From Myxococcales bacterium (GTDB lineage Bacteria > Myxococcota_A > Polyangia > Polyangiales > Polyangiaceae), in contig JAAFHV010000019.1 of the NCBI GenBank assembly GCA_013297655.1, forward strand, positions 1-60,077: a stretch of 60,077 nt of DNA. The letters run 5' to 3'. The notes beneath the pieces were generated by a model that ran no database searches, had not been told where the DNA came from, and was given only the letters and a program-made list of their open reading frames with translations. Shown here one piece after another: positions 1-60,077 of this stretch. How positions within the stretch are numbered: position 1 is the first letter of the stretch; each line of letters opens with the position of its first letter. The position numbers were made by a program, and so were the translations under genes.

Positions 1-50
1 CACCCCCGCCCCAAAACCGCGCCCACCCACGGCCTTCCCACGTCCCGCGC

Positions 51-102
51 GAAGGAGAGGGAGAAGAGAGAAGAGAGAGAAGAGAGAGAAGAGAGTGAGA
101 AA
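51..102. repeat. GA-rich low-complexity tract
   Basis: Nearly pure purine tract built from GAGA and GAAGA units. It lies beyond the terminator of the cysteine desulfurase gene, at the left edge of the window. No gene is seen between 1 and 172. The function is unknown; it may simply be a microsatellite. Confidence 0.8.
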
Positions 103-172
103 CTCGGGACTCGCGGGGGATTCCCTAGGATGCGTGCGTGTATGATGCATGCGTCGATTGGGCCGAGGCATG

Positions 173-216
173 AAAAAACGCGAAGCGCGCGACTCGGGGG
201 ATGAGCGCGCGCTTCG
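173..216 (-). terminator. Rho-independent terminator of the encapsulin/cysteine desulfurase operon
   Basis: A perfect 11-bp inverted repeat (181-191 with 206-216, 14-nt loop) is followed on the minus strand by CG and six T (178-173). It starts 17 nt downstream of the cysteine desulfurase stop codon. It marks the end of the two-gene unit, so a further co-transcribed sulfur gene beyond it is unlikely. Confidence 0.85.
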
Positions 217-232
217 AGGGAGTGCTTATGGG

Positions 233-2410
233 TTAGCGGGTGGGGCGGCCGGATTGGAGGCGGTGGAGGGCGGCGACGAGGGTGTCGATGTCTTCGTGGG
301 TGTTGTAGGGCGCTAGCGACGCGCGCACCGTGGCCTCGTAGCCGAAACGTCGCAAAATGGGCTGCGCGCAGTGGTGGCCGGAGCGCACGGCGATGCCCTC
401 TTGGTCGAGCTTGCCGCCTACCTCTTCTGTCTTTTGACCCTCGAGGACGAAGCCGAGCACTCCCGCTTTTTCCTTTGCGGTGCCTACGAGGGTGAGCCCG
501 GGGACGGCCTGCAAGCGGGGAGTGGCGTACTCCAAGAGCTCGTGCTCGTAGCGCTCCACCCGCTCGATCCCGAGCTCGCGGAGCCAATCGAGGGCAGCGC
601 CGAGACCCACCGCGTCGGCGATGTTGCCCGTGCCCGCCTCGAAGCGCGCTGGCACACCTTGATAAACAGTGTGCTCGAACGTGACGTCTTGAATCATGTT
701 GCCGCCGCCTTGCCACGGCGGAGTGTGCTCGAGCACGTCGGACTTTCCGAACACGGCGCCGATGCCGGTGGGGGCAAACACCTTGTGGCCGGAGAAGACG
801 AAGAAGTCGCAGTCGAGGGCCTGGAGATCGACCGGCATGTGCGACACGGACTGGGCGCCGTCGAGCAGCACCCGCGCGCCATAACGATGCGCCATCGCGA
901 TCATCTCGCGCGCCGGCGTGATGGTGCCGAGCGCGTTCGATACGTGGGTCATCGAGACGAGCTTGGTCTTCGGATTGAGGAGCTTTTCGTACTCCTCGAG
1001 GATGATTTGGCCGCGCGAATCGACCGGCGCGACCCGGATGTTGGCGCCTTTCTCTGCGGCGAGCATTTGCCAAGGCACGATGTTGGCGTGGTGCTCGAGG
1101 TGCGTGATGACGATCTCGTCGCCCTCGCGCACGTTCCTTCGACCCCAGCTCTGGGCGACGAAGTTGATGCCCTCGGTGGTGCCTCGAACGAACACGATGT
1201 CCTTCGCGGAGGGCGCGTTCAGGAAGCGACGAACGCTCTCGCGCGCCTTCTCGTAGGCGTCGGTCGCGCGGCCGGCGAGGGTGTGCGCCGCGCGGTGGAT
1301 GTTCGAGTTCTCGTGCTCGTAGAAATACGAAATACGATCGATGACGGTCTTCGGCTTTTGGGTAGTCGCGCCGTTGTCGAGCCACACGAGCGGTTTGCCA
1401 TTCACCCGCTCCGAGAGGATGGGAAACTGCTTTTTGAGCGAGTGCGCGTCGAGCGGCGCGCCAGGGACGTGCTTGGATTGCTCGGTCGGCGAAAGCTCGT
1501 AATGGGGAATCGCGAGTGGGCGCGATGGCTCCGGAGCCCGAAACGCCTCTGGTGCTTCTCGCGTATCTGCGTTTTCGTGGGGAGGCTCGAAGAGGGGAAA
1601 GCGAAGGCCGTCCAGATCGAGCGCCGAGCCTTGCGGAGCGGCCTCGAACCCCGAAAAATCGAGGGGAACGTCGAACGGCGTGCCCACCGCGGGCACGCCA
1701 CCGGTCGCGGGTGTGGGCGCGCGGGGACCGGCGTCGTCGCGATGGGCGTGGTGGGTCGTGGGCGTGGTGTCGACCGCGCTCGACGGGACCGCGCTGCCCG
1801 CGGGAGGTGCGCTCGGCTTCCCCGAAGTGGGCACTCCGGGATCGACCGGCGCGTGCGGGCTCGCCGCCGCCAACGTGGGTGAATAGGTATTGGCAGAGCT
1901 CGGATCGTAAGGCGCGCGCGTGCCAGATACACGAGGTGCCTCCGGCGCGTGCGGGGCCGGAGTCGCCGGAGCCTCCGAAGGCGCCGACGCGGACACGAAG
2001 CGAGCAGCACCCCCGGAAGGCGCGGGCTCGGCGTTCAGCGGCGCGGGGCTTCCCCCGTGCGGGGCGCCACCGTCGAGCGTCGTCACGTCCATCGTCCCGG
2101 GGAGATTTCCAGCGGGACCGGGCGGCAAGGCGTAAACCTCGTTTGCCATTCGCGCGATGAGGCTCGTAAGGGAGACCGGATCGAAATCGGGGCCCGTGGG
2201 CGCGGTGGGCGCACGAAGCACCGCGCCCGAGAGGCCGGGCGTGGTCGACGCGATGGCCGGGGAGCGCGGCACTTCACCGAGCTGCGGAAGCTGCGCCGCG
2301 GCGAGCCGAAGCTCCCCGGGAGACGAAGGTTCCGCGCCCGGCTGTGCGCCGCTCGGGGCGCCAGGAGCCATGCCGCCCGCGCCCGCTCGCGAGCGATCAG
2401 GGGTAGTCAT
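233..2410 (-). CDS. SufS-type cysteine desulfurase with long disordered N-terminal encapsulin-targeting extension
   Basis: PLP-dependent cysteine desulfurase, 725 aa, removing sulfur from L-cysteine to give alanine and a protein persulfide. The catalytic domain spans about residues 322-725: PLP-binding lysine K543 in FSGHK, and active-site cysteine C681 in RSGHHCAQP, typical of class II (SufS-like) enzymes. Residues 1 to about 320 are a Pro/Ala/Ser/Thr-rich, apparently disordered extension, which makes the protein far longer than the usual ~410 aa. Two short hydrophobic islands lie in it (residues 79-96 and 246-275). Family 2A encapsulins are known to package cysteine desulfurases through such an N-terminal domain. 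Its ATG lies inside the 3' end of the shell gene, with a 14-nt overlap, so translation is probably coupled. A terminator follows. The enzyme assignment is firm; cargo status is inferred from family and synteny. Confidence 0.95.
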   Translation of the reverse strand: MTTPDRSRAGAGGMAPGAPSGAQPGAEPSSPGELRLAAAQLPQLGEVPRSPAIASTTPGLSGAVLRAPTAPTGPDFDPVSLTSLIARMANEVYALPPGPAGNLPGTMDVTTLDGGAPHGGSPAPLNAEPAPSGGAARFVSASAPSEAPATPAPHAPEAPRVSGTRAPYDPSSANTYSPTLAAASPHAPVDPGVPTSGKPSAPPAGSAVPSSAVDTTPTTHHAHRDDAGPRAPTPATGGVPAVGTPFDVPLDFSGFEAAPQGSALDLDGLRFPLFEPPHENADTREAPEAFRAPEPSRPLAIPHYELSPTEQSKHVPGAPLDAHSLKKQFPILSERVNGKPLVWLDNGATTQKPKTVIDRISYFYEHENSNIHRAAHTLAGRATDAYEKARESVRRFLNAPSAKDIVFVRGTTEGINFVAQSWGRRNVREGDEIVITHLEHHANIVPWQMLAAEKGANIRVAPVDSRGQIILEEYEKLLNPKTKLVSMTHVSNALGTITPAREMIAMAHRYGARVLLDGAQSVSHMPVDLQALDCDFFVFSGHKVFAPTGIGAVFGKSDVLEHTPPWQGGGNMIQDVTFEHTVYQGVPARFEAGTGNIADAVGLGAALDWLRELGIERVERYEHELLEYATPRLQAVPGLTLVGTAKEKAGVLGFVLEGQKTEEVGGKLDQEGIAVRSGHHCAQPILRRFGYEATVRASLAPYNTHEDIDTLVAALHRLQSGRPTR

Positions 2411-3302
2411 GGTAGTGGCTAATCACCACGTCCTCGAGCACACCGAGCGCGTCGTGGGTGAGGATCGCGACAGAGCAATAGAGCGAAACCAGGTATTGCG
2501 CCGCGCCACGCTGGTTGATGCCCATGAGGCGAACCGAGAGGCTGGGGCTCACTTCTCCCGGCAAACCGGGCTGGAAGAGACCCACGACGCCGCGCTTTCG
2601 CTCGCCGGTACGCATGAGCAAGATGCTCGATTTGTTGTCCTTCACCGGCACCTTGTCGCTCGGGACGAGCGGCAGCCCGCGCCACGTGAGGAACGGCGAG
2701 CCGAACATGTTCACCGTGGGCGGCGGCACACCGCGGCGGGTGCATTCCCGGCCGAACGCCGCGATCGCCTTGGGGTGGGCGACGAAGAACGCGGGCTCTT
2801 TCCAGACGGTGGAGATGAGCTCGTCGAGGTCGTCGGGGGTGGGCGGGCCCTTGCGCGTCTTGATGCGCATGTCCGGATCCACGTTGTTCAAGAGGCCATA
2901 TTGGCGATTCCGAAGAACCTCCGCTTCTTGGCGCTCCTTCAGCTTGTCGATCGTGAGGGTGAGCTGCTCTTTTACCTGGTCCATCGGGCTACGAAACAGA
3001 TCGGATACACGGGTATCGACCTCGATCGTGGTGGTGACGGAGGTGAGCACGTACTCGCGTGGGTTCGGCTCGTAGTCGCTGAAGCCGACCGGAAGCTCTT
3101 CGCCGAGCTCGGGGCTGCACTTGAGATCGAATTTGTCGTCGAGGGCCTGGTTCACCCGGAACACGCCCGCTTCCACGGGAGTCCACGGGATCATTTGGAC
3201 GAGCCAGCGCGGCGTCGTCCCACGCCACTGCGGGGGCGTCTTGGTCGTGTTCGAGAGCTGCCTCGCGGCGCGCTCCCCAATCGTTCGCGGAGGGTTCGAC
3301 AT
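2397..3302 (-). CDS. Family 2A (SrpI-like) encapsulin shell protein
   Basis: Predicted HK97-fold shell protein, 301 aa, the length expected for family 2A shells without an inserted cyclic-nucleotide-binding domain. Family-like features are a PRWLVQMIPW...EAGVFRVN segment (residues 31-51), a central helical segment rich in K/E (residues about 115-150, extended-loop/P-domain region), and the conserved-looking C-terminus ending SHYHDYP. The next gene, overlapping by 14 nt, encodes a cysteine desulfurase with a long disordered N-terminus, the hallmark cargo of family 2A. Known relatives assemble into icosahedral shells that store elemental sulfur. The ATG at 3302 has no obvious Shine-Dalgarno. 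A small hairpin upstream (3425-3439) separates it from the glycosyltransferase gene, so a promoter within 3303-3420 is expected. Recognised from memory of the family; a profile search would settle it. Confidence 0.88.
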   Translation of the reverse strand: MSNPPRTIGERAARQLSNTTKTPPQWRGTTPRWLVQMIPWTPVEAGVFRVNQALDDKFDLKCSPELGEELPVGFSDYEPNPREYVLTSVTTTIEVDTRVSDLFRSPMDQVKEQLTLTIDKLKERQEAEVLRNRQYGLLNNVDPDMRIKTRKGPPTPDDLDELISTVWKEPAFFVAHPKAIAAFGRECTRRGVPPPTVNMFGSPFLTWRGLPLVPSDKVPVKDNKSSILLMRTGERKRGVVGLFQPGLPGEVSPSLSVRLMGINQRGAAQYLVSLYCSVAILTHDALGVLEDVVISHYHDYP

Positions 3303-3413
3303 GAGGATTTCACGCTACCGGCCCCGACCAGTCGCTCGCAATGGCCAAACGCCCGCCCCCCCAAATCGTCACCATGCCGCGCCGCGCATGACGCGGTTTG
3401 GCCGGGCGCTTTC

Positions 3414-3439
3414 CTCGCAAAATTCCCTCGGTTCGAGGG
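3414..3439 (-). terminator. Small terminator hairpin after the GT39-like gene
   Basis: A 6-bp perfect stem with a 3-nt loop (3425-3430 with 3434-3439) is followed on the minus strand by AATTTTG. It begins 10 nt after the stop of the glycosyltransferase gene and precedes the encapsulin gene by about 110 nt. The stem is short, so termination may be partial. Confidence 0.5.
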
Positions 3440-3448
3440 TTCGGCGCT

Positions 3449-5050
3449 TCAGGGGTTTCGTTCGAGGATCACGAAGTGCCCGTGGTCGAGCACGCGGTGG
3501 TACCCGCGAGGTAGGTAGTAGCTCGCGTCGTCGACCGAGCCCGGCTCGCACTCCGTCCGCGCGACCACGAACCGCGGCTTGGCGCTCTCGAAGGCGGCGA
3601 GATCTTCGGCGAGGTATTCCGGGCGGCGGTACGCGCGCGCCTTGCTCACGAGGAACGTGGCCCAGAAGAAGCGCCCCGGGTAGCTCCGCTTCGCGATCGC
3701 GTACACCTCGGGTTGGAAGCCGCGCACGAGCACCGAATCGTCCTCCGAGGAGTGCTCACGGAGCCAATCGCCCACCCACGACGAGTCGGCGTAGTTGAAG
3801 TGTATTCCCTCGAAGGAGTAGCGCGAGAGGTAGCGCTCGCGACTGTCGATCCCACGAGCGTACCGCCATACCGCGATTTGCTGCTCGCCCCACCTTCGCC
3901 CGTGCGGTGATAGGAAATAGATGCCGAGGAGCAGCGCCCAAGGGGCAATCTTCGCCCGCCGCACGGAGTACCCACGAGCTTCGAGGAAGCTCGTGAGATC
4001 ACGGGCGAGCAAGAGGCCCAGGAGCGAGAGCGGGGCCATGAGCGGAGTCCAATGAAGCAGGTAGTACTTCATCTGCATCGCGACGCAGAGGTAGCTCACG
4101 AGGAGGAGCGAGAACGCGAACTTGTAACGAGCGACGCGTTCTTGATCCCCCGCCTTTTTGGCGAGCACGAGCACGATCGCCGCGACCACGACGAGGAGGC
4201 TCAGCGGCATCATGTGCGCGACGTAGCCCTGAGCGGCGTCGAGGGTGTCGGCGAAGGGGTTGTCGTCCCGCTCGTGGGAGACGTAATAGCCATTCGCCCC
4301 GACCACGATGTCTTTCATCGCCGCGAGCGCGCCCTTCGAGCCGAAATACGCGAGGGTGAGCCCGATCGGCGCCGAAGCCCCCGCCGCGGTGAGGCCGAGC
4401 ATGGCCGCGTAGTCTTTCGGCTTCGCTTTTTGCTCCCGAAGACGCATCGCCATGACCCCCGCCGCGAAGAGGCAGAGGCAAATCGCGGGAGGCTTCATCA
4501 CCAGCGCGGCGCCCATCGCGAGACCCGAGAGCAGCGGAAAATGCTTCTTTTTGCCGTCGAACCTTCGCGCGAACAAGACGGCGAGGCAGCCCAAGAGGGC
4601 ATAGTGGAGCTCACTCTGGGCCGAGTCCCAGAAATTCAGGACACCAAAGAAGAAGATGGCCACGAGCGCGGTCGCGCGGCCGAACGCCCCCTCTTCCGGT
4701 CGCTCGTCGCGCGGGGCGGAGAGCCACGCCACGACGAGGCCGGTGGCGACCACGGCGACGAAATCGAAGATCCGAATGCCCCACTGATGCTCGCCGAAGA
4801 TACGAATCGCGAGGGCGTGCAAATAATAGATACCCGGCGTCTTGTGGTCGAACACGTCCCGATAGGGAATTTTGCCGTGCCGCACCCACTCGCGGCCTAC
4901 GTAATAGTAGAGCCCCTGGTCCCGCCCGAAGGGCAGCACCAGCGTGAGCACTCCGAAGATCGACGCGATCAATAGGCCGACGAGATCGCCGACGGAGAGG
5001 GGCGAGCGTCTTGGGGTTGGTTCTTGGGGGTCGGGGGCTTCGGTCGCCAT
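3449..5050 (-). CDS. GT39/ArnT-like membrane glycosyltransferase (PMT_2 type)
   Basis: Multi-spanning inner-membrane protein, 533 aa from the chosen ATG at 5050, which gives MATEAPDPQ; an in-frame ATG at 5167 would add 39 Arg-rich residues that look non-coding. After a short cytoplasmic head come about 10-12 hydrophobic helices. The first extra-cytoplasmic loop carries FDHKTPGIYYLHAL, the aspartate-containing motif of the dolichyl-phosphate-mannose/ArnT (GT39/GT83) superfamily, which uses polyprenyl-phosphate sugars. A ~130-residue C-terminal periplasmic domain follows the last helix. Sugar and acceptor cannot be told. It is upstream of the encapsulin gene in the same direction but separated by a hairpin, so a shared function is doubtful. 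Confidence 0.8.
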   Translation of the reverse strand: MATEAPDPQEPTPRRSPLSVGDLVGLLIASIFGVLTLVLPFGRDQGLYYYVGREWVRHGKIPYRDVFDHKTPGIYYLHALAIRIFGEHQWGIRIFDFVAVVATGLVVAWLSAPRDERPEEGAFGRATALVAIFFFGVLNFWDSAQSELHYALLGCLAVLFARRFDGKKKHFPLLSGLAMGAALVMKPPAICLCLFAAGVMAMRLREQKAKPKDYAAMLGLTAAGASAPIGLTLAYFGSKGALAAMKDIVVGANGYYVSHERDDNPFADTLDAAQGYVAHMMPLSLLVVVAAIVLVLAKKAGDQERVARYKFAFSLLLVSYLCVAMQMKYYLLHWTPLMAPLSLLGLLLARDLTSFLEARGYSVRRAKIAPWALLLGIYFLSPHGRRWGEQQIAVWRYARGIDSRERYLSRYSFEGIHFNYADSSWVGDWLREHSSEDDSVLVRGFQPEVYAIAKRSYPGRFFWATFLVSKARAYRRPEYLAEDLAAFESAKPRFVVARTECEPGSVDDASYYLPRGYHRVLDHGHFVILERNP

Positions 5051-5232
5051 CGGGTTCGCGCTGCGTTTAGCACGGTACCGCGGGAAGGGAGGTCCGCAGG
5101 ACCGAGCGACGCCCGAACCTTTCGCGCCGATCCGACGAGCGAGCTCGAAGGGGGCACGAGCGTCCATGGAGGGAGGTCCGCAGACCGGCGAGGCTACGAA
5201 TCCAGGGCGCCGGACGAGACTCTACGCGCGTG

Positions 5233-6183
5233 CTACCTGCGCCGCTCCGCGATGGCGGACTCGATTTGCGCCCACGAAGTGACGACGCGTACGGCGCCTC
5301 CTTCGTGGCCCACGAAAGCCCCGAGCGCGTCCGCGCCGCTGCCGCCGATCCAGAGGTCGATTCGGCGGGGGAGAGCCTTTCTTAGGCTCTTCAAGGCGCG
5401 CTTGGTCGCCGCGCGGTCGCTGCACGCGGTGACCGTGAGGCCGACCGCGTCGACCTCGAGCGAGCGCGCGCCTTCGGCGAGGTCGCGGATCGGTGTTTGC
5501 CCTCCCATGAGGCGCGGGCGCGCACCGCTCACGGCGAGGTAAAGCGCGACCATTTTGAGCGCGAGGGTGTGCTCTTCGCCCGGGAGGGTGGCGAGCAGCA
5601 CGTGCGGCGAGGACCGCATGTCTTGGTAAGCGGCGAGCATGTGACGGAGCTGCGTGTCGAGGCACTCGGTCGCGAGGTGCTCGTGCCGAATCGCGAGCGC
5701 GCCCGCGGCCCACGCTTCGCCCACCCGGACGGCGAGGGGATGCGCGAGCTCGGTCACGAAGCGGCGCGGGCCGGCGGCGACGGCGGCGTGCCGGAGGTGG
5801 CTCTCCAGCTCCGCGACGCGGTCGCTCGCGAGCAGCTCGAAGAGGCGATCGACCGTGACCGCGCCGACCTCGACCGTGACCGCGTGGCCCTCGGTCTCTG
5901 GGGCGAGGGCATCGAGCTCGGCCCGCGATTTCCCGACCACGTCGCCGATGCGGTACCCACACGCGAGCACGCGCGTGATGGCGACGAGCTTCGCCACCTC
6001 GCTCGCGGAGTAGAGCCTGCGGTTGCTGCCCGGGCGTCGGGCGGGCTTCGGGAACCCGTAGCGCCGCTCCCACGCGCGGAGGGCCTCCAGGGAGAGCCCG
6101 GTCCGCAGCGCGACGACCCGGATCGTGCTGCCCTCACCTTCCCGAGAGTTGCGGCCAGCCCTTGCCTTGACGCGCTCCAACAT
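5233..6183 (-). CDS. MerR-family regulator with B12-binding domain, CarH/LitR-like photoreceptor candidate
   Basis: 316 aa from the ATG at 6183; the longer frame from 6279 would place a hydrophobic, unrelated leader before it. Residues about 19-85 form a MerR winged helix ([20 protein letters not shown], then a wing with RLYS). Residues 100-300 match the cobalamin-binding part of CarH. W158 is followed after exactly nine residues by E168-H169, the W-x9-EH motif that cradles the adenosyl group. H205 in PGEEHTLA corresponds to the lower-ligand ExHxxG motif, with A for G. The residue right after W158 is Ala, where Thermus CarH has the His used in the light-exposed form. Known homologues repress carotenoid genes in the dark with AdoCbl and release DNA in light. 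Two 11-bp direct repeats lie just before the start codon, suggesting autoregulation and control of the divergent DCC/desaturase genes. Confidence 0.87.
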
Positions 6184-6210
6184 CAACAATACCTGTACAA
6201 GAACTGTACG
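6182..6210. promoter_or_regulatory. CarH-type 11-bp direct-repeat operator
   Basis: CTGTAC occurs at 6193-6198 and 6204-6209, exactly 11 bp apart. Read on the minus strand, the units are TCGTACAG and TTGTACAG; the second fits the CarH half-site nTnnACAn exactly and the first has one mismatch. A third, weak unit (ATTGTTGA) falls in the same 11-bp register and overlaps the regulator start codon. CarH tetramers bind tandem 11-bp repeats of this kind. The site lies between the regulator gene and the divergent DCC gene, 27 nt before the latter. Confidence 0.6.
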
Positions 6211-6236
6211 AGACCAAGCGCCGAACGCGAGCCAAA

Positions 6237-6749
6237 ATGAGGCTCCCTGGCGCAGAACGGACGAAAACCATGCCGCCATCGAACACCGCCGAGCACGCGT
6301 CGAGATCGGGAACGGCGAAAAAAGCCGGTGATCGTGGGCCGAAAGCCACCCCCGCGCCGTGGGAGGTGGAGGTGTTCTTCGACGGAGATTGCCCGCTCTG
6401 TGCGCGCGAGATCCGCATGCTCATGCGCCTGGACGAGCCCGCCCGCCGCATCCGGTTCACCGATATTTCTGCCCCCGATTTCGACGCTGGCAACGTCGGC
6501 CTCAGCCTCGAGGCGCTCATGGATCGCATCCACGGTCGGCTCCCGAACGGCGAGCTCGTCGAGGGCGTGGAGGTGTTTCGTCGCCTCTACGAAGCGGTCG
6601 GGTTCCGGCGCTTGGTGAAGCTCACGCGCCTCCCCGGCGTGTCCCACCTCCTCGATGTATGTTACACGCTGTTCGCGAAGAACCGCCTTCGCCTCACGGG
6701 CCGCTGCGCCCCCGGCGCGTGCGAAGTGCCCGCCCGCGGCAAAGCGTGA
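6237..6749 (+). CDS. DCC-family thiol-disulfide oxidoreductase-like protein (DUF393)
   Basis: 170 aa. The motif [13 protein letters not shown] (about residues 47-59) is the DxxCPxC signature that names the DCC family of small thioredoxin-like proteins. The following helix-rich segment runs to [11 protein letters not shown]. The first ~40 residues are charged and poorly conserved-looking, and an internal ATG at 6270 is an alternative start. The family often lies next to membrane or FAD-dependent enzymes, and its exact substrate is unknown. The gene diverges from the CarH-like regulator and is 27 nt from the direct-repeat operator. It lies 31 nt before the desaturase-like gene, so co-regulation by light/B12 is plausible. 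Confidence 0.82.
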
Positions 6750-6780
6750 TGGCGGCGCGAGCGCGGGGGCGGCGCCTCCG

Positions 6781-8358
6781 GTGACACCTCGTTCGGCGAC
6801 GACCTACGACGCGCTCGTCGTCGGCGCGGGCTTCGGCGGGCTCGGCGCCGCGATCGCCCTCGCGGAGGGCGGCGCGAGCGTGTGCGTGTGCGAGTCGCTG
6901 CGGTATCCAGGCGGCTGCGCGAGCACGTTCACGCGCGGAGGCGCGCGATTCGACGCGGGGGCGACCCTGGTGAGCGGCCTCGCGAAGGGGCAACTGTTCG
7001 GGGACTGGCTCGCCAAGTATTCGCCGTCCACGGTGGTGGATTGGATGGACCCGCTCGTCGAGCTGCGAACCGGCGATTTTTCGCTCGAAATTTCGCGTGA
7101 TCGGGAGTCGCTCGTGCGTTCGTTTTTGGCCATTCCGGGCGCCCCGGCGCGAGCGATTCGTGGCTTCTTCGACTTCCAACGATCGATCGCGGCGTCGCTC
7201 TGGGAGCTCTTCGACGACCCGACTCTGCTGCCGCCGTTCGGGCCGCGGATGGTGGGCCGTCACGCCGGGCGCGCGCTCCGCTATTTGCCACTCTTGCCGC
7301 TCCTGGGAAGATCCCTCGGCGAGGTGCTCGCGTCGCACGGTTTGGCCGATTTTCGCCCCCTCCGCACCTATGTCGACGCGCTCTGCCAAATCACGGTCCA
7401 GTGCTCGGCCGACGAGGCGGAGGCCACGTTCGCGCTCGCGGCGATGGACTACTATTACCGCGGTACGGGGCATGTTCGTGGCGGCGTGGGCGCGCTCGCC
7501 GACGCCCTCGTGTCCGCGTGCACGCAGCTCGGCGCCGAGGTGAAGCTCTCGAACCGTGTCACTGCCCTGCGCCGCGCCGAAGACGGAACGTGGATCGCGA
7601 CCACACGCAACGGTGAGCTTCGCGCGCGCACGGTCGTGGCCAATCTGCTTCCCTCTGCGCTCGCGGCGATGCTCGACTCGGAAGCGCACGCGCACGCGAT
7701 CACCGCGCTTCGCGCGCGTTCTTCGCCGATCGAGAACGCGTGGGGCGCGGCGATGCTCTATGCCGTCGCGCGCCCTCCCGAGGGCGAACGCGACGACGCG
7801 CACCACCTCGAGCTCGTGAACGACGCGAGCGCGCCCTTCGCAGAGGGAAATCACGTCTTCGTCTCGATAAGCTCCGCCCTCGAGACCGAACGAGCGCCAG
7901 CGGGTCGGCGCGTGCTCACCATGTCGACGCACGTGCCCCTCGCGAAGCTCGCGCGGCTCGGGGAAGGCACCGCGGCGTACGTGGCCGAGGTGCAAAACGC
8001 GATGCGCGCGACGATCGCCGCGCGCGCACCGGAGTGGCACGAGGGGCTCGAGCGGGTGCTCCCGGCGTCCCCGCGCACCTTCGCGCGCTTCGTCGGCCGG
8101 CCCGCGGGCGCGGTCGGTGGGCTCCCTCGTCGCGCCGGGCTCGCGAGCTACTCGAGCCTCGGACCTTCGTCGCCGCTCGACGACGTGTGGCTCGTCGGCG
8201 ACTCGGTGTTCCCTGGCCAAAGCGCGCTCGCGACGGCCATCGGAGGGGTGCGCACGGCGACCGCGATCACGCGGAGGCTCGGCGCTTCGGTGTCACGCGC
8301 GGAGGCTCGGGACGGTGTCGCGTCGGCACCGGTCGGTGTCGTCGCGACGCGCGCGTAG
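6781..8358 (+). CDS. Phytoene desaturase (CrtI/CrtO/CrtISO)-like FAD-dependent oxidoreductase
   Basis: 525 aa from a GTG at 6781; the frame is open from 6655, but that leader overlaps the DCC gene and looks non-coding. An N-terminal dinucleotide-binding motif VVGAGFGGLGAAIALAEGG (about residues 11-29) is followed by the PGGCASTF segment. The C-terminal FAD motif WLVGDSVFPGQSA...GGVRTA is that of carotenoid desaturases, isomerases and ketolases of the CrtI/CrtO group. Many non-carotenoid amine-oxidase relatives share these motifs, so the substrate is open. Its position behind a CarH-like light regulator and operator favours a carotenoid or other polyene role. Confidence 0.82.
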   Translation: MTPRSATTYDALVVGAGFGGLGAAIALAEGGASVCVCESLRYPGGCASTFTRGGARFDAGATLVSGLAKGQLFGDWLAKYSPSTVVDWMDPLVELRTGDFSLEISRDRESLVRSFLAIPGAPARAIRGFFDFQRSIAASLWELFDDPTLLPPFGPRMVGRHAGRALRYLPLLPLLGRSLGEVLASHGLADFRPLRTYVDALCQITVQCSADEAEATFALAAMDYYYRGTGHVRGGVGALADALVSACTQLGAEVKLSNRVTALRRAEDGTWIATTRNGELRARTVVANLLPSALAAMLDSEAHAHAITALRARSSPIENAWGAAMLYAVARPPEGERDDAHHLELVNDASAPFAEGNHVFVSISSALETERAPAGRRVLTMSTHVPLAKLARLGEGTAAYVAEVQNAMRATIAARAPEWHEGLERVLPASPRTFARFVGRPAGAVGGLPRRAGLASYSSLGPSSPLDDVWLVGDSVFPGQSALATAIGGVRTATAITRRLGASVSRAEARDGVASAPVGVVATRA

Positions 8359-8463
8359 CGAACGCCTCTACCGCGGCGGTGATGTCGGTGATGTCGGGTC
8401 GAATCCACGCGTCCATCCGGGGGAAACCCCTTCAGGACACTTCGCGACGACGATTTCGAGCAG

Positions 8464-8537
8464 CGCGCCACACAAGATTCGAACTTGTGACCTTCGGCTT
8501 CGGAGGCCGACACTCTATCCAGCTGAGCTAGTGGCGC
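8464..8537 (-). tRNA. tRNA-Arg (anticodon CCG)
   Basis: Full cloverleaf on the minus strand. The 7-bp acceptor stem is GCGCCAC/GTGGCGC, the D-arm is GCTC...GAGT, and the anticodon stem TCGGC/GCCGA encloses loop CTCCGAA, giving anticodon CCG (8503-8501) for CGG codons. The T-arm is ACAAG-TTCGAAT-CTTGT and the discriminator is G. The 3' CCA is not encoded. Confidence 0.97.
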
Positions 8538-8771
8538 TTGAGAAACAGCACCCGCTACTCCGAATCCGCACCTTGGTCAAGAGCAATTCGGAGAACGAAG
8601 GGTTTCCTGGGGGGACATGCCCCGTGGATCTTAAAACCACCGGGAAATGTGCGACTTTTCCGCGGTGACCGGAAAAATCTAGATGTGTCATGGAGTGGGC
8701 ATCTTCCGAAAAAGCTGCCAAAACACGCGCACTCGACGCCCGACGTCACCAAGACGGAGATCACACGACCT

Positions 8772-10328
8772 ATGAAGCACGCCTCTCGTTTCGCGTTCGC
8801 CAGCTTGCTCCTCCTCGCCTGCGGCTCCGAGGTCGTGATTGTCGACGGAAACGGCAACCCGGTGCCGAGCGATGGGAACAGCGGCGGACCCGCGGCCCTC
8901 GCGCCGAAGACGCCGGCGGCCAAGGTCGCGATCGACCAAATCGCGGTTTACCAAGGCGTGAAGATCCCCGTGTTCGCAGAGGGCGCTCGTATCGAAGAGC
9001 GCAACGCCCCGATCGTGGCGGGTCGCCCGGGCTTGGTTCGTGTGTTCCTCACGCCGGCCGAGGGCTTCACTCCGACCCGCATCGCGGGCGTGCTCACGGT
9101 GAAGGCCGCCGACGGCAAGGTCAGCACCTTCAAAGACGCGCGCATGATCCGAAGCGCTTCGTCCGACGCGGCGACCGCGTCGACCCTGTCGTTCGATCTC
9201 CCGGGCGAGGCGTTCTCGGTCGACGCGCAGTTCTCCGTCGCGCTCACCGACGACCTCGGCCAGGGCACGGGCTCCGCCACGCAGACGCCGGTCAGCTACC
9301 CCGCGACCGGCCTCGACGCGCTCGGCGTGCAAGCGACCGGCATCGTGAAGGTCGTCATCGTCCCGGTGAAGTACGACACCGACAGCTCGGGTCGCCTCCC
9401 GGACGTGAGCGAGGCGCAGCTCGAGGTCTACCGCAAGACGATGATGGGTCTTTACCCCACGTCCGAAGTGCAAGTGACGGCGCGCGAGCCCTACTCGTGG
9501 ACCACGAGCATCAGCGCGAACGGCACCGGCTTCGACGGCGTGCTCAACGCCATGGTCAGCCTCCGCCGCCGCGATCGCGCCGCGGACGACGTTTATTACT
9601 ACGGTGTTTTCACCCCCCAGAGCAGCTTCGAGTCGTTCTGCCGCCGCGGGTGTGTCACCGGGCTCTCGGGTCTCGTCGACGACGCGGGCGACGCATACCT
9701 CCGCGCGAGCGTGGGCCTCGGGTTCGCGGGCGAAGAGTCCGCCGCCACGATGGCACACGAGATCGGTCACGCCCACGGTCGCAATCACGCCCCCTGCGGC
9801 GGCGCCGGCGGCCCCGATCGCCAGTTCCCATACAAGGGCGGCGTCATCGGTTCGTGGGGCTACAACATCCTCACGAAGGAGCTCATCTCCCCCGCGGATG
9901 GCACCGACATGATGGGCTACTGCGACAACGCGTGGGTCAGCGACTACACGTACCTCGCGCTCTTCGATCGCATCGTCGCGGTGAGCGGCGGGAAGTCGTC
10001 GGCGCAGGGCGCACAGGCCTCCGGCGGCGCCGGAAGCAGCGGTGGTAGCTCGTTCCGCTCCGTCACGTTCGACGGCAACGGCGTCGCCACGTCGGTCGAG
10101 ACGATCAAGCTCGACAAGGCCCCCGAGCGCGGGACCGTTCGCGACGTGGAGTACCTCAGCGAGGCCGGCCAGACCATCGCCCGCGCGCAGGCCCACGTGT
10201 ACAAGTACGACCACCTCCCCGGCGGCATCATGGTCATGCCGGAGCAGTCGGCTCCTTACGCCAGCCTCCGCGTCGCGACGATGAAGAACGTGCTCAACCT
10301 GAAGAGCTTGGCCACCACCACGCGCTGA
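8772..10328 (+). CDS. Lipoprotein with metzincin-type zinc protease motif
   Basis: 518 aa from the ATG at 8772, the first start giving a lipoprotein signal peptide (MKHASRFAFASLLLLAC, lipobox LLAC). The frame is open upstream to 8538 but covers the tRNA flank. After a beta-rich region comes HEIGHAHGRNH starting at H329, the HExxHxxGxxH zinc site of metzincins; a downstream MMGYCDN supplies the expected Met-turn-like methionine. A Gly/Ser-rich linker (about residues 415-428) leads to a C-terminal domain. The protein should sit on the outside of the inner membrane or on the outer membrane. A strong hairpin follows. The protease family and substrate are not identifiable by eye. Two more zincin lipoproteins lie at 31083 and 39239. 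Confidence 0.85.
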   Translation: MKHASRFAFASLLLLACGSEVVIVDGNGNPVPSDGNSGGPAALAPKTPAAKVAIDQIAVYQGVKIPVFAEGARIEERNAPIVAGRPGLVRVFLTPAEGFTPTRIAGVLTVKAADGKVSTFKDARMIRSASSDAATASTLSFDLPGEAFSVDAQFSVALTDDLGQGTGSATQTPVSYPATGLDALGVQATGIVKVVIVPVKYDTDSSGRLPDVSEAQLEVYRKTMMGLYPTSEVQVTAREPYSWTTSISANGTGFDGVLNAMVSLRRRDRAADDVYYYGVFTPQSSFESFCRRGCVTGLSGLVDDAGDAYLRASVGLGFAGEESAATMAHEIGHAHGRNHAPCGGAGGPDRQFPYKGGVIGSWGYNILTKELISPADGTDMMGYCDNAWVSDYTYLALFDRIVAVSGGKSSAQGAQASGGAGSSGGSSFRSVTFDGNGVATSVETIKLDKAPERGTVRDVEYLSEAGQTIARAQAHVYKYDHLPGGIMVMPEQSAPYASLRVATMKNVLNLKSLATTTR

Positions 10329-10355
10329 TCGCGCCGCAAAAGCACGACACCACGC

Positions 10356-10381
10356 CGGGCGAGCTCCTCCGAGCTCGCCCG
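10356..10381 (+). terminator. Hairpin after the metzincin lipoprotein gene
   Basis: Perfect 11-bp inverted repeat (356-366 with 371-381 of the 10-kb block) with a 4-nt loop, 27 nt after the stop codon. No T-tract follows, so it may be an RNA-stabilising hairpin or a weak terminator. Confidence 0.55.
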
Positions 10382-10421
10382 TGCCTTGACACCCGCGACC
10401 CCCTCGAGATAACCCCGCCCC

Positions 10422-10592
10422 ATGGCCGACGCGCACTCGAAACACCTGCCCGAGCCCTTGACCCCCATGTGGCTGCCGGCGCTCGGCGCCACGCTCTTCC
10501 TCCTCGCGGGGATTTGGTGGGCGTGGACGAGCTCGGCCACGCACGTCGATGGCTCGACCGAGTCGAAGCCCGCCGCGATCGCGCACCCCTGA
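10422..10592 (+). CDS. Small single-span membrane protein
   Basis: 56 aa, beginning MADAHSKHLPEPLTPMWLP. One hydrophobic helix occupies about residues 17-38 (LPALGATLFLLAGIWWAW), flanked by a short polar head and a polar tail. It follows the terminator of the preceding gene and precedes argC by 187 nt. Small proteins of this plan are common next to respiratory or membrane complexes, but nothing here tells its partner. GC3 is high and the frame is clean, so I believe it is real. Confidence 0.6.
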   Translation: MADAHSKHLPEPLTPMWLPALGATLFLLAGIWWAWTSSATHVDGSTESKPAAIAHP

Positions 10593-10779
10593 GCGGTGAC
10601 CTCGTTTTTTCGAGGTTTCGTGGTCGTCGCATGCGCGTGATGGCGACGTTGTGTGTCCGACGTTCACGTCGCGAGCGGCCCAGTTGGCGGCTCCCCCGAA
10701 CCGAGACGCGACGGGGTCGCCCGGGGCGCGCATTCGCCGTTGTGTTTTTGCGCGAAAGCCCGTAACCGCGCACGCGTAT

Positions 10780-11814
10780 ATGAGCACGCAGCGTGTCATC
10801 GTCGTCGGCGCGTCCGGGTACTCGGGCGGGGTGCTCGCGCGCTTGCTCGCGTCGCACCCTCATTTGACCCTCCACGCCGCCACGTCGGACGCGCGGGCAG
10901 GGAAAAACGTGGGGCGTGAGCTCGGGTTTCGATCCGACGTGTGCTTCGTGAAAAACGGAGAAGCCCTGCGCGCGGCCGAGACGTGCGACGTGGCGTTCCT
11001 CGCGACCCCGGCGGAGGTGTCCGCGTCGCTCGGGCCGGAGCTCCACGCCGCAGGAAAAACGGTGGTCGATTTGTCCGGCGCGTTCCGCCTCGCGACCGGC
11101 GACGATGTGCGTGCGCATTACAAGTTTTCCCATCCCCACGAGGATCGCCTCGGGAAGACGCGCTACGGGCTGCCGGAGATGTTCGGCGCGCCGGAGAAGG
11201 GCGCCCTCGTCGCGAACCCGGGCTGTTACCCCACGCCCACGCTCCTCGGCCTCGGTCCGCTCGTGAAGGCGGGGCTCGTGTCGCCTTCGGGCATCGTGGT
11301 CGACGCGAAATCGGGCACCACCGGTGCCGGACGGCAGTCGAAAGAAGAGCACTCGTTCGCCGAGGTTGCCGAGAACCTTCGCGCCTACAAGCTGCTCTCG
11401 CACCAGCACGAGCCGGAGATCTCGCAAAAGCTCGCCGCCTACGCGGGCACGGCGGTGACGGGCCTCGTGTTCACGCCGCATCTCTTGCCGGTGCGACGCG
11501 GCCTGCTCACCACGAGCTACGTGCGCCCGGTCGCGGGAGCCGACACCGCGAAGCTCGAGGCGTGCCTCCGCGACACGTACGCGGGCTCGCTCTTCGTGGA
11601 GATCGTGGCCCCGGAGGAGGTGACCCTCGCGAGCGTCACCGGCACCAACATGTGCCGCCTCGGGGTCGTGTCGCGTGGCGACGTCGCGATCGTGGTCGGC
11701 GCGATCGACAACTTGGTGAAGGGCGCCGCGGGGCAGGCCCTCCAGAACGTGAATCTTGCACTCGGGTTCGACGAGGGGTGCGGGCTCGTAGGCCTGCAGA
11801 GGAGCGCAGCATGA
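10780..11814 (+). CDS. argC: N-acetyl-gamma-glutamyl-phosphate reductase
   Basis: 344 aa, the usual length for ArgC, from the ATG at 10780. It reduces N-acetylglutamyl phosphate to the semialdehyde with NADPH, the third step of arginine synthesis. The N-terminal Rossmann motif is VVGASGYSGG and the catalytic cysteine lies in ANPGCYPTP. First gene of the operon argC-argJB-argH-argF. Its TGA overlaps the ATG of the argJB fusion (ATGA at 11811-11814). No ARG box was recognised in the 187 nt upstream. Confidence 0.96.
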   Translation: MSTQRVIVVGASGYSGGVLARLLASHPHLTLHAATSDARAGKNVGRELGFRSDVCFVKNGEALRAAETCDVAFLATPAEVSASLGPELHAAGKTVVDLSGAFRLATGDDVRAHYKFSHPHEDRLGKTRYGLPEMFGAPEKGALVANPGCYPTPTLLGLGPLVKAGLVSPSGIVVDAKSGTTGAGRQSKEEHSFAEVAENLRAYKLLSHQHEPEISQKLAAYAGTAVTGLVFTPHLLPVRRGLLTTSYVRPVAGADTAKLEACLRDTYAGSLFVEIVAPEEVTLASVTGTNMCRLGVVSRGDVAIVVGAIDNLVKGAAGQALQNVNLALGFDEGCGLVGLQRSAA

Positions 11815-13898
11815 GAATTCCCATCGGTTTTTCCTTCGCGGGAACCAACGCCGGCATCAAGGCGCTCAAGAAGGACATGGCGCTCGTGTACAGCGAGATC
11901 CCGTGCAGCGCGGCCGGGGTGCTCACCGTGAACCGCGCCAAAGCGCCGCCGGTGGAGGACGCCGAGAAGCGCCTCCCGGGGAAGGGATTTTCCGCGATCG
12001 TCTTGAACAGCGGCAACGCGAACGCCCTCACCGGCGACCAGGGTCGCGCCGACGTACGCGCCATTCACGAGGCGATGGGCAAAGCGGTGGGGGTGCCCGC
12101 GAGCGCGGTGCTCTCGATGTCGACCGGGGTCATCGGGGTGCCGCTCCCGGTGCAGAAGCTCATCGCCGCGTGCGACGGGCTCGCGCGGAGCCGCGGGGAG
12201 GGCATCGTCGCCGCCGCCGAGGCGATCATGACCACCGATACGCGTGTAAAGCTCACGCATCGCGTGCTCGTCCTCGGGGAGACCACGGTCACGATCGCGG
12301 CCTTCGCGAAGGGCTCCGGGATGATCGCGCCCGAGCTCGCGACGGTGCTCGCCGTCATCACGACCGACGCGCAAATCGAGCCGCACGTGATGCAAGCGAT
12401 GCTCGCGCGCGCGACCGACAAGAGCTTCCACTCGCTCGTGATCGACAACGACATGAGCACGAACGACGCGGTGATCATGCTCGCCAACGGCGCCTCGGGG
12501 AAAGGCCTCGAGAAGCCCGACGACGCGCGCGAGTTCGAAGAAGCGCTCACGAGCCTCACGGTCGAGATCGCACGCTCGATCGCGGAGGACGGCGAGGGCG
12601 CGACGAAGACGCTCGAGGTCCGTGTCTCTGGCGCTCCCGACGCCGCGATCGCCCGTGATTTGGCGAAGATGGTCGCCGGGTCGAACTTGGTGAAGGCGGC
12701 GGTGTTCGGCGCCGATCCGAACTGGGGCCGTGTGCTCGCCGCGATCGGCTCGCGGGTGGGCTCGAAGAAGTACGCGGTGGATCCTTTGAAGGGCCGCGTG
12801 TCGCTCCAGGGCGAGGTGGTGTTCGACGAGGGGGGGCCGCGCCTCACCGAACCGCAGAAGCTCCGCGCGAAGATGCGCGAGCCGCAGGTGAAGATCGACG
12901 TCGACCTCCGCGCCGGCGACGGCGAGGCCACCGTGTGGGGCTGCGATCTTTCGTACGACTACGTGAAGATCAACGCCGACTACATCAGCTTCACGAACGC
13001 GTCGCCGGAGGGCGTGGTCACGAAGGACGATCGCCTCACGAACTACAGCCCGTCGTTCAAGCGCTCGCTCCTCGTCGAGGCGCTCTCGTACATCGACAAA
13101 TTTTCCAAAAAACGAGCGGTCATCAAGTATGGCGGCGCGGCGATGGTGAAAGACTCGCTCAAAGCGAGCTTCGCCAACGACATGAATTTGCTCCGTTCTG
13201 CGGGGCTCATGCCGGTGGTCGTGCACGGCGGCGGGCCCGAGATTTCGCGCACCCTCGAGAAGCTCGGGCAGGGAAAGAGCGAGTTCGTCGACGGCGTGCG
13301 CGTGACGGGCGTGGAAGACGTGAAGGTGGTGGAGATGGTGCTCACTGGGCGCATCAACACCGAGCTCGTGTCGCTCCTGAACCAGAAGAGCGCCAACGCC
13401 GTGGGCGTGTCCGGCAAAGACGCGGGGCTCCTCCGCGCGCGCCGCCTCTATGGCAAAGAGGGCCGCGACCTCGGCATGGTGGGCGAGATCACGCACGTGA
13501 ACCGCGACTACTTGGAGATGCTGCTCGACAAGGGCTACGTGCCCGTCGTCTCCCCCGTCGGCCTCGGCGAGGACGGCTCCGGGTACAACATCAACGCCGA
13601 CACCGCCGCCGCCGAGATCGCGGTCGCGCTCCAGGCCGAGAAGCTCATTTACCTGTCCGACGTCCCCGGCATCCTCGAGAGCGGAGAGCTCATCAGCGAG
13701 ATCACCGCGAGCGAGCTCCGGAAGCGCATCGACGACAAAATCATCGTCGGGGGGATGGCGGCGAAGGCCGAGAGCATCCTCCGCGCGCTCGCGGGCGGGG
13801 TTCGCTCCGTGCACGTCATCGACGGACGCACGCCCCACGGCGTGATCGCCGAGCTCTTCACCGACCGCGGCATCGGCACTCTCGTTCGAAAGGACTAA
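11811..13898 (+). CDS. argJB: Fused ornithine acetyltransferase / acetylglutamate kinase (ArgJ-ArgB)
   Basis: Single frame of 695 codons with no stop between two complete enzymes. ArgJ spans residues 1 to about 393: self-cleavage site in KGSGMIAPELATVL, with the nucleophile at T178, and the family's usual C-terminal YVKINADY. A ~20-residue linker (SPEGVVTKDD region) leads to ArgB, residues about 413-695, with VIKYGGAAM (437-445) and VHGGGPEI. ArgJ regenerates N-acetylglutamate from acetylornithine; ArgB phosphorylates it, so the fusion joins producer and consumer of the same intermediate. After ArgJ self-processing, the beta chain would carry ArgB. The only candidate internal start for free ArgB is GTG at 13014, with a GGAGGG only 1 nt away, too close to be efficient. 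Overlaps argC by 4 nt; argH follows after 4 nt. Confidence 0.94.
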   Translation: MRIPIGFSFAGTNAGIKALKKDMALVYSEIPCSAAGVLTVNRAKAPPVEDAEKRLPGKGFSAIVLNSGNANALTGDQGRADVRAIHEAMGKAVGVPASAVLSMSTGVIGVPLPVQKLIAACDGLARSRGEGIVAAAEAIMTTDTRVKLTHRVLVLGETTVTIAAFAKGSGMIAPELATVLAVITTDAQIEPHVMQAMLARATDKSFHSLVIDNDMSTNDAVIMLANGASGKGLEKPDDAREFEEALTSLTVEIARSIAEDGEGATKTLEVRVSGAPDAAIARDLAKMVAGSNLVKAAVFGADPNWGRVLAAIGSRVGSKKYAVDPLKGRVSLQGEVVFDEGGPRLTEPQKLRAKMREPQVKIDVDLRAGDGEATVWGCDLSYDYVKINADYISFTNASPEGVVTKDDRLTNYSPSFKRSLLVEALSYIDKFSKKRAVIKYGGAAMVKDSLKASFANDMNLLRSAGLMPVVVHGGGPEISRTLEKLGQGKSEFVDGVRVTGVEDVKVVEMVLTGRINTELVSLLNQKSANAVGVSGKDAGLLRARRLYGKEGRDLGMVGEITHVNRDYLEMLLDKGYVPVVSPVGLGEDGSGYNINADTAAAEIAVALQAEKLIYLSDVPGILESGELISEITASELRKRIDDKIIVGGMAAKAESILRALAGGVRSVHVIDGRTPHGVIAELFTDRGIGTLVRKD

Positions 13899-13902
13899 GA
13901 CC

Positions 13903-15354
13903 ATGGCTTCCGGATCGATCGCGCGGACCGCTGCTACCGGCGACGGGGGCATGATCCCCGAGCTTCTCGCGTGGAGCTCGTCGATGGAGGACGACGTGGG
14001 CCTCGCGCGGGAGGACATCCTCGGCAGCGCCGCCCACGCGACGATGCTAGGCGAGACCGGGCTCATTTCGCGCGAGGACGCGAAGCTGCTCCGTGAAGAG
14101 CTGCTCGGCCTCTATGCCCAAGCCGAGAAGAGCGTGCTCGCGCTCCCCTCCGGCGAAGAAGACGTGCACATGGCGATCGAGAGCCTGCTCACCGACAAGC
14201 TCGGCGACGTGGGCAAGCGGCTCCACACCGCGCGCTCGCGGAACGACCAAGTGTCGACCGCGCTCCGGCTCCACGTGCGCACCCGCCGCGCGCGGCTGGT
14301 GGTGCTCGCGGCGGAGCTGGTGCTCTCCCTCGTGGAGCGCGCGCGCGCCGAAAAAGACCTTATTTTACCTGCATATACGCATCGTCAACGAGCGCAGCCG
14401 GTCTCGGGAGCGTTCTTGATCGCGGCGTGGAGCACCGGGATTTTGCGCGCGACGAAGCGCCTCGCCGACGTCGACGTGTCGGAGTGTCCGCTCGGCGCGG
14501 GGGCGTGCTCGGGCTCGAGCTTGGGGATCGATCGCACCCTCACCGCGAAGCTGCTCGGCTTCCCCGGCGGGCCGACGAAGAACGCGCTCGATACGGTCGG
14601 CGATCGGGATTTTTCCCTCGATTACACGTACGCGTGCACCCGGATTTTGCTCGCGCTCTCTCGCCTCGCGACCGACATCATCGACTACTCCACGAGCGAG
14701 TTTCGCTTCGTGAAGCTCGGCGACGCGATCTCTGCCGGCTCGTCGATGATGCCGCAAAAGAAGAACCCGGACATCTTCGAGCTCGTGCGGTCGAAGGCCT
14801 CGTTCGGGGTCGGCAACGTGGTGCAGCTCATGACGTTGGTGCGCGGCCTCCACGCCGGGTACAGCCGCGACTTGCAGGACGACAGGCGCGCGACGTTGGG
14901 TACGGGGCCCATCGTCGGCGGCGCGCTCGGCGCGGTGATGCTCGCGTTCCCGCACGTGAAGTTCGACAAGGTCGCGTGCCTTCGCGCGGTGTCCGACGGC
15001 TCCACCCAGGCGACCGATTTGGCCGAGGCGCTCGTGCGCCAGGGCATGCCTTTCCGCGACGCATACAAAGCGGTGGGCAAGCTGGTCTCCGCCGCGACGG
15101 ACGCGAACCGAACCCTGATCTCGCTCACCGAGGCCGAGGCGAAGACGTTCCACCCCGCGTTCAACGAGGCCGCGCTGCGGGCCCTCGATCCGGTGCGCGC
15201 GGTGGCTGCAAAAGAGAGCATCGGCGGCACCGGCGCGGCGTCGGTCGAAGGTCAGCTCCTCGCCCTCGAGGCCGAAGCGACGATCCTCCGCGAGCTCCAC
15301 ACGACGGACACGCTCCGCGCGGTGGCCGAGCGGATCGCCGACTACCCGAACTGA
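13903..15354 (+). CDS. argH: Argininosuccinate lyase
   Basis: 483 aa; cleaves argininosuccinate to arginine and fumarate. Family motifs are HTARSRNDQV, YTHRQRAQP (the TH motif) and the signature GSSMMPQKKNPD with the catalytic serine loop. Length is slightly above the typical ~460, from a ~20-residue N-terminal head (MASGSIARTAATGDGG). It starts 4 nt after argJB. An unusual run of AT-ending codons covers residues 150-163 (14350-14391), exactly at the conserved YTHRQ motif; the rest of the gene is strongly GC3-biased. argG is not in the window. Confidence 0.96.
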   Translation: MASGSIARTAATGDGGMIPELLAWSSSMEDDVGLAREDILGSAAHATMLGETGLISREDAKLLREELLGLYAQAEKSVLALPSGEEDVHMAIESLLTDKLGDVGKRLHTARSRNDQVSTALRLHVRTRRARLVVLAAELVLSLVERARAEKDLILPAYTHRQRAQPVSGAFLIAAWSTGILRATKRLADVDVSECPLGAGACSGSSLGIDRTLTAKLLGFPGGPTKNALDTVGDRDFSLDYTYACTRILLALSRLATDIIDYSTSEFRFVKLGDAISAGSSMMPQKKNPDIFELVRSKASFGVGNVVQLMTLVRGLHAGYSRDLQDDRRATLGTGPIVGGALGAVMLAFPHVKFDKVACLRAVSDGSTQATDLAEALVRQGMPFRDAYKAVGKLVSAATDANRTLISLTEAEAKTFHPAFNEAALRALDPVRAVAAKESIGGTGAASVEGQLLALEAEATILRELHTTDTLRAVAERIADYPN

Positions 15355-15385
15355 GTCAACGTTCATCGAAAGGCAGACGAGGCCC

Positions 15386-16309
15386 ATGGCGAAGCGCGAT
15401 TTCCTCTCTTTGAGCTCCCTCACGCGGGAAGAGCACGACCGTGTGCTCACCCTCGCCGCGACCTTGAAGGCCGAGCGCGGCGAAGAGCGTCGCGCGCGCA
15501 CGAACGAGCTCCGCGGCCAGTCGGTCGCGATCATCATGGAAAAAGCGAGCACCCGCACGCGGGTCTCGTTCGAGGTCGGCGTCGCGCAGCTCGGGGCGCA
15601 CCCGGTGGTGCTCGGGGTGCAAGGGAGCCAGCTCGGTCGCGGCGAGCCGATCGTCGACACCGCGCGTGTGCTCGCGCGTTACTGCGACGCGATCGTGTAC
15701 CGCACGTTCGAGACGAAGAAGCTCCTCGAGATGGCCTCGTGCCACGTGCCGGTGGTGAACGCGCTCACCGACGACGGGCACCCGGTGCAAGTCTTGGCCG
15801 ACGTGTTCACCATGCGCGAAAGCCTGGAGCTCCACGGCCACGGGAGCCTCGAAGGTCGTCGCGTCGCGTTCGTGGGCGACGCGTCGAGCAACATGGTTCG
15901 TTCGTTCGTCGAGGCGGCCCCGATCTTCGGGTTCCACCTCGCCCTCGCCGCGCCAGAGGGCTACCGCCCGCCCGCGGACGAGCTGGAAAAAGCGGGCAAG
16001 TGGGTCACGATGTTCGACCGACCCGAGCCGGCCTGCGAGGGTGCCGACTTCGTGCACACCGACGTGTGGACGAGCATGGGCCAAGAAGCCGAGAACGAAG
16101 CGCGCATGAAAGCATTTGCAGGATACACGCTCACGAACGGCCTCGTCGGTCACGCGGCGAAGACCGCCAAGGTCATGCACTGCTTGCCCGCCCACCGCGG
16201 CGAGGAGATCGCGGACGACGTGATGGAGGGGGGCTCGTCGATCGTGTTCGACCAAGCCGAGAACCGACTCCACGTGCAGAAGGCCTTGCTGCTCTTCTTG
16301 ATGAAGTAG
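15386..16309 (+). CDS. argF: Ornithine carbamoyltransferase
   Basis: 307 aa; makes citrulline from ornithine and carbamoyl phosphate. The carbamoyl-phosphate-binding motif is EKASTRTRVSFE, the ornithine-side motifs are DDGHPVQVLAD (V where Cys is common) and HCLPAHRGEE. Last gene of the arginine operon, 31 nt after argH, and convergent with the histidine kinase gene 19 nt downstream. The operon lacks argD and argG, which must be elsewhere. Confidence 0.95.
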   Translation: MAKRDFLSLSSLTREEHDRVLTLAATLKAERGEERRARTNELRGQSVAIIMEKASTRTRVSFEVGVAQLGAHPVVLGVQGSQLGRGEPIVDTARVLARYCDAIVYRTFETKKLLEMASCHVPVVNALTDDGHPVQVLADVFTMRESLELHGHGSLEGRRVAFVGDASSNMVRSFVEAAPIFGFHLALAAPEGYRPPADELEKAGKWVTMFDRPEPACEGADFVHTDVWTSMGQEAENEARMKAFAGYTLTNGLVGHAAKTAKVMHCLPAHRGEEIADDVMEGGSSIVFDQAENRLHVQKALLLFLMK

Positions 16310-16328
16310 CGAGGGCCTTGCCGGCGCT

Positions 16329-17996
16329 CTAGGACGCCTTCCGCGACCTTTCGCGGGTCGCCTCCTCGAGTGTCCTCTCCAACTCGTCGAGGCGAAACGG
16401 CTTCGAAAGATAGCCGGTCATCCCCGCTTCTTCGCACGCCAGCGCGTCGCTCGACATCGCGCTCGCCGTCAGCGCCACGATCGGCACCGGTGGGGTCGAT
16501 CGGGCGCGCTTCGACTCGAACGCGCGGATGCCTCGTGTCGCGGTGAGCCCATCCATCACCGGCATCTGGACGTCCATCAGCACCACGTCGAACTCCTCGG
16601 ACTCGATCGCCGCGAGCGCTTTCGCGCCGTCGGCCGCGGCCACGACCGTGTGTCCGAGCTTCTCGAGCATCCGCCGCGCGACCAGCACGTTGATTTCGTT
16701 GTCGTCCGCCACGAGCACACGAAGGCGGCGCGCTTCTCGCGGCGTTGCATGGGCGGGCACCTTGGCGACGCTCGGCGCCGAGGCAGGCAGGGGCAGGTCG
16801 CAGCGGAAGGAGGAGCCCTCGCCGACCTTGCTCTCGACGGAGAGCGTCCCGCGCATGAGGCTCACGAGGTGGGCACAGATCGACAAGCCGAGTCCCGTGC
16901 CCCCGAACTTCCGTGCAATGCCGCTGTCGGCTTGCGTGAACGCCTCGAAGATAGAGGCCTGGCGCTCTGGCGGAATGCCTATCCCCGTGTCCGACACGGA
17001 GAGGGTCACCCGGTCGCTCGCCGATGCACGGAGGGTGATGTCGACGGCGCCGTGGGCGGTGAACTTGATCGCATTTCCCACGAGGTTCGTGAGGAGCTGA
17101 CGGATGCGTAGCGGATCGCCGAGCACCATCCGCGGAACCGCAGCGCTAATGTCCGTGGTCAGACGGATGCCCTTCTCCTCGGCGCGATGCGCGAGCGGAG
17201 TCAGCGTAGCGCGCACGAGCTCGTCCAACGCGAAGGGTACGAGCTCGAGCTCGAGGCGATTGGCCTCGATCTTCGAGAGGTCGAGGATATCGTTGATGAT
17301 CTCGAGGAGGTGGCCGGCGGACGCCTGCGCGACCTCCACGTAGCCGCGCGCGGTCGCGTCGAGTGAGCGGCCCAACGTGAGCTCCAGCATGCCGAGGACG
17401 CCGTTCATCGGGGTTCGGATCTCGTGGCTCATGCTCGCGAGGAACTCGGATTTTGCGCGCGTCGCGGCCTCGGCATGCTTCGCCGCCGCGGCGAGGTCGC
17501 GGCAGCTCTTCTGGAGCTCGAAGTGCGTCACGACCTGCCTGCCGAGGACGCGGATGGTTTCGAGGTGCTCGGCCCCGAACGTTCGCGCCACGTGGTCCAG
17601 GACGCAAAGCGTACCTATGGCTTCTCCCGTTGGCGCGACCAGCGGCACGCCGAGATACGCCCGCACCCGAGGCCCCCCGGTGACCAGCGGATTGTCGAAG
17701 AAGCGCGCGTCTTCGTGCGCGTCGGGTACGGCGAACACCTCCTCGGGCTCGAGGATGGCGTGCGCGCAGAACGCGACGTCACGCTTGGTCTCCGTCGCAT
17801 CGAGCCCGACCCGCGACTTGAACCACTGGCGATCCGCGTCCACCAGGCTCACGAGGGCGATCGGCGTTCCGCAAAGGCGGGCCGCGAGGCGCGTGAGGTC
17901 GTCGATCCCCGCGTCGACTTCGGTGTCGAGGATCTCGTAGCGGCGCAGAACCGCGAGCCGGGCCTGCTCGTTCGAGGGAGTTGGTGGTGCCTGCAT
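16329..17996 (-). CDS. Hybrid sensor histidine kinase (GAF-HisKA-HATPase-REC)
   Basis: 555 aa from the ATG at 17996 (MQAPPTPSNEQARL); the frame is open from 18077. Domains in order: GAF sensor (about residues 10-170), a coiled-coil linker, HisKA with SMSHEIRTPMNG, HATPase with N-box NLVGNAIKFT and G-boxes DTGIGIP and GGTGLGLSI, then a receiver domain with VLMDVQMPVMDG and the conserved lysine in SKPF. No transmembrane segments, so it is cytoplasmic. The ligand of the GAF domain is unknown. Such hybrid kinases usually pass phosphate to an Hpt protein, and none is adjacent. Confidence 0.93.
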   Translation of the reverse strand: MQAPPTPSNEQARLAVLRRYEILDTEVDAGIDDLTRLAARLCGTPIALVSLVDADRQWFKSRVGLDATETKRDVAFCAHAILEPEEVFAVPDAHEDARFFDNPLVTGGPRVRAYLGVPLVAPTGEAIGTLCVLDHVARTFGAEHLETIRVLGRQVVTHFELQKSCRDLAAAAKHAEAATRAKSEFLASMSHEIRTPMNGVLGMLELTLGRSLDATARGYVEVAQASAGHLLEIINDILDLSKIEANRLELELVPFALDELVRATLTPLAHRAEEKGIRLTTDISAAVPRMVLGDPLRIRQLLTNLVGNAIKFTAHGAVDITLRASASDRVTLSVSDTGIGIPPERQASIFEAFTQADSGIARKFGGTGLGLSICAHLVSLMRGTLSVESKVGEGSSFRCDLPLPASAPSVAKVPAHATPREARRLRVLVADDNEINVLVARRMLEKLGHTVVAAADGAKALAAIESEEFDVVLMDVQMPVMDGLTATRGIRAFESKRARSTPPVPIVALTASAMSSDALACEEAGMTGYLSKPFRLDELERTLEEATRERSRKAS

Positions 17997-18414
17997 CGCT
18001 GGAGGTGCGAACGGCCGGACGGCGGATCTCTTGAGGGCTCGGGCCTCAATCAGGAACAAAGTTCGACGCTCGCCCACGGTCGCTCGTGCTCGATCTCGCG
18101 GACGTCGCGCGTGGACGTCGCTTCGCCGGCTCTTCGTGGGCGAGGTCGCCCGACCCGAGCGAGTGCGTTATCCGTGTCCGCGCACTGCGTCGAAAACAGT
18201 CGTGAAATCGATGCGTTATGACGCGTGCAGGCAGCATCCCCCGATGTTCTCGGGGAGCATTGGAGCGTCCTTGATCCAGCCCCGAACCAAGCGTCGCCCA
18301 TGTAGGACATTGGAGCTATTGCCCCTGACAGTCACGAAAGGCGTCAGGAATTGCGATGTAGGCAGAAATCGCGCAGCCAAAACGGATGGCACGTTCGGTG
18401 CTCTATCTCTCGTC
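17997..18414. other. Intergenic region without a recognisable gene
   Basis: 418 nt between the divergent histidine kinase and VanY lipoprotein genes; it should hold both promoters. A small inverted repeat CCTGAC...GTCAGG lies at about 18325-18350. Open frames here have no coding character. GC is somewhat lower than in the genes. Confidence 0.6.
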
Positions 18415-19164
18415 ATGCTCAAGCGCACTCTCCTCCTCCTCGCTATCGGATCCTTCGCGGTGGTCGGTTGCTCGGCCGAAGCGACGTCGGAAGACGGCAA
18501 CGACGACGAGATGGAAGAGGACACGGGCTCCTCCGAGAGCGAGCTCCGCAGTGCGGTGAGCTGCGCCACCGAGCGCATGGATACGTACTCGGGCGGCTCG
18601 CGCACCGGCACCACGGACGTGATTCGTGTCGGCGGCAAGCGCGTCACGAAGGCCACCGGCCACGCGTTCCTCAAGTGGCAGAAGGCGGCCCACGCGGCCG
18701 GCGTCAACATCGGGATCAACAGCGGCTTCCGCACGATGGACGAGCAGCGCTACTTCTACAATTGTTACCAGACCGGGCGCTGCAACAACGGCAACCTCGC
18801 CGCGCGCCCCGGCTACTCGAACCACCAGAACGGCCGCGCGCTCGACATCTCGAACTCCGGCAGCTCCTGGATGCAGAACAACGCGAGCCGCTTCGGCTTC
18901 CGTCGCACGGTCGCGAGCGAGCCCTGGCACTTCGAGTACTTCGGCACCGACCCGGGCGGCGCGTGCTCCGGCGGCGGCGGCACCTCCGAGCCCGAGCCCG
19001 CGGGCGACGGCGAGAGCTGCTCGAGCGCCACCCTCGGCCGCGTCGTCCCCGAGAAGACCTGCGTGCAGGCGCGCAGCGACAACCTTTGGTACCGCTGCCG
19101 CGATGGCAACTGGTTCGAGACGACCAGCAGCGACAGCCTCTGCTCCGCGCGCCACCCGCTCTGA
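18415..19164 (+). CDS. VanY-type D,D-carboxypeptidase lipoprotein (peptidase M15)
   Basis: 249 aa from the ATG at 18415, which gives a lipoprotein signal MLKRTLLLLAIGSFAVVGC. An acidic linker (residues about 25-42) tethers the M15 domain: SGFRTMDEQ, zinc and active-site motif SNHQNGRALDI (SxHxxGxAxD), and the C-terminal EPWHFEYFG. Such enzymes trim D-Ala or cross-bridges of peptidoglycan. A Cys-rich C-terminal tail of about 65 residues (six cysteines, containing LWYRCRDGNWFE) follows a Gly-rich hinge and looks like a small disulfide-bonded binding module. Located in the cell envelope. A long upstream region probably holds its own promoter. Confidence 0.88.
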   Translation: MLKRTLLLLAIGSFAVVGCSAEATSEDGNDDEMEEDTGSSESELRSAVSCATERMDTYSGGSRTGTTDVIRVGGKRVTKATGHAFLKWQKAAHAAGVNIGINSGFRTMDEQRYFYNCYQTGRCNNGNLAARPGYSNHQNGRALDISNSGSSWMQNNASRFGFRRTVASEPWHFEYFGTDPGGACSGGGGTSEPEPAGDGESCSSATLGRVVPEKTCVQARSDNLWYRCRDGNWFETTSSDSLCSARHPL

Positions 19165-19324
19165 TCGAGAGCTGCGCGACACAACTTTGGCCAGGGCTTC
19201 ACGCGCGATACTCCGAGCGCGCGTGGACCCTGGCCGGTTCCTTTTGTGGATGCGGGGAGGCGCTCGAAAACGCCGCCTCGTGCTCTCGGTCGAAGACCGG
19301 GACGCGCCGCGCCTTCCTGACGGT

Positions 19325-20644
19325 TCAGGGCAGCTCGGCCTGGGGTTGCATCGCCTTCACCTCCGCCGAAGTTGGGAACTTCGCGATGCGATATCGAACG
19401 GGCCAGTGCGGCGTCTTGGTCATGCGGGCGCCCATGGTCTTTTCGAGCACGTCGAACCGAACGACACCGATGTGCCGCGCCTTGCCCTTCTCCCATAGGG
19501 CGAGGCTCACGAGCTCGACCTCGGGGAGGAGGGTATCGACCGTCTCGGTGAGGGTCGCCATCGTAAAGACGTTTCCGTTCTTCTTGTTCTGAACGGCGAT
19601 AGCTTCGGCGGTGAACGGATCTTCGTCGCGCGCGTAGCTTCGGAGGAGCTTCGTCTGGCGATCGTAGTCGGCGAGCACCCCGCGGCGCTGAACCTCGGTC
19701 GCGATGGGGGTGCCCTCGAAACGGACCCAAGTCGTGCCTCTTCGCCGGAGGAGCCGCGGCGTCCACGCGCGGGGCTTCTTCACTTCGTCGCCGACCTCCC
19801 GGAGCAGGGCCTTCTGGCCCTCGACGTCGTCGCTCCCGGTGACCAGAACGGTCTCGCGCGAGACGAAGAACGCGACCGCATCGCCGCGAACGGAGAGCCC
19901 CTTGTCCATCGCGCCGAGGAAGAAGCGAGTCGCTCCGTATTCGTCGCCATCGAAGCGGAAGGCTCCCGGGGCGAGGGTCTTCATGGCGGGGGCGGGGCGT
20001 GCGAGGAGCGCGCGGGTGGCGCTCGCCAAGCTCACGTCGAAGGTGAGCTTCTTCTCCTCGAGGCCCTTGTTGGAGAGCCACTCGACCGTGTTCGCGCGAT
20101 CTTCGACGAGACCGAGGGCGAGCACGTCGGCGATCGGGCGGTAGGGCACGCGATCCGAGGAGCCGAGCTTCGGATCGTGCTCCGCGCGGAGGTGAGCGTC
20201 CACCTCGATGGTGACGCGCTCTCTCAGGATCGGGAGGGAGCCGTTGGAGGCGTTTGCGCCGAGGCTGCGATGGATGCGATCGGCCACCTCGTCGACCGAC
20301 GAGCTCGCGACGTTCGCCTCGGCCCAATGGTTCGTGAGCGCGATCGCCCCCTTCGTCTCCCCGTCCTCGAACGCGATCTCGAACGCGGCTTCGTCGAAGC
20401 GTAGCTGACGTCGCGGCTCGAGCTGCTGGAGGCGCGCCACCACGGCGCGGCCCCAAGCGCCCTTCTCGGTGATGGCCTGGGCCTTCTCCGCCGATGGCCG
20501 CCGCGGCTTGCAAGCGCCGAGCAACGAAGCGCTCGGCACGATTCCCACGAGCGCGGCGAGGAGCACCGCGCCCGCGCGCGACCGTGCCCACGCACCAACG
20601 TGAGAGGGGGCGGAACGGAGACCACGGAGGCAAAGTTTGGACAT
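19325..20644 (-). CDS. Putative lipoprotein, possibly DUF1444/YtpQ-like
   Basis: 439 aa from the ATG at 20644; the frame is open from 20782. The signal region ends LVGIVPSASLLGACK, with lipobox LGAC. The mature part is an alpha/beta protein with a segment DVLALGLVEDRANTVEWLSNKGLEEKKL that recalls the DUF1444 (YtpQ) fold; this is a weak resemblance seen by eye. No catalytic motif is visible. It is convergent with the VanY gene. Function unknown. Confidence 0.75.
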   Translation of the reverse strand: MSKLCLRGLRSAPSHVGAWARSRAGAVLLAALVGIVPSASLLGACKPRRPSAEKAQAITEKGAWGRAVVARLQQLEPRRQLRFDEAAFEIAFEDGETKGAIALTNHWAEANVASSSVDEVADRIHRSLGANASNGSLPILRERVTIEVDAHLRAEHDPKLGSSDRVPYRPIADVLALGLVEDRANTVEWLSNKGLEEKKLTFDVSLASATRALLARPAPAMKTLAPGAFRFDGDEYGATRFFLGAMDKGLSVRGDAVAFFVSRETVLVTGSDDVEGQKALLREVGDEVKKPRAWTPRLLRRRGTTWVRFEGTPIATEVQRRGVLADYDRQTKLLRSYARDEDPFTAEAIAVQNKKNGNVFTMATLTETVDTLLPEVELVSLALWEKGKARHIGVVRFDVLEKTMGARMTKTPHWPVRYRIAKFPTSAEVKAMQPQAELP

Positions 20645-20804
20645 CGTGCTCGAGTCGTTGGCTCTCCCGGACGCACGATCCGTCGTGTTTTCGTGGCGAG
20701 CGTGTGGAGCGGCCGACCCTATGGCAGAGGGCAAGCAAGTCAAGGTGGCGTCATTCGGGTCGCGCGCCCTTCGCCGTTCCACCCGACCGCCGTCGACGAA
20801 ACAC

Positions 20805-20836
20805 GAACGCCCACGAGCCGGAGCTCGTGGGCGTTC
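20805..20836 (-). terminator. Terminator hairpin after the Gly/Pro-rich membrane protein gene
   Basis: Perfect 14-bp inverted repeat (805-818 with 823-836 of the 20-kb block), loop CGGA, 30 nt after the stop codon on the minus strand, followed by GTGTTTCG. It has little T-tract but is by far the strongest hairpin of the area. Confidence 0.7.
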
Positions 20837-20866
20837 TTCACTTCGGGTTCGCTAGGCTAACGAGGC

Positions 20867-21778
20867 TTAGTAGCCGCCGCCGTAGCCGCCGCCGGGCGGA
20901 CCACCGTAACCGCCACCGCCGCCGGGCGGACCGTAGCCACCCATGGGGGGACCGCCGTAGCCGCCGCCGGGGGGACCACCGAAGCCACCCGCGGGGGGCG
21001 GACCACCAGGCGGGCCGAAGCCACCCGAGAAGCCACCGAAGCCTCCGCCGTACGCGGGATCCTGGCCCGTGAGACGGAGGTAAACGACCGCGTAGGCGAG
21101 GGACACGAGCGGGAGCGCGACGAAGAGGCCGAGGTAACAGGCGATGCAGCCGAGGAGCATGATGCCGACGGACATGAGCCCGAGGAGGAAGAGCTTGCCC
21201 TTGTGGCCGTCGGTCGCTTTCCAGCTCGCGCCGAGCGCGTCGATGGGGCCCATGTTCTTGTCGACCACGAAGTACGGCGCGAGGCCGAACCCGAGCCCGA
21301 GGATCACGCCCGGGACGACGAGGAAGATCATGCCGATGTAGACCATGATCATCAGCAAGAACGTGGTCGCGAGCATGCTCGGGAAGCGACCCATCGCGGA
21401 GAAGAGATCGCCGAACGAGGGCGCGCCGCCCTTGGCCGCCGTGATCCAAATCTTCATGAGACCAGCCTGGAAGAGCATCTGGATCAGGAAGCCGACGAGC
21501 GAGCACGCGCCGTTGACGACTTGGTACTCGTCGCTCCCTACGTCGAGCGCGCCCGCGCCCGCGAGACCAATTGGAATGAAGCTCGGGAGCGAGCCGATGA
21601 GCCCCGCGAGGAACATGCTGAAGATGAGCACGGCCCAGTTCGGACCGAACTTGCTCCACGCGGCTCCGAGAACGTCGCCCGGCTCCCATGGCTGCGGCGC
21701 GCCGGACATGCCTTGCGGCGGCGCGAAGCCACCCCCGGGCGGCGGTTGAGCGGGTGCGGCGTACGGGTTGTGGCTCAT
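20867..21778 (-). CDS. Integral membrane protein with Gly/Pro-rich cytoplasmic tails
   Basis: 303 aa from the ATG at 21778 (MSHNPYAAPAQPPPGGG). The N-terminal ~35 residues are Pro/Gly/Ala-rich. The core has about six hydrophobic segments with a segment DVLGAAWSKFGPNW before the first helix and DALGASWKATDGHKGK between the later ones, as in membrane proteins of the glycerophosphodiesterase-membrane-domain/DUF975 type. The last ~60 residues are repeats of GGFGGPP/GGGYGGPP. Such low-complexity tails are common in predicted myxobacterial membrane proteins. Function unknown. Diverges from the SDR gene. Confidence 0.82.
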   Translation of the reverse strand: MSHNPYAAPAQPPPGGGFAPPQGMSGAPQPWEPGDVLGAAWSKFGPNWAVLIFSMFLAGLIGSLPSFIPIGLAGAGALDVGSDEYQVVNGACSLVGFLIQMLFQAGLMKIWITAAKGGAPSFGDLFSAMGRFPSMLATTFLLMIMVYIGMIFLVVPGVILGLGFGLAPYFVVDKNMGPIDALGASWKATDGHKGKLFLLGLMSVGIMLLGCIACYLGLFVALPLVSLAYAVVYLRLTGQDPAYGGGFGGFSGGFGPPGGPPPAGGFGGPPGGGYGGPPMGGYGPPGGGGGYGGPPGGGYGGGY

Positions 21779-21874
21779 GCGCGATCTCCTCGAAAAGACG
21801 AACCCCGCGAAGGCGCGGGCTCCGATCCTCGAGCATAGGGCCCCGGTCGCGATCACGAAAGGGTCGCGGCTCCG

Positions 21875-21905
21875 CCATGTTTTGTTAGCAATATCAAATA
21901 CTTGG
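21875..21905. promoter_or_regulatory. AT-rich patch in divergent promoter region
   Basis: The only AT-rich stretch (around TTTTGTTAGCAATATCAAAT) in the 204-nt region between the divergent membrane-protein and SDR genes. It is a likely promoter location for one or both; no precise -10/-35 can be assigned. Confidence 0.3.
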
Positions 21906-21982
21906 CCGAGTGGGGCGACACCCTCGCGGGCCGCGCGCGCTTGCTTGGTCGACTTTGTGCGCGTCGACTCTAAGGTCGCACG

Positions 21983-23383
21983 ATGTCGATGCCTCCCGAG
22001 CGTGCCACTGTCGTGATCGGGGGCGGAAGCGGCTTCGTGGGCCAAGCGCTCGCCGCGAGTCTCTCGTCGCGCTTTCGAATCGTGGGTCTCTCGCGATCGG
22101 AGCGCGCCCCCGACGCGCACGTCGAAGAGTGGCGGAAGGCCGATCTGTTCAACCTCCGCGACGCCGAGCGCGCGCTCGTGGGCGCGAAGTACGCCGTGTA
22201 CCTCGTGCACAGCATGTTGCCTTCGGCGCGCCTCACCCAGGGCACGTTCGAGGACCTCGACCTCATTTGCGCCGACAACTTCGCGCGCGCCGCGAAAAAA
22301 GCGGGGGTCGAGCAGATCGTGTTCTTGGGAGGGATTTTGCCTGCGCGGCGCGATCTCTCGCCTCACCTCGCGAGCCGCCTCGAGGTGGAGAAGACGCTCG
22401 CGCGCTACGACGTGCCCGTCACGGTGCTGCGCGCGGGGCTCGTCATCGGCGGTGGCGGCTCGTCGTTCGAGATGCTCGCGCGGCTCGTGCGTCGCCTCCC
22501 GTTCATGATCGTCCCGGAGTGGACGCGCACGAAGACACAACCGGTGGGCGTGGACGACGTGGTCGCGCTGCTCTCGTTCGTGGTGGGAAACGCGGCGTGC
22601 TTCGGGGAGACGTACGACGTGGGCGCCCCCGAGCAGCTCGAGTACCGCTCGCTCATGGGCATGTGCGCGGAGCTGCTCGGGCTTTCGCGGCCGATGCTCT
22701 CGGTGCCGGTGTTCACGCCGGGACTTTCGCGGCTGTGGGTCTCGCTCGTGACCGGCGCGCCGAAGGATCTCGTCGCGCCGCTGGTGGAGAGCCTTCGCTA
22801 CGAGATGCTCGCCGACGACGCGCGCCTCTTCGCGATGGCGGGCCTCACCCCGACGCCGCTTCGGGTCGCGATGCAACGCGCGCTCGCCGAGCACTCCGAC
22901 ACGCCCCGCGCGTACAAGAGCCCGGCCGCGGGAAACCGAGGAAAATCAGGGCAAAAGCGGCCCTCGTTCGTGCGCTCGGTGCAGCGGATGACGCTCCCGA
23001 AGGAGCGCGACGCGCAATGGGCGGCCGAGGAGTACGTGCGCTGGCTCCCGCGGGCGCTACGGGGTCTCGTTCGGGTCGACGTGGCGGAGAACCGAAGCTG
23101 CACGTTCTTCCTCGTGCTGTTCCACATTCCGCTCCTCGTGCTCACCTACGTGCCCGATCGCAGCACGGCCGATCGCCAGCTCTTCTTCGTGACCGGCGGC
23201 GTGCTCTCGCGACCCGATTTTCGAGGGCGGTTCGAGCTACGCCAGGTGCTCGATCAGCGCACGCTCATCACCGCGATCCACGATTTTGCGCCGCGCTTGC
23301 CGTGGTTCATTTACGTCGCGACGCAGGCGAAGTTCCACGCGTGGGTCATGGCCGCGTTTCGTCGCCACGTCGCGCGGTCGTGA
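21983..23383 (+). CDS. NAD(P)-binding SDR/epimerase-like protein with C-terminal extension
   Basis: 466 aa. The N-terminal Rossmann motif is VVIGGGSGFVGQALA (residues 10-24), followed by an atypical-SDR fold with VYLVHSML and an LGGILP strand, as in NDUFA9/NmrA-like proteins that lack the YxxxK pair. Residues beyond about 300 form a second part with a hydrophobic segment (FFLVLFHIPLLVLTYV) and an aromatic C-terminus, possibly membrane-associated. Similar two-part proteins are annotated as NAD(P)H-binding proteins of unknown function. It ends 23 nt from the convergent phoU. Confidence 0.8.
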   Translation: MSMPPERATVVIGGGSGFVGQALAASLSSRFRIVGLSRSERAPDAHVEEWRKADLFNLRDAERALVGAKYAVYLVHSMLPSARLTQGTFEDLDLICADNFARAAKKAGVEQIVFLGGILPARRDLSPHLASRLEVEKTLARYDVPVTVLRAGLVIGGGGSSFEMLARLVRRLPFMIVPEWTRTKTQPVGVDDVVALLSFVVGNAACFGETYDVGAPEQLEYRSLMGMCAELLGLSRPMLSVPVFTPGLSRLWVSLVTGAPKDLVAPLVESLRYEMLADDARLFAMAGLTPTPLRVAMQRALAEHSDTPRAYKSPAAGNRGKSGQKRPSFVRSVQRMTLPKERDAQWAAEEYVRWLPRALRGLVRVDVAENRSCTFFLVLFHIPLLVLTYVPDRSTADRQLFFVTGGVLSRPDFRGRFELRQVLDQRTLITAIHDFAPRLPWFIYVATQAKFHAWVMAAFRRHVARS

Positions 23384-23406
23384 AACGCGCGGTCGTGGGC
23401 CGAGGC

Positions 23407-24207
23407 TCAGCTCCCTTTGCGGCTCGTGGGAGGGCTCGCGCGGACGGAGCTGGGGCTCTTCTCCACGAGATCGCGCCGCGACTCGAGGCCGGGGGGCGCC
23501 GGCGTCTGCATCTTTCCGGAGCGGCGCTGGTCGGCGAGGCGGCCGGCGTGGCGGATGTCTTTCCCGCGCACCATGAAGACCACCATCTCCGCGATGTTCG
23601 TCGCGTGGTCGGCGATGCGTTCGATGTACTTTGCAATCGATTGCACGCGCGTCGCGCGGTAGATGTTTCGCGGGTTCTCCATCATGTACGTGAGGAGATC
23701 GCGGAAGATGGACGCGTAATAAGCGTCGACCGCGCTGTCGCGGCCGATCACGGCTTCGGCGCGGGTCACGTCGGCGGCGACGAAGGCGTCGAGCGCCTCG
23801 CGGAGCATGCCTTGCGCCGCCTCGGCCATGTTCACGACGTCGACGTAGGGCTTGAGCGGGGGCTCCTCGTTGAGCTCGAGCACGCGCTCGCAGATGTTGA
23901 CGCCCAAGTCGCCCATGCGCTCCAAATCGGTGACGAGCTTGAGCGCGATGGTGAGGAAGCGGAGATCGCTCGCGACGGGCTGGCGACGGGCGAGCACGCG
24001 GAGGCAGAGCTCGTCGGTCTCGACCTCGATGCGGTTGATTTGGCGATCGGTCTCGAGGGTGCGCTGCGCGAGATCGCTGTCGCGTTCGATGAGGGCGCGC
24101 ATGCTCGCGGTGAGCATGTCTTCCACTTTGGCGCCCATGAGCAAGAGCTGCTCGCGGATCTTGCGGAGCTCGCCTTCGTACTCGCGGTCGGTGTGGGCTC
24201 GGCTCAT
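23407..24207 (-). CDS. phoU: Phosphate transport system regulator PhoU
   Basis: 266 aa, with two PhoU helical repeats over residues about 8-215: first ELRKIREQLLLMGAKVEDML, LKLVTDLERMGDLGVNI, and second with IAKYIERIADHATNIAEMVVF, carrying the E-R-x-x-D/A-H-x-x-N metal-binding pattern. A ~45-residue disordered C-terminal tail (GKMQTPAPPG...) is extra to the family. PhoU links the Pst transporter to PhoR and keeps the Pho regulon off when phosphate is plentiful. Last gene of the phoBR-pstSCAB-phoU unit, 23 nt after pstB. Confidence 0.95.
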   Translation of the reverse strand: MSRAHTDREYEGELRKIREQLLLMGAKVEDMLTASMRALIERDSDLAQRTLETDRQINRIEVETDELCLRVLARRQPVASDLRFLTIALKLVTDLERMGDLGVNICERVLELNEEPPLKPYVDVVNMAEAAQGMLREALDAFVAADVTRAEAVIGRDSAVDAYYASIFRDLLTYMMENPRNIYRATRVQSIAKYIERIADHATNIAEMVVFMVRGKDIRHAGRLADQRRSGKMQTPAPPGLESRRDLVEKSPSSVRASPPTSRKGS

Positions 24208-24230
24208 GATGAGGCTCTTTCTAGGGAATT

Positions 24231-25022
24231 TCAGCCGAATCGGCCCGTGATGTACTCCTCGGTCCGCGGATCCTCGGGGCGGGTGAAGAGCACGTCGGCG
24301 AGGCCGTACTCCACGAGCTCGCCCAAATAAAAGAACGCGGTGAGGTCGGAGACGCGCGCCGCCTGCTGCATGGAGTGCGTCACGATGACGATGGTGTAGC
24401 GCTCGCGAAGATCGTGGATGAGCTCCTCGATCCGCGCGGTGGCGATCGGGTCGAGCGACGAGCAGGGCTCGTCCATCAAGATGACCTCCGGCTCGAGCGC
24501 GAGGCAACGCGCGATGCACAAGCGCTGCTGTTGGCCGCCGGACAAGCTGCCGCCGGGGCGATCGAGCGAGTCGCGCATCTCGTCCCACATCGCGGCTTGG
24601 GTGAGCGCGGCCTCCACGACGACGTCGGGGCTGGCGGGGCGAATGCCGTTCAAACGAAGGCCCGAGAGCACGTTGTCGCGGACGGACATCTCCGGGAACG
24701 GGTTCGGCTTTTGGAACACCATCCCCACCTTGCGGCGCACCCCGACCGGATCGACCGCGCTCCCGTAGATGCTCTTTCCGTCAAGGAGCACGTCGCCGGA
24801 GGTGGTCGCCCCGGGCACGACCTCGTGCATGCGGTTCAAGCAGCGGATGAACGTGGATTTTCCGCAGCCCGAGGGGCCGATGACGGCCGTCACCTTGTGC
24901 TCGATGACCGGCATCGTGATGCCGCGGAGCGCGACCGCGTCCGGGAATTTGGCGCCGAGATTTTCGGCGCGCATCTTCTCGACGTGCGGGGGCGGGGGAG
25001 TGCTCGGAGGAACGGTGGACAT
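24231..25022 (-). CDS. pstB: Phosphate ABC transporter ATP-binding protein PstB
   Basis: 263 aa from the ATG at 25022; a GTG at 25043 would add seven residues. Walker [11 protein letters not shown]-loop [12 protein letters not shown] signature LSGGQQQR, Walker [14 protein letters not shown] and switch histidine in VTHSMQQA are all present. The FQKPNPFP segment is typical of PstB. Energises phosphate uptake with PstA/PstC at the inner membrane. Confidence 0.97.
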
Positions 25023-25061
25023 GGGTGGCAATGGGGAGGACACCGACGCGAACGCGCCTCG

Positions 25062-25922
25062 CTAGGATACGTCGTCGCGACGCTTGGAGAGTAACCGGGC
25101 GGTGACCTGAAAGACGAGCACGAGGCTCACGAGCACGAGCGCGGCCGCCCAAGCTTGTGCATGAAGATCGTCGTAGGGCGAGATCGTGTAGGTGAAAATC
25201 GAGACAGGGAGCGACGCGGTGGGCTCACGTAGATCGTCGCAGAAAAAGCGGCTCTCCCAGGCGGTGAAGAGCAGCGGCGCCGCTTCCCCGGCGGCGCGGC
25301 CCACCGCGAGGAGCACCCCGGTGGCGATGCCTCGCGCGGCAGACGGGAGCACCACCTGCGCGATGACGCGGTGACGCGTGGCGCCCAAAGCGAGCGCCGC
25401 CTCACGAAGACGCTCCGGAACGGCGCGCACCGCCACCTCCGTCGCGCGGGTCACGGTGGGGATCATCGTGAGCGCCAACGCCGCGCCGCCGGCGAGGGCA
25501 GAGAAATGCTTCATCCACGCCACGAGCACGCCGAACACGAAGATGCCGAACACGACCGAAGGCACCGCGGCGAGGGCGTCTGCTGCCGTGCGCGCGAGGC
25601 GCACGAGCTTGCCCGTGCGCGCCTCGGCGAGGTGAATGCCCGCGAGCAGGCCGACCGGGAGCGCGATCGCGCACGCGAGCGCGACGAGGAGGAGCGTGCC
25701 GACGATCGCGTTCGCGACCCCACCGCCAGGCACCCCTGCGGGCCTCGGGAGGGCGGTGAGCGTGGTCATCGAAAGGCCGCGTGCGCCGTACCCTACGACC
25801 GAGAAGAGCACCGACGCGAGGCCGACGACGGTGAGCGCCGTCACGCCCGCCGCGAGCCCGCGTACGAAGGACTCGGAGGCGCGTCGCGACGCGAGCGTAC
25901 GTACACGCGCGGCGTCGCTCAT
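25062..25922 (-). CDS. pstA: Phosphate ABC transporter permease PstA
   Basis: 286 aa with six hydrophobic segments. The EAA loop reads EAALALGATRHRVIAQVVLP, and the GEAAPLLFT motif near residue 220 is typical of PstA. The ATG overlaps the pstC stop by 4 nt (25919-25922). The pstB start lies about 40 nt downstream. Confidence 0.95.
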   Translation of the reverse strand: MSDAARVRTLASRRASESFVRGLAAGVTALTVVGLASVLFSVVGYGARGLSMTTLTALPRPAGVPGGGVANAIVGTLLLVALACAIALPVGLLAGIHLAEARTGKLVRLARTAADALAAVPSVVFGIFVFGVLVAWMKHFSALAGGAALALTMIPTVTRATEVAVRAVPERLREAALALGATRHRVIAQVVLPSAARGIATGVLLAVGRAAGEAAPLLFTAWESRFFCDDLREPTASLPVSIFTYTISPYDDLHAQAWAAALVLVSLVLVFQVTARLLSKRRDDVS

Positions 25923-26908
25923 GGCGAGGGACCGAGCTCGCCCTCGGCCGGGCCGGTGGAGAGTCCTGCTGCTTTTCGGCGCAAATATCGGCGGACCACG
26001 CCGTGGGCGCCCAGGTTGAACAGCACCGTCACGACGAGGAGGACGAGCGCGACCTCGTAGAGGGCCGACGCGTGGAGCGGATCCGACGCTTGCGGCATCT
26101 CGTTCGCGAGCACGCTCGCGGCGGTGTACCCGGGCGCAAAAAGGGAGGCCGAGATCTCGGCGCTATTTCCGATGACCATGGTCACCGCCATCGTCTCGCC
26201 GACGGCGCGCCCGAAGCCCAACATCGTCGCCGCGAAGAGGCCCGCGCGGGCGTGAGGGATCACCACGTGACGAAGCACCTCCCAACGGGTGCCTCCGAGA
26301 GCGGTGCCCGCTTCGCGGAGGTTCTGCGGCACGGCGAGGAGCACGTCGCGCATGACGGCCGCGATCGTGGGGAGCACCATGAGCGCGAGCACGAGCGACG
26401 CGGCGAGCATGCTCACGCCCTGGGTGGGCCCCCGCGCCCCGGTGCCGCGGAGGAGCGGCGCGAGCACGAGCACACCCCACATGCCGTAGACCACGCTCGG
26501 CACCGCCGCGAGCATCTCGACGAGCGCGCCGACCGGACCGCGCGTCCGTCGCGGGCCGAGCTCGGCGACGTAAATGGCCACGAGAAACCCGCCTGGGAGT
26601 GCGATCGCGAGCGCGAGGACGGACGACAGGATCGTGCCGAAGAGGAACGGGAGCGCGCCGAATCGCGCGTGGAGCGGGTCCCACTCGGTGCCGGCGAGGA
26701 AGCCGAGCCCGAACACCTCGACGCTCATGCGCGACTGCTTCGCGAGGTAGGCGAAGAGCGCGAGGAGGAGCACGAGCAACGAGGCGGACGCGAGCTGCGC
26801 GATGCCACGGAGCACCCGCGCGAAGACCACTCCGGAGGTCGCGTTCGCGTTCGCGTTCACGTTCGCGTTCGCGTTCGCGTTCGCGTTCACGTTCGCGTTG
26901 CGGCTCAC
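25919..26908 (-). CDS. pstC: Phosphate ABC transporter permease PstC with Asn-Ala repeat head
   Basis: 329 aa from the GTG at 26908, whose GTGA overlaps the pstS stop. Residues 3-22 are an (NA/NV) dipeptide repeat encoded by ten hexamer units, ahead of the first helix. The core has six membrane spans, the EAA loop EAGTALGGTRWEVLRHVVIP and the GRAVGETMAVTMVIGN motif characteristic of PstC. The repeat would sit on the cytoplasmic side. Its length could vary in multiples of six bases without breaking the frame. Confidence 0.95.
   Translation of the reverse strand: MSRNANVNANANANANVNANANATSGVVFARVLRGIAQLASASLLVLLLALFAYLAKQSRMSVEVFGLGFLAGTEWDPLHARFGALPFLFGTILSSVLALAIALPGGFLVAIYVAELGPRRTRGPVGALVEMLAAVPSVVYGMWGVLVLAPLLRGTGARGPTQGVSMLAASLVLALMVLPTIAAVMRDVLLAVPQNLREAGTALGGTRWEVLRHVVIPHARAGLFAATMLGFGRAVGETMAVTMVIGNSAEISASLFAPGYTAASVLANEMPQASDPLHASALYEVALVLLVVTVLFNLGAHGVVRRYLRRKAAGLSTGPAEGELGPSP
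26841..26900. repeat. Hexanucleotide microsatellite at the 5' end of pstC
   Basis: Ten tandem 6-bp units on the plus strand, GCGTTC or ACGTTC, in the order A A A B A A A A B A' (last unit GCGTTG). It encodes alternating Asn-Ala/Asn-Val at the start of PstC and begins only 8 nt after the GTG start codon. Confidence 0.95.
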
Positions 26909-27906
26909 GGCGCGACCCCGAGAGTACGCTGGAGCGCTTCGACGGCGGCGCTGCGCTCTTCGGCCGAGAGCGGCCCGAACGCGCTCATGAGGCTGCCGGT
27001 GCCACCTACCGGCGCGTGCTGCCCTTCGTCGAGTGCCCAACGGAGAAATCCGCGCACGGTGTCGTCGTGAGCTCCCTTCGCCTTCGGCACGAGCGCATAC
27101 ACCGTGCTCACGAGCGGGTACGGCGAGGCGCCGCGGGCGTCGGCGGGGGTAGGCGCGACGAACGTGCCGCTGTCGTCCTCGAGCCACGCCACGGCGAGGC
27201 CGCTCGCGCGCGCGAGGCCGAGCTCGAGGACGCCGATCGAGCCGCGGGTGGACTTCACCGCGAGCGCGACGCCGTCTTGCCCTTTTGCGCGTACGCCGGT
27301 GGGGAAGTTGGGGCTCTCGCCGGTGCCGACCTGCTCGGCGAACGCGGGGCTCCCCTTCGCGACGTAGGCCGTGAACCGCTTCGCCGTGCCGCTCGCGTCG
27401 GTGCGGTGGACGGGCAGCACGGGGAGGTTCGGAAGGGAAATTCCAGGGTTTTCGCGCACGAGGGACGGGTCGTTCCACGAGCGCACCTCGCCCATGAAGA
27501 GCGCCGCGAGAGACGCTCGGCCGAGGCGCAGCTCCGACACACCGGGCAGGTTCACGGCGACGACGACGGTGCCGTGCGCGAGCGGGATCTCGGCGTAGGC
27601 GCCCGCGGTGCGCGAGATCTCCTCTGCCGAGAGCGCCACGTCGCGCACGCCGAAGTCGACGGCGCCGACCGAGAGCAACATGAGCGCGCCTCCCGAGCCG
27701 ACGGCCCGATAGTCGACACGACCCGGACCCGCGTAGGCCTCCGACCAACGCGCGACGAGGGGGGCGGAGAGGCTCGCGCCGGCGCCGCGCGCGGTGACGT
27801 CGCGTTGGCTCTTGCCGCAGCCAACGAGCGCGAGGCTCGCGACGAACGCGAAGCTCGCGAAGCTCGCGAGCATGCCGCGGCGGGACCGCACGCGCGTGAC
27901 CCTCAC
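26905..27906 (-). CDS. pstS: Phosphate-binding lipoprotein PstS
   Basis: 333 aa from a GTG at 27906, overlapping the phoR stop by 4 nt. A signal peptide with lipobox LVGC ends near residue 30. The family pattern is visible: GAGASLSAPL, YRAVGSGGALMLL, VDFGVRDVALS, an RTDASGT segment that binds phosphate, and GSIGVLELGLA. It is predicted to deliver phosphate to PstCA in the periplasm. GTG starts on both pstS and pstC suggest tight translational coupling along the operon. Confidence 0.94.
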   Translation of the reverse strand: MRVTRVRSRRGMLASFASFAFVASLALVGCGKSQRDVTARGAGASLSAPLVARWSEAYAGPGRVDYRAVGSGGALMLLSVGAVDFGVRDVALSAEEISRTAGAYAEIPLAHGTVVVAVNLPGVSELRLGRASLAALFMGEVRSWNDPSLVRENPGISLPNLPVLPVHRTDASGTAKRFTAYVAKGSPAFAEQVGTGESPNFPTGVRAKGQDGVALAVKSTRGSIGVLELGLARASGLAVAWLEDDSGTFVAPTPADARGASPYPLVSTVYALVPKAKGAHDDTVRGFLRWALDEGQHAPVGGTGSLMSAFGPLSAEERSAAVEALQRTLGVAP

Positions 27907-29297
27907 GAGAGCGACCTCGCGGAGGGGAGCTCGCGCGGCGCGATTTTTTGCGTCGGGAGGCTCACGACGAACGTGGTCCCGCGGCCTACCTCGCTCTCCA
28001 CGCGCACCGCACCGCCCATCGCTTCGGACAAGTGCTTCACGATCGCGAGCCCGAGGCCGGTGCCTCCCACGTCGCGCGACCGACCGGGATCGACGCGGTA
28101 AAATCGTTCGAAGAGGCGGGGCAAGTGCGCGGCCTCGACCCCCGGCCCGGTGTCCTTCACGGTGATGCGGGTGAGGGGCCCGTCGAGCGCCGCGCTCAGG
28201 CTGACGGTGGACCCGGCGGGGCAGTACTTCACCGCGTTGTCGACGAGGTTCGTGATCACCTGCTCGAGCGCGCGGCGGTCGGCGAAGGCCTCGGCGTCGG
28301 TCCCGATGTTCATGGAAACGTTGATCTTTTTCTTCTCGGCGCGATCGCGAAAGAGGCTCGTGACGTGCGACGCGAAGGGCCGGAGCGCGATGACCTCGGG
28401 GGAGAGGCGAAGCTCGCGCGACTCGATGCGGGAGAGATCCAAGAGATCTTCGATGAGGCGCTGGAGGCGATCGGCGTTACGCTCGATGATGGCGAGGAAC
28501 TGATCGGCGGCCTTCGGATCTTTTCCCGCGACGAGGCGGAGCGTCTCGCCCGCAGAGAGCACCGCCGTCACCGGAGTGCGGAGCTCGTGGGAGACGTTCG
28601 CGACGAAGTCGCGGCGCATCGACTCGAGCCGTCGAATCTCGGTCACGTCGAAGAACACGGCGAGCACGCCGCCACCCTCGCCCTCGAACGCGGTGGCGCG
28701 CACGAGCAAGCGACGCGGCTTGAGCCCACCGACCTCTACCTCGCCGGTCATCGCGGATTTCACCTTCCGCGCGCGATCGAGCAGCTCCTTCAGCTCCGCG
28801 TGCCGGACGACCTCGAGGAGCGGCATGCCGATCATGTCGCCGCGGACGAGGAGCATCTCGCGGAAGGCGGGGTTCATGAGCGCGATGTTGCCGCTCGTGT
28901 CGAGGAGCATGACGCCCTCTTGCATGCCCTGGAGGACGCGGCTGAGGAGGTCGCGCTCGGCGCGGAGCTCGCGGAGCGTCTTCGTGAGGCTCGCGGCGAG
29001 CTTGTCGAGGGCCTGGCCGAGCTCGCGGCTCTCGGCTTCTTCTTGCGAGCCCACCGCGCGCACGTCCGTGTCGCCCTCTTGGATGCGTCGCGCCGCGTCG
29101 GTCAGCGGCCGAAGGGCGGCGAGAGAGGCGCGCGCGGAGGCCTCCGAGACGACCTGCCCGAACACGGCCGAGACGACGAGCACCACGACGGCGCGAAGCA
29201 ACGTGAGGGAACCCGCTTGGCCGAGCGCGCCTATCCCGACGAACGCAAAAAGCGCGAACGACAGGGGAAATACGCGGCTTCGGACCCCGGAGCTCAC
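27903..29297 (-). CDS. phoR: Phosphate regulon sensor histidine kinase PhoR
   Basis: 464 aa from a GTG at 29297. Two N-terminal membrane helices (about residues 8-50) with almost no periplasmic loop, a HAMP-like segment, a PAS domain (about 112-215, GVMLLDTSGNIALMNPAF), HisKA with FVANVSHELRTPV, and HATPase with NLVDNAVKY, DTGPGV and GGTGLGLAIVKH. This plan (no sensory ectodomain, PAS inside) matches PhoR, which senses phosphate through Pst and PhoU. It starts 6 nt after phoB and overlaps pstS. Confidence 0.94.
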   Translation of the reverse strand: MSSGVRSRVFPLSFALFAFVGIGALGQAGSLTLLRAVVVLVVSAVFGQVVSEASARASLAALRPLTDAARRIQEGDTDVRAVGSQEEAESRELGQALDKLAASLTKTLRELRAERDLLSRVLQGMQEGVMLLDTSGNIALMNPAFREMLLVRGDMIGMPLLEVVRHAELKELLDRARKVKSAMTGEVEVGGLKPRRLLVRATAFEGEGGGVLAVFFDVTEIRRLESMRRDFVANVSHELRTPVTAVLSAGETLRLVAGKDPKAADQFLAIIERNADRLQRLIEDLLDLSRIESRELRLSPEVIALRPFASHVTSLFRDRAEKKKINVSMNIGTDAEAFADRRALEQVITNLVDNAVKYCPAGSTVSLSAALDGPLTRITVKDTGPGVEAAHLPRLFERFYRVDPGRSRDVGGTGLGLAIVKHLSEAMGGAVRVESEVGRGTTFVVSLPTQKIAPRELPSARSLS

Positions 29298-29303
29298 GCG
29301 CGA

Positions 29304-29999
29304 CTAACCGACGACATCGGGAGATTCGGCGAACCTGTAGCCGACCCCGCGCACGGTCTCGATGTAATCGCCGGACTCGCCGAGCTTCTCGCGGAGGCGC
29401 TTCACGTGGGTGTCCACCGTGCGGGTGGTGATGTCGGCCTCGATCCCCCACACGTCGTTCAAGAGGGTGGAGCGGCTCTGGACGCGGTTTTTGCGCTCGA
29501 AGAGCGTGACGAGGAGCTTGAACTCGAGGGCGGTGAGCTCGAGCTCGGTGCCCGCCGACCACACCCGGTGCGCGCCGCGATCGATGCGGAGCTTGCCGAA
29601 CTCGACCGCGTCCATGGGCTCCGACTCGGGGGCACCGCGTCGCAAGATGGCCTGGATGCGGAGGAGCAGCTCGCGCACGCTGAACGGCTTCACCACGTAA
29701 TCGTCGGCGCCGAGCTCGAAGCCGACGACGCGGTCGATCTCCTCGCCCTTCGCGGTGAGGATGATCACCTGCGTGCCCTTCAGCGTAGGGTCGCTCTTGA
29801 TCTGCCGACACACCTCGGTGCCGGGCATGTCGGGGAGCATGAGGTCGAGGAGGACGAGATCCGGCTTCTTCTCTCGCACGAGGCGGAGACCCTCGTCGGC
29901 ACGCCCCGCGAGAGTGACCTTGTGGCCGCGCTCGCGCAGGTTGTAGTCGAGGATTTGCTGGATATCGGCCTCGTCTTCGATGACAAGGATCTTCGCCAT
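29304..29999 (-). CDS. phoB: Phosphate regulon response regulator PhoB
   Basis: 231 aa from the ATG at 29999 (MAKILVIEDE); the frame stays open upstream to 30239. The receiver has acidic pair ED, phosphorylated Asp in LLDLMLPDMPG and lysine in VVKPFS. The C-terminal OmpR/PhoB winged helix contains LTALEFKLL and TRTVDTHVKRLREKLG. First gene of the seven-gene phosphate operon, so the operon promoter must lie within 30000-30105, the 106-nt gap to the divergent GT2 gene. A palindrome GACACGTGTC and a TATACG hexamer are seen there, but no good Pho box. Confidence 0.95.
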   Translation of the reverse strand: MAKILVIEDEADIQQILDYNLRERGHKVTLAGRADEGLRLVREKKPDLVLLDLMLPDMPGTEVCRQIKSDPTLKGTQVIILTAKGEEIDRVVGFELGADDYVVKPFSVRELLLRIQAILRRGAPESEPMDAVEFGKLRIDRGAHRVWSAGTELELTALEFKLLVTLFERKNRVQSRSTLLNDVWGIEADITTRTVDTHVKRLREKLGESGDYIETVRGVGYRFAESPDVVG

Positions 30000-30105
30000 G
30001 AGCGCATCGTATAGGGTTCCTCGGTGACGGACACGTGTCATGGTGGGAGCTTGCCCGCGTCGCAACCGCCCCTTTTTCCCTGCTCCGTGACGATTCGGTA
30101 GCGCC

Positions 30106-30831
30106 ATGCTGGACGACATTCGCGTCATCGTGGTCGTGCCGGCGTACCGCGAAGCCCTGCAAATCGAGGCCGTCTTGCGTGGTCTCCCTGCGTCGGTCGA
30201 CGCCGCGATCTTGGTCGACGACGCGAGCCCGGACGGCACGAGCGACGCGGCGGGTCGCGTGGCCGCGGTTGACGCGCGGATCCGACTCGTGCGTCATACA
30301 CACAATCGCGGGGTCGGCGCCGCGATCGTGAGCGGCTACCGCGAGGCTGTCGCGCTCTTTCCGGGCGAGCGCGCCGCCCTCGTCGTGCTCGCCGGCGATG
30401 GCCAAATGAGCCCGCGCGATTTGCCTGCCGTCGTGGGCCCGATCGCGCGCCGCGAGGCGGACTACGTCAAGGGCGATCGTTTCCGGTTGCCGGGCGTGAG
30501 CCGGATGCCGCTCGGACGCTACGTGGGAGGGCGCGTATTCTCGGCGCTCACGTCGCGCGCGGTCGGTCGCCCCGTGTCCGATAGCCAATGTGGGTACACC
30601 GCCATCGATCGCGAGGTGCTCGCCGATCTCGACCTCGACGACGTGTGGCCCGGATTCGGGTATCCGAACGATCTGCTCGGTCAGCTCGCGGCGCGCGGAA
30701 AGCGCATCGTGGAGGTGCCAGTGGAGACCATCTACGGCGACGAGTCGAGCAAGCTCGGGCTCCGTCATTTGCCGCGGATCGCGTGGCTCGTCGGTCGCGC
30801 GTACGTGCGCCGAAAGCGGGCGGGCAGGTAG
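30106..30831 (+). CDS. Family 2 glycosyltransferase (dolichol-phosphate mannosyltransferase-like)
   Basis: 241 aa. GT-A fold motifs are VVPAYREA at the N-terminus, VDDASPDGT (nucleotide-sugar site) and a metal-binding-type GDGQMSPRDLP (about residues 97-107). The middle SDSQCGYTAIDREVL segment matches polyprenyl-phosphate sugar transferases such as DPM1/ArnC. No C-terminal membrane helices, so it is soluble or peripheral. It could supply a polyprenyl-linked sugar to a GT39 enzyme such as that at 3449-5050, but the two genes are 25 kb apart. Divergent from phoB. Confidence 0.88.
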   Translation: MLDDIRVIVVVPAYREALQIEAVLRGLPASVDAAILVDDASPDGTSDAAGRVAAVDARIRLVRHTHNRGVGAAIVSGYREAVALFPGERAALVVLAGDGQMSPRDLPAVVGPIARREADYVKGDRFRLPGVSRMPLGRYVGGRVFSALTSRAVGRPVSDSQCGYTAIDREVLADLDLDDVWPGFGYPNDLLGQLAARGKRIVEVPVETIYGDESSKLGLRHLPRIAWLVGRAYVRRKRAGR

Positions 30832-31082
30832 CGCGCGAGCGCTGGGCGGGTTCATCGAGCCCCGCCCGGCCAGTTTGGCGTGCCTCCGGAAGACCCTCGG
30901 CGTGCAAATGTTGACCGCGCTTCGTGCGCCATTTCGCACGCCCCGCACGCACGGCTTGACGCGAGTTGCCTTCGTTCCCGATGCTGAAGGCGGCACTTTC
31001 GCGGGTGTCGGCGCGGTGCGTCTGGCGGCACGAACCCTGCTTGGTTCGGGCGCAACTCACGTCTTCTCTCGAAGGAGCCTCG

Positions 31083-32729
31083 ATGACCTCACCTCGTCCG
31101 TTCGCCAGGACTGCCCGTCGCCTCGCATTTCCTCTCTTCACGAGCGGGGTGCTCATGGCGATGGCGGCGGTCGGCAACGGGTGTGGAGGGCAGGTCGATC
31201 CCGCGCCCCTCGCGGTCCCGATCGAGCCGCCTGGCATTCGCCCGCGCCCGCGCGACGGCGGCGTCACGAGGCCAGTCGATGCGCGCGCTCCCGTCACGCG
31301 TCTGCCGCTCCCCCCGCAGACGACCGCGACGGAGGTCGATCTCGGAACCGCGCCGAACGGCAGCACCGTGACGCTCGAGGTTCCATCGAACGCGCTCGGG
31401 TTCAACGTGGTCGTGACCGGCGAGGGCGAGGACGAGGTGGGCATCGAGCAAATCGTGAGCCCTACCGGCGAGACCGTGCTCCGCAATCACGTCGTGGTCG
31501 GTGGCACCTTCGAGACGTCGCTCGGGACTGGCATCGCCGCGGCGTCCGTACCGCAAAATGAAGCCTCGTCTGCGATGCCGATCAAGGCCGGGCCTTGGTC
31601 GATCACGGTGTCTTCGGCGACCGCGCGGCCCGTGAAGGTGGTGGCGCGAATCCAAATCTCGGGCGACGGCGTGTTTCACGGCGGCGCCGCCAACATGCAC
31701 GTCTACATTCCGGCCGGTCTCGAGATCGAAGATCCGGACACCGAGCACGTCGTGACCGCCGCATCGGCCCCGACGGACGCTTCGATCGAGGCACGGCTCG
31801 GCTCGTTCTTCGACGCGCTCGAGGCGACGACGGGCATTTTGCGCGGCGACGTCACGTTCCACGACGTGAGCGCCGGGCTCGTGAAGATCTCCACCGAGGG
31901 GGCGCTCGCGACGGGGTTCGCGGTGTCGAAGGGGGTAGTCCCCGACGGCGAACAATCGATCCATGTACTCCTCACGAACGACCTCGACTTCGGCGAAGGC
32001 ACGTGGGGAATCGCTTCGGGTATTCCGGGCGCGGCCACCAGGACAGGCACCCACGCGAGCGGCGTCGCGCTCGCCGTCACGGCCAACACCTTCGCCGACA
32101 TGGACGGCCTCGCGCTGCTCCACGAGGTAGGCCACTTCGTAGGCTTGAATCACACGACCGAGTTCGTGGGCGGCTTCGTGGACCCGCTCGCCGAGACGCC
32201 GAACTGCGCGGGTATTCTCGATATCGATAGACCCCAAACGCTCGATCGATGCCCGGACAAAGACAACCTCATGTTCCCCACGTTGTGGGCGACCGCGATT
32301 CGTGTGACCGCTTCGCAAAAGCGCGTTTACCAGGGCTCGCCGACCTACAAAGCGTTCGTCGGGGTGCTGCCCGAGCCCGGCCCGCAAGATGCGGGGATCA
32401 CCGACGCGGACGCTGGCGCGGCGGACGCGATGGTGCCCGACGCGGCGGGGTTCGCGAGGACGGTTCCCGCGATCGGCGAGGGCTCGAGCCACGAGCTGGC
32501 GGTGCGCTTCACACGATCGGGCCGCGCCCTCACGGGGGCCGAGCGGTTCGTCATGGGGGGCCTTTGCGGTTCCACCAACGGTCGCGGTGGGCTCGGCGTC
32601 GCGAGCATGCGGTCGCACCTCGGGGCCACGGTCGCGCACGCGGAGCTGGTTCGGATGGCGAACGATCCGGATTTGCTGGGCGTGATTCGAATGCGCGCGC
32701 GGAAGATGCTGGCGCGCGACGGTCGATGA
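31083..32729 (+). CDS. Lipoprotein with metzincin-type zinc site
   Basis: 548 aa from the ATG at 31083. The signal region ends VLMAMAAVGNGCGG, with a lipobox-like GNGC. The first ~200 mature residues are beta-rich (pre-peptidase-like sandwich with LEVPSNALGFNVVVTG). HEVGHFVGLNH, beginning at H347, is the HExxHxxGxxH zinc site, and a later NLMFPTLW could be the Met-turn. An Asp/Ala-rich linker (DAGITDADAGAADA) follows near residue 440. Probably a secreted or surface-anchored protease. Substrate unknown. Confidence 0.83.
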   Translation: MTSPRPFARTARRLAFPLFTSGVLMAMAAVGNGCGGQVDPAPLAVPIEPPGIRPRPRDGGVTRPVDARAPVTRLPLPPQTTATEVDLGTAPNGSTVTLEVPSNALGFNVVVTGEGEDEVGIEQIVSPTGETVLRNHVVVGGTFETSLGTGIAAASVPQNEASSAMPIKAGPWSITVSSATARPVKVVARIQISGDGVFHGGAANMHVYIPAGLEIEDPDTEHVVTAASAPTDASIEARLGSFFDALEATTGILRGDVTFHDVSAGLVKISTEGALATGFAVSKGVVPDGEQSIHVLLTNDLDFGEGTWGIASGIPGAATRTGTHASGVALAVTANTFADMDGLALLHEVGHFVGLNHTTEFVGGFVDPLAETPNCAGILDIDRPQTLDRCPDKDNLMFPTLWATAIRVTASQKRVYQGSPTYKAFVGVLPEPGPQDAGITDADAGAADAMVPDAAGFARTVPAIGEGSSHELAVRFTRSGRALTGAERFVMGGLCGSTNGRGGLGVASMRSHLGATVAHAELVRMANDPDLLGVIRMRARKMLARDGR

Positions 32730-32855
32730 TCCATGCGCCATAACGCGCTTTTGGTGAACTACCCACTTCCGCCCACACGGGGATGCTTTTGGCTCGCGCG
32801 TGGGTCCGGCGGGCTCGCGGTTCCCGTCGCGCGTGCGGTGGATTAGCCTGGCGAC

Positions 32856-33383
32856 GTGAGCGATCTCGACAAACTGCGGACGCGGGTGGCCAATCAGGCC
32901 CACGAGGTCGCGAAGACGATCAACGAGGGGTTCGAGGACTATCGTGTCGGCGCTGGCGCGTGGCAGGTGGAGCTCAGCACCCCCGAGGGGCAGTCCACGG
33001 CCGGCGGCAAGCAGGCGCTCCAGCACTTGCGGCTCGTCCCCACGCGCGAGGGCTACGCCGCGCTCGTGGTCGGCACCGTGAACGGGGTGCTCTATTCGGC
33101 CGAGCTGCGGACGTTCGACCACGTCGCGATGAGCCACGAGGTGCGCTTCAAGCGGCCACTCGAGATCTCGGCCTCCGAGTACGACGACTTCCTCCGCAAG
33201 GCCGACGTGATCATGAATCTTTGCCGCTTCAAGGCAAAGCGCGTTGGCCCTCCGGAGGAGCTCTTGGCCGAGCGAGCGTCGCTGAAGGTGGCGGCGTACA
33301 ACGCGCGAAATCTGAAAATCGTGGCGGGGGTAGTGCTGTTCTTGATCGCCGTGATGATCGTGATTCGATTCGCGCGAGGCTGA
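32856..33383 (+). CDS. Tail-anchored protein of unknown function
   Basis: 175 aa from a GTG at 32856 (MSDLDKLRTRVANQAHEVAK). An N-terminal amphipathic helix, a mixed alpha/beta body with a segment GYAALVVGTVNGVLYSAELRT, and a single hydrophobic helix at the very C-terminus (IVAGVVLFLIAVMIVIRF), which suggests tail anchoring with the body in the cytoplasm. I do not recognise the family. Between two lipoprotein genes in the same direction. Confidence 0.7.
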   Translation: MSDLDKLRTRVANQAHEVAKTINEGFEDYRVGAGAWQVELSTPEGQSTAGGKQALQHLRLVPTREGYAALVVGTVNGVLYSAELRTFDHVAMSHEVRFKRPLEISASEYDDFLRKADVIMNLCRFKAKRVGPPEELLAERASLKVAAYNARNLKIVAGVVLFLIAVMIVIRFARG

Positions 33384-33467
33384 CCACCGGCGCCTTCGGT
33401 GCCGCGCAGCCACTCTCCTTTCGACGTGGGGTGATCTTTTTTACCGAGCGGGGTGCACGTAGAGGCC

Positions 33468-34652
33468 ATGCGTCGTTCGTTCGGTTTCCCAAGGCGGCCC
33501 AAGGTCGCCGTCGCCGTGGCTTCGATCGGGGCGTTCGCCGCGCTCGCGAGCTGCGGTGCGCGCACGGCCCTCGACGCCGACCTCGACGCAAGCGCGCCGA
33601 CCGACGCCGGCCGCGATGGCGACGCCACCCTCGACGCGGACGCCGACCTCGACGCCCGCGTGGGGTGCGTCCCCGGTGATTTCCCCCTCACACGCGCGTA
33701 TCCGTCCGTCATGCTCGTCGTCGATCGATCGACGTCGATGAACACGGCGTTCGGCACGAGCACGCGTTGGGTGGTCCTCAAAGAGGCGCTCGCCGCGGCG
33801 CTTCCGCCCATCGACCGAACGATCGCGCTCGGGGCGCTGATCTTCCCCGCCGGAGGAGGTGGCGCGTGTGTGGCTCCTTCGGCGCCTGATCTCGATCCAG
33901 CGCTTTCGAACGCTTCGGCGGTGATGGCGAAGCTCTTGGAGCGGAACCCTTCCGGCTCCACGCCGACCGCGGAGTCGCTCGAGGTGGCGGCTTCGTCGCT
34001 CGCGGGCTTGCGCACCGCCACGTCTGCGCGCGCGCTGGTGCTCGCGACCGATGGCGCTCCGGGCTGCAACACGACGCTCGATCCTGCGACCTGCACGTGC
34101 ATCTCGGGCACTCGATGCACGCGCGCGGAGCGCTGTCTCGACGATACACGCACCATCGCGACGATCGCGCGCGCGGCGGCGAAAGACATTCCCACCTACG
34201 TGATTGGCCTTCAAGACGCGACGAACGCGACGTACAGCGACGTGCTGGACGCGATGGCGGTCGCGGGCGGAAAGCCGCGCACCGGGGCAGCTCGCAAGTA
34301 CTACGCCGCCACCTCGCGGGCGGAGCTCGACGCCGCGCTCGTGGCCATTCGCGCGCAGGTGGGGGAGTGTACGTTTCTAACGACTTCCGTGCCGAGCGCA
34401 GACGGCACCATCGTGCTCACTCTCGACGGAGCAGAGATACCCTTCGATCCGAGCGGCGTAAGTGGCTGGCGCTGGCAAAACCAGGCCAACGGCGAGATCG
34501 CGCTCACGGCCGACCAGTGCACCCGCGCGAGCCGCCCTGGGGTCGCGTTCAAGGCGACGGTCGCGTGCGAAGCGCCAGACACAGGGGCCTCGGGCGCGGT
34601 CGATGCTTCGGAGGTGGACGCCGAAGCGGACAGCGAGGCCGACGGCGGCTGA
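33468..34652 (+). CDS. VWA-domain lipoprotein
   Basis: 394 aa from the ATG at 33468 (MRRSFGFPRRPKVAVAV); a GTG at 33453 would add five residues. The signal peptide ends ALASCGA (lipobox). An Asp-rich spacer (DADLDA and DADADLDA motifs) precedes a von Willebrand A domain: metal-site DRSTSM (DxSxS), a conserved Thr near GSTPTAES, and ATDGAPGCN. A Cys-containing second part and an acidic tail (DASEVDAEADSEADGG) follow. Such surface VWA lipoproteins mediate metal-dependent binding. The acidic repeats could bind calcium; that is inference. Confidence 0.85.
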   Translation: MRRSFGFPRRPKVAVAVASIGAFAALASCGARTALDADLDASAPTDAGRDGDATLDADADLDARVGCVPGDFPLTRAYPSVMLVVDRSTSMNTAFGTSTRWVVLKEALAAALPPIDRTIALGALIFPAGGGGACVAPSAPDLDPALSNASAVMAKLLERNPSGSTPTAESLEVAASSLAGLRTATSARALVLATDGAPGCNTTLDPATCTCISGTRCTRAERCLDDTRTIATIARAAAKDIPTYVIGLQDATNATYSDVLDAMAVAGGKPRTGAARKYYAATSRAELDAALVAIRAQVGECTFLTTSVPSADGTIVLTLDGAEIPFDPSGVSGWRWQNQANGEIALTADQCTRASRPGVAFKATVACEAPDTGASGAVDASEVDAEADSEADGG

Positions 34653-34667
34653 TCGCGCTAGGACGAA

Positions 34668-34696
34668 GCGCCCCGATCCACGAGGGATCGAGGCGC
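34668..34696. terminator. Bidirectional terminator between VWA lipoprotein and fadJ
   Basis: Inverted repeat of about 12 bp with one mismatch (668-679 with 684-696 of the 34-kb block), loop ACGA, followed on the plus strand by TCTTCTTGTTC. It lies between two convergent genes and could end both. Confidence 0.6.
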
Positions 34697-34732
34697 TCTT
34701 CTTGTTCGCTCGGGAGACGATCAGGCTTCGGC

Positions 34733-36925
34733 TCAGTAGAACGTTTTGTCGTGGTCGCCCATTTCGACGAGCAGCTTGGCGGGGGTGAACCGCTCACCGA
34801 ATTTGGCCTCGTAGCCTCGTAGCCGTTTCACGATTTCGCGCGCCGAGACCGTGTCGACATAACGGAACGGGCCGCCGCGGAAGGGGGGAAACCCGAGCCC
34901 GAAAATGGCGCCGATGTCGCCGTCGCGCGGGCTGCGCAAAATGCCCTCTTCGAGGCAGCGAACGGCCTCGTTCACGAAGGTGAGCGCGCAGCGCATTTGG
35001 ATTTCTTCGGCCTTCAGCGTTTTGTCCGGAGTGACGCCGAGGAGGGTGTAAACCGAAGGATCGACCTTCTTTCCGGCCGTCTTTTTGTCGCCGTCGTAGA
35101 GGTAAAAGCCCTTCTTGTTCTTCTTTCCGGCGCGGCCGTCTTTCACGAGCTTCTCGAGGCCGGGGGGCGGGCGCATGCGATCGCCGAACGCGTCGAGGGT
35201 GATCTTCCCGACGTGCGCGCCCACGTCGATGCCCACCTCGTCGATGAGCTTGATCGCGCCGACCGGAAAGCCCCAATCGAGGAGCGCCTTGTCGATGGAC
35301 TCGATCGGGATGCCCTCCGAGACGAGATAAGCGGCCTCGTTGAGGTAGGGCGCGAGGATACGAGTGGTGTAAAAGCCGACCCCGTCGTTCACGACGATGA
35401 CGGTTTTGCCCTGCTTTTTCCCTAGCGCTACGGCGGTGACCACCGTCTCGTCGCTGGTGAGCTTCGCGCGGACCACCTCCAAGAGTGGCATTTTGTGGAC
35501 AGGGCTGAAGTAGTGCATGCCGACCACGTTTTGCGGTCGCGACGCGGCTTCGGCGATGCGCGTGATAGGCAATGAAGAGGTGTTCGATGCGAAGATCGTG
35601 CTCGCGCTCGTCGCCTTCTCCACGTCCGTGAGCACGCTGTGCTTGAGCGCGATGTCCTCGAACACGGCCTCGATGACGACCTCGGCGTTCTTCATTCCCG
35701 AGTAGTCGGTGGTGCCGGAGACGAGGGCGAGCTGTTGATCGCGCTCCTCGCGTGTCACGCTGCGTCGCTTCACGCGCTCGTCGACGATCTCGCGGACGTA
35801 CTTGAGGCCACGGCCTACCCCGGCGTCGTCTTTGTCTTTCAGGCGCACCGCGATGCCGGCTTGGCTCGTGATGTAGGCGATGCCGCCGCCCATGAGCCCC
35901 GCGCCCAACATGCCAATCTTGGTGACCGGCCGCGCGACGGCCTTCGTGTCGTCTACTCCGCTGTCCTTCTTGAGCGCTGTCGTCGCGAAGAAGATGCTGC
36001 GGAGCTGACGCGACGACTCGCTCACCACGAGCTCGCCGAAGTGCTTCGCCTCGAGCTCGGCGGCGGCGGCGAAGCCCTTTTTGGCGTAGAGCTCGAGCAC
36101 GTCGAGGATGCGCTCGGTGGCGGGGTAGTGCCCGCGCGTCTTCTTGCGGGTGGCCTCCCGCGCCTTGGAGAAGAGGATCTTTTTGCCGATCGGGTTCTCC
36201 TCGAGGAGGAGCTTGGTGATGCCGGCAGCGTCGAGCTTGGTCGCCTTTTTGGGGATGATCTTTTGGCGCGAGAGCTTCTTCGCGAGCTCGGCCGCGACCT
36301 CGACGAGCACCGCCTCGGGGCACACCTCGTCGACGAGGCCGAGCTTCTTCGCCTTCGCGGGGCGCAGGTTTTTCCCTGTTAGCGCGAGATCGAGGGCGGT
36401 CGCGAGGCCCGCCCGCTCGGCGACGCGGAGCATGCCGTTGGCGGCGGGCAGGAGGCCGAGCTGCACCTCGGGGAGGCCGAAGACGGTCTTCTTGTGGTCG
36501 CTCGCGACGATCGCGCGCGCGGCGAGGGCGAGCTCGAACCCGCCTCCCAACGCGGCCCCGTGCACCGCGGCCACGATCGGTTTGCCCTTACGGAGCGCAC
36601 CGAGGCGCTTCGCCAGCTCCCCCGCGAGGGTAGAAGCTTCGCTCGCGACCCGAATCGCAGAGAGAAAATCGATGTTCGCCCCGACGACGAACGAGTCCTT
36701 CTTTCCGCTTCGAACGACGATCGCGACGACCTCGCCGTCCTCCGCGAGCTTCGAGAGCGTCTGCGTGAGCTCTTCCCCGAAGCGCGGTCCGATCGTGTTC
36801 AACGTCTCGGCGCTATCGTCGATCGTGACCACCGCGACGCGATCGGCGCGCACCTCGTAGGTGACAATCGGATCTTTGCTGTCTTGTTCGCTCTTACCGC
36901 CCGATAGGGTCGTTCCGCTGCTCAT
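34733..36925 (-). CDS. fadJ: Fatty-acid oxidation multifunctional enzyme (enoyl-CoA hydratase / 3-hydroxyacyl-CoA dehydrogenase)
   Basis: 730 aa from the ATG at 36925. The N-terminal crotonase domain (about residues 15-200) has [17 protein letters not shown] and [16 protein letters not shown], holding the two catalytic glutamates. The NAD-binding domain starts near residue 325 with [15 protein letters not shown], and the dehydrogenase active-site His lies in [17 protein letters not shown]. The C-terminal 3-hydroxyacyl-CoA dehydrogenase repeats complete the FadB/FadJ layout. Catalyses steps two and three of beta-oxidation. ATGA overlap with fadI (36922-36925) shows an operon, likely forming the trifunctional complex. 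Confidence 0.95.
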
Positions 36926-38499
36926 TCTCCCACCTCCAAAACGACCGCCGCGCCGAGACCACCTGCTGCACACGCCGTCGCGAGGGCATATTTGCCACCG
37001 CGCCGCTTCAGCTCACGAAGCACGGTCGTGACCATGCGCGCGCCGGTCGCCGCGAAGGGGTGACCTAGCGCGAGCGAGCCGCCGTGGACGTTGAACCGCG
37101 TGTCGTCGATTTCGCCGATCGCCTCGCTGCGACCGAGCTTCTCCTCGGCGAACTTGCGCGATGCAAACGCTTGTACATTGCACAAGACCTGGGCGGCGAA
37201 GGCCTCGTGCATGTCGACGAGGTCCATGTCTTTCAGCCCGAGGCCGGCGCGGTCGAGCGCGAGCGGAGTGGCGTAGCTCGGGCCCATCAGCATCCACCCG
37301 GCGGGATCGAGCGCGGCATAGGCCCACGAGCGAAGATATCCGAGAGGGGTATACCCGAGCGCCTTTGCTTTGGACTCGCTCATCACGAGGAGCGCGCTCG
37401 CGCCGTCCGTGAGGGCGGAGGAGTTGCCCGCCGTGACGGTGCCGAACTTGCGGTCGAACGCGGGGCGGAGCTTCTCGTACGAGGCCATCTCGCTCTCGTG
37501 ACGAACGAGGTTGTCCTCGGAAATCGGCTTGTCGAAGGAGGGGCCGGGCACGACGTGCATGACCTCCTTCGCGAACACTCCCGACTTCCACGCCGCCGAC
37601 GCGCGGGTGTGGCTGCGGTGCGCGAACGCGTCTTGCGCGGCGCGGGAAATTCCGGCCTCGCGTGCCATTTTTTCGGCGCTCTCGCCCATGCTGAGGCCCG
37701 TCGTGGGCTCTTTGATCGCGGGCGCGACGGGGAGCAAATCGCGCGGCGACAGGCGAGAGAAGATGCGGAGCTTTTCGGCCAAGGTCTTCGCTTTGCTCGC
37801 GTCGACGAGGGCGGCGGCGAGGGGGCGCGAGACCGTGATCGGCACGTCGGTCGAGCTGTCGGACCCGCCGACGATCGCGGCCGTGTTTTGGCCCGCCAAA
37901 ATGGCCTCCGCCGCGCTGGTGAGGGCTTGGAAGCTCGTCGCGCAGGCGCGGCTCACGCTGAACGCGTCGATGTTCTTCGGGAGACCGGTGCCGAGCACCA
38001 CCTCGCGTGCGATGTTGGGAGCCGACACGCTGGGAACCACTTGGCCGTAGACACAAAGGTCGATCTCTTTCGGATCGATCTCGCTCCGCGCCACGAGCTC
38101 CCTCACGACGAGACGCGCGAGATCTTGCGCCGACAAATCGCGGTACGCGGAGGCTTGCTTAGCAAAAGGCGTGCGGAGCCCGGACACGATCGCGAGGCGC
38201 TCTTTCCGCGCGCTCCCAATCGAGGGCGCACGCGACGAAGGAGAGGACGACGACCCGGCGGGGGTGCTCGGCGACTTCGAGGGCGCGCTCCCCTCGCGTG
38301 GAGAGCTCGCGGCCTCCGTGGTCTCATTTGCCGGGGCGCCGGTCGCGGCGCCGGGTCGGAGCACGGAGACGGCCTCCTGACGAGCGGCGCCCTCGGGAGC
38401 CTCCTCACGAGGCGCCACCTGCGTGCTCGACTGCGGCGCAGGCTTCGTCGCCGCGCGGCCATTCCCGCCGTTTCCGTGCTTCTGCGTCTTTTTCGCCAT
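36922..38499 (-). CDS. fadI: Acetyl-CoA C-acyltransferase (FadI-type thiolase) with disordered N-terminal extension
   Basis: 525 aa; thiolytic last step of beta-oxidation. The thiolase domain begins near residue 98 ([15 protein letters not shown]). Acyl-accepting Cys in [11 protein letters not shown], catalytic His in [17 protein letters not shown], second Cys in TACAAGGLG. The first ~97 residues are an unusual Lys-, then Ser/Pro/Ala-rich disordered extension (starts [14 protein letters not shown]), not part of the thiolase fold. A shorter start was sought but no better ATG lies before the domain. Precedes fadJ in the operon; a FadR-like palindrome lies 49 nt upstream. Confidence 0.94.
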
Positions 38500-38547
38500 G
38501 GGTCAGCTCTTTCGTTGGCGCCTTTTTCCCCGAAGATCACCCCGAGG

Positions 38548-38565
38548 TGAATGACGATTCAGTCA
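38548..38565. promoter_or_regulatory. FadR (TetR-type)-like operator upstream of fadIJ
   Basis: 18-bp imperfect palindrome, TGAATGA-CGAT-TCAGTCA, in which 6 of 7 arm positions pair. It resembles the TGAATGA-N4-TCATTCA consensus bound by TetR-type FadR repressors of fatty-acid degradation in Bacillales. It sits 49 nt before the fadI start codon, where a repressor would act. The match to a consensus of a distant phylum makes the regulator identity tentative. Confidence 0.5.
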
Positions 38566-38719
38566 CGTTGGTCTTGCTGGCGCGACGCGTCAAGTCGCTC
38601 GCCTAGCTATGCGGGATCATGTGGCTTTTTTCGGCACAAATCCGGGGTGAGCGTAGGGCGGGAAAGTGTGGTAGGGGCGAAGATGCGCGGAAGACCCGCG
38701 CCTCCCCAAAAGGTGCACG

Positions 38720-39160
38720 ATGCCGACGCTTCCCGAAGTGCTCACCGACGAAACGAAGAAGAGCCAGGTTATCAAGGACTGCTGCGAGCTCATCGACGCA
38801 GAGGTGAAGGACAAGGGCGGCATTTCCGGGCTCGCCATCAAGGCCGGCTTCGGCGCGGTGAAGGGGATCAAGCCCGGCTTCGTCGAGGGCGCAGTGGAAG
38901 ACATGCTCCCCGAGTTCGCGCGTGTGCTCGACCCGCTCTACCAAGACGCGCGCGGGCAGGAGAAGCCGATCTCGGACTTCTTCGCCGCCAACGCGAACCG
39001 CGTCGCCGACGCGCTCCTCGAGATCACCGACGCGAAGGCCAAGCGCGCGAAGAACACGATCGCCAAGGGCGCCTACGAGAAGCTCCGCGGCTCTGCGAAG
39101 AAGAACGTGGAGGCCGCCGCCCCGCGCCTCGGCAAGATGATCGAGAAGTACTCGCGCTGA
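38720..39160 (+). CDS. Small helical protein, DUF6918-like
   Basis: 146 aa, starting MPTLPEVLTDETKKSQVIKD. Predominantly alpha-helical, no signal peptide or membrane span, with Lys/Ala-rich C-terminal helices. The pattern (short head, CCELIDAEVKDKGG, then GIKPGFVEGAVEDMLPEF and a VADALLEITDAKA segment) matches what I recall of the DUF6918 family found in actinobacteria and myxobacteria; this is from memory. Function unknown. Divergent from fadI. Confidence 0.8.
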   Translation: MPTLPEVLTDETKKSQVIKDCCELIDAEVKDKGGISGLAIKAGFGAVKGIKPGFVEGAVEDMLPEFARVLDPLYQDARGQEKPISDFFAANANRVADALLEITDAKAKRAKNTIAKGAYEKLRGSAKKNVEAAAPRLGKMIEKYSR

Positions 39161-39238
39161 ACGATTCGAGAAGCTTCGTGTGCCGATAGGTGCACGAAGG
39201 TTGACGAGGGGAGCCGTCGTCCGGAGCATTCTGGATCG

Positions 39239-40690
39239 ATGTCTCCCCTCGGTTCGTTTCGAACGTGCGTGGTGGCTGCGCTCTCGGTCGCGAGCGTGGG
39301 GCTCGGGTGTGGCGGAGCGAGCGTGTCGAAGGCGTCTTTCGTAGGCCCTGCCGCCCCCGCGTTGGCTGCCGCGCGCGACGCGGGCACGAGCGTGTACTCC
39401 GTGGTGTACGCACCAGACGACCAATCGCTCGCGGTGGAGGCGGTGATGCCGGCGGGGAGCCCGAGCACGTTCGCGGTGGAGGACGGTTCGGAGCGTTGGC
39501 TCGAGGCCACCGAGGTGAAGGCGAGCGGGGCCGATGCTTTCGTCCCCGCCGCCCGAACGAGCGACGGGATGGTTCGAGCGCTGTGTAGTGCAGGATGCAC
39601 GCTTCGCTACCGCTATGCGCTCGGCGCGGCGGGGAAGATTCGTCGTGACATCGACTCTGCGCGCACCGACGGGCCCTACGTGGAGGCCCCGCCTTCGACC
39701 TGGCTGCTCGCGCCGGTGGGAGGTCGAGACGACGCCAAGGTGTCGTTCGTGGTGCACGTGCCGGAGGGGAGCGCGTTCGTATCGGGGTTTCCCGAGGGCG
39801 AGGGGGGGGCGAGGCTCACCACGGTGGGGCAGCTTCGCCGCTCGCCGTACTCGGCATTCGGGCCTCTGGAGGTGGTGCGCGTCGACGACGTGGATGTCAC
39901 GTTCTCCGTCGCGCTCCCGCGGAAGGGCAAACGCATCGCCCCCGATCTCGTGATCCCGTGGGTGAAAAAGAGCGCCGCCGCCGTACGCGCGGTGCTCGGG
40001 AAATTCCCGGCCAAACACGCCGCGCTCCTCGTCTCGGTCACGAGCGGGGACGACGTCGAAGTGGGGTTTTCACTGGCGGGGTCTTCCATCGTGTTGCGTG
40101 TGGGAGAGCGCACGAACAAAGAGACCTTCGGGCGCGACTGGGTGCTCACCCACGAGATGCTCCATTTTGCCTGTCCGTCCCAGCCCGACGCGCGTGACTG
40201 GGCGGAAGAGGGAATGGCCACGTACATCGAGCCCTTCGCGCGCGCGCGGGTGGGGCTCGTTTCGCGCGAGGAGGCGTGGGAGGGCCTCCTCGACGGCTTC
40301 CCCAATGGTCAACCCGCGCGCGGCGATCAAGGGCTCGATCGCACCCGCACGTGGGGGCGTGTGTACTGGGGAGGGGCCCTCTTTTTCTTCGAGGCCGACT
40401 ACGCCATACGCACACGAACCGATGGAAAACATACGGTGTTCGACGCGTTCGGTGCGATCGTGGCGAGCGGAGGTACGAACGCGACGAGCTGGTCCCTCGA
40501 GCGTGCGTTCGCGATTGGCGACGAGGCGGTCGGTGTGCCGGTGCTGACCGAGATGCTCACGAAGTACGGAGTCACGGGGGAGCCCTTTTCGTACACGCAG
40601 CACTTGGCGGAGCTGGGAGTGCGACGCGGGCCTAAAGGCGTGGCGATCGACGCGAGCGCGAAGCGGTCGGCGATGGCGAACGAGTGGTGA
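39239..40690 (+). CDS. Lipoprotein with gluzincin (M61-like) peptidase domain
   Basis: 483 aa. The signal peptide has the lipobox-like SVGLGC. The N-terminal half is beta-rich. The C-terminal half carries HEMLHFACPSQ with H305 as first zinc ligand and the third ligand glutamate in WAEEGMATYIEP, i.e. HExxH plus a downstream ExxxY/E as in gluzincins of the M1/M61 type. Length and beta domain resemble M61 glycyl aminopeptidases without the PDZ domain. Extracytoplasmic. Third zinc-protease-like lipoprotein of the window. Confidence 0.82.
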   Translation: MSPLGSFRTCVVAALSVASVGLGCGGASVSKASFVGPAAPALAAARDAGTSVYSVVYAPDDQSLAVEAVMPAGSPSTFAVEDGSERWLEATEVKASGADAFVPAARTSDGMVRALCSAGCTLRYRYALGAAGKIRRDIDSARTDGPYVEAPPSTWLLAPVGGRDDAKVSFVVHVPEGSAFVSGFPEGEGGARLTTVGQLRRSPYSAFGPLEVVRVDDVDVTFSVALPRKGKRIAPDLVIPWVKKSAAAVRAVLGKFPAKHAALLVSVTSGDDVEVGFSLAGSSIVLRVGERTNKETFGRDWVLTHEMLHFACPSQPDARDWAEEGMATYIEPFARARVGLVSREEAWEGLLDGFPNGQPARGDQGLDRTRTWGRVYWGGALFFFEADYAIRTRTDGKHTVFDAFGAIVASGGTNATSWSLERAFAIGDEAVGVPVLTEMLTKYGVTGEPFSYTQHLAELGVRRGPKGVAIDASAKRSAMANEW

Positions 40691-40699
40691 GGTGCAGAG

Positions 40700-40758
40700 G
40701 CGACGCGTCGACTCGTGAACGGTGAAGGTTTCGAAGCGACGCGTCGACTCATGAACGG
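40700..40758. repeat. Pair of 23-bp direct repeats, 36-bp period
   Basis: A 23-bp unit at 40700-40722 recurs at 40736-40758 with one mismatch (G/A). Each unit contains the palindrome CGACGCGTCG. Translated in the minus-strand frame that continues the 41050 gene past its stop, both give SRRVA. It lies just after the M61-like gene. Confidence 0.75.
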
Positions 40759-40829
40759 AATGCTCCGCGTGCGCGACTCGTGTGGGACGAGATTCGTTAT
40801 CGGAATCAGCGCTTGGCTGCCGCGCAAAC

Positions 40830-41049
40830 ACGGCGTCTGGCTTGCGTCGGTTCCGGACTGCACGAGGCCCGGTTGGCAGGCGCACTCGTTGGTGGTTTGG
40901 TCTGGAGTGGTGCCGGCTCCGCAGGACCAAACGCAGCGTCCGTCGCTGGTGGCGACGCGGTAGGGGCGTCGTGCAGGCTCGCTCGGGGAACCGTCGTTGC
41001 CAATGCCACGCGACGCGCGAGGTGCTTTCGTGGGAGGGCAGATAGCCAA
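40830..41049 (-). pseudogene. Cys-rich read-through extension of the 41050-42606 gene
   Basis: The minus-strand frame stays open beyond the TGA at 41052-41050 and reads about 75 codons with a convincing Cys-rich pattern: DGRCVWSCGAGTTPD, NECACQPGLVQSGTD, then a terminal Cys. This looks like a small disulfide module once joined to the upstream lipoprotein, which itself ends in GKTCVESHDC. The simplest reading is a nonsense mutation that removed the C-terminal module. Recoding (selenocysteine) is possible but unsupported. No other gene is seen in 40691-41049. Confidence 0.45.
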
Positions 41050-42606
41050 TCAGCAGTCGTGGCTCTCGACGCAGGTTTTGCCCGTTTGGAAGGGGACGGT
41101 GTCGGTGTGCTCGACCTTGGACGAACAGGTCGTGCCGTCGAGCGAGAAACAGAACTGCTCCTTGCGATACCACTCGAAGCCGCCCTCGACCTCGACGCGG
41201 ACGGCGGGGAGGCGCTCGCGAAGGACGAGGGTCTTGCCGTCGGGGAGGAGCCCGATGTCGCGGAGGTTCTTGCCGAGGCTGGTCGATACGTGTCCGTCGA
41301 GGTCGACGCGGTGGAGATCGCCGCCCATGCCGTCCCAGCTCGTCGCGAGGGAAAAGACGCGGTTTTGGTCGCCCATCTGCACGAAGCGATCGAGCCGCGC
41401 GGCGGCGCCGGAGAACGGAGTGTACTTCTTGGTCTCGAGGTCGAACGCGCCGAAGAGGGAGTCGCTTTGGCCGAAGAGGCTTATCGCGACGGTGACCTTT
41501 CCCTTCGCGTCGATCGTGGCTTTTAGGCTCGCCTCACCGCGGACGTTTTGCACCGAAGCGTCGACGAGGAGCGAGCGTCCGCTCTTCGCCATCGCGAAGC
41601 GGGGGAGCACGTTGCCGACGGGGGAGAGATCGAACGCGAGCGACTCGGGGTCGATCGTCATGATGTGAAATTGCGCGCCGGACTTCGAAGGGATCTTGGA
41701 TTTGTCGTCGAACATCGACTCGTCGATGCGCTTCATGTCGAGATAGGCCACGATGCGACGCGCCTTTTCGTCGGCGACGACGGGGCCGAAGCCGGGGAGA
41801 TTCTTCACGAAGGTAGGGCCGGCGGGGCCGAGATCGATCACGCTGACCGGGTCCGGGTTCGTCCAGGTTTGGGTGGTGTTGCTCGCGCGCCCCTCTTCGC
41901 AGAACGTGGGAGAGAGGAAGCCGCGCGTCGCGTTGGGGAGCACCAAGATCGGCGCGTTGCAATTGGGGACCGCGACGCTCTTCTGCGCGAGGGTCTCCAG
42001 GTCGACGTCGACGACGGTGGTCGCGGGCAAGTGATCGCGCCAGGTGGTGGTGCCGACGACGAGGGCGCGGCTCGTGTTGGGCACGAACGTGAGCTCGGTC
42101 GTCGGGGTGCCCACGTTCACGCTTCCGCGGACGTTTCCATCTTGGGTATCGAGCACGAGCACTCGATCGTCGTCGCCGAGGACGAGGTGCTTTTCGTCGG
42201 CCGAGAGGCGCGCGAGGCGAGCGCCGCTGCCGGACTTGAACGCGGGTACGACGCGCCATTTCTCGGCGAACGTAGCGAGATCGTAGCGAACGACGCCCGC
42301 ACGATTGGGCAATACGGCGATCCCGAAGGCACCCGATTTGGAGAACACGAAGCGCTCGATTTGCTCCGGCATCTCGCGCACCCGTTGTGTCGTCACGTCG
42401 ACGAGGACGGTGGTCTGGTTTCGTTGCGCGAGCACGTAACGGCCGTTCGGGGACACCACCATCGCGCCGGTGAGCAGCGCCTCGCCTTGTTCGCCGCCGT
42501 TGGTGCGCTCGTTCGCGTTGGCGCCTCCTTCGGGCTCGGACGACGGCAGCGTGCACGCGGCGAGGCTGGCAAAAGCAACGAGGGCGAGGGGGGCGAAGCG
42601 CTTCAT
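41050..42606 (-). CDS. Putative lipoprotein with beta-propeller-like repeats
   Basis: 518 aa; signal peptide MKRFAPLALVAFASLAAC with lipobox LAAC. The body shows repeating strands of the type MVVSPNGRYVLAQRN, RLSADEKHLVLGDDD and LTFVPNTSRALVVG, as in WD40/YVTN-like propellers. Three cysteine-containing motifs cluster at the C-terminus (FCFSLDGTTCSS, TCVESHDC). No enzyme motif. The cysteine series seems cut short by a TGA, because a Cys-rich frame continues downstream. Predicted to be lipid-anchored. Function unknown. Confidence 0.82.
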   Translation of the reverse strand: MKRFAPLALVAFASLAACTLPSSEPEGGANANERTNGGEQGEALLTGAMVVSPNGRYVLAQRNQTTVLVDVTTQRVREMPEQIERFVFSKSGAFGIAVLPNRAGVVRYDLATFAEKWRVVPAFKSGSGARLARLSADEKHLVLGDDDRVLVLDTQDGNVRGSVNVGTPTTELTFVPNTSRALVVGTTTWRDHLPATTVVDVDLETLAQKSVAVPNCNAPILVLPNATRGFLSPTFCEEGRASNTTQTWTNPDPVSVIDLGPAGPTFVKNLPGFGPVVADEKARRIVAYLDMKRIDESMFDDKSKIPSKSGAQFHIMTIDPESLAFDLSPVGNVLPRFAMAKSGRSLLVDASVQNVRGEASLKATIDAKGKVTVAISLFGQSDSLFGAFDLETKKYTPFSGAAARLDRFVQMGDQNRVFSLATSWDGMGGDLHRVDLDGHVSTSLGKNLRDIGLLPDGKTLVLRERLPAVRVEVEGGFEWYRKEQFCFSLDGTTCSSKVEHTDTVPFQTGKTCVESHDC

Positions 42607-42916
42607 GAAGACCTCCGGTGAAGGGGTGTGGGTCCTCTTGCTTCAGCAGCGATCGTGCCGGCCGCGAAACGCGGCGATTCTTTCGCGGGAGTAAGGTCGT
42701 GCGCGGCGCGAAGGGAGGCACGCGAGTCCGGCCGGTGTGAACCGGCGTCGACGGGAGCCGCTCGGACGGGTGGGAGCGAGGGCCCGCCGCCCGCGAAAAT
42801 GCCTGGATTTGGCGACCTCGGTGCCCACACGTCATCGGCGCTGCCCGGCGCCGCCACGATCGTTCGGAGGCGGCGCCCGAGCTCACGCGTTCATCGAGCC
42901 CAACCTTTGCACCGGC
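42607..42916. other. Intergenic region without a recognisable gene
   Basis: 310 nt between two minus-strand lipoprotein genes. Several open frames exist because of high GC, but none has coding character or a plausible start. It should contain the promoter of the 41050-42606 gene near 42607-42700. Confidence 0.55.
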
Positions 42917-43516
42917 TCAAGGCTCCACGAGGCCCGCGACCTTCCCGTCCTCGACGACATAGCTCTTCGGAGTGGCCTTGTCGGACGAGCTCACGATCGC
43001 GGTACACGTGAACGTGCCGGCGATCCGCTCGCCGCGCGGGACCTCGTTCTTCGAGGGATCGAGCTTGGCCTCCGCGAGGACGAGTGTGCATGATGCACCC
43101 TTCGTGTTGCCGTCGTAGTCGCCATTGCGGGTGCCATTGTCGTAGCGGAAGGAGCCGTCGCTGCTCAGCTCGTCGCCCTTGTAGGTTCGCGGGCCGTCGA
43201 AGGTGGCGTTCCCGAAGTGGAGCTCGGCGCGTGAGTCGTCGCCGCTCTTGGGGAGGCAATTGACGAGGAGGTTCCCGGTGCCGTTCATTCGCGGCCGCGC
43301 GGTGCCTTCCCAGCGTGTCTTGGTGGTGCCGTCGACGAGCGTGAACGAGCAAGTGCCGTTCGGAATGCCCGCCGTGACACCGGTCGGCGGAGTCGTGGAA
43401 GTGCCGCTCGGGCTCGCTGCGTCGGACGTTGGGTCCGGGATCGTCGTGGTCTCGCTCCCGCAGCCCGCGACGAGGGACGCGCTGACGAAGTACAAGGTAA
43501 TGATAAGCTTGGACAT
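42917..43516 (-). CDS. Putative lipoprotein of unknown function
   Basis: 199 aa from the ATG at 43516 (MSKLIITLYFVSASLVAGCGS), with lipobox VAGC; the frame is open upstream to 43690 but that leader is Arg-rich and unlikely. A Ser/Thr/Pro-rich spacer leads to a beta-rich domain with four cysteines (CSFTLVDG, VNCLPKSG, ASCTLVL, FTCTAIV), probably two disulfides. Not recognised. 170 nt downstream of the DODA-like gene. Confidence 0.75.
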   Translation of the reverse strand: MSKLIITLYFVSASLVAGCGSETTTIPDPTSDAASPSGTSTTPPTGVTAGIPNGTCSFTLVDGTTKTRWEGTARPRMNGTGNLLVNCLPKSGDDSRAELHFGNATFDGPRTYKGDELSSDGSFRYDNGTRNGDYDGNTKGASCTLVLAEAKLDPSKNEVPRGERIAGTFTCTAIVSSSDKATPKSYVVEDGKVAGLVEP

Positions 43517-43686
43517 TTGGCCTCCTGGCCTACGTGAGTGGAGAGCCGAGGCGGTCTTTATGAACGCGCGACCACGTTTGCTCTCGGTCGACGCGGACGA
43601 TGACGCGCCGGTGAGGTCGTATCCCGACGAAGCGGTTCGAGTCGAGAGGGCGGGTCGCGCGCGGCGGTACCAGAGGAGCGAGCGCG

Positions 43687-44679
43687 TCACGCCGCGCCGA
43701 GCTGCACGCTTCGTTTGGTGAAGCTCCCGTACGTGAACCCCTCGATCGGGAAGCGTGCTCCCTCGCCTCGCGCCGCCCCGAGGGCGACGAAAAGCGGAAC
43801 GAAGTGCTCGTGCGTAGGGAGCGCCTCTGCCACGCCGGGAGCGCGCGCGCGGTAGTCGAGGAGGGCGTCGATGTCCCGCTTCGCGAGGGACTCCTTGCAG
43901 AATGCATCGAGCTCGTGTGCCCAGCTCGGGGGCGCGGCGTTCGGGCTCGCGTCGAGCGCGCGGAGGATGTGAGTCAGGAATCCCGAGCCGACGACGAGCA
44001 CGCCCTCGTCGCGTAACGGAGCGAGCCGCTCACCGAGGGCGAAGAGCGTCTTCGGATCGAGTGACGGGAGGGAGACCTGGAGCACCGGCACGTCGGCGGC
44101 GGGATACATCGCCGAGAGAGGCACCCATACGCCGTGGTCGAGGCCACGTTCGCTCGACGTGACCCTTTGTCCGCCCGCGTCGAGGAGCTCACGAACACGA
44201 TTGGCCACGAGCGGCGCGCCCGGGGCGGCGTACGTCGCGTCGTAATAGCGCTGCGGGAAACCCGAAAAGTCGTAGACGAGGGGGACGGTCTTCTCCGCGC
44301 CGAGCCGAACGGGCGAGCGTGTCCAGTGCGCGGAGAGCATGAGGACTGCGCGCGGTTTTCCGAGGGCGTTGCCCCACGCGAGGAGCTCGGACTTCCACCG
44401 AACGTCGTCGAGGAGGAGCGGCGATCCGTGGGCGAGGAAGAGCGCGGGGAGCCGCGAAGAAGGTAGCGCCGCCGTCGACGTCACCGCGCCCGGTCGTGGA
44501 GCTTCGGGAGCGTCTCGCGAGCAACCGCTGGCGACGAGCGCGGACGCGGACGCGCACGCGAGGAGAAATTCGCGTCGCGAACGCGCGCTCGGATCTGGGT
44601 TCGGGGACGCGACCCGAGGCTCGTCCTCGACCCGAGGGTGCGGCGCCGTTCCGTCCCGTGCGTCGCTATCGATTCCCAT
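43687..44679 (-). CDS. Tat-exported LigB/4,5-DOPA-dioxygenase-like protein
   Basis: 330 aa from the ATG at 44679 (MGIDSDARDGT). A twin-arginine signal, RSRREFLLACASASALVASGC, ends in a lipobox. The mature domain matches the class III extradiol dioxygenase (LigB/YgiD) family: FLAHGSPL near the start, LMLSAHWTRSPVR, the YDFSGFPQRYYD segment, GLDHGVWVPL and THEHFVPLFVALG with the conserved histidines. Family members are normally cytoplasmic with a non-heme metal. The Tat signal implies folding with metal in the cytoplasm, then export as a lipoprotein. Substrate unknown. Confidence 0.87.
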   Translation of the reverse strand: MGIDSDARDGTAPHPRVEDEPRVASPNPDPSARSRREFLLACASASALVASGCSRDAPEAPRPGAVTSTAALPSSRLPALFLAHGSPLLLDDVRWKSELLAWGNALGKPRAVLMLSAHWTRSPVRLGAEKTVPLVYDFSGFPQRYYDATYAAPGAPLVANRVRELLDAGGQRVTSSERGLDHGVWVPLSAMYPAADVPVLQVSLPSLDPKTLFALGERLAPLRDEGVLVVGSGFLTHILRALDASPNAAPPSWAHELDAFCKESLAKRDIDALLDYRARAPGVAEALPTHEHFVPLFVALGAARGEGARFPIEGFTYGSFTKRSVQLGAA

Positions 44680-44796
44680 CACGCTTACATAGCTCGCAGG
44701 CCGGCACGTCATAAGGTCGACCACGAGAACGAATCCGATCGACTCGAAGAACAATCGCGCGAGCCATTCGCTGCGGCGAACCGCTCGCGCAAAATT

Positions 44797-45090
44797 TCAA
44801 CGGAGCGTGTCGTCGATCCGCGTCGCAGTGAAGGAACGGAGCAGCCAATCCTGAAGCGTCGCGATGTCGGCGCGCGCGATACGCTCGTTTTCTTGCTCGG
44901 AAGGCTGGAGGCCGCGCGCGGCGAACGATGCGAGGAGAGCTTCGGAGAGGGCTTGGCGCCCTTCTTGACGTCCTTCTTGGCGCCCTTCTTCGCGGCCGAG
45001 CTCGAGGCCGTTGTCGCGGCCCTCTTCCCAGTACTTTTTCGCGAAGTCACTCTGCGGCTTGAATCCGTGCATCGTGAGGTTCTCCGATGG
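44797..45090 (-). pseudogene. Duplicated 3' fragment of the Rpn-type nuclease gene
   Basis: A second copy of the last ~290 bp of the upstream gene. From ENLTMHGFKPQSDFAKKYWE to the stop, the 91-codon frame (ATG at 45072) is about 85% identical to the C-terminus of the neighbour, including the EGRQ repeats and LQDWLLRSFTATR. It lies 8-10 nt after the end of the complete gene. Homology stops abruptly just before the ATG, so no nuclease domain is present. A GGAGAA sits 8 nt before the ATG, so a 91-aa helical tail protein could still be made. Confidence 0.7.
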
Positions 45091-45097
45091 GAGCGAA

Positions 45098-45982
45098 TCA
45101 GCGGAGAGCGTCTTCGACACGCGTCGCGGTGAAGGACCGTAAGAGCCAATCCTGAAGGGTGTCGATGTTGGCGCGAGCGACGCGCTCGCTGTCTTGCGCG
45201 GAAGGTTGGAGGCCGCGGGCAGCGAGCGACGCAAGGAGGGCTTCGCCGAGGGCTTGACGGCGTCCTTCTTGACGCCCTTCCTGGCGCCCCTCTTCGCGGC
45301 CGAGCTCGAGGCCGTTGTCGCGGCCCTCTTCCCAGTACTTTTTCGCGAAGTCACTCTGCGGCTTGAATCCGTGCATCATGAGGTTCTCCAAGGCGAGACG
45401 TGCGGCTCCGGCGAGGGTCGCCGTGAGCAGGTCGAAGTATAGCTCGCCCTTCGACGTGAGGCCCTCGAGTGCGCGCAGGGCCGTGAGGGCGGCTTCCGGA
45501 TCGGTGGGGTTCGCGAGCGAGCGGAGCAGCGCGAGCGCGGGATGGCTCTCGCGTGCGCCCGCGCCCGGTCGCGCGAGGAAGCGCGGGCCGACCACGAGCG
45601 GCACGAAACGAGAGCCCGAAGGACGCGCGAGCGCGGTGCTCGTCGCCCACGCCTCGACCTTCTCGTCGACCGTCAGCACGAGCACGCTCGCGGGGGCCTG
45701 TCCGCGGCGCGCCGCCTCCGTCTCGTACACCGGCCACGTCCATCGTTTGGACTCGTCGATCCCGAGCTGGACCTCGATCACCACGATCCAGCTCGAGCCA
45801 TCGGCGTAACGAAGGCGCAGGCACGCGTCGGACGCCAGCTCGGGTACCGAGACCGAGGTGGGCAGAGTGCCCTCGATCACGAGCCCCTCGACCGAGATTC
45901 CGGCGCCCGGGAGCAGATCGAGAAGGAAGTGCTCGTCGAGCTCGAAGAGGAGCTTGAGTGCTTCGTGGAGCTGCGAAGGCAT
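45098..45982 (-). CDS. Rpn-family / PD-(D/E)XK putative nuclease
   Basis: 294 aa from the ATG at 45982 (MPSQLHEALKLLFELDEHFLL). The segment with D...RYADGSSWIVVIEVQLG carries the D-(x)n-ExQ variant of the PD-(D/E)XK core seen in Rpn (recombination-promoting nuclease/transposase_31-like) proteins, followed by YETEAARR. The C-terminal ~95 residues are helical with an EGRQEGRQEGR repeat and end in LLRSFTATRVEDALR. Often present in many copies in bacterial genomes. A tandem copy of its 3' end follows directly. Confidence 0.75.
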   Translation of the reverse strand: MPSQLHEALKLLFELDEHFLLDLLPGAGISVEGLVIEGTLPTSVSVPELASDACLRLRYADGSSWIVVIEVQLGIDESKRWTWPVYETEAARRGQAPASVLVLTVDEKVEAWATSTALARPSGSRFVPLVVGPRFLARPGAGARESHPALALLRSLANPTDPEAALTALRALEGLTSKGELYFDLLTATLAGAARLALENLMMHGFKPQSDFAKKYWEEGRDNGLELGREEGRQEGRQEGRRQALGEALLASLAARGLQPSAQDSERVARANIDTLQDWLLRSFTATRVEDALR

Positions 45983-46222
45983 GCCCCGCCTGGTGCGTAT
46001 TCCGTGCCACAGCGAGAGCCGCGAAATTCCGCGGTTGCGGGTGCTCGTGGGTGTCCCGCGACGGAAAACGTGGTGTCCGGGGCCGGGGGGAGACGGAGCC
46101 ACGAGGCGTGGGCGAAGAGCGAGCACGACCCCGCGTCGGCGAACGCCCGCCCTCGCAGCGCTACGCGGGCCGGGATCACCGAGGGGTGCCGCCCACCTCG
46201 AGAACGCCTTCGCGTCGAGCTG

Positions 46223-46250
46223 TCCTGAAAGACAGTAACACTTCTCAGGA
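46223..46250. promoter_or_regulatory. Inverted repeat upstream of the TetR gene
   Basis: TCCTGA at 46223-46228 and TCAGGA at 46245-46250 form a dyad with a 16-nt spacer, 28 nt before the TetR start codon. A smaller CTGTC/GACAG repeat overlaps it. Position and symmetry fit an autoregulatory TetR operator or the TetR promoter region, but the arms are short. Confidence 0.35.
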
Positions 46251-46278
46251 TCGGGCTCTCGGGCTAGCCTCCATCGCG

Positions 46279-46980
46279 ATGGCCAAGGCGAGGACGCGTG
46301 ACGGAGAAGGATCCAAGCTCCGCATCCTGGACGCCGCGGAGGAGGAGTTCGGAGCGCAAGGCTTTGCAGGTGCGCGCCTAGGGGCGATCGCCGAGCGCGC
46401 CGGGGTCCGCACGAACCTCATCCATTTCCATTTCGCCGACAAAGAGGTCCTCTACGGCGCGGTCATGGCGCGCGCGCTCGGGGCCGTAACACGCGACGTT
46501 CGCGCGTTGATGGAGGGCCCGGCGGGCCTCTTCGGGGCGGCCGGGCCCGTGCGCGAAGAGCAGCTCGCGCTCCTCGGCGATGCGCTCGTGAGCCTCACCC
46601 AACGGTTCTACACCAAGCACGGCGCGGTGCTGTCCGTGCTCCGTCGTGAGCCCGACGGTCGCTCGCGCGCTGCGTTCGAGGCCGAGATAAAGCCTGCGTT
46701 CGAGCTCGTCATCGCCGCCCTCGACCACCTCCGCGACGGGGGCATCATCGCGCCGGACATCGACTCCCGCGCGCTCTTCCTCGAGGTCGTCTCGATGTGC
46801 GCGTACCCCATCGTGGAGCCCATCTTCGTCGACATGATCTACCCGCCGAGCACGCGCGACCTCGTCTTCGAGGACCGCCTTCGTCGCCAAATCGTGACGA
46901 CCGCGCTCGCGCGCATGTTCGCCCACCGCGTTCGCCAGTCCGACGTCGCTGCGCCCATCCGCAAGACACGCGCGAAGTAG
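46279..46980 (+). CDS. TetR/AcrR-family transcriptional regulator
   Basis: 233 aa from the ATG at 46279. The N-terminal helix-turn-helix covers residues 14-60: LRILDAAEEEFGAQGFAGAR, then AERAGVRTNLIHFHFADKEVLY. The ligand-binding part is helical with a C-terminal segment like TetR_C regulators that control their own and neighbouring genes. It diverges from the Rpn-type gene. The ligand cannot be deduced. A short dyad lies just upstream. Confidence 0.92.
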   Translation: MAKARTRDGEGSKLRILDAAEEEFGAQGFAGARLGAIAERAGVRTNLIHFHFADKEVLYGAVMARALGAVTRDVRALMEGPAGLFGAAGPVREEQLALLGDALVSLTQRFYTKHGAVLSVLRREPDGRSRAAFEAEIKPAFELVIAALDHLRDGGIIAPDIDSRALFLEVVSMCAYPIVEPIFVDMIYPPSTRDLVFEDRLRRQIVTTALARMFAHRVRQSDVAAPIRKTRAK

Positions 46981-47110
46981 CGCGCGAAGGGACGAGGCGA
47001 GCCCCCCGGGTCGCGAACGGCAGACCCCGGACGCGCTGCGTTGCCACGCGCTGTTCTGCCACCGTCGCTTCGCCCTGGGAAAACGCACGCGGGGAAGGAA
47101 GCTGCCGGCC

Positions 47111-47137
47111 TTACATACTGACTAAAATATCTGTATC
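47111..47137 (+). promoter_or_regulatory. Candidate promoter of the 47213 lipoprotein gene
   Basis: AT-rich segment (TTACATACTGACTAAAATAT) in an otherwise GC-rich gap, 75-100 nt before the start codon. TAAAAT at 47123-47128 could be a -10 element; no convincing -35 at the right spacing. Confidence 0.3.
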
Positions 47138-47212
47138 GGGGAAGACGATCGGCGGGCGGCCGTAGGACAGGGGGTCTGCGGCGACATTTCACGCCGCCGA
47201 CGGAGGCTCCGC

Positions 47213-47680
47213 ATGAACTCGATGATGTGTGCTCTCTCTCGTCGTTTCGCTCTCACTGTCGTCGCGAGCGCCGCGCTCGTGGGGGGGGTCGCGCTCGGTG
47301 GTTGCAAGCGCGCCAACTCGGACCCGCCCGGGGAAGGAAAGGCGGGGACGACCACTACGAACGCGGCGACCGTGCCGGCGAAGTCCGCCGCGGCGACCGT
47401 CGTCGGAAAATGGGTGTCGCTCGACGGGAACGATACGCTCACGATCACGAGCACGACGATCAGCCGCGAGTACAAGAAGGTCCCCGATGCGCCGAAGGTG
47501 GTGATGCCGTACACCGTCGCCAAGGACGAGGATGGGGTAGTGACGCTCGCGCCGATCCTCGAGCTGCCGAACGGCAAGAAGATGAAGCTCGACGCGCAAG
47601 TGTTCACCGTCGTCGACGCGGACACGATCTCGGGTGGTCTCGCGAAGAAGACCCCGGTGACGTTCAAGCGGTCGAAGTAG
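47213..47680 (+). CDS. Small putative lipoprotein
   Basis: 155 aa. Signal MNSMMCALSRRFALTVVASA followed by LVGGVALGGCK, with lipobox LGGC. A Thr/Ala-rich spacer precedes a compact beta domain starting VVGKWVSLDGNDTLTITST, reminiscent of lipocalin-like or META-like small folds. No catalytic residues visible. Separated from the TetR gene by 232 nt that contain an AT-rich promoter-like patch. Function unknown. Confidence 0.75.
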   Translation: MNSMMCALSRRFALTVVASAALVGGVALGGCKRANSDPPGEGKAGTTTTNAATVPAKSAAATVVGKWVSLDGNDTLTITSTTISREYKKVPDAPKVVMPYTVAKDEDGVVTLAPILELPNGKKMKLDAQVFTVVDADTISGGLAKKTPVTFKRSK

Positions 47681-47908
47681 CGAGGGAGCGCGAGGGGTGT
47701 AGGGGCGCGTTTCTTGCGCGTCGTTCGTGTGCGTGGCTCACTTCAGCGCGCGCTCGCACCAGCGCGCGTCGATTGGGGCCGACCGCGAGGGCTACCTCGT
47801 TGCCTTTGGCAAGTCGATCCTCGCGCGCCCGCAGCGCCGCCTGGAGCAGTGGACGACGCGGTCGCTCGAACGTGCGGCGAAGGTAGGCTCCTCGTTGGGA
47901 CGGGAAAC

Positions 47909-48589
47909 TCAGTAGCCCTTGTCTTCTGCGCGGGCGGTCGGCGCGGCGGCGTTCGGGGCCACCTTGTCGAGCTCGGCGACCCACGCGTCGAGGTTGCCTC
48001 CGAGGCTGCCCGCGTCGCTCCCGCCGCAGCGTTCGGCGCTGCCGGTAACGAGCGCACGCCGCGCGACGCGGACGTCGAGCGAGCGACCCGTGCCACCCGC
48101 GCACGCGACGCGCGCGTTGCCCGCGGGTTTGCTCGCGACACCGAAGGTGCGGAGGGCGCGTACGAGCTTGTCGAACGCCTCGCTGGTGAACGGGAGCTGT
48201 GCGTCGGCGAGCACGGTGCCGTAGCTCGTCACCGTTTTGCGTATGAAACCGCGCGTGGCGACGACGGTGTAGCTGCGGTGGTGTGGCGGCGGCACGGACT
48301 TGTCGCGAAACTCGAAGTGGATCCGATCTTCGTCCGCGCCCGCTTCGGAGAGGGTCGCCGGAGGCGGGCGGACCACCGGTGCGGCAGGAGTCGTGGGCTC
48401 GGAAGGAGTGGAGGCGGCCGTCGCTAGCGCGCCCGAGTCCGCCTGCGCGTCGCGCGTGGGCTCACCGGCGTCGCGAGGGGCCTCTACGATCGTCGCGGGC
48501 TCTTGCGCGGCAGGAGCGGACGGCGTGCAGCCTACGAGCGCGAGGAGCGCGATGGGCCACGCGGTTGGTTTTGTCTTTTTGATCGACAA
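47909..48589 (-). CDS. Putative lipoprotein of unknown function
   Basis: 226 aa, MSIKKTKPTAWPIALLALVGCTP with lipobox LVGC. A ~60-residue Pro/Ala/Thr-rich spacer leads to a domain with FEFRDKSVPPPHHRSYTVVATR, which resembles small secreted domains common in myxobacteria; two Cys (VACAGGTG and ERCGGS) may pair. Convergent with the 47213 gene. Not recognised. Confidence 0.75.
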   Translation of the reverse strand: MSIKKTKPTAWPIALLALVGCTPSAPAAQEPATIVEAPRDAGEPTRDAQADSGALATAASTPSEPTTPAAPVVRPPPATLSEAGADEDRIHFEFRDKSVPPPHHRSYTVVATRGFIRKTVTSYGTVLADAQLPFTSEAFDKLVRALRTFGVASKPAGNARVACAGGTGRSLDVRVARRALVTGSAERCGGSDAGSLGGNLDAWVAELDKVAPNAAAPTARAEDKGY

Positions 48590-49143
48590 GGTCGTTCCTC
48601 GTGGAAGGGGCGTCGACGGAGCGCGGCCCTCGCATGGTACGCCAGCGCCGGCGAGGCTGGTGCCGGAGATGCGAGGCAGCGACGCTCGCCTTTCCGAGCC
48701 GTGCCCCTATCTATGCACCGTTGCACAGGCGACGTGCGGAATCGGCCATTGTGCAGGATTTGGCGTCGCCTACTGTCGACCCGACCCCAATGAGCCACTC
48801 GCAGCAGAAGAAGCCGAGACCCGAGCACGCCGAGCGAGGGCTGGACGTGAATGGCGCGGGGGCGGACCGAGTGCGTAGCGTGCGTGCGGCGCCGCCCGAT
48901 CGCGCGGACACGCAGGCCCTCTCGTCGCCTTCGGTCGCGGCCGATGCGCTGTTTCGTGGGCTCTTGGGCGCGCTGGGCCCGCGGGGCGAAGGACCACGAA
49001 AGGCGCGCGCGCGTCCACGTCGCGAGTAGGCCCCGGATGTCCGAGTGAGGCGCGCGTCGCGCTCCTCGGGAGTCGTATGTCGCGAGCGTAAAGGGGCCTC
49101 GGTGGCTTCCCTCGACGGTCGCCGTTTTGTTCGAGGAGTCCAA
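48590..49143. other. Long intergenic region with one doubtful small frame
   Basis: 554 nt between divergent genes. Apart from the doubtful 79-codon frame listed separately, it has no coding character. It must contain the promoters of both neighbours. Confidence 0.5.
48790..49029 (+). CDS. Doubtful small basic protein
   Basis: 79 aa, MSHSQQKKPRPEHAERGLDV, Arg/Ala/Pro-rich, ending in a basic tail. GC3 is high, but codon composition alone cannot separate it from chance. One hydrophobic stretch (ADALFRGLLGALG). No homologue recognised. It is listed because it is the only frame in the gap with an ATG and plausible codon use. Confidence 0.3.
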   Translation: MSHSQQKKPRPEHAERGLDVNGAGADRVRSVRAAPPDRADTQALSSPSVAADALFRGLLGALGPRGEGPRKARARPRRE

Positions 49144-50019
49144 ATGAACCGCTTTTCACTCGTATGCTGCGCCTTCGTGGGTGCTTGGCTCTCGCCGCTC
49201 GTTGCTCACGCCGACGAGGATCGAATGGAGGAGGCTCCCCCCGCTCCACCTCCAACCGGCGTGCCGACACCGACCACCGCGCGGTCGCCAGCGGGGGCTC
49301 CTCCTCGCGCTCCGTGGAATCGTGCGGAGGAAGACTTGGCGAGCTTTCGCGCATGGGTGGCGCCGCAGGCCGGGCCCGAGCGAGCCTATCGTTGGATTGG
49401 CGTGTTCTCTGGCTTGGGGATCGGCGCGGCGCTCGTACCCGCGGGGGCAGTGCTCTATTCGCGTGAAGGGTCCGCCGCGAGCGGCCTGGTCCTCGGGTTC
49501 GGCGTCGGCGCGCTCGTGGGCGGGCTCGGGGCGCTCGTATTCGGCAGTGATCCGAATGTCCACGATCGCGCCGAGCAGGCGATGGCGCGCGAGGTGGCCC
49601 TCGGCCACGACCCGGCCTCCGTGCTCGCAGCGGGAGAAGGCGCGCTCCAGCGCGCGGCCGACGACGCGCGGTCCGAGCGTGTCGACGGCGGGGGGCTCCT
49701 CGCCGGCCTCGGTGTGATCGCGCTCGGCTGGGGAACGACGTTCGCAGCGGCTGATTTTACGAGTGATTCGTTCAGTCGTCGTCAGCAGGATGGCGTCGCG
49801 GCGGCGCTGCTGGTGGGTGGTGCAGTGAGCACGGTGATGGGGCTGCGGTCGCTCGTGCTGCCCTCTGCTGCGGAGGTGTCGTGGCAGGGGTACAACCAGA
49901 CGAAGCGTGCGCGCCTGAGCCAAACGTTCGCGCCGACCGCGAACGCGAACGCGATTGGGTTTCAGGCGACGCCGCTCCCGGGAGGTGGCGCGAGCGCGGG
50001 GATCGTGGGCCGGTTCTGA
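49144..50019 (+). CDS. Secreted/membrane protein of unknown function
   Basis: 291 aa from the ATG at 49144; signal peptide MNRFSLVCCAFVGAWLSPLVAHADE with an AHA cleavage site. A Pro/Thr-rich spacer is followed by two or three hydrophobic Gly-rich segments (IGVFSGLGIGAALVPAGAVLY, LVLGFGVGALVGGLGALVFG and one near residue 180). This plan, signal plus Gly-zipper-like helices, is frequent in uncharacterised myxobacterial envelope proteins. Not recognised. Confidence 0.72.
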   Translation: MNRFSLVCCAFVGAWLSPLVAHADEDRMEEAPPAPPPTGVPTPTTARSPAGAPPRAPWNRAEEDLASFRAWVAPQAGPERAYRWIGVFSGLGIGAALVPAGAVLYSREGSAASGLVLGFGVGALVGGLGALVFGSDPNVHDRAEQAMAREVALGHDPASVLAAGEGALQRAADDARSERVDGGGLLAGLGVIALGWGTTFAAADFTSDSFSRRQQDGVAAALLVGGAVSTVMGLRSLVLPSAAEVSWQGYNQTKRARLSQTFAPTANANAIGFQATPLPGGGASAGIVGRF

Positions 50020-50056
50020 CCACACGATCGCCGACGCGGCGAGCCGCGGAGCACCC

Positions 50057-50875
50057 TCAGGCGGGCTCGCGTTCGGGCGCGCCAGACGTAGCCGCGCTCG
50101 AGAGCGCCGGTTGGCAGCGGGGGCAATAGTAGAGTGTGCGCGCGGCAGACGTGAGCTTTTGCACGGCGCTGTCGCACACGGTGCAGGCGGATCGTTTGTA
50201 GACGTAGAGCGCCTCGCGGCGGCCGAGTCGCACGCCCTTCGGCGCGTCGCGCGTGACGATGCGCTTCTCCTTCACGCCGCGAGCGAGGAGCTTCCGGGTG
50301 AGCTCCCAGAGCCGATCGAACGTCGGCTTGGACAACGTGCGCGCCTCGGTCTCGGGGTGGAGGCCGAGGAGGAACAGAATCTCTGCGCGATACACGTTTC
50401 CGATCCCGGAAAATACGGACTGATCGAGAAGGATCGCGCCGAGCGTTCGTTTGCTCGCGTGGACCTTCTTCCACGCCGCTTTCGGATCCGCGTCGGCGGC
50501 GAGGGGATCGGCGCCGAGGCGCGCGGTGAGCTTCGCGATCGCGCCCGCATCGAGGACCTCGCACGCGGTAGGCCCGCGAAGATCCCACGTGCGTGTTCGG
50601 CCCTCGAGCCGCATGCGCAGCGCCCCCCGCGGCTCCGGGGGTGGGCTCTTCTCGCGCCGGAACTTGCCGAAGAGCCCGAGGTGAACGTGAACGGTGCCCG
50701 CGTCGAACCGGAGGAAGAGATGTTTGCCAACCGCGCTCGTCTCGACGAGCACGGAGCCTGAGAGGGACTCGGCGCCCTCGAAGCGCCCTTGCGGCGAGCT
50801 AACGCGAACGGGCGCGCCGACGAGATCGCGCGCGATGTCCTGCGCGAGGCGGTGAATCGTGTGACCTTCGGGCAT
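50057..50875 (-). CDS. nei: Fpg/Nei-family DNA glycosylase (endonuclease VIII-like)
   Basis: 272 aa from the ATG at 50875, which places the catalytic Pro and Glu as MPEGHTIHRLA; the frame is open from 51121, but only this start gives the obligatory N-terminal proline. The H2TH region includes LDQSVFSGIGNVYRAEILF and the C-terminal zinc finger is CTVCDSAV...YYCPRC (CxxC...CxxC). Removes oxidised bases with AP-lyase activity. The MPEGHT start is of the actinobacterial/plant Nei2 type rather than MutM. Base-excision repair, stand-alone gene. Confidence 0.93.
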   Translation of the reverse strand: MPEGHTIHRLAQDIARDLVGAPVRVSSPQGRFEGAESLSGSVLVETSAVGKHLFLRFDAGTVHVHLGLFGKFRREKSPPPEPRGALRMRLEGRTRTWDLRGPTACEVLDAGAIAKLTARLGADPLAADADPKAAWKKVHASKRTLGAILLDQSVFSGIGNVYRAEILFLLGLHPETEARTLSKPTFDRLWELTRKLLARGVKEKRIVTRDAPKGVRLGRREALYVYKRSACTVCDSAVQKLTSAARTLYYCPRCQPALSSAATSGAPEREPA

Positions 50876-51002
50876 CGAGGGGACGCTATTCATAGGGCCG
50901 TACGAGCGTGGACGACAAGGGTTCGCGCCGACAACGGACGAGCTAGGCACGTAGGGTGCGAGCGCGGGTCGCGTGCGGCGCTCGAGTGCTCCAGCACCGC
51001 CC

Positions 51003-51440
51003 TTATTCGGGAGGGAGGACGAAGCTCGCGGGGCCCGAGACGGCGATCGACGGGTCGCGCTGGTAGCGGGAGAGACGGCTGCGCCGATCTTTGGTCCAGC
51101 CTTCCTTCGGCCCGGCGGCATGCACGAGCGCGGCGAGTCCGAGTCGACGCACCCTCGGGTCGGAATGGCTCGTCAAGCTCGCCTCGAGCAAGTCGGGATG
51201 TGGCGACGCGCGCACGGCGGCGAGGGCGGCCTCCATCGCGTCGAAGTGGAGGAGATCGCGCACCGAGAGATCGGATAGCACCGCGACGAGCTTTGGATAG
51301 CCCCAAACCCTCGTTCCCAATTGCAGATAAAGCGACGTGGCGGCTTCGTCACCGCGAAGCGCGAGCAGCAGGTCCTCGGCCACCTGGAGGTGGGGCGACG
51401 ACGAATAAGGGCCTAGTCGCGCCGCCAGCGCCGACACCAT
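51003..51440 (-). pseudogene. 5'-truncated HEAT-repeat-like gene remnant
   Basis: About 145 codons with good coding character from an ATG at 51440: helical pairs LQVAEDLLLALRGDEAAT, LVAVLSDLSVRDLLHFDAM and SDPRVRRLGLAALVHAAG, as in HEAT/armadillo scaffolds. Upstream of 51440 the frame becomes the antisense of a plus-strand coding remnant, so the original N-terminus seems lost. It may still be expressed as a short protein. Head-to-head with the fragment at 51462-51743. Confidence 0.5.
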
Positions 51441-51461
51441 CGCGGGGATCGTGCGCCGGTT

Positions 51462-51743
51462 CGGGACGCGTACCTCGCGTTCCGCGCGCGGATCGATGGC
51501 AATGTGCTCCAGCTCTCGACCGTGAGGGACACCGTGACGGCGGGGCCCTCGTCTGTCGTCGCCGTCCGCGACGTGGTCGAGAGCCAGCGCATCGAGCTTT
51601 TTTCGCGTCTCTTCGTGGACATCGACGCGCTCGGATTCTTCGGGTTTCGGCCGTCGGCGCACGTGGGAGTCGACCTCTTCGCGGGCGACGTGTCCTCGGT
51701 GGTCCCGGTGCTCGGCCTCGGGCTTCGTCGCGAGTCGTTCTAG
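51462..51743 (+). pseudogene. 3' remnant of a gene for an outer-membrane beta-barrel-like protein
   Basis: An open 94-codon frame ending SSVVPVLGLGLRRESF. It shows alternating hydrophobic strands (LFSRLFVDIDALGFFGF, HVGVDLFAGDVSS) and a C-terminal phenylalanine, the signature of outer-membrane barrels. There is no signal peptide or convincing start; only a GTG at 51504 is available. It seems to be the tail of a gene whose 5' part was lost where it meets the HEAT-like remnant. Confidence 0.45.
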
Positions 51744-51799
51744 GCAATCGCCTCGCGGCGCGCAGAAGGACAGTGAGGCGTTCGCGCCGAAATGGCCGG

Positions 51800-52336
51800 T
51801 TACCGCTGCCCGAGCGCCTTCGCCGCTCCCGTGGGGCCGCGTGATCGTCGTGCTCGGCGCGGCACGGTGTGCACCTCGCGCACGACGACGCGTGGCTTCT
51901 TCGCTCCCTTGTCTTCTGGGCCCAGGAAATACTCGATACCAGCCTTTTCACCGGTTCGATGGACCAGGCCCATGTGAATCGCGAGGAGGGCGACACGAAG
52001 GAACTGCGTTTTGCTCAGTCCGAGGAGGACCTGCAGCTCGCGCGAGCGGGCCGCCCAGGGGAGCGAGGCCACCGCGGCAGCCATCGCCTTGGCGAGATCG
52101 ACCGATTTGGGGCGAACGAGGGTACCTCCGAACGAGGTTCGCTCGACGGACACGAACTGCGCCTCTGGCGGCTTGGGTGGCGGCTCGACCGGACGCGGCG
52201 GGCCGACTTCGATGTACGCCAATTCGTCGATGTTGGACGAGCGGGCAATCGCGCGGAGCTTCTCGGCGAAGGAGAGGGCGAGGGTGCGGAGGTGGAGCTC
52301 GAGGGTAGAGGCGGTCACACGATCATTGTCGGCCAA
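51800..52336 (-). CDS. Protein of unknown function with a winged-helix-like C-terminal half
   Basis: 178 aa, MADNDRVTASTLELHLRTLALSFAEKL. A helical N-terminal part, a Pro-rich linker (GPPRPVEPPPKPPEAQ), then LQVLLGLSKTQFLRVALLAIHMGLVHRTGEKAGIEYFLG, which looks like a helix-turn-helix followed by a wing, and a basic tail (RRARRSRG). Possibly DNA-binding; the family is not recognised. No signal peptide. Confidence 0.7.
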   Translation of the reverse strand: MADNDRVTASTLELHLRTLALSFAEKLRAIARSSNIDELAYIEVGPPRPVEPPPKPPEAQFVSVERTSFGGTLVRPKSVDLAKAMAAAVASLPWAARSRELQVLLGLSKTQFLRVALLAIHMGLVHRTGEKAGIEYFLGPEDKGAKKPRVVVREVHTVPRRARRSRGPTGAAKALGQR

Positions 52337-52488
52337 CTCGCGGCGAATGGCGACAATTCCTGCATGCCCTCAGCCGCTCCGCGCGGATGCGCATTGGCGC
52401 GAAAAATGCGCGGTCGAGCGGCTTTGGCGCAGAGATGGGCGTCGCACCGAGCCCCGCTACGCCAAAACGTCGCGCAAGCGGGGCGGGT

Positions 52489-54177
52489 CTATCGCGCCGC
52501 CCGCTCCTTACCGTTCACGCCCCCCACGCCGATCAAAGCCCCGACGTACCCACTCCCGACGACGCCTCCCGCGGCGCCGGAGAGCTCCGAGCGCACGAGC
52601 TGGCCATCGAAGCAGAGCGCGAGCCACGTTCCCGGGAGCACGCAGCCGAGCCCCTGCACCGTGTCCACCGCGCCCCCGAGGCCGTCCCTCGCGTCGATTC
52701 GCGTGTACTTTGCATCGAACCTCGCATACTCGAGCTGCGCCGCCACGAACGCGCCGTACGAGAACGCCGACGAGAGCACACGCGTGTCTGCGTTGCTGCG
52801 GAAGCGGCCGGTGAGCACGGGAGACAGCCGGACGCCGACCTCGACGAGCGCCGCGCCGCGAATGTACTGGTATCCCACCTCGGTGAGCGGCAAGTCGAAT
52901 CGTGAATAGAGATATCGCTCGTTGCCTTGGAATTCGCCCCCGAAGCCGAGGCGCACGAACGGCGCATGGTGAGCGGAGACCGGCAGTCGCAACCCTACGA
53001 GCAACGCGCCCCCGAAGAGGCCGTCGACCTTGGCGCTGCCGCCGCCGAGCGCGAAGTCGAGCGCGCCGCGATAGGCCACGAGCGCGCTCTCGTCGTTGTG
53101 CGCCTCGAGGTGCCCGCCGAGCGCGAGCGACGCCGCTTCTTCTTTTGCCGCGACCGAATCCGACCGTACATAGGTGAGCCGTAGTCCGAGGACCCCGCTC
53201 CCAGGCGATCGTTCGTGGGTCGGCTTTGCCGCGGTAGCTTCTTTCGTCGGAGCGGCCGCTGCGGGCGTGCGAGCTGCAGAGTCGGGGCCGAGCGGTGACG
53301 GCGAAGGCGCCGGTGATGGCGGAGGTGCGCTCGGGGCGGCCAGGGCCTTTGCCGAGGGCGCGGGAGGCACGCTCGCGTCGCTCGACGAAGCCGGAGCCGG
53401 TGCTTCCTTGGACGGCGCCGGCGTGTCGTCGGCGGACGCGCTCGCGGCGTTCCCGACGAGGCAAACGGCCACGAGCATCGCGACGACTTTGGGGGCGATC
53501 TTCTCGCGGGCCGGCGACGACGATCGCGCTCTTTTGGCGTGCTCCGAGCGGATGATCCACTCACCGACGACCACGTTGACGAGCCACCCTGCGCCCATCG
53601 CGAAGGCGCGATTGTCCGTCGTCTCCGTCATGCCGAGGGCGCGAATGGCCAAATGGGTGAAGACCTGGGTGCCCGCCCCGAGCCCGAGCGCGTACGCGCG
53701 GATCATCCACTTGCCGTGCGCTGCGTATTGCCTCCTTCGGAGCGCCGCGACGCCGAGCACGAGGTACGACACCATCGTCGCGCCGACGATCAGACGCATC
53801 CAGAAGAGCGCCGCCCCGTCGTGCGCGCCCGGGGTGATGTTGGCGGTGAGCCACGTGCCGGACAATGCCGCGACCATGCCCGCCGAAGCCGCGACGACAC
53901 CCGCCGCTCGGTGCATCCTCGGGTGCCGCGCGCGGAGACCGGGCGCTACCTGGAGAGCGCCGATGGTCGAGAACGCACACGCGCTCACGATATGAGCGGC
54001 GAGTGGCGGAGCGACGAGGAGGAGGCGCGCGGCCTCGCTGCCCGCGGTCAGAGCGCCGGCGATCGTGGCGAGGCGGTAGAGCCCCGCGATCGTGGGCACT
54101 GCGCATAGAAGCAAGAGCGCAGTCACGAGGGCGCGATCGTTGCCTCGGACGCGGCGAGTCGGGGTCGGTTCGTTCAT
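52489..54177 (-). CDS. Fused DUF2306-like membrane protein and outer-membrane beta-barrel-like domain
   Basis: 562 aa from the ATG at 54177, one uninterrupted frame. Residues 1-212 hold about six membrane helices with an HRAAG motif near residue 90 and RAYALGLGAGTQ, as in DUF2306 membrane proteins. Residues 226-249 (KIAPKVVAMLVAVCLVGNAASASA) look exactly like a Sec signal peptide with an ASA cleavage site. A ~75-residue Pro/Ala/Ser linker follows, then a beta-rich domain (330-562) with strands such as FVRLGFGGEFQGNERYLYSRF, as in outer-membrane barrels. This may be two genes fused by loss of a stop; M234 (53478) is the only internal ATG start. A hairpin lies upstream. Confidence 0.7.
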   Translation of the reverse strand: MNEPTPTRRVRGNDRALVTALLLLCAVPTIAGLYRLATIAGALTAGSEAARLLLVAPPLAAHIVSACAFSTIGALQVAPGLRARHPRMHRAAGVVAASAGMVAALSGTWLTANITPGAHDGAALFWMRLIVGATMVSYLVLGVAALRRRQYAAHGKWMIRAYALGLGAGTQVFTHLAIRALGMTETTDNRAFAMGAGWLVNVVVGEWIIRSEHAKRARSSSPAREKIAPKVVAMLVAVCLVGNAASASADDTPAPSKEAPAPASSSDASVPPAPSAKALAAPSAPPPSPAPSPSPLGPDSAARTPAAAAPTKEATAAKPTHERSPGSGVLGLRLTYVRSDSVAAKEEAASLALGGHLEAHNDESALVAYRGALDFALGGGSAKVDGLFGGALLVGLRLPVSAHHAPFVRLGFGGEFQGNERYLYSRFDLPLTEVGYQYIRGAALVEVGVRLSPVLTGRFRSNADTRVLSSAFSYGAFVAAQLEYARFDAKYTRIDARDGLGGAVDTVQGLGCVLPGTWLALCFDGQLVRSELSGAAGGVVGSGYVGALIGVGGVNGKERAAR

Positions 54178-54251
54178 GAGGAGACTTTGGTCGTCTCCAC
54201 GTTTGCCCGGTATTGCCCGAAAGAGCGTTTCTCGCTGAGCCTTTCGAGGGA

Positions 54252-54274
54252 CGGCCGAATCGTCCTTTCGGCCG
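54252..54274 (-). terminator. Hairpin after the NarL-type regulator gene
   Basis: Perfect 8-bp stem CGGCCGAA/TTCGGCCG with a 7-nt loop, 22 nt after the response regulator stop on the minus strand. No T-tract. It may end the two-component operon before the fused membrane protein gene. Confidence 0.5.
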
Positions 54275-54296
54275 ATGGCGCCCAGCGGCGCATCGA

Positions 54297-54959
54297 TCAG
54301 CGCTCCGGTTTCGCGCGGCCGGTCTCGTAGGCCCACATCGCGATCTCGACGCGGTTTCGTGCGTCGAGCTTGCGCATCAGGCTGGCGAGGTGGGTCTTTA
54401 CCGTGCTCAGGCTCACGTAGAGGGCCTTGGCGATCTCCGCGTTGGTCAGCCCGCGCGCGACGGTGAGGAGCACCTCTTCTTCGCGCTCGGTCAAGGGCTC
54501 GAGGGGCTGTTCTATCGTGGCGCGCTTTCCTTGCGCCGCGAACGTGGACAAGAGGCGCGCCGTCACGCTCGGCGCGATCAGCGCGTCGCCCGCGGCGGCG
54601 GCGGCGACGGCCTGGAGCAGCAGCGCCGGACCCGCGTCTTTGAGCAAGAAGCCTCGCGCTCCTGCTGCGAGCGCGCCGTGCACGTACTCGTCGAGATCGA
54701 ACGTCGTGATCACGACGATGGCGAGCGGATCGGGCACTCCTTTGCCCGCGAGGATGCGCGTCGCGGCGATGCCATCGAGCTTCGGCATTCGAATATCGAA
54801 GAGGCCGACGTCTGGCTTCAGCTCGCGCGCGAGCGCGACCGCCTCCAGACCATCGCGCGCCTCGCCGACCACCTCGATCTCCGGTCGCGACCCGAGCACC
54901 ATCCGGAGGCCGGTGCGAATGAGCTCTTGGTCGTCTGCGATCAACACACGAATGCTCAT
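54297..54959 (-). CDS. NarL/FixJ-family response regulator
   Basis: 220 aa from the ATG at 54959 (MSIRVLIADDQELIRTGL). The receiver has DD, phospho-Asp in VGLFDIRMPKLDG and Lys in FLLKDAG. The LuxR-type helix-turn-helix reads LTEREEEVLLTVARGLTNAE, then LYVSLSTVKTHLASLMRKL. The ATGA overlap (54956-54959) with the upstream kinase gene shows they form a pair. This subfamily in other bacteria often controls transporters or drug and envelope stress; the target here could be the membrane protein gene downstream. Confidence 0.95.
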   Translation of the reverse strand: MSIRVLIADDQELIRTGLRMVLGSRPEIEVVGEARDGLEAVALARELKPDVGLFDIRMPKLDGIAATRILAGKGVPDPLAIVVITTFDLDEYVHGALAAGARGFLLKDAGPALLLQAVAAAAAGDALIAPSVTARLLSTFAAQGKRATIEQPLEPLTEREEEVLLTVARGLTNAEIAKALYVSLSTVKTHLASLMRKLDARNRVEIAMWAYETGRAKPER

Positions 54960-56107
54960 CGCTGTTCTCTCCGGAGTGGAATCTCTGCCGATACTTGCCA
55001 GCCACGCGCTGGGAGCGGTCCCGCCTCGAGCTTGCCGCCGAGGAGCGCGGCGCGCTCGGCCATGCCCACGAGCCCGAACCCGAGCCCAGCGCCCTTCGAG
55101 CCACGTCCGTGACCGTCGTCGGTGACGTTCACGATGATCGTGCGCGCGAGCACCCGGACGACCACCGCCGCGCAGGTCGCGTTTCTGGCATGCCGGCACG
55201 CGTTCGTAATGCCCTCTTGGGCGATGCGGTACACCGCAGTTTGCACCGCGGCGGGCACCGTGCCGACGTCGCCTTCCAGCTCGAGTGTCACGCGCAGCGA
55301 TGGGTCACTACGCGTCGCGAGCTCTTCGAGGTCGGCGAGCGTGGCGCGTGGGCCCAGCTCCGGCGCACCGTCTTCGCGGAGCGCGGTCACGATCGTGCGT
55401 AGCTCGCCGAGCGCTTTCGCGGCGACGTCCTCGATGACCCGAAGCACGGGCACCGCCTCGGCGGGACGATGCTCGGAAATGAGGATACCGCCCTGGGCTT
55501 GGAGCGCGATGGCAGACAAGTGATGGGCGACGCTGTCGTGGAGCTCGCGCGCGATTTGGGCCCGCTCGTTCGACCTCGCCGCGTCGATCTCGCGGAGCTG
55601 CGCTTTGGCGCGAAAGCGCACCATCGCCCCGATCACGGCGGGAAACAGCATCACCACCGCCGCCCCGATCGCGTCTTCGCGGCCGCGGAGCTGACCGCAG
55701 GCCGCGGTGAGGCCGTACAATCCGGCCATCACGACCAGGCCCGCGCTCGCCTCACGCCCGGCTCCCCAGCGAAAGAGCGAATAGGGCAAAACGAGGATCG
55801 CGGCGGTCGTGTGCAGATCGACGAATCCTCGCCCGAGGATCAGCTTGATGAGCGGCATGGTCGCGGCGATCGCATACGAAACGAGGATCGCGCGGAGCGG
55901 GTGCGGGCGACGCCACACGATGGGAACGATCATCGCGAGCCCCACGGCGGCGTGCAGCGCTCGGTCGTCGAGCCCGTCGCGAACGCGCGCTTCGGTCACC
56001 AGCGCGAGCGCGACGACGAGCACGAACCACCGGTCGAACGACGCGATTCCAGGCGCCGCCTGCGGCCGCGGCTCGGCCCAGAGGGAACGAAGGAGCGGGA
56101 GAACCAC
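54956..56107 (-). CDS. Sensor histidine kinase (HisKA_3 / NarX-DesK-type)
   Basis: 383 aa. Five or six membrane helices over residues about 25-170 form the sensor. The dimerisation/phosphoacceptor motif ERAQIARELHDSVAHHLSAI carries the His, and the HATPase domain has YRIAQEGITNACRHA, DDGHGRG and GFGLVGMAERAALLGG. Cognate of the NarL-type regulator. The signal is probably membrane-related. First gene of the pair; its promoter lies within the 56108-56798 gap. Confidence 0.94.
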   Translation of the reverse strand: MVLPLLRSLWAEPRPQAAPGIASFDRWFVLVVALALVTEARVRDGLDDRALHAAVGLAMIVPIVWRRPHPLRAILVSYAIAATMPLIKLILGRGFVDLHTTAAILVLPYSLFRWGAGREASAGLVVMAGLYGLTAACGQLRGREDAIGAAVVMLFPAVIGAMVRFRAKAQLREIDAARSNERAQIARELHDSVAHHLSAIALQAQGGILISEHRPAEAVPVLRVIEDVAAKALGELRTIVTALREDGAPELGPRATLADLEELATRSDPSLRVTLELEGDVGTVPAAVQTAVYRIAQEGITNACRHARNATCAAVVVRVLARTIIVNVTDDGHGRGSKGAGLGFGLVGMAERAALLGGKLEAGPLPARGWQVSAEIPLRREQR

Positions 56108-56798
56108 GAGGATGAAGCTACGTCATCCGCGCACGGCGCGGCTCGGCCGAAAGTACGGTTTTGTTTCGTTCTCGCCCTCTTGGGTCGCTGTCGCCGATGC
56201 TCGAATGGGCTCCAATCTCTTTGCGGCAGGTGCCCCGTCGAGGCGTCTCGACGCCGCTCGCGCCGTTGCCGCCGTTTGGGTCTCGCTCGGTGCACCACAC
56301 GGCGGGCTGCCTGTGAATTCCGTGCGCCAGTTGCGGCGCCGCCGTGGTCAGACACGGACGCGAGCTTCTCAATTGGGGGCCGTCGTTTCACGAGGTCGAA
56401 ATGACCGTCTCGAAGAAGCCGCTCCCCCAGGACCGTCGTGATCGTTCCTGCGGCACTCTCGGTCGCGATGACGAGCACGTTCCCGCCGGCCGCGTGAGCA
56501 CGTGCGGTTCGTGGGCGAGACGCCGTACCCGCGCCTGCACTTCACGCAGAGCGTGAAGAGCCCACACGCGCCGTGAATCGAAAGGAAAGGTTCAAAACCG
56601 GTCGCCGCCGTTCCTCGCCTTGTAGGCCGCGGGTCGATGACGACGGCCGTCGAACTTGTAAGTGACCTCACGGCTTCCTTCCATGCGCGAGCGCGCGAAA
56701 CGTGGCCTAATTCGCTTGCGCTCACCATGAACCCCGTCGCCACACAAAAAAAGAGACGCGGGTTCGTCCATCGCGGCGTGCCCGCACGTTCCCTCGGC
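56108..56798. other. Long intergenic region, possible decayed coding sequence
   Basis: 691 nt between divergent genes. An 8-bp perfect hairpin CTTCACGC/GCGTGAAG (56540-56558) lies in it. Short stretches have coding flavour in more than one frame (for example a plus-strand frame reading VRFVGETPYPRLHFTQSVKS at 56502-56561), but each is soon broken by stops. Best read as promoter DNA plus perhaps an old gene relic. Confidence 0.45.
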
Positions 56799-57929
56799 AT
56801 GACCTCCAAGCCCTTCGCCTTTGCCTTCGCCGCTGCTGCCACGCTTTCTCTCGTTCTTTCACAGGGTTGCGCCGCCAAGCTCGACCTCGAGGAGCGCGCC
56901 TGCCCCTGCGCCGAAGGGTGGACGTGCTGCCCCTCACGCAACGTATGCGTGGGCGCGGGGGAGACGTGCGACGGCCCCGGCCTCGGCGTGCTCGGCCCCG
57001 ACGGCGGCGCCCTGGGATCGCTCGGTCCTATCGGCTCGCAGAACCCGTACGAGCTCGCGAAGGCGCAGTCGGCCCGCTGCATCGTCTCCGCCGGCGACTA
57101 CGTGTATTGGCAGAACGCCGACGGGCTCGTGGTCGGTGCGCCGCGGAACGGCGGGGCGTTCAAAGTCTCCCAATTTCGCACTCCGCTCGCGGACAATCCG
57201 AAGTGCAGCCTCGCCGTCGAGGGAGACTCGCTCTTCACTACGTCGTACTCGATCGGGAAGGTCATCGAGCTCTCCCTCCGCTCGAACGGAGAGTGGCATA
57301 TCGGTGCCTCGGGCTCGCTCTTCGGCAGCGTGACGACACCCTCTTCCCTCGCGCTCACGAAAGACGCCGTCGTCGTCACGGAGTACGAGGCCGGGCGCGT
57401 GACGCTCGTCCCCCGATCGCGCGCCGCTGCCGTCGTGCTCGCCGACGGGCTCACGCGGCCCGACGAGGTGCGCGTCTATTCGTCGCCGCGCGGCACGTTC
57501 GCCTACTTCGTCGAGCGCGGCACATCCGGCGAAAAGAACGGCACGATCAAGCGCGTCGCGATGACCGCAAGCGAGGTGCCCAACGTCGTGGAGACGCTCG
57601 CGACGGGGCTCGACGGCCCCGCGAGCCCCGTCGCGGTCGACGGCCGGATCTACTTTCGCGCGGGTCACGGCCTCTACTCGATTCCACTCGACGGAGGCGC
57701 CGTCGAGGTCGTGCTCGGTGAGCGCTCGGGGCTGTCGATTGGCGCTCTCGCCCTCGCTTCCGACGGGAACCACCTCTTCTTCTCCCGTTCGTCGGGTATC
57801 GCGCGCGCGTCGCGCGACGGACGCGATGTCGTCGATCTCTACCCGAGCACGACCGCCTACGTGCTCTCGGTCGACCAAGGTCGCATCTTTTGGGCCGACA
57901 GCGCGTCCGTCTATACGGCGACCAAGTAG
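56799..57929 (+). CDS. Putative lipoprotein with Cys-rich head and propeller-like repeats
   Basis: 376 aa from the ATG at 56799 (MTSKPFAFAFAAAATLSLVLSQGC, lipobox SQGC); the frame is open from 56637. A Cys-rich head (CPCAEGWTCCPSRNVCVGAGETC) precedes repeats of the kind SAGDYVYWQNADGLVVGAP and LASDGNHLFFSRSSGIAR, typical of beta-propeller lipoproteins frequent in Polyangia. Its stop is about 43 nt before the sigma factor start, so it may or may not be co-transcribed with it. Confidence 0.8.
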   Translation: MTSKPFAFAFAAAATLSLVLSQGCAAKLDLEERACPCAEGWTCCPSRNVCVGAGETCDGPGLGVLGPDGGALGSLGPIGSQNPYELAKAQSARCIVSAGDYVYWQNADGLVVGAPRNGGAFKVSQFRTPLADNPKCSLAVEGDSLFTTSYSIGKVIELSLRSNGEWHIGASGSLFGSVTTPSSLALTKDAVVVTEYEAGRVTLVPRSRAAAVVLADGLTRPDEVRVYSSPRGTFAYFVERGTSGEKNGTIKRVAMTASEVPNVVETLATGLDGPASPVAVDGRIYFRAGHGLYSIPLDGGAVEVVLGERSGLSIGALALASDGNHLFFSRSSGIARASRDGRDVVDLYPSTTAYVLSVDQGRIFWADSASVYTATK

Positions 57930-57972
57930 CCCTTATCCTCCACGAACGGACCTCGTGATCTTCGCTTTCTTC

Positions 57973-58551
57973 ATGGCGCTCTTGCGCCCCCCGGGAGGAG
58001 CCCGCGCGACCGACGATGCGTGGGTCCTCGCGTTTCACGCCGGGGAGCGCCGCGCCCTCGAAGAGGCGTACGTGGGGCACGTGCGCGCCGTGGTCGACGA
58101 GGCGAAGAAGCTCCTTCGCACCGCGGACGCCGAGACGGTGGCGCACGAGATCTTCTGCCGCATGCTCGCGGAGGCCGCGATGCGGGAGTCGTTTCGCGGG
58201 GGGAACCTCGGCGCGTGGCTCCGCACCATCGCGCGCCGCGCGGCGATCGATCTCCTCCGCAAACGGCGCCGCGAGGAGCCCGCGCCAGACGACGACACGT
58301 GGGTCGCCGCCGATCCCGCCCGCGACGACGAGGCGCGCGACGCCAAGCGCATCGTCGAGCGCTTCCGCGCCGAGATCTTGCCCGAGAAATACGCGCCCCT
58401 CTTTCAGGTGAGGTTCCTCGAGCAGCTCCCCCAGCGCGACGCCGCCGAAAAGCTCGGGATGAGCCGCTCCACCCTCGCCTACCAGGAGACGCGCGTCCGC
58501 GAGCTCTTGACCACGTTCTTGCTCGCGACGAGCCCCGAGGGTGAATCATGA
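57973..58551 (+). CDS. ECF-type RNA polymerase sigma factor
   Basis: 192 aa from the ATG at 57973; a GTG at 57956 is out of register and the frame itself is open further upstream. Region 2 includes HEIFCRMLAEAAMR and GNLGAWLRTIARRAAIDLLRKRRRE (the conserved WL..IARN/DLLRKR core). Region 4 is FLEQLPQRDAAEKLGMSRSTLAYQETRVRELL, a helix-turn-helix. Directs RNA polymerase to a small regulon. The ATGA overlap with the next gene, an anti-sigma factor, is the classic ECF arrangement. Confidence 0.9.
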   Translation: MALLRPPGGARATDDAWVLAFHAGERRALEEAYVGHVRAVVDEAKKLLRTADAETVAHEIFCRMLAEAAMRESFRGGNLGAWLRTIARRAAIDLLRKRRREEPAPDDDTWVAADPARDDEARDAKRIVERFRAEILPEKYAPLFQVRFLEQLPQRDAAEKLGMSRSTLAYQETRVRELLTTFLLATSPEGES

Positions 58552-59336
58552 TCACGTGCATCGAGAAGGCGCTCGTCGACGCTCACTTCGAGGGCCGCAT
58601 CTCCCCGAAGGACGAGACGCGTCTGCGCGCCCACCTCCCGACGTGTGCATCTTGCACGGAGTACTACGAGCGGCGCGCGCTGTTGGCCTCGCTCGATCCC
58701 GAGGCGCTCCCTCTCGAGGAGAGGCTCGGCCGTGGGCTCGGGCTCGTGTCCGAAGACGCGGTGACCACACCCTCGGGCTCCTCACGTCCGCGTCCTCGGC
58801 TCGTCGTGGTCGCGGTCGCGCTCGTCGCGGCGGCCGCCATCGTGTTGCTCGTGCTGGCGGGGCGAAAGAAGCCGGACGACGGGTTCGCGTCGCGTGGTGG
58901 GCTCGCGAACGGCCCGCCGTACGTGCGTGTCTACACGAGCTCTGGCGGCGCCCCGAGCCCCCTCGAGGACGCAGGGCCCCTGCGCCGTGACACCGAGCTC
59001 GGGTTCGCCTACGAGAGCGTCGAGGGCAAAGGGCAGCTCATGATCTTCGGCCTCGACGAGCACGGGCACGTCTTCTGGTACCACCCGGCGTGGACCGATC
59101 CGAAGGACGATCCGGCCTCGGTACGCGTGGAGACGGGCCCCGGGCTCCACCCGCTGCGCGAGGCCATCGCCCACGATCTCGACGGGCGCACGCTCGAGAT
59201 CCACGCGCTCTTCTCGAACGCCCCTCGCACCGTGAAGGCGGTCGAGGGCGCGCTCGGTGGAAGGAGGGCGCCCCTCGGACCGCTCACGCTCCCGGATACG
59301 ACGGACGTCGTCGTGACGGTCGAGGTGGCGCCGTGA
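58548..59336 (+). CDS. Membrane-anchored anti-sigma factor
   Basis: 262 aa. The N-terminal zinc-binding anti-sigma domain shows H13 and HLPTCASC (HxxxCxxC), then a Pro/Arg linker, a single membrane helix (LVVVAVALVAAAAIVLLVLAG, residues about 85-105) and an extracytoplasmic beta domain with FAYESVEGKGQLMIFGLDEHG. Should hold the sigma factor until an envelope signal releases it. It overlaps the sigma gene by 4 nt and the caspase-like gene by 4 nt (59333-59336), so all three are co-translated. Confidence 0.88.
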   Translation: MITCIEKALVDAHFEGRISPKDETRLRAHLPTCASCTEYYERRALLASLDPEALPLEERLGRGLGLVSEDAVTTPSGSSRPRPRLVVVAVALVAAAAIVLLVLAGRKKPDDGFASRGGLANGPPYVRVYTSSGGAPSPLEDAGPLRRDTELGFAYESVEGKGQLMIFGLDEHGHVFWYHPAWTDPKDDPASVRVETGPGLHPLREAIAHDLDGRTLEIHALFSNAPRTVKAVEGALGGRRAPLGPLTLPDTTDVVVTVEVAP

Positions 59337-60077
59337 GGGCGAAGACACGCATCGTTTTTGCGGCCCTCGCGAGCCTCGCGTTCGTTGCAGGGTCGACCGA
59401 CGAGGCACGCGCAGCCGAGCCCGAGAGCGCGACGTTTGCGCTCGTCGTGGGGGTGAACACGTCGCTCGACAAGGACGTCGCGCCGCTCAAATACGCAGAC
59501 GACGACGCGGCGAGGTACTTCGATTTGTTTCGGCTCTTGGGCGCGCGCACCACGGTGCTCGCGCGGCTCGACGACAACACGAAGCGCCTCCACCCGCAGG
59601 CCGCGGCCGAGGCCCGCGAGCCCAAGAGGCCCGAGCTCGACGCGGCGATCACGCAGCTCGCCGACGATGTGGCGCGCGCAAACGCTCGCGGCGTGGAGAC
59701 CACCGTGTACGTGACGTACGCCGGGCACGGGAGCGTGGATCAGGGGCGCGGCTACGTGACGCTCGAGGACACGAAGCTCACCGGCGCAGACCTCGCGAAG
59801 GCGCTCGCGAAGGTACCTGCAAAGCGCATTCATCTCGTGGTCGACGCGTGCTCGTCGTATTTTCTCGCGTACGCGCGCGGAGCGGGAGGAAAGCGGCGCG
59901 CCGTACAAGCGTTCGCCGCCGACGCCGAGCTCGCCGCCGATCCGCGGATTGGCCTCGTTCTCTCCACGTCGTCCGCGCGCGAGAGCCACGAGTGGGACGC
60001 CTTCCAGGCCGGCGTGTTCAGTCACGAGGTGCGCTCGGGGCTCTACGGCGCGGCCGACGCCGACGGGGACGGGCGCG
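59333..60077 (+). CDS. Secreted caspase-like (C14) protease, partial
   Basis: At least 248 codons from a GTG at 59333, cut by the window edge. Signal peptide VRAKTRIVFAALASLAFVAG with a cleavage site near EARA-AE. A caspase/metacaspase fold: FALVVGVNTSLDKDVAPLKYADDDA at the start, catalytic His132 in TYAGHGSV and catalytic Cys173 in VVDACSSYFL. Both dyad residues are present, so it may be active. Signal-peptide caspase-like proteins in myxobacteria are envelope or periplasmic. Overlap with the anti-sigma gene suggests that it acts in the same regulatory circuit. Downstream domains are outside the window. Confidence 0.88.
   Translation, partial: MRAKTRIVFAALASLAFVAGSTDEARAAEPESATFALVVGVNTSLDKDVAPLKYADDDAARYFDLFRLLGARTTVLARLDDNTKRLHPQAAAEAREPKRPELDAAITQLADDVARANARGVETTVYVTYAGHGSVDQGRGYVTLEDTKLTGADLAKALAKVPAKRIHLVVDACSSYFLAYARGAGGKRRAVQAFAADAELAADPRIGLVLSTSSARESHEWDAFQAGVFSHEVRSGLYGAADADGDGR

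Follow-up and report, generated by a model that had tools for sequence, protein, structure and literature searches.

The window analysed here is a 60,077-bp stretch that comprises the entire contig C101, so that its position 1 is a contig end. Near that end lie a shell gene and a cysteine desulfurase gene, whose open reading frames and 14-nt overlap are where the first-pass annotation had placed them. The features of the locus, all on the minus strand, are as follows.

173-215, minus strand: intrinsic terminator 3' of the cargo gene (hairpin 182-215 plus T-run 173-178)
233-2410, minus strand: cargo cysteine desulfurase gene, 725 aa (open reading frame, profiles and fold)
236-1453, minus strand: SufS-type catalytic domain, residues 320-725
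1454-2410, minus strand: N-terminal arm, residues 1-319, P/A-rich and predicted disordered
1583-1681, minus strand: branch-specific block B2, residues 244-276, TPFDVPLDF...LRFPLFEP
2126-2173, minus strand: motif M1, residues 80-95, SLTSLIARMANEVYAL, equivalent to the published LARLANEFFS motif
2177-2248, minus strand: branch-specific block B1, residues 55-78, STTPGLSGAV...PTGPDFDP
2397-2410, minus strand: shell/cargo overlap of 14 nt, with the cargo ATG inside the shell's last codons (YHDYP-stop)
2397-3302, minus strand: Family 2A encapsulin shell gene, 301 aa (open reading frame, profile and structure-database matches)
3425-3439, minus strand: small stem-loop with a 6-bp stem in the intergenic gap 5' of the shell
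3449-5167, minus strand: PMT_2-type gene upstream of the shell (Pfam; linkage evidence)

The shell protein scores 476.4 bits against the NCBIfam model NF041162 (encap_f2a; cut-off 380), and the SrpI-like family PF19307 is its sole Pfam match at an E value of 0.001. Its NCBIfam matches are confined to the 2A and 2B shell models; the 2B model NF041163 also exceeds its cut-off (412.6 versus 400 bits), with the best stretch covering model positions 216-449 of 450. A cNMP-binding domain is the feature that separates Family 2B from Family 2A, and the 301-aa shell has none (the SrpI-like domain stands alone in Pfam), as expected for 2A and not for 2B. The Family 1 profile PF04454 has no match in the window's own genome, and at E 0.001 it does not match the shell either. 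The nearest solved structures are Major membrane protein I (8t6r) and SrpI (6x8m). Shell residues L259 (2526-2528) and Y270 (2493-2495) correspond to F262 and Y273 near cargo density in Synechococcus elongatus; this cargo-site tyrosine is kept, as are G191 and P193, which match pore residues of the S. elongatus shell.

The desulfurase gene adjoins the shell gene, as is characteristic of Family 2A, and its product reaches 838.5 bits against the NCBIfam model for family 2A cargo desulfurases (NF041166; cut-off 800) and 555.2 bits against TIGR01979 (cut-off 475.1). A fold search matched it to the Mycobacterium smegmatis cargo desulfurase 8kg1 (Z 54.4 over 384 residues), and K543 (782-784) and C681 (368-370), which we take to be the PLP lysine and the catalytic cysteine, are invariant in 34 aligned cargo proteins. 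The curated profiles, the nearest solved structures and the cargo fold together support the assignment of the pair as a Family 2A encapsulin with a desulfurase cargo. The first-pass annotation had likewise read it as an SrpI-like Family 2A shell and a SufS-type desulfurase with about 320 extra residues (about 319, the domain starting near residue 320), and had made that reading depend on the shell matching an encapsulin profile, as it does with NF041162 and PF19307. A set of 59 non-redundant shells has the C-terminal signature [YF][HY][DE]Yx-stop; 55 of them use the xAT codon that puts an ATG at -14, against 16.6 expected from locus codon use. The overlap therefore exceeds chance and is kept at synonymous sites, the P value of the test being too small since the genomes are related.

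The arm had been thought longer than in known members. This holds against S. elongatus CyD, whose arm has 225 residues, but not within the family: across 90 cargo proteins (the window's included) arms range from 80 to 410 residues with a median of 239, and 21 of the 90 exceed the window's 319, so a giant arm was rejected as a novelty. The 90 derive from 101 shell-plus-cargo loci, of which 94 remained once duplicates were removed, with L084, L088, L090 and L100, whose cargo reading frames begin 703-1132 nt after the shell, left out; in the 36 of them without an ATG at -14, arm length depends on the start chosen. Even sisters differ (319 versus 262 residues), and conservation is limited to short blocks. 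The coding signal from synonymous codon use is weak in the arm (0.131 per codon, with other frames at 0.085 or less) and 0.442 in the catalytic part; the likely coding status of the arm rests on its conserved frame and blocks.

According to the covered text of PMC8049743, LARLANEFFS and AASPYYFLDG are arm motifs of most family 2A cargo, AASPYYFLDG not being a defining one. The window's form of LARLANEFFS is IARMANEVYAL (residues 85-95), and the structure model predicts the sole helix of the arm at residues 78-93. The M1 pattern matched L045 and L063 elsewhere, both of which have LANE at the proper place. A pattern search found no AASPYYFLDG in the window's cargo; among the 18 branch proteins, of which the window's is one, 2 match the pattern, versus 56 of 72 others. 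Block B1 occurs in 18/18 branch proteins versus 1/72 others and B2 in 16/18 versus 1/72, counts that are descriptive because both blocks were defined post hoc from an alignment of 18 arms. They come from a recount with the branch as in the tree, L051 being in, L037 (cut shell) in by its arm and L047 among the others; hand choices in the first block set had left out L042, L046, L048 and L051, and L047 was moved for want of blocks, its shell being cut (81% over residues 156-300) and the second published motif present. Outside the block definition, L064 and L071 carry both blocks by eye, and G329 carries B1 clearly and B2 only loosely. Of the two published arm motifs, then, the branch keeps one and has mostly lost or replaced none but the other, alongside two blocks peculiar to it.

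With slightly widened patterns, B2 is matched by 20 of the 97 full arms, and 19 of these 20 lie inside a branch of 23 rows (SH-aLRT 100 in a quick tree without bootstrap; two repeated loci, L041/L061 and L054/L180), in which two rows are without B2 and two have partial arms. Shell residue 259 is F in most rows and L or M in all 23 branch rows; the 77 rows without B2 include eight L and one M (two of the nine in the branch), and the 20 rows with B2 include one F. The tree requires three changes at this residue, which ranks 19th of 301 positions for association with B2, and independent pairs give no support for its coupling with the arm change. A coupled change of cargo arm and shell residue 259 may be taken as a lead only.

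The unit had also been described as standing alone between a strong terminator and a hairpin, with no rhodanese next to it. The terminator is borne out (-25.9 kcal/mol, z -4.95, none of 200 shuffles equally stable); a consensus terminator scan finds a site there as well, in a region without excess over shuffles (2 found, 3.8 expected). The hairpin before the shell can be seen as a 6-bp stem at 3425-3439, which probably serves the gene upstream as a weak terminator. The intergenic region around it (3303-3448), however, shows no folding stability beyond that of its shuffled versions (z 0.19; 115 of 200 equally stable). The isolation itself is not confirmed, as a mere 232 bp are readable past the desulfurase before the contig ends; the two nearest readable genes on the shell side are of PMT_2 type and MerR/B12 type. 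The window's own genome has six serine acetyltransferase matches (best 156.5 bits), none above the cut-off of 210.65 and none on the window's contig, and rhodaneses in nine places. One of its genes encodes a rhodanese-XRE-cupin fusion, which lies directly 3' of the cargo gene in most branch relatives, and so the end of the contig most likely explains why no rhodanese is seen next to the cargo gene.

This fusion gene is located at 8697-9623 of contig C237, with Rhodanese, HTH_3 and Cupin_2 all above their Pfam cut-offs. It starts 160 bp from the contig end in an orientation that fits a join to the window; by simple arithmetic, 546 contig ends of 160 bp make up 0.9% of the genome. The gene following it on C237 is the closest paralog (39%) of the PMT_2-type gene that precedes the shell. 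Neither an end overlap nor an inverted repeat linking C237 to the window is significant (70 of 500 shuffles equally good), and C237 shares no gene order with the sister genome beyond the fusion in the compared stretches. We consider it very likely that C237 adjoins the left end of the window. Given the fusion near the end of C237 in fitting orientation, the PMT_2 paralog after it and the post-cargo fusion in relatives, a third gene is probably present downstream of the cargo gene, beyond the strong terminator; if the contigs are joined, at least 392 bp, the terminator among them, would separate the cargo stop from the fusion start, unlike in the relatives.

The fusion is associated with this shell branch. 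It starts 60 nt or less from the cargo stop in 13 of 17 same-branch loci (16 genomes) with at least 1 kb downstream, and is present in 16 of the 18 genomes of the class that have this shell branch, while the other 299 genomes of the class yield no full-length fusion match at E 1e-40. Thirteen of the 18 branch genomes have it as one chain, one more has it across two contigs and two have broken frames. G329, a genome outside the class found via the fusion alone, has the same operon, as predicted, and shell and fusion distances in 14 genomes are correlated (r 0.83; 0 of 2000 permutations). There are exceptions: in G107 (98% complete), which carries a shell of the branch, a search at E 1e-40 gave no match to the fusion, and the 2.1 kb examined at L069 do not contain it. 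No plasmid record covers 80% of the fusion.

The fusion protein consists of an N-terminal rhodanese followed by XRE (HTH) and cupin domains. Its rhodanese half is closer to the stand-alone rhodaneses that follow other 2A cargo genes (64-100 bits in 12 of 12 tried) than to those elsewhere in its own genome; among seven of the latter tried (the C219 copy left out), four match at 44.7-55.5 bits and three not at all. In a fold search the second to eighteenth matches are mostly HppE-type epoxidases, with 1y9q and 6b8w among the matches, so a protein with HTH plus cupin domains is not necessarily a regulator. A search for perfect palindromes in the DNA preceding 21 shells, two of these stretches being from one genome, gave no shared operator. 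No description of such a fusion appears in the literature searched on the fusion and on Family 2 in Myxococcota (titles and abstracts).

We propose, with a probability of roughly 0.78, that the shell and cargo genes in the window belong to a myxobacterial-branch Family 2A encapsulin with the rhodanese-XRE-cupin protein as its third component. Starting from the gene identities, the overlap, the motifs, and the domain order and branch association of the fusion, we infer by analogy with characterised relatives that 60 shell subunits would assemble into a T=1 compartment, and that the disordered arm, chiefly its helix 78-93, would load the desulfurase by anchoring it on the inside of the shell, close to the three-fold axis. 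The cargo start codon inside the shell gene would allow both proteins to be translated together; cysteine may enter through the five-fold pore, and the desulfurase would release its sulfur inside the compartment. Characterised Family 2A members reportedly store elemental sulfur, going by the title of a 2024 report from Benisch and colleagues. The third component, a rhodanese, XRE DNA-binding and cupin protein that would be supplied in this genome from C237, most likely takes sulfur from the compartment, and the sulfur state may then regulate sulfur genes or its own operon. Sulfur sensing by the fusion is a tentative proposal. The broader conjecture, that the branch's rhodanese partner became a transcription factor turning the nanocompartment's sulfur state into gene control, together with changed arm motifs and a shell F to L or M at the cargo site, has in our judgement somewhat less than an even chance.

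The operon might instead have two genes, the fusion gene lying elsewhere in the genome or acting independently, as the strong terminator, the absence of overlap between C237 and the window's contig and the sister genome G176, where the fusion follows only after 11 kb containing other genes, would suggest. Against this stand a fusion start just 160 bp from the end of its contig and oriented as a join would require, a PMT_2 paralog on either side and the close spacing seen at 13 of the 17 branch loci, which make a two-gene operon unlikely. In another reading of the third component, it would be a sulfur acceptor only, or its cupin half may have another ligand or be enzymatic, and its DNA-binding domain would receive no report of a sulfur state from the rhodanese. 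Small ligands are bound by cupin regulators, other 2A operons have a stand-alone rhodanese in the position of the fusion and the order of HTH plus cupin is also that of HppE-type epoxidases; against this, 13 of the 18 branch genomes encode both halves as one chain, cysteines C63 and C305 are invariant in the five aligned copies and XRE-cupin genes occur near 12 of 69 other 2A loci. Such a role would not greatly surprise us, though we lean against it.

That the released sulfur is passed to Fe-S cluster assembly, neither stored nor sensed, would suit the SufS-type catalytic domain and the G010 locus on C102, where SufU and SufT follow the cargo gene in place of the fusion. This order is unique in a scan of the first gene after the cargo at 14 loci, the G010 cargo is divergent and the readable part of the window has no such genes, which renders this fate quite improbable. 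A role of the long P/A-rich arm beyond loading, for example in holding cargo in a condensate or spacing the catalytic dimers from the wall, is highly improbable: the arm is disordered in the model over its 319 residues and present in 90 of 90 cargo proteins compared (80-410 residues), but its free variation in length between sisters (319 and 262) and its few short conserved blocks fit a weakly constrained spacer. Our preferred reading remains the three-component system, in which a likely regulator in one chain with a rhodanese, tied to the encapsulin by neighbourhood and genome presence, would offer a handle on how cells read and use encapsulin-released sulfur, a question that three genes would make testable. 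The branch-specific arm blocks beside the conserved helix may also help to tell parts essential for loading from dispensable ones.

Compared with SrpI-CyD of S. elongatus, as far as the covered text of PMC8049743 describes it, the window's system is alike in shell profile, pore residues G191/P193, Y270, SufS-type cargo, disordered arm and LARLANEFFS; it differs in arm length (319 versus 225), the absence of AASPYYFLDG and L259 in place of F262, and that text makes no mention of a rhodanese-XRE-cupin partner. With the Family 2A desulfurase operons containing a rhodanese or a serine O-acetyltransferase (PMC8346489) it shares the shell-cargo core and the rhodanese neighbour, whereas the branch's rhodanese is fused to XRE-cupin and no serine acetyltransferase is adjacent in the readable sequence. 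It resembles Major membrane protein I (8t6r, 8wol) in shell sequence and M. smegmatis 8kg1 in catalytic fold, the arm of the latter being shorter as judged from residue numbers (catalytic domain from 156). The fusion has the HTH plus cupin order of the XRE-cupin regulators PuuR and SutR (SutR by its description); unlike them it has an extra N-terminal rhodanese, and by the cut-off of the PuuR model NF007408 it does not count as a PuuR (50.7 bits for the own-genome copy, far below 211). The shell and desulfurase are of a known kind, and the branch is new in its reworked arm and, most likely, in its third gene.

Our bioinformatic analysis agrees with the first-pass annotation of an SrpI-like encapsulin shell partnered by a desulfurase, encoded by two genes:

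2397-3302, minus strand, Family 2A encapsulin shell gene (301 aa; profile matches)
233-2410, minus strand, cargo cysteine desulfurase gene (725 aa; overlaps the shell gene)

In a profile search the shell scores 476.4 bits against the curated Family 2A encapsulin model (cut-off 380); its Pfam match is SrpI-like, and among solved structures its closest sequence relatives are 8t6r (Major membrane protein I) and 6x8m (SrpI). Residues 305-718 of the cargo match the curated model for Family 2A cargo desulfurases at 838.5 bits (cut-off 800). This is the sole SrpI-type shell found in the genome, in which no Family 1 shell was found. By homology, shell and desulfurase would function as in characterised Family 2A systems. 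At two other encapsulin loci, L160 (G020, 7448-12188) and L163 (G156), a 2A shell-cargo operon lies within a few kb of, and divergent from, two genes for longer 2B-like shells.

The annotated 14-nt overlap is likewise borne out: the cargo ATG lies inside the final codons of the shell gene, 14 nt before the end of its stop codon. Among 59 non-redundant shells with the C-terminus [YF][HY][DE]Yx-stop, 55 have the T-ending codon by which this ATG arises, compared to 16.6 expected from the codon use of the same genes; these loci are related to one another, so the computed P value cannot be taken as a probability, and the direction of the excess is clear. Elsewhere in the shell and catalytic domain of the window, the histidines counted are encoded by CAC 19 times and by CAT once. 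Translational coupling is the likely reason for which the overlap is kept. At L088, L100, L084 and L090, the two do not overlap: about 700-1100 nt separate the shell stop from the cargo reading frame, a gap that may hold an additional gene or reflect a disrupted arm.

A quick tree built from 107 shells puts the window's shell in a branch of 23 rows, equal to 21 loci (SH-aLRT 100, stem 0.21), whose cargo N-terminal arms carry two blocks of their own, B1 (consensus TPG..LA..RVPG.PTLPE.DP) and B2 (PFD.PL.FD). Among 90 arms, with the branch taken as on the tree (a first count used a slightly different split), B1 is present in 18/18 branch arms versus 1/72 others and B2 in 16/18 versus 1/72, whereas the second published arm motif, AASPYYFLDG, occurs in 2/18 versus 56/72. 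Shell position 259 is L or M in 23/23 branch shells.

The cargo gene of this branch is commonly followed by a gene encoding a rhodanese-XRE-cupin fusion protein. Of 22 branch stretches surveyed, 17 (from 16 genomes) contain the cargo gene plus 1 kb or more of downstream sequence; a whole-fusion match starts at most 60 nt from the cargo stop in 13 of them (with a broken frame in one, L062), and in one more the fusion comes after an FMN reductase gene, at 684 nt. It is missing downstream of cargo in the remaining three (L154, L156 and L069), and the sequence of L060 ends within it. The three Pfam domains were confirmed in seven of the branch's fusion genes and in the copy from the window's own genome. 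The intervening gene of L164 (G141, 8266-8889) encodes an NADPH-dependent FMN reductase, a possible source of reductant. L156 (G010:C102, 90-1107) has a branch shell and a divergent cargo, then SufU (TIGR01994) and SufT (TIGR03406); a second cargo gene of that genome (on C146) is cut by the contig end and is followed by the fusion. Directly upstream of the shell of L154, which is the locus of the sister genome G176, positions 12374-16285 code for a roughly 1300-aa protein that carries Cu-binding MopE motifs.

The association holds across genomes. In a class sample of 317 genomes, 18 carry a branch shell or branch arm, and the fusion is found in 16 of these (13 whole, one divided between two contigs and two with a disrupted frame). 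The two branch genomes without it are G143, which is 72% complete, and G107, which is 98% complete. The other 299 gave no match at E <= 1e-40 beginning before query residue 76, so that matches at this level are to the XRE-cupin half alone; at most seven candidates per genome were scored, and a more divergent fusion would escape. A phylum sample of 377 genomes added one further genome outside the class, G329, which was picked by its fusion alone before its locus was viewed. That locus features a 74% shell, the cargo ATG at -14, B1 and L at 259, lacks the second published motif in its cargo arm, and has the fusion 30 nt beyond the cargo stop, with an alignment that begins at fusion residue 14. 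Shell and fusion distances in 14 genomes are correlated (r 0.83; 0/2000 permutations as high).

The first-pass annotation had the shell-cargo unit standing alone, which the window does not establish, since the 60077-bp contig (C101) ends at window position 1. The fusion of the same genome is found on another contig:

C237:8697-9623, minus strand, own-genome fusion gene (three Pfam domains confirmed)

Its start is 160 bp short of the right-hand end of C237 and its direction of reading is away from this end, the arrangement expected with C237 immediately to the left of the window. The gene next to it (C237 6898-8556) is the best paralog in the genome of the gene before the shell (3449-5167; 39% identity), and joining the contigs would place shell, cargo, fusion and both paralogs on the same strand. 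No end overlap between C237 and the window was found; the sister genome, G176, has its fusion on the contig and strand of the cargo, 11 kb away. C237 very probably adjoins the left end of the window. The spacing from cargo stop to fusion would then be at least 392 bp, with the predicted terminator (173-215) in between, so the fusion may have a promoter of its own even if joined. A purine-rich GA microsatellite, seen by eye at 52-104 between terminator and contig end, is a possible cause of the assembly break. Elsewhere in the window, an Amino_oxidase ORF (6655-8358) has its start overlapped by a DCC1-like ORF (6237-6749) that lies in a different frame; the true start of the Amino_oxidase ORF is probably further in.

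The rhodanese half is nearer to rhodaneses of other 2A loci than to those of its own genome: it matches stand-alone rhodaneses downstream of other 2A cargo genes (up to about 2 kb away) at 64-100 bits in 12/12 loci tried, and, of the seven compared out of eight other own-genome rhodaneses, four at 44.7-55.5 bits and three not at all. At loci outside the branch, the surroundings of the shell (up to about 7 kb) include XRE-cupin genes in 12/69 cases, a raw count, and rhodaneses of at least 45 bits in 8/69. Because of this resemblance and recurrence, it looks from sequence comparison as if two recurring 2A neighbours have merged in this branch. In the rhodanese a cysteine sits in a VC..G.RS loop, and the cupin carries an invariant one close to its end; these are C63, presumably the active cysteine of the rhodanese, and C305, both invariant in five copies. 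An AlphaFold2 model of the Nannocystis fusion (five sequences; mean pLDDT 75, pTM 0.43) has three folds and a loose linker. In the PDB it matches the HTH_3 regulator 1y9q best, followed mostly by HppE-type epoxidases, in which HTH and cupin are likewise joined; the XRE-family cupin 6b8w ranks 19th and the rhodanese-containing protein 3tp9 ranks 42nd. The simplest reading, to which we give a probability of about 0.4, is a sulfur-relay regulator in which the rhodanese would relay sulfur and the XRE-cupin part would regulate. The SutR protein of E. coli contains a cupin domain. It is a transcription factor of sulfur use and is named in PMC8464067. According to PMC8346489, the accessory genes most enriched in Family 2A desulfurase operons are serine O-acetyltransferases and rhodaneses; in the main text of that paper 'cupin' appears once, for Family 1 operons, and 'helix-turn-helix' and 'XRE' do not appear. 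No description of the fusion was found in the titles and abstracts searched, and it may already be known.

The roughly 320 extra low-complexity residues annotated on the cargo correspond to a 319-residue arm (18.5% P, 17.2% A). In an AlphaFold2 model (34 sequences) nearly the whole arm has pLDDT block means of 31-50, with a single helix at residues 78-93 (49-60) that spans the published motif LARLANEFFS; beyond the arm the model is a mostly confident SufS fold, whose best alignment is to 8kg1, the cargo desulfurase of M. smegmatis (Z 54.4, 1.9 A, 384 residues, 62% identity). The first-pass annotation took the arm to be longer than in known members; of the 90 compared arms (80-410 residues, median 239), 21 exceed it. 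AASPYYFLDG is absent from it. The S. elongatus cargo has a 225-residue arm, unlike the 319 residues here; according to PMC8049743, that full arm loads best, its first 100 residues are enough for some loading, and a piece carrying the second motif does not load, so the missing motif is compatible with loading. On the shell side, the association of position 259 with the arm blocks ranks 19 of 301 positions and the tree has no independent repeat of the two changing together; the change is therefore a lead and does not count as evidence of co-evolution. F262 and Y273 are the two S. elongatus shell residues named near cargo density (PMC8049743): the latter corresponds to Y270, which is Y in 107/107 shell rows, whereas F262 occupies the position at which the branch has L or M.
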